Source of the DNA: Loxodes magnus
Taxonomy: Eukaryota; Ciliophora; Karyorelictea; Loxodida; Loxodidae
Length of the DNA: 64,000 bases
Assembly: GCA_946699065.1 (NCBI GenBank)
Contig: CAMPDV010000013.1
Coordinates: 310,001-374,000 of the forward strand
Direction: 5' to 3'
Part shown: piece after piece, positions 1 through 64,000 of the stretch
Position numbering within the stretch: the first letter of the stretch is position 1
Layout: each line of letters begins with the position of its first letter
Notes under the pieces: generated by a model
What the model was told of the DNA's origin: nothing
What the model saw: the letters and a program-made list of their open reading frames with translations, nothing else
The model's database searches: none
Position numbers and translations under genes: made by a program

Positions 1-76
1 AATTATAATAATATTCTTAACTAACTTTTATTATATATATATATAGTAAACTAAAAGTAATTAAAGTTTAGCGTTC

Positions 77-133
77 CCTGGATTTTCAACCAGGTTTTTG
101 CTACCATTTTTTTAGCGTGGATGGATACCACGC
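77..133 (-). other. Two 3'-end hairpins of the Gag-only element
   Basis: GCGTGG (115-120) and CCACGC (128-133) form a 6-bp stem with a 7-nt loop. CCTGG (77-81) and CCAGG (90-94) form a second stem whose 8-nt loop holds the presumed UGA stop. The first hairpin recurs with different sequence in copy 4 (34595-34613), with the stem kept and a 7-nt loop. It lies in the C-terminal coding end and may serve reverse-transcriptase recognition; that role is inferred. Confidence 0.4.
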
Positions 134-856
134 CATTTTTTTTTGTGGATGGAACCACTGAGAATCTTCTGTCTTTTATACGAATATCTTCTTCTTGTAA
201 ATTCCCGTTTCGGTGATTCAGAGTCTGCTAAGCATTCTTAACGTTCTTTGTTGTTCTTTCATCTAAATTTATCTTCACTGATCGCAATTTTGTAATAGGT
301 GTCACTTTGATTTGCAATAATAGCAATTTTTGATTGGTCTTTTCTTGAATCTCTTCAGAAATACTTTTTTTTCAAGTTAATCGATTCTTTGGAGTAATTC
401 TATATTAATCTTTTCGTCATTCTATTTTTCTTGGATGTTTGTTTATGTAGAAACTTTTTCAATAATCATATTTTGTTCTTGCTTAAAATTCGATTGAGAT
501 TATTCATATAGTTACTATTCCGTGACTAAATTATTTTAAATTAATTGTCGTCTTATTATTAGTAGCTCGTTGTTTTAATCTTCGATAGTATTCATTAGTT
601 CTCTTATTTTTTCCCCTTGATTGTAAATTGTTTCCTAATAATTTTGTATTATTGTTTTCATTTAGTCAATTTATATTTAGATTTCTGATTATTTTTGTAC
701 TTTTACTGGATTCGTCTCTATTGTTCCAATTATAACTTTTCCTTCAGATGAGGAACTTGATTTATCTTCTTCTTGTTATTGTTTCTGCATTAGTTTCGCA
801 GCTTTCCTTTTTGCGTTCTTAATTTGGTTTTTGGAAAGGCGAATAGATTATTCCAT
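86..856 (-). CDS. Gag-like zinc-knuckle protein, copy 1 (Gag-only retroelement)
   Basis: Read with TAA/TAG as Gln and TGA as Trp this gives 256 residues. It starts MEQSIRLSKNQIKNAKRK and has a Gln/Glu-rich, coiled-coil-like N-terminal two thirds. Near residue 180 is a CCHC zinc knuckle, CYYCKSKWHLLQNC (CX2CX4HX4C), whose Trp is a TGA codon. A basic motif TETGIYKKKI follows and is shared with the other Gag copies. The frame is continuous from ATG to a TGA at 88-86. Earlier in-frame TGAs fall at Trp positions, so the stop choice is inferred from the position at the element end. CCHC knuckles are typical of retroelement Gag/ORF1 nucleic-acid chaperones. No reverse transcriptase is attached. The ATG is only about 12 nt from the element's 5' end. 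This is the only copy near the window edge with an unbroken frame. Confidence 0.7.
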
Positions 857-2563
857 TTTTTTTTAAATTAACTTTTATTATATTTTAAAGTTAAGTATAA
901 ATTATTAATTTATATATCAAATTTAATTAAACTTATTATAATTATGTAAAATTAATTATTTTATCATTGTCAGTTAAAGAAATTTAAATATAAGCCCTTT
1001 ATTAATTTGCTAATAATAAGAAAATTATACTTACATAAAATATTTAGCTATAATTAAATTACTTTATTTCTTTTATTTAAAAACATATTTTAACTAAAAC
1101 TATCCTTTAATATTATAAATACTAAAAGATTAAATTTTATTTATTCTATCGTTTTTAGTATTTATATATATATCAACAACTACATTAGAAAACTCCCATA
1201 TTTTAGCTTAAAATTAATAAAATAAATGATAATTATTAAAATAATTTATTTTATTTTTATTTTAAAAATAAATAAATAAAAAATCTTATTTACTATTTAA
1301 AAGTTTAAATAATAAGTCATAATAATAAACTATAAGAGTTTAAATATTGAGACATAATTGTATAATTATTATTATTTAACCAGCAAATTACGATAAATTT
1401 AAAAGTTTATATATTTCATTCATGGTTCTCTTTCACACTCATCTTGATAAAAAAATTTTAACTCATTAAATCTGTCTATGGGTTTTTAATATAATCTATT
1501 TTCTCTTCACTCTAGTTCTTAAAAATCTTTAATGATTTTCTAAATATTATTGATGAAATATTTTTATGTAATTATCTAATTTAATTATCTTATCTTTTTA
1601 AACTATTTATTAATATAGTTTTAGTCATATAAAGCAAATCTTTTACACTATTTTCCATTAATTATTTTAATTTTATTAAAATTTTTTAATATCTGTAAAA
1701 AAGATTACGTTTTAAAATGTGCTCAAATGTATCGAATTTCTATCTACTTAAGCAAAGTTTAATGAATTGAGTTTTGATATATCGACGATTCCGTTCATAT
1801 TAAAAGTTATAAGAATAAGTCATTAGTTTTAGATTGAAATAGTTTTTTTAATTAGATGTCTATTGTATTTAGCGCATATTATTAAAGAGTAAACGTTTTA
1901 TAAATCTCATATTAAGTCAACAAATCTTTTTACTTTTGACATGACTGCATTCTTTAAAGGCATTCTTAGAATAAATATTTTAATTTAAATATTGTTATGC
2001 TTATTAAACTTTTTGAAATCATCAATTATAATATCTATTTGCACATATTCATAAGTAAGCAAGGTTTTGATTATCTTGACAACTCTTAATTTTTAATAAA
2101 TATTTATCTTACTTCAGATTTATTTCCTTGCTCTGATTTTGAGAATAAAGATTAAATGTTGTAATTTTTATCTTTTTACTAAATAGAATTATTTTTGTTA
2201 AATTGGAGCTAGCATTGCTGATATTATAATGAAAGGTAAAATTAAACTAATATTCTAACACTAGTGCAATATTTAATAATATAAATCTTTCTCTTACACA
2301 TGTTTTTCTTTTTGTTAAAATACTATTTTAGGAAATAATAGTATGTTACATTATAGTAAAGCAAATAATTAAAGTAACGGGTTATTAAGGAGGAACTTTG
2401 AAGCAAACATTTTAAATTTCTAAATTTTAATTTTAGAAGTACCCTTAAACTATTGGTTCTTTTTCTTATTTAAGAAATAGAAATAATTTTAGTAGAGGTT
2501 TGATATTAATAGGAATAAAGTAAATGGTATTTAGTTTTTTTTAGTTGTTAATAATCTAATAAC

Positions 2564-3172
2564 TAGGTATGGGTTTGGATTTAGTAGAAGTAAAATAGGT
2601 TATAGTTTTTGTTATAATAGTAGAATGTAATATTTGTATGTTAAATAATAAATAGATATTATATAAGTTATTAAAGAATTAAGGAATAAGAAGTAATTTG
2701 AAATTAGTTATTTAGGTTTGTTAGTAAAAATATGTAAATAGTATATTTGATAGTAGTAATAGTAGTTTTGATAGTTACTGTTGATATAGTTAAATGTTAT
2801 TTAAATAATGTTAAATGACTATGAATTGATAAATAAATAATTAGTATATTTAATTTAAAAATAATAAAATTAATTAATTAAATTATTATTTTATCAAAAA
2901 AGATTAATTTAAATTAGTCATCAAAAATATAAAAGCATTATAAGGGATTATACTACTAATATTTTAAAACTATAAACATTATTATTCAAAATCAATATAA
3001 TCATTAAATCATTAGTCTATTATTCATTAACTACTTTAAGTCAAAATACTAACTAATCATTTTATCCTTTTTATCATTTATTAAATAATCCTAATTTACT
3101 TTAAATATTCAAAAATTATCACTAAATCATATTCAATTTATTAAAAAGCCTAATTTAAAACTTTCATAATCA
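2564..3172. other. Strand-asymmetric block: C-free half, then G-poor half
   Basis: From 2564 to 2777 the plus strand has no C at all, and only two C from 2564 to 2894, while G is common. From about 2948 to 3172 the plus strand has only a few G but many C. The switch lies at an AT-rich imperfect palindrome near 2865-2895. The same block recurs at about 43865-44470 and 58000-58610 with no difference I could see in most of its length. Confidence 0.7.
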
Positions 3173-5793
3173 AGGAATCCCTTTTAGAATATTTAACTAT
3201 ATATTAATCAAAGTATTTTAAATCTATTTTATTTATTAAACTTAAATAACTAATTTTATATTATATTTTTATTACATTTTAGCTAGTTTATACTAAATCA
3301 AATAATTAAACTTTGTGGTATAAGAATTCATTATTTAATAATAATAAAACTTTAGAAATTCTTTTTTACTTAATAGATTCATTAATATACTATAAATATT
3401 ATCTCTTTTAATTTCAACTTTTTTCTTTTAGGATTTATTAAGTTTTAGATATCTTTATCGCTCTATTTATTAAATTAAGATAACCTATTAATTTTAGAAT
3501 TTAAAGTCACTGGACTTATACATTTGAATCTTTTTAGTGCAAAATTATTTCATATGAGTATCTATAAGGATGTTTTTTTTAAAAACAGCAACTTAGTCCT
3601 TTTAGTAGTTGCTATAAACTTGAAATCATAAATTTTGCAATTTAAGGCATATACTATTTAAAATGCTCTAATATTTTTAAAATATTTTCAAATTAAATAA
3701 CATTTATTTAACTAAGATTCTGGTCTAAAAATAAATTTCTAAAAAAAGATTTAAATAATCTCAGAATATTTCCTGCCAGTTTATATACAGTCATGATATT
3801 TTTAACTTCTTAAAAAGTAAAAAAGTTTAATTTTTAATATAGTTAAAAATAAACATATCTTTATGGCCCGCTTTATTTTGATATAGAATGTAACTATTAC
3901 GATGTGTGAATTATTAGTAAATTAATTTGTAAAAACTGGTTCAAATAGATACAATTTAGTTTTGAAAAATATGGAATATACTTGAGTAATGAAAATCAGT
4001 CGTAAAAGAATCTAAAAGAATATGATAAATATTATAAACGACACAATTTAATAATAAAATTATTATGAAGAAAAATGTATTGAAACAATCAAATAATAAA
4101 TATAAAATTTCACTATTAAAAATATTTAGAATCTAATAATAAAAATTATAAATAAATATGCATAAACAATAAAAATAATAAGAAATTAAAATGCTATAAA
4201 TGTAGTGTTAAAAAATTATATAAATTTAACTATTTGATTTATAATTATTATTAAAATAGTAATATTTATTTCTATATATAACTTAAAATTATTTAAAACT
4301 ATGCTTAAAATGTTTAAAAATAAAGAAAAATATTTTTAAGCTATTTAAATATATTAAATAAGTTTAATTATATTTTTTAAATAGGATACATAAATTTTAT
4401 ACTTTCTTTTATTTCTAATTATATCTTAAAATAATATTATATTTTTATTACATTTTTAATCATTTTACAAATTAAATATTTTAAATTTTATATCTAAATT
4501 TTTTTTAATTTATAAAGATTTTGCTAAACTAAAGTTATATGAAAAATTAATTAAAGCTGCTTTATAAATATAAAAATATATTATTTTAATATATAATAAG
4601 AAATTAAATATTTTTATAATAGATAAAAAGAATCCATTCATGATGTAAAATTGATTATTATATTCTTTATTTACTTTATAATTTCTTTGCTTAAATTTAT
4701 TATCTATAAAATACATTTTTTTACAATGCAAAGGCTTTAAAATGCTAGTCTCATTTTTTTTAATTTTTATATATATTTGAAAGTATGATAACCGCTTGCT
4801 ATAATATAATTAGAAAGAAATTATCTTCGATAAAAGTATAAATATTACTTATCAACTTGATAGAGTTTTTAATTGATTGCAAAATAGATTTTTATGATTG
4901 GTTTCGTCGAAAATGTTTAAAAAATAATTTTTAATAGAAAGGGATATTTTAAACTAAAAATAAGAAGGGATATATACTCTATTGATATAATTAATTTTAT
5001 AAATAAATAATTTTTTCTTATGTAATTTTAATTATCTATTTTAAGTAAAAAAATAGCATTTTCCAATCTCTTAAACCTAGAATTTGAAAGCTTTTATTTT
5101 AATTATAAATTAGATACAATTGTATTAATTATTAAATACTAATCATTATTAATTATTTTTCTATGAAATTAAATTTATAAAAATAATAAATATAAGATAC
5201 GTAAATAAATTATAGATAGTGTTGTTATAATAATATTATTTTCACTAATAATTTGTAACTATAAATGAGTAAGTTTTATAAAATTTAATTACCGTAAATT
5301 TTTATTTTAATTAAAATATTTAAATAATATTAAATTTTAAATAAGCAAGAATGATATTCAAATTTACATTTATATTTTATTTTTTTAATAGAAATTTATC
5401 AAAAAGTTTAATCTTATTTTATTTGTATATCTATTGTTCTTAGACAATCAGTAACTCTCCTTTTAAAAAAATGCTCCTAGTTTCTTATTTTTTTATTTAT
5501 AGGCTTATTTTAATCAATAAAATTAAAAAAAAATGTTTTTGCTTCAAAATTTTAATTAATTTTGCTACTTTATTTAATATTTAGAGTTAGAATGCTAATA
5601 TTTAAATAAAATAAAATTATTTGTAAAAAAATGAATCTGGATTTCATATTAAGCTTAGAAAATAATGTAAACATAATTTTTACTTATTTACTCAAATAAT
5701 GAAAAGTTTCCACTTAAGTAGAAGTTTAAAATTTAAAACTAATAAAAAAATTAGTAATTTTAACATAATATACATAAATAAAGGATGAAAAAT

Positions 5794-5813
5794 AGCCTAT
5801 CTTCAAATAGGCT
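5794..5813. other. Perfect hairpin in the large unit
   Basis: AGCCTAT at 5794-5800 pairs with ATAGGCT at 5807-5813 around the 6-nt loop CTTCAA. It is repeated unchanged at 47062-47081 in copy 3. Function is unknown. Confidence 0.4.
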
Positions 5814-6529
5814 GATTATAAAAAAACTGAAAGTTAGAGAATTTTTTAGCATTTTTAACATTTTTAATTTTTTATATTTTGAAATTGAAAGTTTCTAAGA
5901 ATAATGATTTTTATGTTGAATTTCTTTATTTAAAAAGTCAATCAATGTTAAATTTTTTAAATTTAAATTTATAATCTTTATCTTAGACACAATTATTGTT
6001 AAATATAAAATTAAAAAATATAATTTTTTTTTATTTTTTAAATTAATTAATTTATACTTTATTTTTTTCTTTAATAATAATTTTAAATAATTTAATAGAA
6101 GTTGATAGTGTCAATTAAATAATTAGTAAATTATATATTCAATTTTTATAGAAAAATATAATTTCTTAAGTTTTACTTATAATTTTTCATTTAACTTTTA
6201 AAAATATTTTACTACATTTCTAAGTTAAAATCTAGATTACATAATTTATTATATGTTTTATCTAAACATTAATAAAATATTTAAAATATTTATTTATAAT
6301 ATCATTTAGAATTATATATTTTCTTAATTATTTTAAAATTATATTTAATTAATTTTTTTGCATTTACTTTGGTTTTTTATAAAATATTAAGAGATTTTAT
6401 ATAAATTATTTTAAATTTTTATTAAACAAATAGAAAAATATTAATATTCCTTATTTTAATTTAAAATATTATTCTTCATTAATAAGAAATGCAATCATAG
6501 TTTTATTAAATATTTTATCTATTAGATTA

Positions 6530-7691
6530 GTTTTAAATAACTTATATAAGCTAATATAATACTTATATTATCTCATACTTATTACAAAGAAACATATTAT
6601 GTTAAGTTTACTCTTTCTATTAATTCAGAAAATAATAATAGAATATACAAAAAATATTTTTTCTTTCTTAAAAAAGCTTATAGATTTCTTAGTATCAAAC
6701 AAATAATTTTAAGAAAGAGAGTATTAATAGTGGCAACTATATTTTTTGGATAAGTATAGAATAATAGAATTAAGTTTTTATCTTTAAATAATCTAGAATA
6801 ATTTAGGTATTATTAATTTAAAATTATAATTACAAAAATAACATAAATAATAAATATAATATTAGTTTGCTATAAAAAGAGAAAGTTATCTAAATGTATT
6901 AATTATAACTAATCTAATATCTTTATTAATTAAAGAAAAATTTAAATTAATAACTAATAAAGCTAAAAGGATAAAATATTAAGTATTTAATAGACATAAT
7001 TAAACATATTAAAGCTTATTTTAATAATAAAATTAGATATTACTATTTAATAATTGTAAGATAAAATTAGTGATACACCATTTCTAGTTAGTTTTAAATA
7101 TTTACTTTCTACTACTTATATTTATTACATTTATATGTTTTGCTTAGAATCAACATTAGAATAAATTATATTAGTTTATTATTATAAGAGAGACCTTTAT
7201 AAATAAAAAGTTTTAATAATGAAAAGCTTAAAGAGCTCACTTTTTTGATTAAATGTAAGTGAAAAATAATAACTAATAGCAGTAGATTTAAAAAGAATTA
7301 TAATATTTTATTTATCATTTAAAAGAGTCTATAAAGAAATAAGGTTTTCTTATTAAGAGTTTTGATTTAAAGCACAAATAAGTAGTAATTAATAAATGCA
7401 TATTAAAGTTATTATAATAAGGAAATAAATTCTTCGTTATAAACTTTTGAAATAATAATTTATCCTTTTATTTAAAAGTAAAAGGATATAAAATAATTAA
7501 AATTTTAAAAGCATGTACTATTAGTTTAAAATTTTGACTTGTTTTAAGACAAAAGTGGAAAAATAAATGTTTTAGAAGATATTTATAAGTATGCTTAATA
7601 GTTTAATTGTTTAATTGTATTGAAATTAAGTCAGTAAAATTTATTGAGTTATTTTAATTAAATATTTATTGAAGTAAGTTATAAAATTAAA
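6530..7691 (+). promoter_or_regulatory. Shared 5' flank of WD40 gene A
   Basis: About 1.1 kb of AT-rich sequence directly upstream of the WD40 start is conserved before all four WD40 genes (here; about 19204-20335 inverted; 27865-29169; 62617-63720 inverted) and before the nearly complete LINE (47810-49049). Conservation upstream of each copy suggests it holds the promoter. No defined element could be identified. No other gene is seen in it. Confidence 0.45.
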
Positions 7692-8763
7692 ATGGAGAAA
7701 AAAGAAAAGCAATTTACTAAAAGTATTTTTTTAAGAAAACTCTTAAGAGCGAGAAGCCACATTTTAGGGAAAGTATCTCTACTTCATTTTAAGTATGAAA
7801 TTCTGCCAAATTTATGCTACTAAAAGTTAATAAATAAGATCAGTTATGACCAAAGTAAAGGTATTTCTTTAATATTTTTTAGACTAAGTCCTCACTGGTC
7901 ACACTTCACCTGTTTGCTCGGTATCTATATCAAGTGACCTGAATTGAATTGTATCAGGTTCAGCATAACCTGAAAATTCGATAAAGATCTGGAATTTCCA
8001 GACAGGTACTCTCCAAAGAACTATAACAGGACATACTGATTATGTTAACTCGGTAGTAATCTCCCCTGACTCTAGCTATATAGTATCAGGATCTGGTGAC
8101 GAAACCATAAAGATCTGAAACTTATAAACTGGTTCTCTCATAAGAACTATAACGGGGCATACTTCCTCAGCTAGATCGGTAGTAATCTCCCCTGACTCTA
8201 ATTATATCGTATCAGGATCTGGAGATTCAACCATAAAGATCTGAAACTTGTAGACTGGTGCTCTCCTAAGAACATTAACGGGATATACTCACTATGTTAT
8301 ATCGGTAGTAATCTCATATGACTCTAGATATATTATATCGGGATCTGCTGATAAAACTATAAAAATTTGGGATTTTTAGACTGGTCAACTTGTGCGAACT
8401 CTTACTGGGCATTCAGACTAAGTTTTATCGGTAATAATGTCTAAGGATAATAGGTATATAATATCGGGTTCTAGCGACAAGACAAATAAGATATGGGATT
8501 TCTCTTCTGGTTAGTGTATTCGTACTCTTTAAGGTCACTCAAGTTCTGTATCAAGTATTCAGTTAAGTGTTGATTCAAGTGTTATATTTTCTAGTTCATG
8601 GGACAGAACAATCAAGATCTGGAACTTTGATAAGGGTGAGTGTATATAGACTTTGTAAGGGCATACAAGATGAATATCTTCTATAGCATTGAGTGTTGAT
8701 AATAGATGGTTGGTATCGGGAGGACTTGACAAGACGATTAGAAAATGGAGGGTTTCGAGTTGA
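7692..8763 (+). CDS. WD40 repeat protein A, seven blades, one 28-nt intron
   Basis: Exons 7692-7854 and 7883-8763 give 347 residues ending at TGA 8761-8763. Residues 1-55 (starting MEKKEKQFTKSIFLRK) form a basic N-terminal region without a recognised domain. Then come seven WD40 repeats with cores such as YIVSGSGDETIKIWN, spaced by 126 bp (42 residues), enough for one closed beta-propeller. Such propellers act as binding platforms, not enzymes. Internal TGA codons at 7945, 8116, 8242 and 8671 fall on the conserved Trp or other Trp sites, and many TAA/TAG fall on Gln. The ATG and the length are shared by all four copies. Blades are almost identical at DNA level but differ at loop positions such as TDYVNS, TSSARS and THYVIS. 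It shares its surroundings with LINE copies. Confidence 0.85.
7855..7882 (+). other. 28-nt intron of WD40 gene A
   Basis: The intron starts GTAAAG and ends TTTTTTAG. Removing it joins the N-terminal frame to the WD40 frame and makes the total length a multiple of three. The same 28-nt segment is found at the same place in genes B (19013-19040) and C (29348-29375). Gene D (62411-62438) has an altered donor. Confidence 0.8.
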
Positions 8764-9330
8764 GTAACTTATGATTTGACTTAATTAAATTTTACGATTA
8801 AAGATATAGGATATTGGTAATGCATTTAAATGAATGTTTAATGATAACAATGTTTGCTTGCTTTATATTTATTTAAAAATTTGTTATATTCTTAAATATT
8901 CTTGGTTTAAAAAAAGGTTGAGTATATGTTATTGAAATTAGTGAGGTATGTTGATTTATAGTGGTAATGTTTAAAAATATTAAAAATACTATATCAAAAA
9001 TCAAAAATAATTCAATAATTATATGCTTAGCTAGAATTAATTATCTTTGTATAATTAAAAATTAATAAAGAGGAAGCTTTTCATAATTTTGATATGAGTT
9101 TAAAATAATTGGTTAGCAATAATCATTTGATTACTAGATTATAAAAATATAAAAGTTCACATTTAATAATTAATGTCTACAATAATTAAAACAATAATTA
9201 GTAAATTAAAAAATAAATATAGTTAAACATATCTTTAGAGATAACTGTATAAAATAAAATTAATAAAGAATTATCAATAATTATAAATTTAATGAATGTT
9301 AATTTTTAGTTCTAAGTAATATAAGTAATT
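8764..9330 (+). repeat. 3' flank of WD40 gene A joined to the LINE 3' flank
   Basis: From 8764 to about 8970 the sequence matches the 3' flanks of the other WD40 genes. From about 8972 to 9330 it matches the sequence downstream of three LINE 3' ends (about 37905-38255, 41770-42125 and 55940-56290). No gene is seen. Confidence 0.6.
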
Positions 9331-11690
9331 ATAATAATAATCTTAACTAACTTTTATTATATTTTAAAATTAAGTATAAATTATTAATTTATATAAATTT
9401 AATTAAACTTATTATAATTATGTAAAATTAATTATTTTATAATTGTCAGCTTAAATAAATTTAAATATAAGCCATTATTGTTAATTTACTTATAATAAGA
9501 AAATTATATTTACATAAAATATTTAACTATAATTAAATTACTTTATTTCTTTTATTTAAAAACATATTTTAACTAAAACTATCCTTTAATATTATAAATG
9601 TTAAAAAATTTTATTTATCCTATCATTTTTATTATTTATATATATATCAACAATTATATTAGAAAATTTTCATATTTTAGCTTAAAATAATAAAATAAAT
9701 GATAATTATTAAAATAATTTATTTTAGTTTATTTATTTTTTAAAAATAAATAAATAAAAAATCTTATTTACTATTTAAAAATTTAAATAATAAGTCATAA
9801 TAATAAATTATAACAGTTTAAATATTGAGACAAAATTGCATAATTATTGGCATTTAACCAGGCAAATTACGCTAAATTTAAAAGTTTGCATATTTCATTC
9901 ATGGTTCTCTTTCACTCTCATCTTGATAAAGAATTTTTCAGTTCATTAAATCTGTTTATGGGTTTTTAATATAACCTATTTTCTATTCACTCTAGTTCTT
10001 AAAATCTGTAATGGTCTTCTAAATATTATTGATGAAATATTTTTATGTACTTATCTAATTTAATTATCTTATCTTTTGTAAACTATTTATTAATATAGTT
10101 TTAGCCATATAAAATAAGTTTTTTATACTATTTTCATTAATTACTTTAAGTTTATTAACAATTTTTTAAATATCTATAAAAAGATTACGTTTGAAAATGT
10201 GCTCAAATGTATCAAATTCCTATCTACTTAAGAAAAGTTTATTGAATTAAATTTTGATATATCGATGATTCAGTTCATATTTAAAATTATAAGTATAAGT
10301 AATTACTTTTTAGATTGAAATAGTTTCTTAAATTAGATGTCTATTGTATTTAGCGTATATTATTAAAATATAAAATAAAATGGCACCTAAGAAATGATAG
10401 ACCTCTATTAACGAATACTTGAAAAAATAAGAATAACCTAATTTAATTGAAGAATAGCCTTAATAAGATAAAGATTAATAATCTAAGGAATCCTTTGCAT
10501 AATCAGTTCAGCAAAGGATATCAAATATTCAATATGACTTGAAAAAGCAAAGATAAAAAATAGAAAATTTAGAAAACTTATTAGAAAAATTAATGGAATA
10601 ATTAAACTTATAATTGACATCCATAGATGAATCATTAGATAAAATCTAATCGTAAATAGTAATTAAATTGGAATAAATTGATAAATAATTTAACGAAGTC
10701 CCTCAAATTTTCCAATTTCATTTTTCTTAAATTGAATATCAAATAAAGCAACTTTAAGAAAAACAAGAATAATAACAAGTAATAATTTAAAAATTATAAG
10801 ATTAATAAGACTAATAATCAAATATCCCAATGGAAATCGAATCGGAATTCTAATAATAAGAAATAAATAAGATCAATTATTATCGCAAAAAGATTCGGTG
10901 CTATTTATGCTAGAAAAATAATTGCTGGAAAAAATGCTGGAAGAAACAAGAAATTGAAAAAATTAACAAGTAATAAATATTAGACTAACTTTTCAGAATA
11001 TGACCAACAAGAACAGGATAAGTATACAGAAAGAGATTCTACAACTCAAGAAACAACGAGTTTTATAAAAATGGAAGAAGAAACTATAACGATAATTAGT
11101 GGATGAGGGAGAGACAAGGATGGCGGATTAATGTAGTCCTACTCAGTCCTTTAGTTCAGGAAAGAGCAGGAACAAAAACAAGTGAACCCCGGAGCTCTTT
11201 TCTAAGACTATAAACTTAATTTTATCCTTTATCCTTTTTAAAGAGAAAATGTTTTATATATCTTTTATTAATTTAGCAAATCTTTTTACTGTTGACATGA
11301 CTGCATTCTTTAAAGGCATTCTTAGAGTAAACATTTTTATTTAAATATTGTTATGCTTATTAAACTCTTTGAAATCATCAATTATAATATCTATTTGCAA
11401 ATATTCATAAGTAAACAATGTTTTGATTATCTTGACAACTCTTAATTTTTAATAAATATTTATCTTACTTCAGATTTATTTCTTGCTCTGATTTTGAGAA
11501 TAAAGATTAAATGGTGCAATTTTTATCTTTTTACTAATCAGAATTATTTTTGCTAAATTGGAGCTAGCATTGCTGATATTATAATGAAAGGTAAAAATCA
11601 ACTAGTATTCCCAACACTAGTGCAATATTTAATGACTTATAGATGGCTAATCTAAATCTTTCACTTACACATGTTATTCTTAAATTTGAA
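9331..11690. repeat. Large AT-rich unit, copy 2 (interrupted and truncated)
   Basis: This matches the first part of copy 1 (about 870-2300). It is interrupted by the Gag-like insertion at about 10370-11240 and cut off at about 11690 by the 3' end of a minus-strand LINE. The rest of the unit does not resume beyond that LINE. Confidence 0.65.
10380..11215 (+). CDS. Gag-like zinc-knuckle protein, copy 2 (variant knuckle)
   Basis: The frame starts MAPKKWQTSINEYLKKQ, with Trp as TGA, followed by a long Gln-rich coiled-coil-like region. The knuckle is CYLCQKNNCWKKC at 10899, in frame with the ATG. The usual His is Asn here and a Cys sits one residue later, so metal binding may be lost or changed to four Cys. 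The family motif follows as RIWPTRTGQVYRKRF. The insertion lies inside the large unit (empty sites near 1878, 43148 and 57310). Only a very short direct repeat, about TAAA, can be seen at its ends. The stop is not certain; the end given is where similarity to the family fades. Confidence 0.6.
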
Positions 11691-12079
11691 TATAAATTTA
11701 ACTAAAAGAGTCTTGAGACATCTTTTCATTGTTGGAATTACTTCCTTTAATTAAAAATGTTATAATGTTTTTAAAAGTTTTTCAACTCAAACACTTTCTA
11801 CTTCATCTTCTTCTTCAGCTTTATTATCTTCGTTATCAGTTTATTCATTCTAATCTTCCACTTGCTCATCTTTTTCTTCTTGTTCTTCTTTTCCTTCCTT
11901 ATTTTCATTATTCTCTTCATCTTTATCTTGCTCTTTCGTTTCTTTACCCTTAGTCTCAGAACTTTCTTATTATAAGTTTTTTCTAATTCGAATAATTTTA
12001 ATCTCCTTTTAAGTAACATCCTATGGAAAATTTTAATTTGCAGATCAATGTATTCTAATTTATTTTTTTGGAAATTAAT

Positions 12080-12560
12080 TGATATAATTTGGTCATAGGT
12101 TATTAATTTTCTAATGTCGCATTTTCCAATTTTTGCTATTAACCATTCTCGTATATCTATATAGCAATCGCATTCCAGAATATGTTCAAATTAATCAAAT
12201 CTCCACAAATACAATGGGAATTCTCAACTAAATAATGTCTGTCTTAAAGATCCTTGCGAAAGTTGTAACTTTAGGTTCTGAGTTTGAATATACTAATAAT
12301 TTCTTTTCGATACTATTTATTTAGTATTGGATAGGTAATCCACGGGAATTATTATTATTATTATTATTCTATAAATAACTTTGCAGTGGGCCTCCTTTTT
12401 AGTCTTTTAATAGTTACTTCATAAAATTAATGTTGAATCTTACTTTTAATATATTTTGTAAAAGTATTAAAGCTACTATTATATTCCTAATTATTAATAT
12501 CTATTTCGTAACATTCAGATAATCTTGTTATTTAATCTCTATATTATTATTCTTCTTACC
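12080..12560 (-). pseudogene. C-terminal zinc region of the deleted LINE
   Basis: Reads as LNKQYRKEIISIFKLRTQSY followed by a C-X-C...H...C region, CICGDLINLEHILEC. It matches the same region of the nearly complete LINE near 54590-54740. It directly follows the endonuclease remnant because of the internal deletion. A Lys-rich tail continues to about 11800. Confidence 0.65.
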
Positions 12561-15500
12561 AATTGTTCTTAAAAAGGGAATTATTTATTAATTAATTCTT
12601 CCTAACTACGCGTGAGTTTCTTTATATACTTAATTAGCTCTTTTAACTTCAGTATACTTCTTTATGAGGTCTTTTGTAAGTTTATTATATTTAGGGTCTG
12701 GAATAAATGAACCTAATATTACATCTGCATTATATTATATATTGCGTTTAATACATGAGTATTAATCCTCTAAATTATTCCTATCAATTTGAAAAATTCA
12801 TTATAAGTTTAAAAAAAAGATTCTTAATATTTTTATCTGTCAATAGGGTCTTTTAGCCTGCTAAATTTATATTTTCTTTAGGTAATTATGTCCTAATAGA
12901 GAATTGTGTTGAAGAGAAAATTTGCCGTAATTGGTATGTGATCAGTAAATAGTTAGTTATAATGAACCTAGAAGTTTTCAAATTGATTAATATTCAGGTT
13001 ATTACTTATTACAATATAGTCGTTGCAATACAAAAACCTGTTCCTTTATGTATGCAAGTGTTGCTGCTCATACTATTTACTATTTCAAGATACTTCTGAA
13101 TAAGAAGTTCTGGGAATCTGTTTGTATTATCATAATCATTATTAGGATTATCTCCATAATCTTTCAGGGGAGCATTGAAACCTCCCATTGGAATATGTGG
13201 GTTATTTGGGAATTGATTAAGTAACAAATTAATATAGTCATATGCTTGGTCTTTTATGTTCTCATTTTAGCTATTATCTGGCATGTAACAGGACGTAATA
13301 AATATATTATCTAGTTTGGCTATGATAAATTGATTCTAGGTACATCAATTATATTAGTTTCTTCAGTACTACTGAATTCTTCTTTAATAACTAGACATAC
13401 ACCTCCTCTTTTCCTGAATTTTTGTAATAAGTCCTATAACCTTATATTAATATTGAATAGAAATCTTGTTTTTACCAAGTTTTATTAATTGAAAAAATGT
13501 CAATACTATTTTCTCTTATGAATTCTTCTACTACATATATTTTAATTTCTATTTCGTTCATGTTTACATGTCCAATCTTAATTTGATTGACGCTACTTCT
13601 TTTTTAGTAGTTATATTGATCTAAAATAATTTGTTTTCCTTGTTGATTTAGTTAAGAGCCGGCTTTCCACCCAGGTTCATAAATTAAAATTTATTTTTTT
13701 GTCCACTGATTTCAAGATGAACGTATTTTTTAATGTTATTTATTTTAGTCATAAAATTAAATTATAATATAGAGATGTTTTCTGCTATATATCTTTAATA
13801 ATCTCTTATCAATGTTAATTTTAACTACTTGATTTTCAATCTATCCTTTACCAAGTTCCTAGTCAAGTACAACGCATCTGTTTTAAATTATAGTTTGGAA
13901 ATTAGTTCTTCTTCAAAAGTTAGATAATATATAGTCTCTTAGATATTTTGAATTAACATTGTAATTTTTTATAAAAGCCTAATTTTGTTCCATTTTATTG
14001 ATATGTTATTTAGTAGATGGAAAATATGGATCTGGATATTTTCTCTTTAATTAATTTATAGAATCCTATTCCAAAGAATTTCTTAAGTATCCTATTTTAG
14101 ATTTTATAAATGAGAGTTGTTGAAAATCTAAAAAGATTATTCACAGAATTTTATGGAAAGAAAATGTTAAATTGGAAGAAATTTACTACTTAAAACTTTG
14201 GATCTATTTCAGATTTTCCATTAAAGTACATTTTTCTGATGCAACTTTATTAAAAGCTTTGATTTAATTGATTAGTTGCTCATTTAGTTTATCATATTAT
14301 TTCTACAATTTTATGTATTTAGAATCAATAAAGTCGCACTAGGAAATTTAATCCAAGTGTAGTAGGTCTGTTCCAGTAGCCGTATCTAAATTCAAAATAA
14401 TTGTTTGAATTTTTTAATCACTGGATTAAATTTCAACCTGTTTGTAATCATTCTATAATTAAGGTATTTTTGTTTATCTGAAAGCATCTTTAAATTCTTG
14501 GATATACTTATTTTTTACAAATGTAATGAACTTAATATGCTTTAATAATCCAATTCTTTAAGTTATAGATTCAATTAAAGATTATTACATAAATCCGATT
14601 TCTAAGAATATTTCTTTTCTCATTCAAATTTAAAAATTTCAAGTTAGCTTTATAATATTTATACATAATCAGTTACTTTTTAATTTTAAGATTTTAGTTA
14701 TTAATTATAATTAAAAATATAGTTTAATTCAAGTTCAATATTAGTTTTTTATTATCAAACTTCTTAAAGTAGTTACCAAATGCGTTGTTATCCAGAAAAT
14801 TACTATTAGTAGAATGAAAGTTATTATTTTAAATATTCCTATTTTGAATATAATAATGATTCTTCAGTTTATGTTTGATTGATTTCTAATTTTATCTATT
14901 GCGTTTACGCTTCTTAATTTATAAAAACTCTATTGTTAGTTTAAGTTCTTTTTTCAATACATTTTATTATAAAATCTGTTTAAACAGTTATCTCTTTAGA
15001 ATTGACATAAATTGTTTATACTGATTATTCGTGAATTCTTATTTACTCTTTGGATTAAAATGAAAACTAATTCCTCTCAAATTTTTATTGAAAAATGTTC
15101 TAAAGTAGTTATTAATTATGTTTTACTATAGAAAGATATTATTTATAAGTAACATTATCTAATGAAATTGTTCATTTTAATCTTCTATTTTAAAATTATT
15201 AATAGGTTATTTTTTATCTGTTATAATATTTAATTATTTTTTCAATAGCTTTTCCTAATAATATTAGAAGTCAAATTTTAGTAACTATTTTTATTTTTTT
15301 GTATTTCTAATTAATTTTATTAATATATGGCTTATAATATGCTTTTGATGATTCTTAGTTATTTATCAATGGTTTATTTTTCTAGTTAGTATTTTGTTTC
15401 TGTACTATCTAATTTTTCATTTAATAAATAGTTCTTATCTATTAGTCTTTATACATCCTATTTAAGTATTTTATACCTAAAAATAATTAATTTTCATTAA

Positions 15501-16179
15501 ATGAATTATTAATTGCTTAATTTTATATTGCATTTATTGGGTCAACATTTTATTAAAGTTGTTTATTTTAATTCTAAAGATCAGATAAATAGTGATACTT
15601 TGAATTAACAGAATTAATATTATTGTCTTACTTTTAACTGTTTTTATTACATTCAATTTAATCGAATTACTGGTTACTATTATTCAAAAATAAATCAAAG
15701 TTTACGTATTTTTTGACTATTGTAAAAGTATATTTTTTATTTAGTATTTAATTCAGATTTGAAAGCTTATCTTAAGAGATCGGAGTGTCTTAGATAATAT
15801 CTTAATTTTGAAAAGATTTTTTGGATGATCTTTTTGTATCTTCGGCGTAAGTATTTTAGGGGGTTAAACTAGTTTTCTACCTATAGGTTTATTTTTCTTT
15901 CAATAGATGCTAAAATTGATGTCCACGTTGAAGAGAATTTCGAAGTAATTTCAGTGGAACGCGTAAGAATTTATTTTCTAGTTTTTGACTACAAATATTT
16001 AGTAATTTTCTAAATAAATCCATTATTATATTTACTTATTTTATTTGTATCAACTTCTTTTCTTTTATTTGGAGGTTTTTATGCACCTGCCTGTGTTTGA
16101 TCTATCAGTTTGCAGCTTCTTAATAATCAATTAAAGAAGAGTCGCTAGTTAAAGCTAGTGAATTTTAAGTATTTTCCAT
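12560..16179 (-). pseudogene. LINE ORF1-endonuclease remnant
   Basis: The N-terminal part (from 16179) is a Gln-rich coiled-coil-like ORF1 region joined to an APE-type endonuclease remnant. Recognisable endonuclease pieces are NPHIPMGGFNAPLKDYGDNP near 13190 and NTCIHKGTG near 13040, then DHIPIT near 12930. Loss of the Asp in GDFN and the RT deletion make activity very unlikely. Frameshifts within were not mapped one by one. Confidence 0.65.
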
Positions 16180-16189
16180 TTTTTTAATT

Positions 16190-16480
16190 TAACCTGGTGC
16201 TTATAATGAATAATCATTAAACCACAATTATACAGTTTCTTTTGTATACATGTATTAACGTTACTATCATTCATTATTTCAAGGACATTTAGCAGGAGAA
16301 ATTCTTATAATCTATATGTATTATCAAATTATTTTCAGGATTGTCTACAAAACCTTATAAAAGGGTGTTGAAATCTCCCGTCAATATATGTTGATTCTCA
16401 TCAAATTTATTTAGCAATGTGTCAAGAAGTTAATAAGCTTAATCTTTGATATCTTAATTTAAAAATCCTTTTAAAATTTT
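16190..16480 (-). pseudogene. Fragment of a second LINE endonuclease
   Basis: On the minus strand the sequence reads QHILTGDFNTLLQGFVDNPE, the same region as HILMGDFNALLQGFGDNPE of the LINE at 49070. It lies immediately upstream of the ATG of the minus-strand LINE in the same orientation. It is an isolated fragment of about 280 bp; its own 5' and 3' parts are not present next to it. Confidence 0.6.
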
Positions 16481-16520
16481 TTTATATCTATCAAAACTCT
16501 AATCCTTTTTTTTAATTTAT

Positions 16521-16558
16521 CCATCCCGAAAATCTTCTGTAGTGTAAGACTCAGAGCT
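16521..16558. repeat. 35-bp motif, copy 1
   Basis: The consensus is about CCCGAAAATCTTNTGTAGTG followed by TAANACTCAGAGC. Further copies are at 17091-17126 and, inverted, at 30833-30870 and 31335-31370. The two copies in each arm are 500-570 bp apart in direct orientation. The sequence between them is very T/A-rich with Phe/Lys-like low-complexity frames. Role unknown. Confidence 0.5.
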
Positions 16559-17090
16559 AAAAAATAAAAAATAATTGTTCCCAATTTCATTCTTTACTTT
16601 CTTTTCTCTCCTTTTTAATTGAGATCCTTTTCAATTAAGTAAATTCTTATAAAATTTAAAAATTTTATCACTAGTTTTTTCACTTACTTGAAAAGAAATT
16701 CAAATTTTTTAAATTTTAGTTCCAAGCCAAAAAAATTCATTTTTATCAAAAACATAAACAATAGCTTTTTTTATCATTTCAAAAAAATTAAACCTATCAA
16801 ATTTTTTTTCTTAAATAAAAAAGCAACAAAAAATTTGCTAAAATTTTTCAAATCAAATATTTTTCCTTAAAACAAAAATAAGTGTTTTAATTTTTACAAA
16901 ATACCATTTAAAAAAAAAGATTTACAAATTCTAATTATACTAACAAATTTTTTAAATTCCTATTTTTTTCAAAAAGCTTGTATATTTGGAATTTTTTTTG
17001 AAATTTTATTCCCTTTTAACTTTTTTCATCCCGAAATATAAAAATTTATTACTATTCAGAATTTTTATCCCTAAATAATTAAATTTATTC

Positions 17091-17126
17091 CGTCCCAAAA
17101 ATCTTTGGTAGTGTAAAACGCTGAGC
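17091..17126. repeat. 35-bp motif, copy 2
   Basis: Reads CCCAAAAATCTTTGGTAGTG and then TAAAACGCTGAGC. It is the inner copy of the pair in the left arm. Confidence 0.5.
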
Positions 17127-17304
17127 AAAAAAAACAAATTTTTTATTTTCATGAAATCCATACTCTAAATTTGAAAAATAAAAACTTACCATCAGAAAAA
17201 TTAATTTTCCAATCGGAAACGAAAAATATTAAACTTAAATATTAAAATTTTATAATAATAATAAATAATAATTAATTATAATTAATAAATAATAATAAGC
17301 AATA

Positions 17305-17605
17305 ATAATAATTGAAAAGATGGTGGGGGCTGAGAATGACCTTCGTTTCAACATTTTCTGGTTTTATGGCTAGGAACAAGTTCCTTTCCTGTCGCTGAGA
17401 AAGACACTGGTCAGAGTCGTTTTCTGAAGGGAACACTGTCTTTGAGATTATCCACTCTTGATAGGGGCTTGAAGCCTGGCTGCTCATAGCGATGGAGCTC
17501 CCTAGCAGCTGTGCCTGGAGCACAACAAGATATCCCCGTTATTCCATAAAAAGAGAACGTCGGGTCGTGCAATCGGAAAGGAGTTTCCGGTCCAAAAACT
17601 TTTTT
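17305..17605 (+). ncRNA. GC-rich block ending in a T-run, copy 1 (candidate Pol III RNA or SINE)
   Basis: About 300 bp of balanced base composition stand out from AT-rich surroundings. The plus strand ends with a CGGAAA-GGAG-TTTCCG hairpin followed shortly by six T, as at a Pol III terminator. GTTCCT and GGGAAC can pair inside it. A-box-like TGGCTAGGAAC and B-box-like GGCTTGAAGCC occur about 90 bp apart. A second copy at 60714-61015 differs at scattered sites. A minus-strand frame is open in both, but nearly all differences would change the residue, which argues against protein coding. I could not match it to any known RNA class. It faces the 3' end of WD40 gene B, about 530 bp away. Confidence 0.45.
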
Positions 17606-18134
17606 AGTTTAAATTAATTAATTAAAAAATAAATAATAAAAAACAAAATTTAAAAAATTAAAATTAAAATTTAATTTAAATTAAAATAAAATACTTAATC
17701 AAAATTTTTAATTAGTAATCAAGATTATTAACTAACTTTAACCTTATAAATAATATTTTAATTATTTCACAAAAAAAAATTAAAATTTTTACTTAACTTG
17801 TTATTTTTACGAAATCTAAAAATAAATCTATAAAATTTTATTGAACAAAATTAAACTTAAACTTATTATACGTCTTCATTTAACAAAAGATATATTTTTA
17901 ATATTTTTAAACATAAACATTTTAAATCAACATACCTCACTAATTTCTATTGCCTATATTACTCAACCTTTTTTTAAACCAATAATATTTAAGAATATAA
18001 CAAATTTTAAATAAATATAAAGCAAACACTTCATATAACAAAAAACATAGTTATCATTAAATATTCATTTGAATGCATAACCAATATCTTATATATTTAA
18101 TCGTAAAATTTAATTAAGTCAAATAGCAAGTTAC
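17606..18134. repeat. 3' flank of WD40 gene B
   Basis: AT-rich sequence shared, in inverted or direct form, with the 3' flanks of genes C (30128-30600) and D (61016-61529). No gene is seen. Confidence 0.5.
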
Positions 18135-19203
18135 TCAACTCGAAACTCTCCACTTTCTTATCGTCTTGCCCCATGCTCCCGATACCAACCATCTATTATC
18201 AACACTCAATGCTATAGAATATATTTCATCTTTATGCCCTTACAAAGTCTTGATAAACTCACCCTTATCAAAGTTCCAGATCTTGATTGTTCTGTCACCA
18301 GAACCAGAAAAGATAACACTTGAATCAACACTTAACTGAATAATTGATACACCACCTTTATGGCCTGAAAGAGTATGAATACACTAACCAGAAGAGAAGT
18401 CTCATATCTTAATTGTCTTATCCCAAGAACCAGATATTATATACCTATTATCCTTAGACACTTTCACCGATAAAACAGAATCTGAATGCCCAGTAAGAGT
18501 TCGCACAAGCTGACCAGTCTAGAAATCCCAGATCTTTATAGTTTTATCTTCAGATCCTGATATAATATATCTAGAGTCATAGGAGATTACTACCGAGTAA
18601 ATGAAAGAAGTATGTCCCGTTAACGTTCTTTGGAGAGTTCCATTGTGGAAATTTCAGATCTTTATAGTGTTATCAGCAGATGCCGATACAATATAGCTAG
18701 AGTCCGGGGAAATTACTACCGATTTAACATATGAAGTATGCCCCGTTATAGTTCTTTGGAGAGCACCAGTCTATAAGCTTCAGATCTTGATGGTTGAATC
18801 ACCAGATGCCGATATAATATACTTAGAGTCGTAGGAAATTACTACTGAGCTAACATAATCAATATGTCCTGTTATAGTTCTTAGGAGAGTACCTGTCTGG
18901 AAATTCCAGATCCTTATTGAACATTCAGGATATCCAGAACCTGATACAATTCAATTCATGTCACTTGATATGGCTACCGATAAAACAGCTGAAGTTTCAG
19001 TAATGACTTAGTCTAAAAAATATTAAAGAAATACCTTTACTTTAGTCATAACTGATCTTATTTATTAACTTTTAGTAGCATAAGTTAGGCAGAATTTCAT
19101 ACTTAAAATGAAGTAGAGATACTTTCCCTAGGATGTGGTTTCTCGCTCTTAGGAGTTTTCTTAAAAAAATACATTTAGTAAATTGCTTTTATTTTTTCTC
19201 CAT
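18135..19203 (-). CDS. WD40 repeat protein B, seven blades, one 28-nt intron
   Basis: The exons are 19203-19041 and 19012-18135, giving 346 residues. The N-terminus MEKKQKQFTKCIFLRKLLRA matches gene A. Seven WD40 blades follow and the frame ends at TGA 18137-18135 right after RKWRVSS, as in the other copies. TGA encodes Trp in blades (for example KIWS and KIWN) while the last Trp codons before the stop are all TGG. A 138-bp stretch (18651-18788) covering one blade is identical to gene D (62046-62183), a sign of blade exchange. The gene is in the left arm of the inverted repeat, with the RNA-like block convergent to it. Confidence 0.85.
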
Positions 19204-20335
19204 TTTAATTTTTATAACTTACATCAATAAATATTTAATTAAAATAACTCAATTAATTTTGCTGATTTAATTTCAATACAATTAAACAATTAAATTATTT
19301 ATTAAGCATACTTATAAATATCTTATTTCTAAAACATTGATTTTTCTATTTTTGTCTTAAAACAAGACAAGTTATTAAACTAATAGTGTACAAACTTTTA
19401 CAATTTTAATTATTTTATATCTTTTTACTTTTAAATAAAAGGATAAATTATTATATCAAAAGTTTGTAACGAAGAATTATATCCTTATTATAAAAACTTT
19501 AATATGCATCCATTAATTATAACTTATTTGTACTTTAAATCAAAGACTCTTAATAAGAAAACCTTATTTCTTTATTAACCCTTTTTAAATGATAAATAAA
19601 ATATTACAATTCTTTTAAATCTACTGTTATTAATTATTATTTTTCTCTTACATTTAATCAAAAAAACATTTATTTAAGCTTTTTACTAATTAAAAAAAAA
19701 TTAAATAAAATAAGCTTCTTATTAATTAGCTTAAATAAATATTAAAAAATATCAAATTATTTAAAAAAAAGCATATTTAGAATTTATAAGATAGAATCTT
19801 TTAATCGTCCACTTTCTTACTACTATTTCATTAAAACTTTTTACTTATAAAGGTCTCTCTTAAAATAATAAACTAATATAATTTATTACTTTTAATGTTG
19901 ATTCTAAGCAAAATAGGTTATATAAATGTAATAAATATATTTAGATAACTTTCTCTTTTTATAGCAAACTAATATTATATTTATTATTTATGTTATTTTT
20001 GTAATTATCATTTCTAATTAATAATACCTAAATTATTCTAGATTATTTAAAGATAAAAACTTAATTCTATTATTCTATACAAATCTATATTATATTGATA
20101 CCACTATTAATGCTCTCTTTCTTAAAATAACTTGTTTGTTACTAAGAAAATTATAAGCTTTTAAGAAAGAAAACATATTTTTAATATGTTCTATTATTAT
20201 TTTCTGAATTAATAGAAAGAGTAAACTTAACATAATATGCTTCTTTGTAATAAGTATTAGATAATATAAGTATTAGATTAGCTAATATAAGCTATTTAAA
20301 ACTAATCTAATAGATTATTATTTACTCTTAATATA
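19204..20335 (-). promoter_or_regulatory. Shared 5' flank of WD40 gene B
   Basis: Inverted copy of the flank at 6530-7691. It lies between gene B and the start of the 7.5-kb core, so it could also drive leftmost core transcription in the other direction. No defined promoter element was recognised. Confidence 0.4.
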
Positions 20336-23300
20336 TTTTATTAGTTTACTATTATTCTATATCTTTCGGTTCCTAATCAGCAATACTTCATGTTTTGCTT
20401 TATATCACATCATAATTTGTAAATTCTGCAATACTGAAGTGCAAGACGAAACTTCCATCATAAGTACATGAGAATAATATATGGAAGAAAGAGAAAGACG
20501 TAAATCTTAATTGTACAACATTTACCTCAATAACAGGTTAGAACTAATAGATCTACCAAACTTTGAACTAATACACATATATGAGGCAGTTACAAATTTG
20601 ATTACTGAATACGTAATCAATAAGAAAAACTGAAGTAATAAATAGACTTTATAGTAAAAGATTACATTAAAGAAATATTAAAAAAAAGGAAGAAAAGATA
20701 CATTGAAAGAATTTTATCATAATAAAAAGTAATTGGCAAATATTTTTTTGGGATCTTATGAACATACGTTATTATATAATGAATTAACTAAACAAAAAAA
20801 ATAGAAAATAAGCAAGGGAGAGCAAGAGGAATTTTAGAGAAAAGTTGAATTTAATCTAAGATAAGTGTAAAAAAGATTAACGGATAGTGAAATGAATTAA
20901 GAACTCAAATTTAGCTCTAAAAAATTTTCAAATTAATTAATTCTATTATGCTTAATTAAAAGCCAAGCATAAGCTAAAATTATTATCTTATTTTAACCAC
21001 TTATCTTTATTTAAGTTGTATTAGATTGCATTATCTCATTTATATTACTCAGATACTCACATCAATTACCATAGTAAAATCAATAAACTAAAATTAAGTC
21101 TCTAACAACTAAAAACTGGCTACCTTATATAATAGTTATGGATTAAACTTTTCAAAATTACTTATTTATACTAAATTTACTATCTCTCTTAATATTAAGC
21201 CTTTAGCTTTAACTCTTATTAAATCTCTTAACTAAGACTAACAATTTATTCTATTAATAAGCTATTTTACTATATAATTAAGGATCTCATTTTTAATCAT
21301 GCTAGGTGTTGCTGTTGAAAAATAAAATTAAAGGTAGTTAAACATTATTCAAGAAAAGGATAACAGGGATAATATGATTAAAAGCTAATGAAAATCTATA
21401 ATCTAATAAAATAATAACTTTATTAAATCAACCAAAATAAATTACACCTAGAAAATTTATAACTAAGTAAATTATATTTAAGTTAAAGCTGGAATTTTAG
21501 ATTGCAATTTTGATGAAAATTACCTTCAAAAGCTGAAAAATTGTATGAAATAGCTATTGCATAAAACAATTTTAGGAAAAATAAATAGAATAAAATAAAA
21601 GATAAAATGAGAGAAACAACAATAATAAAAAGAAAAATTTAAGAAAAAAACTAAGATGCTATAAAATTAAAAGAAGGCCTAAATCTATAGATAAAGTTAT
21701 TTTGTATAATTTTTCTGCTAGATATCAACGCAAAAATAAAAAGAAATATAATACATACTGAATATAAACATAACTATGAAAAGAAAACTAGAAAAAAAGT
21801 TGAATAACCATAATTTCAAGCAATACTTGTTTCTAATGAGTAGAACTTACATTCGATATATCACTGTAGAAATTCGAGCAAAACTTAAAAGAACAAGAAT
21901 TAGATCTCTAATTGCAATTTATAAAGATGTTATGATAATTTTGAGTGTGTGCTTTGGCTTATTTAAGCCTTTAGAGTTTTTTCAAGCCTAAATTTTAATT
22001 TATTTTTTTGCCTTTATTTATTCTAACAAAATTAATTGCATATTTTTTTATTTCTTAGTGTTTCTCAATTAAATTTATACATTTTCATAGCTCTTCTATT
22101 TCTTAAATTTATAATTTTTGCATTAAAAAATTCCAACAGCTGAGAAATATAATATCTAAGAATTATAAATCTTAGGATATTAATTTGAAGATCAATGAAG
22201 ATTAATTTATATAAGTAGGCTATTATCTTTTAGTACCTATAGGAATTAGCTTATTTTCTTAAATTTCCTTAATAATTAATATTCCTCTGATTTATTATAA
22301 ATTTTACTTTCTTTATTAAAACTTTCTTCAATTGATGAGCTAATTAGTCTTATTATCTTACTAATTAAGATTCTAATTAGCTTTATGCTTCTAATTTTTT
22401 CTAAATTAACAAATACTTACTCTTTTATTATTTTAAGTCTTGTGCAATATAGATTGTCTTTCATATTATTACATTTTTTATACAGTTCTGTTTTTTATAA
22501 ATTTAACTTCTCATCTAATCTCCAATGAGATATTTCTATAGGAATGTTTAGCTGTATAGGTAAATATTCAGACTAATTTTTTTTATAATTGGAGTCTTCG
22601 ACTATCTATGTTCTGTTTACTTAAAAAGCTTAAATTACTTTATTAATTTTTAAATTAAATTTATTAAAAGAAGAAAAAAGCTAATCCTTAATTTATTGAA
22701 GCAAGTAAATCATTATCAACTTAATAAATCTTACTAAGCGATTGTATTAGCTGTAGAGATTAAATGTCATTATAAATTATTTATAGAATCAGTAAAACCT
22801 TCTATTTTTGTGATAAAGTTCATAAGTAAGTAGTGAACAGTTAACTTGCAAGATTGAGGAAGAGATTTAATTCTTAATAGAATAATATAAACATTAGAAG
22901 TAGCAAATGAAGACTAAGATAAGAACACTTTATATCACTAATATGTATAATTATAACCTAATTTAAATACAACTTAAAGGTGTAAATTCAAGTTCTAAAC
23001 AAAATTCTTAAATGGTATCATGCTGAGATTTCAATTCTTAAAAATACTAGGATTTAACTTAAAGAGACAATTTTTAAGCAGAAAAGAATATTCCAAATAA
23101 GATGTTTAAAAGCATTGAAGTTAATTAAAGAGATTAGCTGAAAGTTGTAATTTAAATTAAAGGATTTTATAGAAGTCAATTCTCCATTGACAGGATTGCT
23201 GGAAAACTAGAAAATAACAGAGATTCACTCGTTAATAAACGCATTGATAGATAATCTTAGATATATTGTCAGCAATACATTAAGTAAAGTAAATTTGAAT

Positions 23301-26300
23301 GGAGTTTGATTAAATAACTTTTTATGCAAAAGATGATTATATATGCTTCCAAAATGTCAGATAAGATAAATGAAATCATTAAGTTAGTTGGATTATGTAT
23401 AACGTACCTTTAGACACTCATATCTTTCTTGTAATTTTAAATGTTTAGCCTTATAAATGAGTCGATATATAAAATAATATTCTAGTCTACCACTCTAGTA
23501 ATTAAAAAATAGGCTTCTCATTTTAGTCAATAAAGCTAGATTTCTAGCTTTTATTATTATTGCATTTTAATGTATTTAATTAAAGATAGGCCTTCAAGAA
23601 ACTAAAGCTATTAGATTTACTTTTCGAGCTACTTAAATCTATTTTTTAAATAAAATTTGGCTTTCTTACTTTTATAGAATAAAAAACAAATACACTGAAG
23701 ATTGTAGCAACCTGGCTTAATTCACTTATGATTTCAGCTGTAAGAAAAAGAAATAAAAATAGAAATGAAATTTTTGATTTTATCTTTAAACTATGCTCAT
23801 AGCAGATGTTGAGGCTTTTCTAAAAAATGGATGAGAGAATAAATAGCTTCAAAGGTAAATTTATTAACAGATTTGAGAGTCTTTTGTGGAATTGTAAGCA
23901 AATCTGAATTTTATATCAAAATGAGAAGAAAAACCAAAGGTTTCTTGGTATAATGAAGAGACAGGATAACATGTTAGCAAGATTAAACTCAAAAAGAAGA
24001 AGCAATCAATGAAAAAATTTGTGCTCTTTAAAAGAAAATTTGCTATATATTAAATAAAACTGAAAGAGTAAACCAAAGAAAACCATTAATTTGCAGTAAA
24101 AAAGCTTTTAATACAAAATATTATAATCCACATTAATTCAGAAAATATTTTCAATAAATAAAGTAAAGCAAAAGAAATTAGCAACAGCTAATAGAATAAA
24201 TAGCGATATTATAAATATAGATAGGAAGTTATTGAAGAAATTAACATCCTTTTGAGTAAAAGCAGAGAAAATAGACGGGTTTTCTTTACATAACTTCTAG
24301 AAAGGTAATTGAATTAAATTTGACTATTTGAAGAGTATAAAAAATTACTGAATAACACAGAGCTTAAACAATTATACATATGCAGGATATGAAGGAATAG
24401 GCAGAGATAGGTAGAATTTACTATCTAATGTGTAGATTTCTAAAGCAACCTTTTCATTAGTAAATGAGAGCCTAAATAAAGAAGAACAAAAAAAATTTCT
24501 AAAGGTTTACATATTTGTAGAGGTGATAAATCCTTAGATGTTACGATTCGGGGAAAAAACATAAGCCAAATACCAGAAAAATAGAATTATCCTTATTAAT
24601 TTTAAGAAGGAAATATCAGTAAGAGAAGACGAGCTTAATGCAACTCTATTATTTGCTAACTTTTAGTAAGCAAAAATCACGCTAAAACTACATTCTTTTA
24701 GTCTTAGTAATTTTATCCAATTATCTCATCTAATATATGCCTTATATTAATTAATTAAGCTTATAATTAATAAAAGAAGCTTAATAGAAAATCATCAATC
24801 TTCCTTTTCTATTTTTATTTATACTTATTTAAGTTTAACTAATTATTACTTTTAACATAGTATTTTAATACCTTCTCTATATTATGTTAAACAAACACTA
24901 TCAAGTTTATAATTATCGAATAAATACTATTCAATACTTATTAGCAAATAAGCATTAGAAACCCTCAAAATGGAATTGCTATTTTAGCTTTATTCCTAGT
25001 TATATTATTTCTTAAGAATCTTACTAATCTTCACTCTTTATCTAACATATTATAATTATAAAGTCGTACAATATTATTCAAGTCTGTTTGCTAATAGCCT
25101 ATGGATAAAAGAAATAATCATTTAAGGCTATTTAGAATTTTCCACCTATTGGGTAAATCTTTTGCGAACATTCCAATATTCATAGAATTTCTATTCCAGG
25201 AATTTGCTTGAAGGATCAAATTTTTTATTAGTTTTTTTTTCAAAAAGTTTTTAGCCTTTTTAGCATTATATTGCTTAACAATCAAACATATAATAAATTA
25301 AGTATACTAACTATTTCCACTTATAACTTAAAAGTTCTACTGTAGTATATAGATATGCTATTACTAAGATATATGGTAGACAATAATTTAAATGTTATAA
25401 GTATATCTCTTATAGTCTTTACATTAAAGCACTAAATATATAATACTAATAACCTGCTTTGTTAAAATAAAGGGTTGTTAGTAGTCTTATTAACTGTAAT
25501 ATAATAATGCTAGGCTATTAAAATTAGGATATAGTGATTAGTTAATTAAAGCTAGATTGTTAATCTTATATCCTTGCTACTGTAATATCTAATTATTTGT
25601 CTATTTAGGTTAAAATAAGAAGCTTTTACTTCTTTTAAATATATTAAGGTTTAGCATTATTGTAGTTATAGTGAGCGAGGTGTAATTAGGTTACTACGTT
25701 TGAATAGCAATCAGTTGAGTAGACTCAAGATAGTGAGATCTAATATAAAGCATCGTCTAGATTAGTAATATGTGAAGCTTAAAAAGTTACTTGAAGTTGT
25801 TGATTGACAATTCCTTTAGATCTTGATATGGTGAATAAAGGAACATTAAAGAAAAGTCAGCAAGATGAAAATTTAATTCTATTCTAATAAGAAACAGTGA
25901 TCTAAAAGACAGAGTCAGATATCAATTTCTATAGTCCAAATTTTAGTAAAAAGTAGAGAATGTTGAATGAAGCAAATAATAGACACTAAGAATGAGCTTA
26001 AAATTAAGATAAAGCGAGGTATTTGGACAATCTTATATTTGTCATTAATTGCTTGACTGGTTTTGTCTATGAATTCATCTAAGAAATATTTAAAAGCCTC
26101 AAATACTTCCAAACGAGAGATTCTTATTAGTGATGTTAATTTCTCTAAGGATTCCCATCAACGATAGATATTTAAAATTAAAGAATCTCAATGAGTCTCC
26201 TATTGTTTTTAACATGCTGAATATAACTGCCAAGTAAAGTTGACTAGTAAAAAATTTTTAAACTCCCTGCTTTCAATTTTTTAAATTGCAAGTTTAGTCT

Positions 26301-27864
26301 CAGAGCTACGCTACAATGAGGAGTTTAATCTAGCAGTAAAATGATAATAAGCAACTTTCTTTAAAAGGGAAGAAAAAAGCAAAAAATAATCAATTTAAGC
26401 TATAAGATTTAAGGATTAAGGAACATATATATCATTTACTTACCTAATAAGTGGAATCTGGAGCTTAAAACAAAAAACATTTGATAGATTTATTTTTAAG
26501 CTTTTCGTAAAAGAAAATAGACAACTTCATATTATTCTTTTTTAGAAGATTTACAATATTGAGGCTAGGAAGTAGATTTACCTTCAAAGCATCTGCTTGC
26601 TTATATGAATCAATTAAGATAGTTTAGTTGCTGGTTTAGTTTCTTTCAGTTTATCTTCTTAAAATTTATGTTAAAGAAAGACAAACTATGTGTAATACTT
26701 CTTATTTATGTATCTTAATAAATTAACAAGATACATTAAACCTTTAAATATACGATATATTTCATTCTAAGCTTTTATTTACAAGAGATTTGCTAATAAG
26801 TATATTAAACTAATTTAAAAATAAAATTTAGCTTACATGCTTTTTTATGGTAGTTAATATTTTAGGATTATTTTAGCTTAGAGATATAAGGAAAATCAAA
26901 ATAGAGTAATGTGATCTAAATTAAGAAAAGGGAAGTTAAGCAGATAGAATTTTAAAAGATTTGATAGATAATATTTTCAAGAGACTAAAGTATGAATGTT
27001 GTTGTAGTTTTCGGATTTAAATTTATGCCTATTGAATAGTGTAGTGAATGAATCAGCAAATTAAAATCTAAGATATTGAAAAGTTAGAGAAAAAGACTGT
27101 AATTTTTATAATCCTTAGAATATAAAAAATAAACGCATCTGAAAATTTTTGATTTAAGATAATCAAGAAAATGAAAAATTAAAGAGTGTGTACAATTATG
27201 CTACTTTGAGAATTTAAATCTCAAACTATTGCATGAATATTTCAATCTAAATTTTATAAAGGTCATTAATACTTGTAGTTCTAGAAGGATTTACACTTTT
27301 TTGTTTTTTTCAAAAGGACAATTCTTAGATTTATAAGCTCAAAATAAACATTTTGACAACCCCTTTGGACATGTACATTTCTCATTTAATAGCAGCTTTT
27401 TTATTTAAGACTTTGATTAATTAAATTTTAGTGACTTCTTTTTTATTCATTTAGAAAAACTGGAATTCTATAATTATTTAATTCTTCTGTAAAACTTTTA
27501 TTACTCTATTTTATCTATAGAAACACTTGTTAAACCATGCTTAATATCCAATCTGTTACTACTTGAAAGCTTAAATATTTTTTAAATATCAAGCTTGCCT
27601 TTTGATTGCAATTGATTATTTTAGTTTATTAAGAAAAATTGTAATTTAGCAGTTAGTTCATTCTAGTTCGTAAGTGATAGTCTTGAATCTTTTAATTAAT
27701 AAAATTCAATTTAAGATTTAAAACTCTTATCTTGTAGGTTTTATTTATCACTTTCATTATGTTTATTTAAATCCTTTCTTATTACTACTAAAGATTGCAT
27801 TCTTTTTAAATTTTATGACTAAAGTCAACTAGACTAGGATTTATTGCGACTTTAATTTTAATTT
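20336..27864 (+). other. 7.5-kb core of the inverted-repeat element, possibly coding, unidentified
   Basis: The core is less repetitive than its surroundings, and only its first 280 bp recur in the window (63720-64000). Two start-like frames were considered: ATG at 20481 (MEERERRKSQLYNIYLNNRL), also present at 63880, and a frame through 21776 with segments such as RSLIAIYKDVMIILSVCFGL. The latter frame has relatively few TGA over the whole core and alternates hydrophobic and charged stretches, which could be a large membrane protein. With all stops reassigned every frame stays open, so this is weak evidence. Frame 0 also looks protein-like near 25900-26700. I recognised no transposase, integrase, polymerase or ATPase motif on the plus strand; the minus strand was not searched as fully. 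Confidence 0.3.
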
Positions 27865-29169
27865 TAAATAGCTTATATTAGCTAATCTAATACTTATATT
27901 ATCTCATACTTATTACAAAGAAACATATTATGTTAAGTTTACTCTTTCTATTAATTCAGAAAATAATAATAGAAGATAGTAAAAATATGCTTTCTTTCTT
28001 AAAAGCTTATAATTTTCTTAATATCAAACAACTTATTTTAATAAAGAGAGTATTTATAGTGTTAGCAATATAATATAGATTTGTATAGAATAATAGAATT
28101 AAGTTTTTATCTTTAAATAAGCTAGAATAATTTAGGTATTATTAATTAGAAATGATAATTACAAAAATAACATAAATAATAAATATTATATTAGTTTGCT
28201 ATAAAAAGAGAAAGTTATCTAAATGTATTAATTATAACTAATCTAATATCTTTATTAAAGAGAAATTAATTAATAACTAATAAAGCTAAAAGGATAAAAT
28301 ATTAAGTATTTAATAGATATAATTAAACATATTAAAGCTTATTTTAATAATAAAATTAAATATTACTATTTAATAATTGTAAGATAAAATTAGTGATACA
28401 CCATTTCTAGTTAGTTCTTAATATTTACTTTCTACTACTTATATTTATTACATTTATTTAGCCTATTTTGCTTAGAATCAACATTAAAAGTAATAAATGA
28501 TATTAGTTTATTATTTTAAGAGAGACCTTTATAAGTAAAAAGTTTTAATGAAATAGTAGTAAGAAAGTGGACAAATAAAAGAGTTTATCTTATAAATACT
28601 AAAAATACTTTTTTTTAAATAATTTGATATTTTTTAATTTCTATTTAAGCTAATTAATAAGAAACTTATTTTATTTCATTTTTTAATTAGTAAAAAGCTT
28701 AAAGAAATTTTTTTTTTGATTAAATGTAAGTGAAAAGTAATAATTAATAGCAATAGTTTTTAAAAGAATTGTAATATTTTATTTATAATTTAAAAGGATC
28801 TACAACGAAATAAGATTTTCTTATTAAGAGTTTTTGATTTAAAGCACAAATAATTTGTAATAAATGCATATTAAAGTTATTATAATAAGGATATAATTCT
28901 TCGTTATAAACTTTTGATATAATAATTTATCCTTTTATTTAAAAGTAAAAAGATATAAAATAATTAAAATTGTAAAAGCATGTACACTATTAGTTTAATA
29001 TCTATTCTTGTTTTAAGACAAAAATAGAAAAATCAATGATTTAGAAATAAGATATTTATAAGTATGCTTAATAAATATCTTAATTGTTTAATTGTATTGA
29101 AATAAAGTCAGTAAAATTAATTGAGTTATTTTAATTAAATATTTATTGAAATAAGTTATAAAAATTAAA
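27865..29169 (+). promoter_or_regulatory. Shared 5' flank of WD40 gene C
   Basis: Same flank as at 6530-7691, slightly longer, in the right arm. It separates the end of the core from gene C. Confidence 0.4.
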
Positions 29170-30127
29170 ATGGAGAAAAAAGAAACGGAGATAAAAGAAA
29201 AGCAATTTACTAAAAGTATTTTTTTAAGAAAACTCTTAATAGCGAGAAGCCACATTTTAGGGAAAATATCTCTACTTCATTTTAAGTATGAAATTCTGCC
29301 CAATTTATGCTACTAAAAGTTAATAAACAAGATCAGTTATGATCAAAGTAAAGGTATTTCTTTAATATTTTTTAGACTAAGTCATTAATATCACCTCACC
29401 TATTTGGTCGGTAGCCATATCAAGTGACCTGAATTGAATTATATCAGGTTCATAATATCCTGAAAATTCGATAAAGATCTGGAATTTCTAGACAGGTACT
29501 CTCCTAAGAGCTATAACAGGACATATTTCTCCTATTACTTCGATAGTAATCTCCACGGACTCTAGCTATATTGTATCGGGATCTTATGACAAAACCATCA
29601 AGATCTGAAACTTATAGACTGGTTCTCTCATAAGAACTATAACGGGACATACTAGCTCAGTTAACTCGTTAGTAATCTCCTATGACTCTAGATATATTAT
29701 ATCGGGATCTCGTGATACAACTATAAAAATTTGGGATTTCTAGACAGGTCAGCTTGTGCGAAATCTTACTGGGCATTCAGGCTGAGTTTTATCGGTGGTA
29801 GTGTCTAAGGATAATAGGTATATAATATCTGGTTCTTATGACAGTACTATTAAGATATGGGACTTCTCTTCTGATCAGTGTATTCGTACTCTTCAAGGTC
29901 ATACAAGGGGTGTATCAAGTATTCAGTTAAGTGTTGATTCAAGTGTTATCTTTTCTGGTTCTGATGATCATCTAATAAAGATCTGGAACTTTGATAAGAG
30001 TGAGTGTATATAGACTTTATAAGGACATGCAGGATCAATAGAATCTATAGCATTGAGCGTTGAAAATAAATGGTTGGTATCGGGAGGATATGACAAGACG
30101 ATAAGAAAGTGGATAGTTTCGAGTTGA
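29170..30127 (+). CDS. WD40 repeat protein C, six blades, one 28-nt intron
   Basis: Exons 29170-29347 and 29376-30127 give 309 residues and end at TGA 30125-30127. The N-terminus has five extra residues relative to gene A (MEKKETEIKEKQFTK). There are six WD40 repeats rather than seven, consistent with loss of one 126-bp blade unit without frame change. This copy has CAG and CAA where gene A has TAG and TAA (SSDQCIRTLQGH against SSGQCIRTLQGH), direct evidence that TAG and TAA are Gln. Six blades may still close a propeller, or the protein may be impaired. Confidence 0.85.
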
Positions 30128-30832
30128 TTAACTTGCTATTTGACTTAATTAAATTTTACGATTAAAGATATAAGATATTGGTAATGCATTTAAATGAATG
30201 TTTAATGTTAGCTATGCTTGTAGTTATATGAAGTGTTTGTTTTTTATTTATTTATTTAAAATTTGTTATGTTCTTAATATTATTGGTTTAAAAAAAGAAT
30301 AATATAGGTTATAGAAATTAGTGAGGTATGTTTTTTAAAGTGTTTATTTTTAAAAATATTAACAATATAATTTTGTTAAATGAAGACGAAAAATAAATTT
30401 AAGTTTAATTTTATTCTATAAAATTTTTTATAGATTTTATTTTTAGATTTTGTAAATATTTCAAGTTGAGTATAAATTTAAATTTTTTTGTGAAATAGTA
30501 AAATATTAATTATACATGCAAAATTAATTTATAATCTTGATTATTAATTAAAATTTTAATTAAGTGTTTCATTTTATTAATTTTATTTTAAATTAACCTC
30601 CGCTTTTTATTATTTATTTTTTATGATATATTTAATATTGATTATTAATTATAATTTATTATAATTTATTATTATTATTTATTATTATTATTTATTATTT
30701 ATTATTAATATAAAATTTTATATTTTATGTTTCCGATTGGAAAATAAAATTTTCTGATATTAAGTTTTTTATTTATCATTATTTTTCAATTTTAGAGCTT
30801 AAATTTCATGAAAGCCAAAAATTTGTTTTTTT
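30128..30832. repeat. 3' flank of WD40 gene C
   Basis: AT-rich sequence inverted relative to the left arm, without the RNA-like block. No gene is seen. Confidence 0.5.
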
Positions 30833-30870
30833 GCTCAGCGTTTTACACTACCAAAGATTTTCGGCACGGA
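30833..30870. repeat. 35-bp motif, copy 3 (inverted)
   Basis: Reads GCTCAGCGTTTTACACTACC followed by AAAGATTTTCGGCACGG, the reverse complement of the motif in the left arm. Confidence 0.5.
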
Positions 30871-31334
30871 ATAAATTTAATTATTTCAGGATAAAAAATT
30901 TTAAAATTGGAATAAATTTTCAAAAAAAATTCCAAATATAAAAGATTTTTGAGAAAAAAATAGGAATAAAAAAAGTTTTATATTCAAAATAGAATTTGGA
31001 AATTTTTTTTGTTGAAATGGTATTTTTTAAAAATAAAAACATTTTTTTTGTTAGGAAAATTTTTTGATTTGAAGAATTTTGAACAAAATTGTTTTGCTTT
31101 TGATTTAAAAATATATTTTTGATAATGTAAATTATTTTTGAAATGATAAAAAAAATTATTGTTTATGCTTTGGAAAAAATACAATTTTTAAATTTGAAAT
31201 ACTTTTCGAGTAAATGAAAAAATTCGCTTTAAAAATTTTTAATGTTATAAGAATTTACTTAAATGAAAAGGATCTCAAGAAAAAAGGAGATATAATAAAA
31301 TAAACCATGAAATCGTGAAAAAATTATCCTTTTT

Positions 31335-31370
31335 TCGCTCTGAATTATACGCTACAAAAGATTTCGGGAT
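31335..31370. repeat. 35-bp motif, copy 4 (inverted)
   Basis: Reads CGCTCTGAATTATACGCTAC followed by AAAAGATTTCGGGAT. It is the outer copy of the pair in the right arm. Confidence 0.5.
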
Positions 31371-31400
31371 ATATAAATCCTTTTCTTAAAGGGATATAAT

Positions 31401-32875
31401 TTTAAAAGATTTGAAAAGTTTTTTAAATGACTTTTAAGAAATAAAGATAAAAAAATAAATGACAATTTTAGGAAGAAAAAAAATCAGTAAAAATTTTTTT
31501 CTATAAGAGGACTTAAAACTAACTTTTAAATAGATATTGCGAATTTTTAAAAATAACTAATCTAAAAAGAGCTTAAAAATCTCTTTATAAAAATATGATC
31601 AATCAAATAAAAAAAATGAGGTAAATACATCTGTAATAATAAATTTTAGGCAAATTTACAAAGAATCTAAAAAAAGTAATTAAACAAGGATCTAAATAAT
31701 ATATCTAACCTAACTATATAAAATATAGAAACAAAAATTTATTAATCAAGTTTAAAAATATTTTGCTTTATTATAATAATTAGAAAAACATTAAAAATCG
31801 AAAAGATGAGTAAAAGAGTTTTGAAAAGAGCCTACTACGACTAACTATCTGTTTTTAGTTTTCGAAAAGATGTAAATTTAGAAGAGAAAAATTAGTTTTT
31901 AAGAAAAAATTGCTATATTAAGTATTTTTTCTCTTCAAAATTTTTTTTTATTTCGTAATATTAAAAGGAATAACTTTAAAGATAAGCTTTCTGATTTTAA
32001 GCAACTTGAATATATCTACTATATATATAGAAAATCGATTTTATTTATTAATCTTAAAATTTGAATTTCTAATGAAGCTATTTTATTAAAGTTGAAAGCT
32101 TTTTTAAAAAATTGATTCATTATTTATCATATAAAAAACATTTGGTAGTAAAATATATAAAATAATTTGAATATATGCAAAATTATAAAAATCTTCACTT
32201 TCTTGTAAATTATCTTATACTTCCATCTAAAATAAGAATAAAATTATATTCTAATATTTAATAATACGAATTACCAAAATGAAAGTGTAAATAATTAAGA
32301 AATCAATATAGTTTTCATTATATCAAAAAAGGTTAAAAGAAAAGTTTTAATCTTTTGTATTAACTAAATAATATATAAAGTGTAATTTAATAACTATTAT
32401 AATTATATCTATAAAAAATGGGAAATATTTTGTACAATATAAAAAGAAACATATATAGCATAATAAAAATCAAAGTTTCTATTAAGCTGATAATGCTAAT
32501 AGTACACAATTTCATAAATAACCTTAATAATGAGCTATTTTTGTTATATTCTAAATTATTAGACAACTAAATTATAATTTATAATTTAAGCATTCCTTTA
32601 ATAAATGTTTGCTTTAATATATAATATAGTATTTTTTAATTTAAGATGCTAAATATTCATAAACATAAAAAAATTTAAAGTGGTTTAATAAACATAATTT
32701 TTAAAAGATTAAGCACTTATTTAAATTTAAAATATCTTATCAAAAAATTAAATTAAAATGTTTTAATATTCATTTTCTAATTAAATAGTCATTATTTATT
32801 GTTCATTAATCTATTTGATTGATATTTTAAAGATTGTAATTATATTTATTCATAAAGTATGATATCAACTGAAAA
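31401..32875. other. AT-rich stretch without a recognised gene
   Basis: No similarity to the other repeats was noticed until a short piece of the WD40 5' flank near 32880-32910. A frame from 31806 (MSKRVLKRAYYDQLSVFSFR) looks more protein-like than its surroundings for about 60 residues, but there is no second copy to test it and no known motif. Confidence 0.3.
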
Positions 32876-32969
32876 TTGCTAGATTATTTAAAGATAAAAA
32901 CTTAATTCTTAAAACAATTCTTTAATAAGATAAACGGTGATAAGATGATATTATATCTTATAATATAAA

Positions 32970-33866
32970 ATGGCTTCTAAGAAATAATAGAACTTTGAAC
33001 AAAACATTTAAACAGGAAAATTCTCTAAAAAATAAAAAAGCGAAATAATTACAATGAGTGAAAGTGAGAAATATGATTGATATGACGAACATTAACCACT
33101 TGGAAATCCAGAACTAAAAAAACTTCCGACACAAACTCAAATAGAAATATTATCTAAGTCATTAAAAGAGTTTATGTTTAAAAATAGATACCCCACTGAT
33201 AAAGTAGAAAAATTAGAAAAACTAATAACGTCTTTACTTGAGAAACAATATTAATAATCATAAGAAATAGAAGACAAACTGGAACAAAGAATTCTTTAAA
33301 TTTAATAATAAATTCAGGTTACGCCATTTTCGATTTAACAGAATTAATCAGATCCTATGGAAATAGAAAATGAAGCCTCAAATTAAAATAAGCAATAAAC
33401 GTTTTTTTAAAATAAGTAGCAAATTTAAATTAAATAAGTGTTACAGGAATAATAGGTTAAAAGAAGAATAAAATGCTACGTGTGCAATAAATAACACCAA
33501 TGAAAATACTGCTACTAACTAAGCGAAATTTAAAGAAAGAATAAATAAGATATTTTTAGAAAACTATTTAGGATATATCCAACATAAAGCGGAAAAATTT
33601 ATAGAAAAAAATTCTTTAATTCAAATCTAAATCCTTGGAGAAATAATTAGGACTACATGCAAGATGAAAACTATTCAGAATATTAAAGGATGGTGCGCTA
33701 ATGAAGTGCTACACCGCCTAACTAAGCCTAGTAGAAATTCAAGACAAACTAATGGAGACAAGCTGATAGAATAGGTCAGATGGCTGATTACTAAGGCTTT
33801 AACAAAGCTTTTTAACTTTAACTTTTTTTTTATAGCTTAAAAAAATAATTTTTTCTTGCAAATTGA
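32970..33866 (+). CDS. Gag-like zinc-knuckle protein, copy 3
   Basis: The frame of 298 residues starts MASKKQQNFEQNIQTGKFSK and ends at TGA 33864-33866. The N-terminal and middle parts are Gln/Glu-rich and coiled-coil-like. The knuckle is CYVCNKQHQWKYC (CX2CX3HX4C) at 33474, in frame. The family motif RIYPTQSGKIYRKKF follows. One in-frame TGA near the N-terminus is read as Trp (YDWYDE). It is the only plus-strand Gag copy followed directly, in the same orientation, by a LINE fragment that starts in the region after the endonuclease. Confidence 0.65.
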
Positions 33867-34503
33867 TTTATAAAGCAAAACTTAATTTTATGTGAGATTA
33901 ATTGAAGATGAGCAAGAATTTGAGGAAATATAAAATAAATAGGTTATAAGAGGCAATAAATCGTCAAAAATATTTAGAATTTTTCCTGCAAACTTATCTA
34001 GAATTCTTTTAGATAGATTAAGATAATCTTGAAGTTTAAAATGAATTTATCAAAAATAACATCTAATACAATGCTGATTAAACATTAGGATTCTTTATTC
34101 CAGACTCAAGTTATAACAATTTTCCTCAAGATCTTACTAAGAAATATGTAGGCCTAAAAGGGCTAACTCAGTATATAAAGAAGCACATATTATATCTGGA
34201 AGAATAAACTAATAAGTAACTAATCTTTATGAAAAAGTGAAACGACATTCTGAATGACTTCAAGTCTAATTTGTGAAAGTTTGAAAAAACAAAGCAAAAA
34301 AGAAACTTTTACTTCTAAATGGAGATGCTAAAGAAATATGTTCACATACTAAAAAATTAAAAAGCCTAAAAAATAAATTAAATTAATTTTAATTAAGAAA
34401 TCAAAAATAAATCCATTGAGTCATGGAAGAATTTATTTTTAACAAAAATTTTAATCTAACTAAATAATATAATTCTCAGTAATTAAAAAATAGATAAAAT
34501 ATA

Positions 34504-35350
34504 ATAATAATAATAATAATAATATACTTAATGTTAAAAAATTGTTTTCCGATCACAAAACTTGAAACCTGGTCGCAGCTTCCACTATTTTTTTGCGTGG
34601 CTGGGTTCCACGGTCTTTTTTATTGAGAAGACAACTATCATGAACAGATTCAGTGCTTAAATTCTAAAATATTTTTCTTTTATAGATCCCTTCCTTTGTT
34701 ACATAAAGACTTGATAAAATTCTTAATGTTTTTTATTCTTCAATTTTTTGTTTAGTTTAAAAACTTTTGCATCTTCTTAGAATATGTCATTATGATCTAC
34801 AATATCAGCATTTTTTCTTTCAATTTTATTTTGAGTTCTTATATTCAAAATGTTTCCAATGTTTTTAATTCTTTTGTTCATTTAGGTTGTTTCTTTACTA
34901 TTTTCTTATTCTGTTATTTTTTCTTAGGATTGAGAGATTATTAATTTATTTTGAGGATCTTCAATCTACATTGATACAACTGATGATGGAGGCAGTTAAG
35001 ATTAGGACCAAATTTATTATCTTGTGATTTATTTATTATTTATTAATATTGTCTTGAGTTAATCTATTTCAAGGTTGAGTTGTTCGTAGTTAGTAAGAAT
35101 TTCTCGAATTTAATTAGTCAGATTTCAGATAGTTTCTTCTTATTTGACTATAACTTTATTTAATTTTTCAACTTATTCTTTTTCTATTCAAGAAGTTTCT
35201 GGGTCAACCATGCGCTTTCCCTAGGAAGGAGATGAAGAGCTTGATTATTCTAAGGCCTACTTTTTTACTTTTAAATTAGATTGGCTTTTCTTCTAACCTT
35301 CTTAATTTCGGCCTTGCTAAGATGCTGTCCGATATTAAACTCCATTTTAT
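34504..35350 (-). mobile_element. Gag-only retroelement insertion, copy 4, nested in a LINE
   Basis: A 16-bp direct repeat, AAATAGATAAAATATA, flanks the insertion at 34488-34503 and 35351-35366. The LINE copies at 39230 and 52870 show the same site empty. The 3' end carries an ATA/TAT triplet tail at 34504-34525; the ATG is about five nt from the other end. This defines the complete element at about 847 bp, with no reverse transcriptase and practically no leader. Confidence 0.75.
34553..35345 (-). pseudogene. Gag-like zinc-knuckle protein, copy 4, frameshifted
   Basis: The start MEFNIGQHLSKAEIKKVRRK is in one frame, the coiled-coil middle (for example LTNYEQLNLEIDQLKTIL) in a second, and the knuckle CWYCRSQWHILRRC with RKIF-like tail (EGIYKRKIF) in a third. 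At least two frameshifts are therefore needed to join the parts, so it is probably dead, unless frameshifting or sequence errors explain it. The knuckle keeps all four ligands; both Trp residues around it are TGA codons. Confidence 0.6.
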
Positions 35351-35379
35351 AAATAGATAAAATATAAGATAGTATTTAA

Positions 35380-37480
35380 GAAATTAAAGATTATCAACTC
35401 TCATATTTATTAGGATTGATCTTTTTACCACACAAGAAATACAAGAATTATAAAAGAAATTAAAAATGGAAAAGCAGCTGGTCCAGATAGAATAAAAAGT
35501 GAACTTCTGAAATATGGTGGATAATATTTTATGATAATTCTTCACTCTTTTCTGAATAATATGTTAAGATTTGGAAGAATCCCTTAGGAATTAAATACAT
35601 TGTCGGTAATTCCAATATTTAAAAAAGGAAATAAAGATGACTGGAAAAACTGAATACCTATTTCTCTTGTTAATATTATTATAAAACTATATGATAAAGC
35701 TTTAACAAAAAGACTATACAATCTGATTTATTAGAGAAATTTGATTCACCCTACATAAATGGGATTTATGCAAATTAGATAAAATCTTAATAAATTTGAA
35801 TAATATAACAAATAATTGATAACTATCGGAAAAGTGCTAAAAGTAAGATTAAATTGATAGTAACACTGATAGATGTTTAAAAAATGTTTGACTCAATAGA
35901 AAGAAAACTTTTATTAGATCAATTAAAGAGAGTTAAACTACCACTTGGACTAATAAAAGCCTTAGAGTTGTTTTACAAAAACCTAAATTCTTCATTTAAA
36001 ATAGATGGAAGGAACACCAGAACATTATAATACAACAATGAAGTTATGTAAGGAAGTGAGCATGGGCCAGTTTTAACATTGTTGTATTATGACGTAGTAA
36101 TTAGATATTTGGAAAGTAAAAGTACCTAATTGGAATTCAAATGCCAGGGTTGGAGTATTAGCTTAGCATGCAGACAATGAACGGATGATCTGATTCTTCT
36201 TTCCAAAACTTCAAAGTAGATGCAGGAGTTAATAAATGAAACAAGTAAGTATTTTTACATAAACTCACTTAAAGATCAATGTTATCAAATCTGAATGTAT
36301 CTAAATTTTAAAGAAACATTATAAATAATAAAATTTAAATTTATGATTAGATAATTAACCAATTATTTAAAAGGAACTAGTAACATATTTAGATGTAATG
36401 CTACATTAGAAGAAGAATTTTAATCCTCATTGTAGAGAAGTCGCGATAATGTATTTAGTTGCAATGAAAAAGCTGTTTTTTAACTTATGAGATATAAGAA
36501 TGTGATTTCTTGGCATTTTAAAACTTTATGCAAATTTTTTACATTACCTAAAGCAGAATATGGAGAGAACTAGTACCATGGTGTATTCAGAAAGGAATAA
36601 CTGGAGTTTTGAATAGAATTGAATCAAATATGAGAATGATTTAAAGAAAATCATTTTAAGCAGCAACTTCAACATTAATAAGTTATGTTTCATAGATTTA
36701 AACCGGTTATCTTTCAAATACATTATGGCAATAAAAATTTCTAAATTCTATTATAAAATGAAATAAGAAAGTATTGATTTTTCAACATCGACAATAGGCT
36801 CTCTTTTCATTACCAACTGAAAAAAAAGGATTTCAATGCTATGATCAAGTTTAGCAATTATCAGACCTCTATAGTATCTGCCTGTAGAATTCCAAGATTA
36901 GTACAAATTAAAAAATTTTTACTAAATATATAAGAGAACAAAATAAAATAATATTTCGATAATACAGCTACTCAAAAGTTTAAGAGAATGAAAAAAGCTA
37001 AAATATATACTAAGCAGTTTAGTAATCTTAACCAATTTCTAGTAATTACTTACACTAAGTTGAACAAATAATTTAGACAAGAAATTATCAGCATAAATAA
37101 ACTTAGAACCCAATCTTATAATTTTAGAAAAAATCTTTAAGCTTGTCATTATCTATTGATAATCCCTATTGTATGTGTGGAGAGTATGGTACATTTTAGC
37201 ACATTTTTAAATTTATATACTATTCTAATACAAGAGATTGACTATCGCAAAAGATTGAGAATTATGACTTAAGACGCTTTATAATATATGATTAAGGATT
37301 TATAAACTCCCTTCCGAATTCATATTTGGGATATTTAGATCTATAAATAAAAGTATTTCGCAAGAAACTTATATCAAGAAGATTAGAATTATTAGAAATG
37401 GAAAAAGTAAAAAAGGAAGAAATAAAAGAGAGACTATAACAAGAGTAATTTAAAATTGATGAGTTCAAGATTATAATTAA
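35380..37480 (+). pseudogene. LINE reverse transcriptase, broken copy
   Basis: Similar throughout to the RT of the LINE at 49070: NGKAAGPDRIKSELLKYGG, then FDSIERKLLLDQLKRVKLPL, then a motif C with Thr in place of the usual Ala (WTDDLILLS). The deletion near 35780, loss of the 5' part with the endonuclease and the inserted Gag element mean it cannot be autonomous. Confidence 0.7.
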
Positions 37481-37502
37481 AAAGCATTAAAAACATTTAC
37501 TA

Positions 37503-37544
37503 ATGTCTATAATTGAAGGAAGCAATTCATGCAGTTATAGATGT
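37503..37544 (+). other. LINE 3' hairpin, second-copy version
   Basis: A 42-nt stem-loop with ATGTCT and AGATGT at its base. Compared with the version at 55040-55081, changes in the stem are mostly kept paired by G-U wobbles. It marks the 3' end of the LINE. Confidence 0.5.
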
Positions 37545-37560
37545 CAAAAAATTATTTTAA

Positions 37561-38255
37561 TTTAAAATTTAAATAAACAGTTTCATGCAATAACTCTATT
37601 ATTAAAGTTAAATATTATACTAAATAGCTTTAATTTATACCATTTATTTTTATAAAAAGTATTAAAATTTAAATTCTAAAAACTAATTAAATTGCTAATG
37701 AAGCCATTTAAAGAAATCTTTATTTAACTATAATTAATAAAACATAGAGAATATAAAGGAAGAAATATTTAAAAGGAATTTAAGTTCTAAGTAAGCAAAA
37801 GGAAACTTTAGCTTTATTACTTTAATAATATAAAATTCTAAATGATAGCAAAATATAGTTAAAATATAGTTAAAATAATCCTTTATAATAGTAAGATATT
37901 AATATTAAAAATAATATATCAAAAATCTAAAATAATTCAATAATTATATGCTTAGCTAGAATTAATTATCTTTGTATCAATTTAAAACTAATAAAGAGGA
38001 TGCTTTTATTATTTTGATATGAGTTTTAAATAATTGGCTAACAATAAACATTTGATTACTAGATTATAAAAATATAAAAGTTCTCATTTAATAATTAATG
38101 TCTACAATAATTAAAACAATAATTTAGTGAATTAAAAAGTAAATATAGTTAAACATATCTTTAGAGATAACTGCATAAAATTAAATGAATAAAGAATTAT
38201 CAATAATTATAAATTTAATGAATGTTAATTTTTAGTTCTAAGTAATATAAGTAAT
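37561..38255. repeat. LINE 3' flank, copy 1
   Basis: AT-rich sequence shared with 41420-42125 and 55600-56290. Its second half also follows WD40 gene A (8972-9330). It may be the LINE 3' untranslated region plus unit sequence. No gene is seen. Confidence 0.6.
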
Positions 38256-38291
38256 TATAATAATATTCTTAACTAACTTTTATTATATATA

Positions 38292-39113
38292 TATATATAG
38301 TAAACTAAAAGTAATTAAAGTTTAGCGTTCCCTGGATTTTCAACCAGGTTTTTGCTACCATTTTTTTAGCGTGGATGGATACCACGCCATTTTTTTTTGT
38401 GGATGGAACCACTGAGAATCTTCTGTCTTTTATACGAATATCTTCTTCTTGTAAATTCCCGTTTCGGTGATTCAGAGTCTGCTAAGCATTCTTAACGTTC
38501 TTTGTTGTTCTTTCATCTAAATTTATCTTCACTGATCGCAATTTTGTAATAGGTGTCACTTTGATTTGCAATAATAGCAATTTTTGATTGGTCTTTTCTT
38601 GAATCTCTTCAGAAATACTTTTTTTTCAAGTTAATCGATTCTTTGGAGTAATTCTATATTAATCTTTTCGTCATTCTATTTTTCTTGGATGTTTGTTTAT
38701 GTAGAAACTTTTTCAATAATCATATTTTGTTCTTGCTTAAAATTCGATTGAGATTATTCATATAGTTACTATTCCGTGACTAAATTATTTTAAATTAATT
38801 GTCGTCTTATTATTAGTAGCTCGTTGTTTTAATCTTCGATAGTATTCATTAGTTCTCTTATTTTTTCCCCTTGATTGTAAATTGTTTCCTAATAATTTTG
38901 TATTATTGTTTTCATTTAGTCAATTATATTTAGATTTCTGATTATTTTTGTACTTTTACTGGATTCGTCTCTATTGTTCCAATTATAACTTTTCCTTCAG
39001 ATGAGGAACTTGATTTATCTTCTTCTTGTTATTGTTTCTGCATTAGTTTCGCAGCTTTCCTTTTTGCGTTCTTAATTTGGTTTTTGGAAAGGCGAATAGA
39101 TTATTCCATTTTT
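38292..39113 (-). mobile_element. Gag-only retroelement, copy 5, joined head-to-head to a LINE
   Basis: Nearly identical to copy 1 including its left flank, so both descend from one insertion. The right target-site duplication is missing; just beyond the ATG, at about 39113, the sequence changes to LINE sequence in the opposite orientation. Confidence 0.65.
38340..39109 (-). pseudogene. Gag-like zinc-knuckle protein, copy 5, one-base deletion
   Basis: Same sequence as copy 1 apart from a one-base deletion near 38925, which leaves 770 rather than 771 bases between ATG and the presumed stop and shifts the frame upstream of the zinc knuckle. Either this copy is broken or copy 1 carries an insertion; the continuous frame of copy 1 favours the former. 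Confidence 0.65.
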
Positions 39114-41420
39114 TTTATATGAACTTTAATTAAGAAATCAAAAATAAATCCATTGATTCATGGAAGAATTTATTTTTAGCAAACATCCTAATCTAACACA
39201 ATAATAAATAATTCTTAGTAATTAAAAAATAGATAAAATATAAGATAGTATTTAGGAAATTAAAGATTATCAACTCTCATATTTATAAGGAATTTATCTT
39301 TTTACCATACAAGAAATACAAGAAATTATAAAAGAAATTACGAATGGAAAGGCAGCTGGTCCAGACAGAATAAAAGGTGAATTTCTGAAATATGGTGGAT
39401 AATATTTGATAATAATTCTTCACTCTTTTCTGAATAATATGTTAAGATTTGGAAAAATCCCTTAGGAATTAAATACATTGGCGGTAATTCCAATTTTAAA
39501 AAAAGGAAATAAAGATGACTGGAACAACTGACTACCTATTTCTCTTATTAATATTATTATAAAATTATATGATAAAGCTTTAACAAAAAGACTATACAAT
39601 CTGATTTATTAGAGAAATTTTATTCACCCTACATAAATGGGATTTATACAAATTAGATAAACAACTTAATAAATTTGAATAATATAACAAATAATTGATA
39701 ACTATCGGAAACGTGCTAAAAGTAAGACTAAATTGATTGCAACACTGATAGATGTTTAAAAAATGTTTGACTCAATAGAAAGAAGACTTTTATTAGATTA
39801 ATTAAAGAGAGCAAAACTACCACTTGGACTAATAAAAGCCTTAGAGTTGTTTTACAAAAGCCTAAATTTTTCATTTAAAATAGATGGAAAGAACGCCAAA
39901 ACATTATAATACAACAATGGAGTTATGTAAGGAAGTGAGCATGGACTAATTTTAGCATTGTTGTATTATGACATAGTAATTAGATATTTGGAAAGTAAAA
40001 ATACCTGATTAGGATTCAAATGCCAGGGTTGGAGTATTAGCTTAGCATGCAAACGATTAGCAGATGATCTGATTCTTCTTTCCAAAACTTCAAAGTAGAT
40101 GCAGGAGTTAATAAATGAAACAAGTAAGCATTTTACATAAACTCACTTAAAGATCGATGTTATCAAATCTGAATGCATCTAAATTTTAAAGAAACATTAT
40201 AAATAATAAAATTTAAATTTATGATTGGATAATTAACCAATTATTTAAAAGGATAAAGTAACATATTTAGATGTAATGCTACATTAGAAGAAGAATTTTA
40301 ATTCTCATTGTATAGAAGTCGCGTTCAAGTATTTAGTTGCAATGAAAAAGCTGTTTTTTTAACTTATGAGATATAAGAATGTAATTTTTTGGCATTTTAA
40401 AACTTTATGCAAACTTTTTACATTACCTAAAGCAGAATATGGAGAGAACTAGTACGATGGTTTATTCAGAGAGGAATAACTTGAGTTTTGAATAGAATTG
40501 AATCAAATATGAGAATGATTTAAAGAAAAGCATTTTAAGCAGCAACTCCAACATCAACAAGTTATATTTCATAGATTTAAACCGGTTATCTTTCAAAAAC
40601 ATTATGGCAATAAAGTTTTTTAAATTCTATTATAAAATGAAATAAGAAGGTATTGATTTTTCAACATCGGCAACAGACTCTCTTTTCATTACCAACTGAA
40701 AAATTTGATTTCAATGCTATGATCAAGTTTACCAATTATCAGACCTCTATAGCATCGACCTGTAGAATTCCAAGATTAGTACAAATTAAAAAATGTTTAC
40801 TAAATATATAAGAGAAAAAATACAATAATATTTCTATAATACAGCTACTCAAAAGTTTAAGAGAATGAAAAAAGCTAAAATATATACTAAGCAGTTTAGT
40901 AATCTTAACAAATTTCTAGTAATTACTTACACTAAGTTGAACAAATAATTTAGACAAGAAATTATCAGTATATATAAACTTAGAACCCAATCTTATAATT
41001 TTCGAAAAAATCTTTAAGATCTTCATTATGCTATTGATAATCCCTACTGTTGTGTGGAGAGTAGGTCATTTTAGCACATTTTTAAATGTAGATACTATTC
41101 TAATATAAGAGATTGACTATCGTAAAAGATTGAGAATTATGACTTAAGACGCTTTATAATATATGATTAAGGATTTATAAACTCCCTTCCGAATTATTAT
41201 TTGGGATATTTAGATTTATAAATAAAATATTTCACAAGAAACTTATATCAAGAAGATTAGAATTATTAGAAATGGAAAAAGTAAAAAAGGGAAGACTTAA
41301 AAGAGAGACTATAACAAGAGTAATTAAAAATTGATGAGATCAAGATTATAATTAAAAAGCATTAAAAACATTTACTAATGTCTAATTGAAGGAAGCAATT
41401 CTTGCAGTTATAGATGTCAA
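39114..41420 (+). mobile_element. 5'-truncated LINE
   Basis: Begins abruptly in the region between endonuclease and RT (NFNQEIKNKSIDSW, compare 52772) and runs through the reverse transcriptase to a 3' hairpin at 41378-41417. RT motifs include GPDRIKGEFLKYGG near 39360, FDSIERRLLLDQLKRAKLPL near 39767 and LADDLILLS near 40060. The region preceding it is the oppositely oriented Gag copy 5. Confidence 0.75.
39290..41330 (+). pseudogene. LINE reverse transcriptase, 5'-truncated copy
   Basis: Encodes the RT core and the C-terminal region but no endonuclease or ORF1 part. It is collinear with the RT of the LINE at 49070 and keeps the ADD triad. The zinc region near 41040 is damaged (a few bases are missing between TGTGTGG and the His part), so it is likely dead. 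Confidence 0.65.
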
Positions 41421-42124
41421 AAAATATTTTAATTTAAATTTTAAATTTAAATAAACAGCTTCATGCAATAACTCTTTTATTAAAGTGAAATATTATTCTA
41501 AATAGCTTAAATTTATACCATTTATTTTTATAAAAAGTATTAAAATTTAAATTCTAAAAACTAATTAAATTGCTAATGAAGCCATTTAAAGAAATCTTTA
41601 TTTAACTATAATTAATAAAACATAGAGAATATAAAGGAAGAAATATTTAAAAGGAATTTAAGTTCTAAGTAAGCAAAAGGAAACTTTAGCTTTATTACTT
41701 TAATAATATAAAATTCTAAATGATAGCAAAATATAGTTTAAAATAATCCTTTATAATAGTAAGATATTAATATTAAAATAATATATCAAAAATCTAAAAT
41801 AATTCAATAATTATATGCTTAGCTAGAATTAATTATCTTTGTATCAATTAAAAACTAATAAAGAGGATGCTTTTCATAATTTTGATATGAGTTTAAAATA
41901 ATTGGTTAACAATAAGCATTTGATTACTAGATTATAAAAATATAAAAATTCTCATTTAATAATTAATGTCTACAATAATTAAAACAATATTTAGTAAATT
42001 AAAAAGTAAATATAGTTAAACATATCTTTAGAGATAACTGTATAAAATTAAATTAATAAAGAATTATCAATAATTATAAATTTAATGAATGTTAATTTTT
42101 AGTTCTAAGTAATATAAGTAATTA
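41421..42124. repeat. LINE 3' flank, copy 2
   Basis: Same as 37561-38255; runs into the large unit at about 42125. No gene is seen. Confidence 0.6.
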
Positions 42125-45100
42125 TAATAATAATCTTAACTAACTTTTATTATATTTTAAAATTTAGTATAAATTATTAATTTATATAAATTTAATTAAA
42201 CTTATTATAATTATGTAAAATTAATTATTTTATAATTGTCAGTTATAGAAATTTAAATATAAGCCATTATTATTAATTTGCTAATAAAAGAAAATTATAT
42301 TTACATAAAATATTTAACTATAATTAAATTACTTTATTTCTTTAAAAACATATTTTAACTAAAACTATCCTTTAATATTATAAATGTTAAAAAATTTTAT
42401 TTATCCTATCATTTTTATTATTTATATATATATCAACAATTATATTAGAAAATTTTCATATTTTAGCTTAAAAATAATTAAAATAAATGATAATAATTAA
42501 AATAATTTATTTTAATTTAAAAAAATTAATAATTTAAAAATCTTATTTACTATTTAAAAATTTAAATAATAAGTCATAACAATAAACTATAAGAATTTAA
42601 ATATTTTAAATATTGAGACATAATTGTATAATTATTGACATTTAGCTATGCAAATTACGCTAAATTTAAAAGTTACTATATTTCATTCATGGTTCTCTTT
42701 AACTCTCATCTTGATAAAGAATTTTTCAGCTCATTAAATCTGTTTATGGGTTTTTAATATAACCTATTTTCTCTTTATTCTAGTTCTTAAAATCTGTAAT
42801 GGTCTTCTAAATATTATTGATGAAATATTTTTATGTACTTATCTAATTTAATTATCTTATCTTTTGTAAACTATTTATTAATATAGTTTTAGTCATATAA
42901 AACAAGTTTTTATACTATTTTCCATTAATTATTTTAAGTTTATTAAAATTTTTTAAATATCTGTAAAAAGATTACGCTTGAAAATGTACTCAAATGTACC
43001 AAATTCCTATCTACATAAGCAAAGTTTATTAAATTGAATTTGATATATCAATGATTCAGTTCATATTTAAAATTATAAGTATAAGTAATTAGTTTTTAGA
43101 TGGAAATAGTTTCTTAAAGGATGTCTCTTGTATTTAGCATATATTATTAAAGAGTAAACATTTTATATTTTTTTTATTAATTTAGCAAATAATTTTACTG
43201 TTTACATGACTGCATTCTTTAAAGGCATTCTTAGAATAAATATTTTAATTTAAATATTGTTATGCTTATTAAACTTTTTGAAATCATCAATTATAATATC
43301 TATTTGCACATATTCATAAGTAAGCAAGGTTTTGATTATCTTGACAACTCTTAATTTTTAATAAATATTTATCTTACTTCAGATTAATTTCTTTGCTCTG
43401 ATTTTGAGAATAAAGATTAAATGTTGTAATTTTTATCTTTTTACTAATAGAATTATTTTTGTTAAATTGGAGCTAGCATTGCTGATATTATAATGAAAGG
43501 TAAAATTAAACTAATATTCTAACACTAGTGCAATATTTTATAATATAAATATTTCTCTTACACATGTTTTTCTTTTTGTTAAAATACTATTTTAGGAAAT
43601 AATAGTATGTTACATTATAGTAAAGCAAATAATTAAAGTAACGGGTTATTAAGGAGGAACTTTGAAGCAAACATTTTAAATTTCTAAATTTTAATTTTAG
43701 AAGTACCCTTAAACTATTGGTTCTTTTTCTTATTTAAGAAATAGAAATAATTTTAGTAGAGGTTTGATATTAATAGGAATAAAGTAAATGGTATTTAGTT
43801 TTTTTTAGTTGTTAATAATCTAATAACTAGGTATGGGTTTGGATTTAGTAGAAGTAAAATAGGTTATAGTTTTTGTTATAATAGTAGAATGTAATATTTG
43901 TATGTTAAATAATAAATAGATATTATATAAGTTATTAAAGAATTAAGGAATAAGAAGTAATTTGAAATTAGTTATTTAGGTTTGTTAGTAAAAATATGTA
44001 AATAGTATATTTGATAGTAGTAATAGTAGTTTTGATAGTTACTGTTGATATAGTTAAATGTTATTTAAATAATGTTAAATGACTATGAATTGATAAATAA
44101 ATAATTAGTATATTTAATTTAAAAATAATAAAATTAATTAATTAAATTATTATTTTATCAAAAAAGATTAATTTAAATTAGTCATCAAAAATATAAAAGC
44201 ATTATAAGGGATTATACTACTAATATTTTAAAACTATAAACATTATTATTCAAAATCAATATAATCATTAAATCATTAGTCTATTATTCATTAACTACTT
44301 TAAGTCAAAATACTAACTAATCATTTTATCCTTTTTATCATTTATTAAATAATCCTAATTTACTTTAAATATTCAAAAATTATCACTAAATCATATTCAA
44401 TTTATTAAAAAGCCTAATTTAAAACTTTCATAGAAAAGGAATCCCTTTTAGAATATTTAACTATATATTAATCAAAGTATTTTAAATCTATTTTATTTAT
44501 TAAACTTAAACAACTAATTTTATATTATATTTTTATTACATTTTAGCTAGTTTATACTAAATCAAATAATTAAACTTTGTGGTATAAGAATTAATTATTA
44601 ATAATAATAAAACTTTAGAAATTATTTTTTACTTAATAGATTCATTAATATACTATAAATATTATCTCTTTTAATTTCAACTTTTTTCTTAGAATTTATT
44701 AAGTTTTAGATATCTTTATCGCTCTATTTATTAAATTAAGATAACCTATTAATTTTAGAATTTAAAGTCACTAGACTTATACATTTGAATCTTTTTAGTG
44801 CAAAATTATTTCATATGAGTATCTATAAGGATGTGATTTTTAAAAACAGCAAAATTAGTCCTTTTAGTAGTTGCTATAAACTTGAAATCATAAGTTTTGC
44901 AATTTAAGGCATATACTATTTAAAATGCTCTAATATTTTTTAAAATATTTTCAAATTAAATAACATTTATTTAACTAAGATTCTGGTCTAAAAATAAATT
45001 TGTAAAAAAAGTTTTAAATAATCTCAGAATATTTCCTGCCAGTTTATATACAGTCATGATATTTTTAACTTCTTAAAAAGTAAAAAAGTTTAATTTTTAA

Positions 45101-47810
45101 TATAGTTAAAAATAAACATATCTTTATGGCCCGTTTTCTTTTGATATAGAATGTAACTATTACTATGTGTGAATTATTAGTAAATTAATTTGTAAAAACT
45201 GGTTCAAATAGATACAATTTAGTTTTGAAAAATATGGGAATATACTTGAGTAATGAAAATCAGTCGTAAAAGAATCTAAAAGAATATGATAAATATTATA
45301 AATGACACAATTTAATAATAAAATTATAACGAAGAAAAATGTATTGAAACAATCAAATAATAAATATAAAATTTCACTATTAAAAATATTTAGAATCTAA
45401 TAATAAAAATTATAAATAAATATGCATAAACAATAAAAATAATAAGAAATTAAAATGCTATAAATGTAGTGTTAAAAAATTATATAAATTTAACTATTTG
45501 ATTTATAATTATTATTAAAATAATAATATTTATTTCTATATATAACTTAAAATTATTTAAAACTATGCTTAAAATGTTTAAAAATAAAGAAAAATATTTT
45601 TAAGCTATTTAAATATATTAAATAAGTTTAATTATATTTTTTAAATAGGATACATAAATTTTATACTTTCTTTTATTTCTAATTATATCTTAAAATAATA
45701 TTATATTTTTATTACATTTTTAATCATTTTACAAATTAAATATTTTAAATTTGATATCTAAATTTTTTTTAATTTATAAAGATTTTGCTAAACTAAAGTT
45801 ATATGAAAAATTAATTAAAGCTGCTTTATAAATATAGAAATATATTATTTTAATATATAATAAGAAATTAAATATTTTTATAATAGATAAAAAGAATCCA
45901 TTCATGATGTAAAATTGATTATTATATTCTTTATTTACTTTATAATTTCTTTGCTTAAATTTATTATCTATAAAATACATTTTTTTACAATGCAAAGGCT
46001 TTAAAATGCTAGTCTCATTTTTTTTAATTTTTATATATATTTGAAAGTATGATAACCGCTTGCTATAATATAATTAGAAAGAAATTATCTTCGATAAAAG
46101 TATAAATATTACTTATCAACTTGATAGAGTTTTTAATTGATTGCAAAATAGATTTTTATGATTGGTTTCGTCGAAAATGTTTAAAAAATGATTTTTAATA
46201 GAAAGGGATATTTTAAACTAAAAATAAGAAGGGATATATACTCTATTGATATAATTTATTTTATAAATAAATAATTTTTTCTTATGTAATTTTAATTATC
46301 TATTTTAAGTAAAAAAATAGCATTTTCCAATCTCTTAAACCTAGAATTTGAAAGCTTTTATTTTAATTATAAATTAGATACAATTGCATTAACTATTAAA
46401 TACTAATCATTATTAATTATTTTTCTATGAAATTAAATTTATAAAAATAATAAATATAAGATACGTAAATAAATTATAGATAGTGTTGTTATAATAATAT
46501 TATTTTCACTAATAATTTGTAATTATAAATGAGTAAGTTTTATAAAATTTAATTACCGTAAATTTTTATTTTAATTAAAATATTTAAATAATATTAAATT
46601 TTAAATAAGCAAGAATGATATTCAAATTTACTATCATTTATATTTTATTTTTTTAATAGAAATTTATCAAAAAGTTTAATCTTATTTTATTTGTATATCT
46701 ATTGTTCTTAGACAATCAGTAACTCTCCTTTTAAAAAAATGCTCCTAGTTTCTTATTTTTTTATTTATAGGCTTATTTTAATCAATAAAATTAAAAAAAA
46801 ATGTTTTTGCTTCAAAATTTTAATTAATTTTGCTACTTTATTTAATATTTAAAGTTAGAATGCTAATATTTAAATAAAATAAAATTATTTGTAAAAAAAT
46901 GAATCTGGATTTCATATTAAGCTTAGAAAATAATGTAAACATAATTTTTACTTATTTACTCAAATAATGAAAAGTTTCCACTTAAGTAGAAGTTTAAAAT
47001 TTAAAACTAATAAAAAAATTAGTAATTTTAACATAATATACATAAATAAAGGATGAAAAATAGCCTATCTTCAAATAGGCTGATTATAAAAAAACTGAAA
47101 GTTAGAGAATTTTTTAGCATTTTTAACATTTTTAATTTTTTATATTTTGAAATTGAAAGTTTCTAAGAATAATGATTTTTATGTTGAATTTCTTTATTTA
47201 AAAAGTCAATCAATGTTAAATTTTTTAAATTTAAATTTATAATCTTTATCTTAGACACAATTATTGTTAAATATAAAATTAAAAAATATTATTTTTTTAA
47301 ATTTTTTAAATTAATTAATTTATACTTTATTTTTTTCTTTAATAATAATTTTAAATAATTTAATAGAAGTTGATAGTGTCAATTAAATAATTAGTAAATT
47401 ATATATTCATTTTTTATAGAAAAATTTAATTTCTTAAGTTTTACTTATAATTTTTCATTTAACTTTTAAAAATATTTAACTACATTTCTAGGGTTAAAAT
47501 CTAGATTACATAATTTATTATATGTTTTATCTAAACATTAATAAAATATTTAAAATATTTATTTATAATATCATTTATAATTATAAATTTTCTTAATATT
47601 TTTAAAATTATATTTAATTAATTTTTTTGCATTTACTTTGGTTTTTTATAAAATATTAAGAGATTTTATATAAATTATTTTAAATTTTTATTAAACAAAA
47701 AGAAAAATATTAATATTCCTTATATTTATTTAAATTTAAAATATTATTCTTCATTAATAAGAAATGCAATCATAGTTTTATTAAATATTTTATCTATTAG
47801 ATTAGTTTTA
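42125..47810. repeat. Large AT-rich unit, copy 3
   Basis: Collinear with 884-6530, with the same landmarks: the strand-asymmetric block near 43865-44470 and the hairpin at 47062-47081. This copy is intact at its left end, uninterrupted by a Gag element. No gene is seen. Confidence 0.75.
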
Positions 47811-49049
47811 AATAACTTATATAAGCTAATATAATACTTATATTATCTCATACTTATTACAAAGAAACATATTATGTTAAGTTTACTCTTTCTATTAATT
47901 CAGAAAATAATAATAGAATATACAAAAAATATTTTTTCTTTCTTAAAAAAGCTTATAATTTTATTTATATCAAACAAATAATTTTAATAAATAGAGTATT
48001 AATAGTGATAACAATATAATATAGATTTGTATAGAATAAACGAATTAAGTTTTTATCTTTAAATAATCTAGAATAATTTAGGTATTATTAATTTAAAATG
48101 ATAATTATAAAAATAACATAAATAATAAATATAATATTAGTTTGCTATAAAAAGAGAAAGTTATCTTAATGTATTAATTATAACTAATCTAATATCTTTA
48201 TTAATTAAAGAGAAATTTAAATTAATAACTAATAAAGCTAAAAGGATAAAATATTAAGTATTTTAATAGACATAATTAAACATATTAAAGCTTATTTTAA
48301 TAATAAAATTAAATATTATTATTTAATAATTGTAAGATAAAATTAGTGATACACCATTTATAGTTAGTTTTAAATATTTACTTTCTACTACTTATATTTA
48401 TTACATTTATATATTTTGCTTAGAATCAGCATTAAAAGTAATAAATTATATTAGTTTATTATTATAAGAGAGACCTTTATAATAAAAATTTTTAATGAAA
48501 TAATAGTAAGAAAATTGGACAATTAAAAGACACTATCTTATAAATTCTAAAAATACTTTATTTTAAATAAATATGTTTTTTAATATTTATTCAAACTAGA
48601 TAATAAGAAACATATTTTATTCATTTTTTAATTATTAAATAGCTTAAAGAAATCATTTTTTTTGATTAAAAGTAAGTGCAAAAATAATAATTAATAGCAA
48701 TAGTTTTTAAAAGAATTGTAATATTTTATTTATCATTTAAAAGATTTACAACGAAATAAGGTTTTCTTATTAAGAGTCTTTGATTTAAAGCACAAATAAG
48801 TAGTAAATAATAAATGTATATTAAATTTATTATAATAAGGATATAATTCTTAGTTATAAACTTTTGATATAATAATTTATCTTTTTATTTAAAAGTAAAA
48901 AGAAATAAAATAATTAAAATTGTAAAAGTTTGTACTATTAGTTTAATATCTTGTCTTTTTTTAAGACAAAAATAGAATTTTAAAATAAATGTTTAAGAAG
49001 ATATTTATAAGTATGCTAAATAAATAATTAATTTGTTTAATTGTATTGA
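47811..49049 (+). promoter_or_regulatory. WD40-type 5' flank in front of the nearly complete LINE
   Basis: Matches the flank of WD40 gene A (6530-7625) to a point 67 bp before the WD40 start, then stops at a run of 21 A. The WD40 gene itself is absent; LINE coding sequence follows immediately. Confidence 0.6.
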
Positions 49050-49070
49050 AAAAAAAAAAAAAAAAAAAAA
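49050..49070 (+). repeat. A21 tract joining WD40 flank and LINE ATG
   Basis: A run of 21 A whose last A is the first base of the LINE ATG. The minus-strand LINE has seven A before its ATG and Gag copy 1 has nine, so A-runs directly before the start are a habit of these elements. Confidence 0.8.
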
Positions 49071-52000
49071 TGGACGAAATATAGAATTCACTAGTTTTTA
49101 ATAGTGACTCTTCTTTAATTAATTTCAAAGAAGCTGCAAATTCATAGGAAAAGCATAGGCAGGTGCATTAAAATCTCCAAACGAAAGATTTGGAGTAACT
49201 ACAAATTAAATAAGTAAACCTAATAATGAATTTATTAAGACAACTACTTAAAAATTGTAGTCAAAAACCGGAAAACAAATTCATACGCGTCCCATTAAAA
49301 CTACTTAGGAACTCTCTTCAACGTGGATATTAATTGTAGCGTATTATGAAAGTGAAATCAACCTATAAATAGATGAACAGATTAACCGCCTAAAATAATA
49401 CCGCGAAAGATACGAAACGATTACCTAAGAAATCTTTCCAAAAATAAGATATTATCTTAGATAGTTAGAATTCAAAAGATATACCTTCAAATCCTAATTA
49501 AAATTCAAATAAAGATATCCTTTTATGGTAGTCAAAAATAACATAAACTTAAGATTCATTTTTGAATAATACTAATTAACAATTCTATTAAATTTCAAAT
49601 AACGAAATTAATCAGAAATAAAATAATACTACTAATCCTGATAATTCAAATAATCATTATTTACCTGATCTTCAGAGCAAACAAGCTTAAAATTAAACTG
49701 CTGATTTAAGAAATGTAATATAAAATCAAATAATTAATTAGTCTAATGAGAATTTATTTACCTTAGAAATAAAAGAACTTAAACATAATATATAAAGACT
49801 TATAGATAAGAACCAATAATTAAATGAAATGTTAATTAATATAAAAGCAAAATATGAACGAGATATTGAAACATTGATAAGTAACTAAGAAATATCCAAA
49901 ATATATTATAAAACTTATATAAATAAAATTTATTAGAAATATAAGCAATTATAGAACAATTTTTAGTCAATCAAATCTGATATATAGCAATATCACAAAA
50001 AAATGCTATCAAAATAACTAGTTCATAAAATTACTTAAACAAACTTCTCCACTTATTACAGTAACTAAATAGTTTAAACAGATGAAATAATTAGTATATT
50101 TCAAGAAATTTAGATATAATAGAAAAACTATGAGAATTAAGTCAATTCAAAATATGAAATATAATCTAATTAAGAGATTCAAATTGAAGCCAATGCTAAT
50201 TAAAGCTTTACTTAAGCTTAAATGATAGGAGCAAATAATTCACTATGCCAAAACTTTAATAAAATTAAAAATTTTACTTAAATTGAAATAGATAACTTTC
50301 TAAATAAAACTTAGCAAGGATATCAATAGACTATATTAGAATAGAACTAATATTTACTTCAACAAATTACCTAATAAAAAATAATAAACGAAATTTAACT
50401 CCAAGAGTTATATTCTTAATATTAAAAATTATAAAACTAAAATAAGTAATTTATAGATTAAGAATAGAAAGCTTAAATGGAAATTTTAACTTTTAAAATC
50501 GAATTAGATAAGTAAAGATAATAAAAATATGAAATAAATATAGCTTTTCAAAATTAAATTCTATTAAAAAATAAGGAAATTCAAATGTATAAAGAATTAT
50601 TTTAGAATTAAATCTAACATACAAAAGAATTCAGTAATTAATAGTAATTTTAGAAGAAGTAATTTGTAGATGCATAAACTTAGACATTATATGGAAATAT
50701 TTAAACAAAGGATAGTATTATCTAAACAGATAATATAAATAAATAATAAACAGCTTTTTTGTGTCAAAAATTTACTCAAACAAATATAATCAAGCAAGAC
50801 AAGTTAATGTAAACTTAAAATAATTAATAGGAAGCATAAACTAATACTATTATAACATAACATAATAACTAATACTGTCAAATAAAATTGCCAGATGAAG
50901 ATTTTGTTTTACTATAGCATTAATATCACTAACTCAACTTAAAATTCATTTAAAGTACCCAAAATATGTAGACACTTGAGATAAAAATAGAATAGTTTTA
51001 AAAACTTAATTAAAATTTGAAAAAAGATATATTTAATTATTCTACTAAAAGATGAAAAAAAGATTAATAAAACTAAACAGATTCGATCGATGCTATTTAT
51101 CAGAATTAAGCCTTATCTTCCAATATTAATCTTAATATTCTTAAAAGGAAACATGAAGAAGAAGATAAAACAATTCCGCCAGCAAAACGTATGAGTAAAC
51201 ATAATAATAAAAAAGAGTGCGATTAAATAATATGTTATTTCAATCTGACTAGTCTATAACTTTAAAAGTTTATTAAATCCGAAACTTGAAGACGTTCATA
51301 GTACGAAATGCACAATATATAAGGTAGATATGTCACAGTTACTTAAGATTTAGAATAAGGTACATGTGATAGTGTGAAAAGTAAAATTGATATAGATAGA
51401 AAGCTACTTAAAAAATATACGACGTAAGTAATATATATTTTGATACAATATTTTCATTAACATCCTGAGTATGGAAAAAGATTAGTACATATTTAGATTA
51501 ACCAATAAGGATAGAAAAGCATTTGCATTTACGAAAGTGGTCTATCTGCAGGCTCGGAAAAAATTAGAAAGGACTAATAAATTTAAAAAATAAAGATGGG
51601 ACATATAAATATTAATGGAATAGCGAGCAAGTGCTTGAATATTGAAGAATTTATCAGAGATAACAGTATAGATATTTTATCAATAAACGAAACCTGATAA
51701 AAAGATGACTTTCCTCCAATATTGATAAATGGATTTAAAACATATTTTAAGAACTCAGGAAAAGGAGGAGGTGTATGCTTAATTGTAGGAGAAGAATTTA
51801 ATAGTACAGAAATACATATATAAGTTGAAAAAGAAATAAATAGATTCATAACAATTAAACTGGATAATACTTTAATCACGTCTTGTTACATGCCTGATAA
51901 TGGAAAAAGTTAAGATGTTAAAGATTTAGCTTATGAACAACTAAATACATTGCTGAATTTATATAATGATAATCCACATATACTAATGGGAGATTTCAAT

Positions 52001-54998
52001 GCTCTTTTATAAGGCTTCGGTGATAATCCTGAAAATGCTTATGATAATAACATTAGACTATAAGAATTCTTACTATAAAACGATCTTGAGATAGTGAATG
52101 ATAGCAACATTAATACATGTATTCACAAAGGAACAGGAAAAACGTATTGTAATGATTATATCATTATAAGCAACCATTTGAACGTTAAGTAGTTTGCAAA
52201 TTTCACTGCTCATAATAATAGTTTATTTTCTGATCATATTCCAATCACTGTCGACTTTATCAATAATTCTATAGTATATTGGGAAAAGATAACTCAGAGA
52301 AAATATAAAATAAATAGGTTATAAGATGCAATAGATAGATAAAAATATTAAGAATCTTTCCTACAAACTTATCTAGAATTCTTTTAAATAGATTAAGATA
52401 ATCTTGAAGATTAATATGAATGCATCAAAAGTAATATTTAAGACAATGCTGATCAAACATTAGGTTCGTTTATTCCAGATTCAAATTATAACAAACTTCC
52501 TCGAGCTCTCACAAAGAAATATATAGAGGCAAAAAGAACTAACTCAGAATATAAGGAAGCTCACGTAAGATTTGGAAGAATAAACTAGCAAGTAACTAAT
52601 CTTCATGAGGAAGCAAAACGACTTTGGAAAGACTTCAAGTATAATCTATGAAAATTTAAAAAAAACAAAGCAAAAAAGAAATTTCTACTTCTTAATGGAG
52701 ATTCTAGGGAAATTTTTTCACAGGCTAAGAAAATTCTAAATCCTTTGAAGAGAAATACTATGAACTTTAATTAAGAAATCAAAAATAAATTCATTGAATC
52801 ATGGGAAAATTGTGTTTTTAACAAGCATTATAATCTAACTCAAGAATAGATAAATCTTAGTAATTAAAAAATAGATAAAATATACGATAATATTTAAGAA
52901 ATTAAAGATTATCCACTCTCGTATTTGTAAGGATTTGATCTTTTTACCATAAAAGAAATATAAGAAATTATAAAAGAAATTCCGAATGGAAAAGCAGCTG
53001 GTCCAGATGGAATAAAAGGCGAACTTCTGAAATATGGTGGATAATATTTATTAATAATTCTTCATTCTTTTCTGAATAATATGCTAAGACTTGGAAGAAT
53101 CCCTTAGGAATTAAATATATCGGTGATAATTCCAATATTTAAAAAAGGAAATAAAGATGATTGGAAAAACTGACGACCTATTTCTCTTATTAATACTATT
53201 CTAAAACTATATGATAAAGCTTTAACAAAAAGACTATACAATCTGATTTATTAGAGAAATTTGATTCACCCTTCATAAATGGGATTTATGAAAAACAGAT
53301 AAACAACTTAATAAATTTGAATAATATAACAAATAATTGATAACTATCGGAAATGTGCTAAAGGTAAGACTAAATTGATAGCAACACTGATAGACGTTGA
53401 AAAAATGTTTGACTCAATAGAAAGAAGACTCTTGTTTGATTAACTTAAGAGAGTTAAACTACCACTTGGAATAATAATAGCTTTAGAATCGTTTTATAAA
53501 AACCTAAATTCTTCATTTATCATAGATGGTAAGAGCACCAGAACTTTATAGTTCAACAATGGAGTTATGTAAGGAAGTTCTCATGGACCAGTTTTAGCAT
53601 TATTGTATTATGACATAGTAATTAGATATCTGGAAAGTAAAAGTACCTAATTGGGATTTAAATGCCAGGATTCAAGTATTAGCTTCGCTTGTAGAGGATG
53701 GGCAGATGATCTTATTCTTCTTTCCAAATCTGCAAAGTAGATGTAGAATTTAATAAATGAAGCAAATAAAGTTTTTGCATGAACACATTTAAAGATTAAT
53801 GTTACCAAATCCGAATGCATCTAATTTCTAAAGAAGAATCAGAAATAATAAATTTTAAATTTATAATTAGGAAATTAGCCAATTGCTTAAAAAGAACAAG
53901 TAACATATTTAGGAGTTATTCTACATTAGAAGAAGAACTTAAATCCCCATTGCAAAGAAACTGCATTCAAGTATATAGCTGCAATGAAGAAAGCTGTTTT
54001 TTAACTGATGAGATATAAGAATGTAACTCCTTGACATTTTAAAACTTTATGTAGACTTTTTACATTACCTAAAGCAGAATATGGAGGAGACTTAGTACCA
54101 TGAAGTATTCAAAAAGGAGTAACTGGAGTTCTGAACAGAATAGAATCAAGCATGAGATTAATTTCAAGAAAAGCTTTTTAAGTAGCAACTTCAACATTTA
54201 ATGAATCATGTTATATAGACCTGAATTGATTACCCTTTAAGCACATTATGGCTATAAAATTCTTCAGATTCTACCATAAAATTAAATAAGAAAGTACTGA
54301 TTTTCCAAGATCAACAATAGGCTCTCTTTTCATTAATATATGGAAAAAAGGATTTCAATACTACGATTAAGTGTAGCAATTATCAGACCTTTATAATATC
54401 GATCTGCAGAATTAATAGAATAATACCAATCTTAAAACTTTTACTAAGCATGTAAGAGAAAAAATACAACAATATTTCTACAAAGTAGCTACTAAAAAAT
54501 TTATGAGGATGAAAACAGCTAGAGTATATACTGAATAATTTGGTAATCTTTAACAATTTCCACAAATTACTTATACTAAATTAAACAAATAGTATAGACG
54601 AGAAATTATCAGTATATATAAACTTAGAACCTAAACTTATAATTTCCGTAAGGATCTTTAAGATCGTCATTACCCCATTGATAATCCCTATTGTATGTGT
54701 GGAGAGTATGAAACTTTCGAGCATATCTTTAAATGTGTGTACTATTCTAATATAATGAATTGATTATCGGAAAATATCGGAAAATATCGGAAATTATGAC
54801 TTAAGGCGCCTTATACTATACGATCAAGAATATCTAAACTCATTTTCAAGGTCTAAATTGGAGTATTTAGACTTATAGATCAAAATATTTCATAAGAAGC
54901 TAATGACAAGGAGACTTGAGATTCTAGAAATGGAGAAAGCAAAAAAGGAAGAAGCTAAAGATGAATAGAAAGAAGAACTAATTAAAGAAAAATGATGA
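49070..54998 (+). CDS. Nearly complete LINE polyprotein: Gln-rich ORF1 region, APE endonuclease, reverse transcriptase
   Basis: One frame from ATG 49070 carries about 1,970 residues. Residues 1-842 are Gln/Asn-rich, coiled-coil-like and start MDEIQNSLVFNSDSSLINFK. An APE-type endonuclease follows from MGHININGIASK (51596), with LSINETW, MGDFNA near 973 and SDH near 1053. The reverse transcriptase has GPDGIK near 1310, NWRPISL, FDSI near 1446, MQGSSHGP and WADDLILLS near 1545. The C-terminus has CMCG...H...C near 1875. TGA encodes Trp in NETW and NWRPISL. A tandem 10-bp repeat at about 54764-54785 shifts the frame after the zinc region; in the new frame the tail ends at a double TGA (54993-54998). 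The endonuclease-RT part could also start separately at 51596, in the same frame. No RNase H was seen. Confidence 0.8.
54764..54793 (+). repeat. 10-bp tandem duplication breaking the LINE frame
   Basis: The unit TATCGGAAAA is present twice and followed by a third, altered copy TATCGGAAAT. The other LINE copies have no such duplication at this place. It shifts the frame by one. Confidence 0.65.
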
Positions 54999-55039
54999 GA
55001 TGTAAACAAGATTAAAAAACTATTTAAAAACATTTACTA

Positions 55040-55081
55040 ACGTCTATAATTGAAAGAAGCAATTCTTGCAATTAAAGACGT
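55040..55081 (+). other. LINE 3' hairpin, main copy
   Basis: A 42-nt stem-loop: two 19-nt arms with ACGTCT and AGACGT at the base, 17 of 19 positions paired, loop GCAA. It is found at the 3' ends at 37503-37544, 41378-41417 and 55549-55588 as well. In non-LTR elements such structures can be recognised by the reverse transcriptase; that use here is inferred. Confidence 0.55.
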
Positions 55082-55099
55082 CAAAAAACTCTTTTAGTT

Positions 55100-55600
55100 T
55101 AAATTTAAACAAATAATTTAGACAAGAAATTATCAGTATATATAAACTTAGAACCCAATCTTATAATTTTCGAAAAGATCTTTAAGCTTGTCATTATCCT
55201 ATTGATAATCCCTACTGTATGTGTGGAGAGTATGGTACATTTTAGCACATTTTTAAATGTATATACTATTCTAATATAAGAGATTGACTATCGTAAAAGA
55301 TTGGGAATTATGACTTAAGCCGCTTTATAATATATGATTAAGGACTTATAAACTTCTTTCCAAAGTCTTATTTGGGATATTTAGATTTATAAATAAAAAT
55401 ATTTTACAAGAAACTTATATCAAGAAGATTAGAATTATTAGAAATGAAAAAATAAAAAAGGAAGAAATAAAAGATGAGACTATAACAAGAGTAATTAAAA
55501 ATTGATGAGATCAAGATTATAATTAAAAAGGATTAAAAACATTTACTAATGTCTAATTGAAGGAAGCAATTCTTGCAATTATAGATGTAAAAAAATCTTT
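55100..55600 (+). mobile_element. Second LINE 3' end in tandem
   Basis: After the end of the main LINE the sequence starts again at the C-terminal region (RQEIISIYKLRTQSYNFRKD), passes the CMCG...H...C zinc region near 55210 and ends at its own hairpin (55549-55588). It is a fragment of about 500 bp and more like the copies at 33890 and 39114 than like the main LINE. Confidence 0.7.
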
Positions 55601-56289
55601 AAATTTAAATTTAAAACTTAAATAAATAGTTTCATACAATAACTCTTTTATTAAAATGAAATATTATTACTAAATAGCTTTAATTTATACCATTTATTTT
55701 TATAAAAATTATTAAAATTTAGGTTCTAAAAACTAATTAAATTGCTAATGAAGCCATTTAAATAACTCTTTATTTAACTATAATTAATAAAACATAGATA
55801 ATATAAATGAAGAAATATCTAAAAGGAATTTAAGTGCTAAGTAATCTAAAGAAACTTTAGCTTTATTACTTTAATAATATAAAATTCTAAATGATAGCAA
55901 AATATAGCTAAAATAATCCTTTATAATAGTAAGATATTATTATTAAAAATACTATATCAAAAATCTAAAATAATTCAATAATTATATGCTTAGCTAGAAT
56001 TAATTATCTTTGTATCAATTAAAAACTAATAAAGAGGATGCTTTTCATAATTTTGATATGAGTTTAAAATAATTGGTTAAGAATAAGCATTTGATTACTA
56101 GATTATAAAAATATAAAAGTTCACATTTAATAATTAATGTCTACAATAATTAAAACAATAATTTAGTAAATTAAAAAGTAAATATAGTTAAACATATCTT
56201 TAGAGATAACTGTATAAAATTAAATTAATAAAGAATTATCAATAATTAAAAATTTAATGAATGTTAATTTTTAGTTCTAAGTAATATAA
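55601..56289. repeat. LINE 3' flank, copy 3
   Basis: Same as 37561-38255. No gene is seen. Confidence 0.6.
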
Positions 56290-59200
56290 GTAATTATAAT
56301 AATAATCTTAACTAACTTTTATTATATTTTAAAATTAAGTATAAATTATTAATTTATATAAATTTAATTAAACTTATTATAATTATGTAAAATTAATTAT
56401 TTTATAATTGTCAGTTATAGAAATTTAAATATAAGCCATTATTATTAATTTGCTAATAAAAGAAAATTATATTTACATAAAATATTTAACTATAATTAAA
56501 TTACTTTATTTCTTTAAAAACATATTTTAACTAAAACTATCCTTTAATATTATAAATGCTAAAAAATTTTATTTATCCTATCATTTTTATTATTTATATA
56601 TATATTAACAATTATATTAGAAAATTTTAATATTTTAGCTTAAAAATAATTAAAATAAATGATAATAATTAAAATAATTTATTTTAATTTAAAAAAATTA
56701 ATAATTTAAAAATCTTATTTACTATTTAAAAATTTAAATAATAAGTCATAATAATAAACTATAAGAATTTAAATATTTTAAATATTGAGACATAATTGTA
56801 AAATTATTGGCATTTAAACATGCAAATTACGCTAAATTTAAAAGTTTATATATTTCATTCATGGTTCTTTTTTACTCTATCTTGATAAAGAATTTTTTAG
56901 CTTATTAAATCTGTTTATGGGTTTTTAATATAACCTATTTTCTATTCACTCTAGTTCTTAAAATCTCTAATGGTCTTCTAAATATTATTGATGGAATATT
57001 TTTATGTACTTATCTAATTTAATTATCTTATCTTTTGTAAACTATTGATTAATATAGTTTAGTCATATAAAACAAGTTTTTATACTATTTTCCATTAATT
57101 GTTTTAAGTTTATTAAAATTTTTAAAATATCTGTAAAAAGATTACGCTTGAAAATGTACTCAAATGTATCAAATTCCTATCTACTTAAGCAAAGTTTATT
57201 AAATTGAATTTGATATATCAATGATTCAGTTCATATTTAAAATTATAAGTATAAGTAATTAGTTTTTAGATGGAAATAGTTTCTTAAAGGATGTCTCTTG
57301 TATTTAGCATATATTATTAAAGAGAAAACGTTTTATTTTCTTTTATTAATTTAGCAAATAATTTTACTGTTGACATGACTGCATTCTTTAAAGGCATTCT
57401 TAGAATAAATATTTTAATTTAAATATTGTTATGCTTATTAAACTTTTTGAAATCATCAATTATAATATCTATTTGCACATATTCATAAGTAAGCAAGGTT
57501 TTGATTATCTTGACAACTCTTAATTTTTAATAAATATTTATCTTACTTCAGATTTATTTCTTTGCTCTGATTTAGAGAATAAAGAGTAAATGGTGCAACT
57601 TTTATCTTCTTACTAATAGAATTATTTTTGTTAAATTGGAGCTAGCATTGCTGATATTATAATGAAAGGTAAAATTAAACTAATATTCTAACACTAGTGC
57701 AATATTTTATAATATAAATCTTTCTCTTACACATGTTTTTCTTTTTGTTAAAATTTAATTTTAGGAAATAATAGTATGTTACATTATAGTAAAGCAAATA
57801 ATTAAAGTAACGGGTTATTAAGGAGGAACTTTGAAGCAAACATTTTAAATTTCTAAATTTTAATTTTAGAAGTACCCTTAAACTATTGGTTCTTTTTCTT
57901 ATTTAAGAAATAGAAATAATTTTAGTAGAGGTTTGATATTAATAGGAATAAAGTAAATGGTATTTAGTTTTTTTTAGTTGTTAATAATCTAATAACTAGG
58001 TATGGGTTTGGATTTAGTAGAAGTAAAATAGGTTATAGTTTTTGTTATAATAGTAGAATGTAATATTTGTATGTTAAATAATAAATAGATATTATATAAG
58101 TTATTAAAGAATTAAGGAATAAGAAGTAATTTGAAATTAGTTATTTAGGTTTGTTAGTAAAAATATGTAAATAGTATATTTGATAGTAGTAATAGTAGTT
58201 TTGATAGTTACTGTTGATATAGTTAAATGTTATTTAAATAATGTTAAATGACTATGAATTGATAAATAAATAATTAGTATATTTAATTTAAAAATAATAA
58301 AATTAATTAATTAAATTATTATTTTATCAAAAAAGATTAATTTAAATTAGTCATCAAAAATATAAAAGCATTATAAGGGATTATACTACTAATATTTTAA
58401 AACTATAAACATTATTATTCAAAATCAATATAATCATTAAATCATTAGTCTATTATTCATTAACTACTTTAAGTCAAAATACTAACTAATCATTTTATCC
58501 TTTTTATCATTTATTAAATAATCCTAATTTACTTTAAATATTCAAAAATTATCACTAAATCATATTCAATTTATTAAAAAGCCTAATTTAAAACTTTCAT
58601 AATCAAGGAATCCCTTTTAGAATATTTAACTATATATTAATCAAAGTATTTTAAATCTATTTTATTTATTAAACTTAAATAACTAATTTTATATTATATT
58701 TTTATTACATTTTAGCTAGTTTATACTAAATCAAATAATTATGTAGCATAAGAATTAATTATTTAATAATAATAAAACTTTAGAAATTATTTTTTACTTA
58801 ATAGATTCATTAATATACTATAAATATTATCTCTTTTAATTTCAACTTTTTTCTTTTAGAATTTATTAAGTTTTAGATATCTTTATCGCTCTATTTATTA
58901 AATTAAGATAACCTATTAATTTTAGAATTTAAAGTCACTAGACTTATACATTTGAATTTTTTTAGTGCAAAATTATTTCATATGAGTATCTATAAGGATG
59001 TTTTTTTTAAAAACAGCAAAATTAGTCATTCTAGTAGTTGCTATAAACTTGAAATCATAAGTTTTGCAATTTAAGGCATATACTATTTAAAATGCTCTAA
59101 TATTTTTTAAAATATTTTCAAATTAAATAACATTTATTTAACTAAGATTCTGGTCTAAAAATAAATTTGTAAAAAAATATTTAAATAATCTTAGAATATT

Positions 59201-60713
59201 TCCTGTCAGTTTATATACAGTCATGATATTTTAACTTCTTAAAAAGTAAAAAAGTTTAATTTTTAATATAGTTAAAAATAAGCATATCTTTATGGCCCGT
59301 TTTCTTTTGATATAGAATGTAACTATTACTATGTGTGAATTATTAATAAACTAATTTGTAAAAACTGGTTCAAATAGATACAATTTAGTTTTGAAAAATA
59401 TGGGAATATACTTGAGTAATGAAAATCAGTCGTAAAAGAATCTAAAAGAATATGATAAATATTATAAATGACACAATTCAATCATAAAATTATTACGAAG
59501 AAAAATGTATTGAAGCAATTAAATAATAAATATAAAATTTCACTATTAAAAATATTTAGAATCTAATAATAAAAATTATAAATAAATATGCATAAACAAT
59601 AAAAATAATAAGAAATTAAAATGCTATAAATGTAGTGTTAAAGAATTATATAAATTAAACTATTTGATTTATAATTATTATTAAAATAGCAATATTTATT
59701 TCTATATATAACTTAAAATTATTTAAAACTATGCTTAAAATGTTTAAAATTAAGAAAATTATTTTTTAAGCTATTTAAATATATTAAATAAGTTTAATTA
59801 TATTTTTGAAATAGGATACATAAATTTTATACTTTCTTTTATTCTAATTATATCTTAAAATAATATTATATTTTAATTACATTTTTAATCATTTTACAAA
59901 TTAAATATTTTAAATTTTATATCTAAATTCTTTTTAATTTATAAAGATTTTGCTAAACTAAAGTTATATGAAAAATTAATTAAAACTATTTTATAAATAT
60001 AAAAATATATTATTTTAATATATAATAAGAAATTAAATATTTTTATAATAGATAAAAAGAATCCATTCATATTGTAAAATTATTTATTATATTCTATATT
60101 TACTTTATAATTTCTTGTTTAAATTTATTATCTATAAAATACATTTTTTTACAATGCAAAGGCTTTAAAATTCTAGTCTCGCATTTTTTAATTTTTATAT
60201 ATAGTTGAAATTATGATAACCGCTTGGTATAATATAATTAGAAAGAAATTATCTTCGATAAAAGTATAAATATTACTTATCAACTTGATAGAGTTTTTAA
60301 TTTATTACAAAAGAGATTTTTATAATTAGTTTCGTCGAAACTGCTTAAAAATTAATTTTAATAGAAAGGGATATTTTAAACTAAAAATAAGAAGGGATTT
60401 ATTCTCTATTGATATAATTTATTTTATAAATAAATAATTTATCTTATTTTAATTTCCTATTTTAATCAAAAACAATTAGCATTTTCCTATCGCTTAAACC
60501 TATAATTAGACAACTTTGATTTTAATTATAAATTAGAAACAATTGCATTAATTATTAAATATTAATTATTGTTAATTATTTTTCTATGAAATTAAATTTA
60601 TAAAAATAATAAATATAAGATAAGTAAATAAATTATAAATACTATTATTATAATAATATTATTTTTCACTAATAATTAATAACTATAAATGAGTAAGTTT
60701 TATAAAATTTAAT
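56290..60713. repeat. Large AT-rich unit, copy 4 (truncated)
   Basis: Collinear with copy 3 from its left end to about 46560 of that copy. It ends abruptly at about 60713, exactly where the GC-rich block begins. More diverged than copies 1 and 3 in its last kilobase. No gene is seen. Confidence 0.7.
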
Positions 60714-61015
60714 AACAATAATTGAAAAGATGGTGGGAGCTGAAAATGACCTTCGTGACAACACTTTCTGTTTTTATGGCTAGGAACAAGTTCCTTTCCT
60801 GTCGCTGAGAAAGTCCCTGGTCGGAGTCATTTTCTGAAGGGAACACTGTCTTTGAGATTATCCGCTCTTGGTAGGGGCTTGAAGCCTGGTTGCTCATAGC
60901 GATGGAGCTCCCTAGCAGCTGTGTCTGGAGCACAACATGAGATCTCCGTTATTCCATAAAAAGAGAGCGTCGGGTGGTGCAATCGGAAAGGAGTTTCCGG
61001 TCCAAAAACTTTTTT
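60714..61015 (+). ncRNA. GC-rich block ending in a T-run, copy 2
   Basis: Second copy of the block at 17305-17605, with the same terminal hairpin and T-run. The pairing GTTCCT with GGGAAC is kept. Its left edge coincides with the junction to the large unit, so it also marks the end of the mobile segment holding WD40 gene D. It lies about 515 bp from the stop of gene D, convergent with it. Confidence 0.45.
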
Positions 61016-61529
61016 AGTTGAAATTAATTAATTAAAAATAAATAATAAAAAACAAAATTTAAAAAATTAAAATTTAATTTAAAATAAAATACTTAATTAA
61101 AATTTTTAATTAATAATCAAGGTTATAAACAACTTTGCATGTACAGATAATATTTTAACTACTCCACAAAAAAAATTACAATTTATACTTAACTTTAAAT
61201 ATTTACAAAATCTAAAAATAAATCTATAAAATTTTATAGAATAAAATTAAACTTAAATTTATTTTTGTCTTCATTTGACAAAATTATATTGTTAATATTT
61301 TTAAAAATAAACATTTTAAAAAACATACCTCACTAATTTCAATAATCTATATTACTCAACCTTTTTTTTAAACCAAGAATATTTAAGAATATACAAATTT
61401 TTAATAAATATATAAAGCAAACATTTCATATAACAAAAAACATAGTTATCATTAAACATTCATTTAAATGAATAACCAATATCTTATATATTTAATCGTA
61501 AAATTTAATTAAGTCAAATCATAAGTTAC
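61016..61529. repeat. 3' flank of WD40 gene D
   Basis: AT-rich, like 17606-18134. No gene is seen. Confidence 0.5.
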
Positions 61530-62616
61530 TCAACTCGAAATCCTCCACTTTCTAATTGTCCTGTCAAGTCCTCCCGATACCAACCATCTATTATCAACAC
61601 TCAATGCTATAGAAGATATTCATCCTGTATGCCCTTACAAAGTCTATATACACTCACCCGTATCGAAATTCCATATCTTGATTGTTTTATCGTAAGATCC
61701 AGAAAAGATAACACTTGAATCAACACTTTACTGAATACTATGTACAGAACTTGATTGACCTTGAAGAGAACGAATACACTAACCAGAAGAGAAGTCCCAT
61801 ATCTTAATAGTCATGTCATCCGAACCTGATATGATATATCTATTATCCCTAGACACTTTTACCGATAAAACTGAGTCTGAATGCCCAGTAAGAGTTCGCA
61901 CAAGCTGACCAGTCTAGAAATCCCAAATCTTTATAGTGTTATCTTAAGATCCCGATATAATATATCTAGAGTCATAGGAGAGTACTGCCGATCAAACTCA
62001 ATCAGTATGTCCCGACAAAGTTCTTTGGAGATCACCATTGTGAAAATTTCAGATCTTTATAGTGTTATCAGCAGATGCCGATACAATATAGCTAGAGTCC
62101 GGGGAAATTACTACCGATTTAACATATGAAGTATGCCCCGTTATAGTTCTTTGGAGAGCACCAGTCTATAAGCTTCAGATCTTTATGGTTTTGTCACCAG
62201 ATCCTGATACTATATAGCTAGAGTCTGGAGATATTACTATCGAGTTAATTGTAGAAGTATGCCCTGTTATAGTTCTTAGAAGAGAACCTGTCTGGAAATT
62301 CCAGATCTTTATCGAATATTCAGGATATCCTGAACCTGATACAATTCAACTTAGTTCTCTTGATATGGCTACCGAATAAACAGGTGAAGAGTGACCTGTG
62401 AGGACTTAGTCTAAAAAATATTAAAGAAATACCTTTATTTTGGTCATAACTGATCTTGCTTATTAGTTATTAGTAGCATAAGTTAGGCAGAATTTCATAC
62501 TTAAAATGAAGAAGAGATATTTTCCCTAAAATGTGGCTTCTCGCTCTTAAGAATTTTCTTAAAAAAATACTTTTAGTAAAATGCTTTTCTTTTATCTCCG
62601 TTCCTTTTTTCACCAT
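61530..62616 (-). CDS. WD40 repeat protein D, seven blades, altered splice donor
   Basis: Assuming the same 28-nt intron (62411-62438), the product has 352 residues and ends at TGA 61532-61530 after RKWRISS. The N-terminus starts MVKKGTEIKEKHFTKSIFL. Seven WD40 blades follow with TGA for several Trp residues. The intron's first base is A instead of G on the coding strand (62438), so splicing may fail or use another donor; without removal the N-terminal and WD40 frames do not match. All blades are otherwise intact. One blade is identical over 138 bp to gene B. Confidence 0.75.
62411..62438 (-). other. Intron of WD40 gene D with AT instead of GT donor
   Basis: The segment aligns base for base with the introns of genes A to C except for G to A at its first position. 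The acceptor TTTTTTAG is unchanged. Confidence 0.65.
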
Positions 62617-63720
62617 TTTAATTTTTATAACTTACTTCAATATCTATTTAATTAAAATAACTCAATTAATTTTACTGACTTAATTTCAATACAATTAAAC
62701 AATTAAATCATTTATTTAGCATATTTATAGATATCTTCTTAAACATTGATTTAAAAATTCTATTTTTGTTTTAAAACAAGACAGATATTAAAATAATAGT
62801 GTACAAACTTTTACAATTTTAATTATTTTATTTCTTTTTACTTTTAAATGAAAGTATAATTTATTATATCAAAAGTTTATAACGAAGAATTATATCCTTA
62901 TTATAATAACTTTAATTTTATTTATTAATTAAAACTTATTTATGTTTTAAATCAAAGACTTTAATAAGAAAAACTTATTTCGTTGTAGACCCTTTTAAAT
63001 GATAAATAAAATATTACAATTTTTTTAATTTACTGTTAATTATTACTTTTCACTTAAATTTAATCAAAAAAATGATTTATTTAAGTTTTTACTAATTAAA
63101 TAAAATGAAATAAAATAAGTTTCTTATTAATTAGTTTGAATAAATATTAAAAAACATCAAATTATTTAAAACAAAGCATTTTTAGAATCTATAAGATAAA
63201 ATCTTTTAATTGCCCACTTTCTTACTACTATTTCATTAAAACTTTTTACTTATAAAGGTCTCTATTATAATAATAAACTAATATAATTTATTACTTTTAA
63301 TGCTGATTCTAAGCAAAATATATAAATGTAATAAATAGATTTAGATAACTTTTTCTTTTATAACAAAATAATATTATATTTATTATGTTGCTATTTTTGT
63401 AATTATCATTTCTAATTAATAATACCTAAATTATTCTAGATTATTTAAAGATAAAAACTTAATTCTATTATTCTATACAAATCTAAAAAACATAGTTACC
63501 ACTATTAATATTCTCTTTCTTAAAATTAGTTGTTTTTTGTTAAGAAAATTTATAAGCTTTCAAGAAAGAAAAAATATTTTTAATATCTTCTATAAATATT
63601 TTCTGAATTAATAGAAAGAGTAAACTTAACATTTTATGTTTCTTTGTAATAAGTATGAGATAATATAAGTATTATATTAGCTAATATAAGTTATTTAAAA
63701 CTAATCTAATAGATTATTAT
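62617..63720 (-). promoter_or_regulatory. Shared 5' flank of WD40 gene D
   Basis: Inverted copy of 6530-7691, most similar to 19204-20335. Confidence 0.4.
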
Positions 63721-64000
63721 TTACTCTTAATACATTTTATTAATCTACTATTATTCTATATCTTTTTGTTCCTAATCAACAATTTTTCATGTTTTGCTTT
63801 ATATCACATCATAATTTGTAAATTCTGCAATATTGGAGTATAAGACGAAACTCCCATCAAAAGTACATGAGAATAATATATGGAAGAAAGAGAAAGATGT
63901 AAATCTTAATTGTACAACATTTACCTCAATAACAGGTTAGAACTAATAGATCTACCAAACTTTGAACTAATACACATATATGAGGCAGTTACAAATTTGA
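63721..64000 (+). other. Start of a second copy of the 7.5-kb core
   Basis: Matches 20336-20610, including the possible ATG at 63880 (MEERERRKM in place of MEERERRKS). The last 120 bases are identical to the first copy. It is cut by the window edge, so the element continues to the right. Confidence 0.6.

Follow-up and report, generated by a model that had tools for sequence, protein, structure and literature searches.

Genetic code 27 in karyorelict ciliates was reportedly described by Seah et al. in 2022. It runs against a textbook rule for one codon to stand for an amino acid and for a stop within the same gene, but ciliate cases have been published since 2016 (PMC4967479). In that work, Swart et al. 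applied ribosome profiling to Condylostoma and described stop codons that are sense in the gene body and act as stops near transcript ends (PMC4967479). According to the same source, "stop" codons become scarcer ahead of the genuine stop, in Condylostoma for UAA, UAG and UGA and in Parduczia for UGA, and the proposed cue is proximity to the poly(A) protein together with short 3' UTRs (PMC4967479). The Loxodes magnus paper gives table 27 for karyorelicts and describes a depletion of UGA and UAA over roughly the last 20 codons ahead of the stop, 3' UTRs with a mean of 53 bp, a GC content of 33.5% in coding sequence (CDS) and 18.6% in 3' UTRs, and introns with a mean of 19.3 bp (93% of them 25 bp or shorter), against 15–16 bp in heterotrichs (PMC11441545). 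In Blastocrithidia, UGA reading has been linked to an altered eRF1 and to a tryptophan tRNA whose anticodon stem measures 4 bp (PMC12153298).

We analysed a 64,000-nt stretch of DNA (the window; 21% GC as a whole) that contains four paralogous WD40 genes and several LINE-type copies. The window is very likely (probability about 0.85) ciliate nuclear DNA that uses NCBI genetic code 27, in which UAA and UAG encode glutamine and UGA encodes tryptophan in the body of the message but is a stop near its 3' end. Like Loxodes code 27 as that paper presents it, the window has UAR as glutamine and UGA as tryptophan internally and, apparently, as the stop at the end. It also shares with Loxodes a short intron (its length not divisible by three), GC-rich CDS followed by AT-rich sequence, and the absence of UGA from the last 20 codons. 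On the points that the paper covers we found no difference from the Loxodes code, the depletion of UGA here being without independent significance. The proposed fit to karyorelictean ciliates is good with respect to table 27, the short introns and the GC contrast between CDS and UTR (PMC11441545), and the organism is probably a karyorelict, perhaps Loxodes. Since the window matches table 27, which is already published for Loxodes, it adds one more example to a code that was known before.

The other two systems, as the cited papers describe them, resemble the window in part. As in Condylostoma and Parduczia, all three stop codons are read as sense, and "stop" codons seem rare just before the real stop; Condylostoma, however, uses UAA and UAG as stops too, and the introns given for heterotrichs measure 15–16 nt, whereas those here measure 22 nt in all four genes. 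Blastocrithidia likewise has three stop codons reassigned in frame, with UGA as tryptophan and one codon keeping its stop meaning, but there UAR encodes glutamate and UAA is the stop, whereas here UAR encodes glutamine and UGA is the apparent stop.

The features of the four WD40 genes are as follows.

7692–8763, forward strand: WD40 gene A, whole; ATG at 7692, 349 codons ahead of the terminal TGA
7692–7860, forward strand: gene A exon 1, N-terminal region; its frame joins the WD40 region across the 22-nt intron
7861–7882, forward strand: gene A intron, 22 nt, GT..AG; same sequence in all four copies
7883–8760, forward strand: gene A exon 2 with its seven blades; in-frame TGA lies 272, 215, 173 and 30 codons before the end
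8761–8763, forward strand: gene A terminal TGA, the probable stop; common to all four paralogues, at the fold and GC boundary
18135–19203, reverse strand: WD40 gene B; exon 1 19203–19035, intron 19034–19013, exon 2 19012–18135, terminal TGA 18137–18135; four internal TGA
29170–30127, forward strand: WD40 gene C, lacking one blade; exon 1 29170–29353, intron 29354–29375, exon 2 29376–30127, terminal TGA 30125–30127; three internal TGA
61530–62616, reverse strand: WD40 gene D; exon 1 62616–62433, intron 62432–62411, exon 2 62410–61530, terminal TGA 61532–61530; six internal TGA

The coordinates first given for gene A (7692–8763) were correct. With TAA and TAG read as glutamine and TGA as tryptophan, the proteins have 349 (A), 348 (B), 311 (C) and 354 (D) residues, and the first bases of B, C and D were calculated from these lengths (348, 311 and 354 codons). 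Seven WD40 stretches passed in the Pfam search of exon 2 of A, five in that of C and seven in that of D, and gene B aligned with A, C and D along its entire length. Exon 1 has just 56–61 codons, and a Pfam scan of gene A alone matched no family there. Among the four genes, none of the 22 intron columns was variable, compared with 13–25% of columns in the adjoining blocks.

Before the terminal codon, genes A and B each have four in-frame TGA and seven TGG codons, C has three and seven, and D has six and six, giving 17 TGA and 27 TGG in total. The 17 internal TGAs occupy eight alignment columns. Three of these are the canonical tryptophan of the "IW(N/D)" motif (blade position 29), and at one such column B has TGA where A, C and D have TGG; the initial annotation, which had placed TGA at blade tryptophans in alignment with TGG, is borne out there. 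Column 82 corresponds to position 16 of blade 1, a position at which blade 7 has a TGG-encoded tryptophan. The other four columns lie at variable blade positions (three at position 4 and one at position 6), at which the rest of the copies carry different residues. In three columns, TGA was present in every copy having a codon there. TAR codons occupy 18 columns: all four copies have TAR in five, TAR is paired with CAR in four, and TAR is paired with codons for other residues only in nine. All three usual stop codons are used internally as sense in the WD40 genes, and the aligned columns point to UAA and UAG as glutamine codons.

We also scored the translations against Pfam models with different letters in place of TGA (ten of the twenty for the WD40 genes and nine for the LINE-type frame). 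For gene D, the PF00400 score was 260.7 with W and 257.8 with Y, and at most 252.6 with the other eight letters. The PF25173 score was lowest with W, all nine other letters giving higher values; PF25174 scored higher with Y and S than with W, and PF24814 scored higher with F. Our guess is that these three exceptions reflect how many blades each model aligned. Taking the WD40 columns together with the LINE-type open frame described below and with the best scores for W in three Pfam models, UGA encodes tryptophan inside genes, some other models disagreeing.

A second family uses TGA in the same manner.

49070–54790, forward strand: open frame of a LINE-type element, in the extent used for searches, with domains for endonuclease and reverse transcriptase; tryptophan is TGA at 11 sites and TGG at 7

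The best PDB match of this open frame was LINE-1 ORF2p (E = 6.5e-24), and 11 of its 18 tryptophan codons are TGA. The RVT_1 score was 105.1 with TGA as W and at most 102.8 with the eight other letters, and the Exo_endo_phos score was 38.8 with W and at most 36.6 with the eight others; Exo_endo_phos_2 scored lowest with W, by a gap of no more than 0.6 bits. We compared the open frame with the other copies in the window, obtaining counts that are supportive rather than exact (overlapping HSPs were left uncollapsed and the copies are partly decayed). Its tryptophan codons gave 10 TGA/TGA pairs, 9 of TGA with TGG in either direction and 4 TGG/TGG pairs, with another residue opposite in 12 cases and a gap in 3, and its non-tryptophan residues faced 23 TGA and 14 TGG codons of other copies. 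Seen from those copies, 13 of 36 TGA pairings and 10 of 24 TGG pairings fell on a tryptophan of the open frame; TGA thus acts like TGG in the LINE copies. This frame, which is unrelated to the WD40 genes, gives independent backing for TGA as tryptophan.

The retroelement as a whole spans 49056–55400. It begins past an A-tract, immediately following a fifth copy of the region found upstream of the WD40 genes (about 47699–49055). This fifth copy has no WD40 gene after it because the LINE starts directly behind it. Diverged LINE copies, some with frame breaks, lie at 12199–14359 and 15289–16456 on the reverse strand and at 33923–37265 and 39163–41140 on the forward strand. Several LINE copies have a TGATGA motif close to their 3' end. 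We rejected the idea of testing the stop a second time on these ends, since the copies differ by indels and frame changes that make the end of the open frame unreliable.

All four WD40 genes reach the identical ending TCG AGT TGA, in agreement with the initial annotation that they end at the same TGA. An AlphaFold model of exon 2 up to this codon (292 residues) was a complete propeller with a mean pLDDT of 97; it has 27 listed strands and a short one at residues 2–3, which we take as the probable closing strand of the last blade. GC content fell from 34–36% in the WD40 CDS to 17.5–22% in the 120 nt after the terminal TGA. The base after TGA was A in 13, G in 3 and T in 1 of the 17 internal cases, and G in 3 and T in 1 of the 4 terminal ones, which are homologous; a following A may influence how TGA is read, yet G and T also follow internal TGAs. 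Because the WD40 fold ends and GC drops at this codon, the terminal TGA is probably the stop. The original proposal that the last TGA is the stop is thus backed as far as the fold end and the GC boundary go, and a TAA seven codons further on is a competing candidate.

In the preferred account, a tryptophan tRNA would read the internal UGAs of the four WD40 genes. With a short 3' UTR behind it, the last UGA would be close to the poly(A) tail; there the release factor would win, and the protein would end where the seven-blade propeller closes. We infer both the poly(A)-proximity mechanism and selection against UGA-Trp just before the stop from published work.

A standard ciliate code would reassign only UAR and keep UGA as an ordinary stop, making the WD40 genes decayed copies with nonsense TGG-to-TGA mutations. 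The region is indeed repeat-rich, and its LINE copies show indels and altered frames relative to one another. The alignments of the four WD40 genes, however, showed no frame-breaking indels, and dN/dS in exon 1 was 0.10–0.29 in all six pairs (0.45–0.82 in exon 2 and 0.41–0.66 over the whole gene), which indicates that the genes are under constraint; we rejected a pseudogene reading on these two grounds. The TGAs moreover lie at tryptophan-type sites, some of them common to all four copies, and the unrelated LINE open frame uses TGA likewise. We therefore regard ordinary stops at the internal TGAs as very improbable.

Termination could also lie beyond the TGA that ends the propeller. Under a code of the Condylostoma type, UAA, UAG and UGA would all be both sense and stop, and the real WD40 stop would be the in-frame TAA found seven codons past the terminal TGA in all four copies, a placement that suits the internal use of all three codons as sense. 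The fold, however, ends at the TGA, the 22-nt intron is unlike the 15–16 nt stated for heterotrichs, and three of the six codons in between vary, all three changes being non-synonymous (very few sites); we consider this arrangement unlikely, if slightly less so than decayed genes. Alternatively, the terminal TGA could be one more tryptophan codon, with termination further downstream; another in-frame TGA lies 27 codons on in three of the four copies. The 84 nt past the terminal TGA contain no indels among the four copies and have diverged little, with 12 of 84 columns variable against 184 of 749 in exon 2. The variable columns are nonetheless distributed 6/3/3 over the three codon positions in the 28 codons after the TGA (few sites), compared with 66/75/103 in the CDS, and GC drops at the same point. 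Among the PDB matches listed (60 of 351 sequences), no best stretch ended past residue 291 or reached beyond the last blade. In an AlphaFold model of the read-through protein (TGA as Trp 293 plus 26 residues), the propeller was as before and residues 294–319 were all below pLDDT 50. Continuation of the protein is the least probable of these alternatives, and code 27 with termination at the shared TGA remains our preferred reading.

The initial annotation further held that UGA-Trp is avoided near the gene end. The last internal TGA indeed lies 30 codons before the stop in gene A, as it had stated, and 30 codons before it in D, 89 in B and 114 in C. Every later tryptophan codon is TGG: within 29 codons of the end the four genes have no TGA and nine TGG, compared with 17 TGA and 18 TGG upstream. 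A Fisher test on codons gave p = 0.0066, treating paralogues as independent; by alignment column, TGA occurred in none of three late columns and in 8 of 14 earlier ones (p = 0.12). The 30-codon cut was set by the last TGA itself, and a 20-codon cut gave the same nine late codons. Avoidance is not established from the window because these nine codons represent only three homologous columns, so the pattern described holds but its statistical reading as avoidance does not. In the last 34 codons of the WD40 genes we found no glutamine codons of any kind. One window yields few independent sites for testing UGA avoidance.

Elsewhere, the window is rich in repeats. Duplicated blocks of about 6 kb with 96% identity lie at 866–7217 and 42138–48496 and at 40934–46556 and 55102–60716, most of their length being without a recognised gene. 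An 880-nt repeat (1–880 and 38253–39132) has 99.2% identity, higher than that of the other long repeats listed, and contains a GC-rich part. At 10380–10860 (approximate end) there is a glutamine-rich, coiled-coil-like open frame with no Pfam match; the stretch 10367–11235 interrupts a repeat whose other copies continue without it. In a substitution-phase scan of the repeated blocks, the WD40 genes and parts of 12.2–13.6 kb were the sole places with phase bias (p < 0.01), and 83%-identical LINE pairs showed no codon-phase bias. Six-frame Pfam searches of 10.3–17.7, 20.3–26.7 and 49.0–54.4 kb returned only LINE domains and one weak match below threshold, and a codon-usage scan picked out nothing beyond the WD40 genes (also in shifted frames of their stretches) and a weak segment at 60733–60993. 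Across the window, ARAGORN with bacterial settings reported no genes and no tRNA, and Rfam gave no match at the gathering score, rRNA included.

The initial annotation read UGA as both tryptophan and stop within one gene. The tryptophan reading is backed internally in two unrelated families, and the stop reading agrees with the position of the terminal TGA at the fold end and GC drop; a dual-meaning UGA is itself a known phenomenon and not new. The window is a clean family-level example of it, comprising four paralogues and a transposable element.

Differences among the paralogues in the 42-residue blades 2–7 of exon 2 (7883–8760, 18135–19012, 29376–30127 and 61530–62410) lie mostly at positions 3, 4, 6, 22 and 24. 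At these positions, chosen for their variability among four paralogues, pN/pS was 1.45, compared with 0.32 elsewhere. Positions chosen from blades 2–4 (3, 4, 6, 22 and 24) gave 1.57 in blades 5–7, with 0.29 for the rest, and positions chosen from blades 5–7 (2, 3, 4, 22 and 24) gave 1.67 in blades 2–4, with 0.38 for the rest. Half of the TGA columns (four of eight) lie at hypervariable blade positions. When 83 residues of gene A were used to search viral contigs for related loci, the result was one locus, L001, with seven pattern matches, which we judged to be chance around one 8-residue pattern; the match presumably sits in a gene for uracil-DNA glycosylase.

In the NACHT-WD genes of Podospora, codons 7, 9, 25 and 27 of each WD40 repeat are reported to be under positive selection (PMC1805685). 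Blade positions 4, 6, 22 and 24 here are spaced like these codons of the fungal het-d and het-e genes (PMC1805685). The fungal genes have a NACHT NTPase domain ahead of the WD40 region, whereas none was seen here in the Pfam scan of gene A exon 1, the exon being so short. In the paper library that we searched, we found no ciliate work on diversifying or hypervariable WD40 allorecognition. The less expected result is the resemblance of the WD40 genes to a recognition family under diversification. Tentatively, and with the odds against it, the four genes might be a ciliate recognition repertoire that evolves like het-d and het-e, with blades almost uniform apart from the same four positions of each repeat, change being favoured at these, and UGA-Trp codons helping to supply the variation. 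If true, the family would represent convergent non-self recognition in an organism that lacks any dedicated stop codon.
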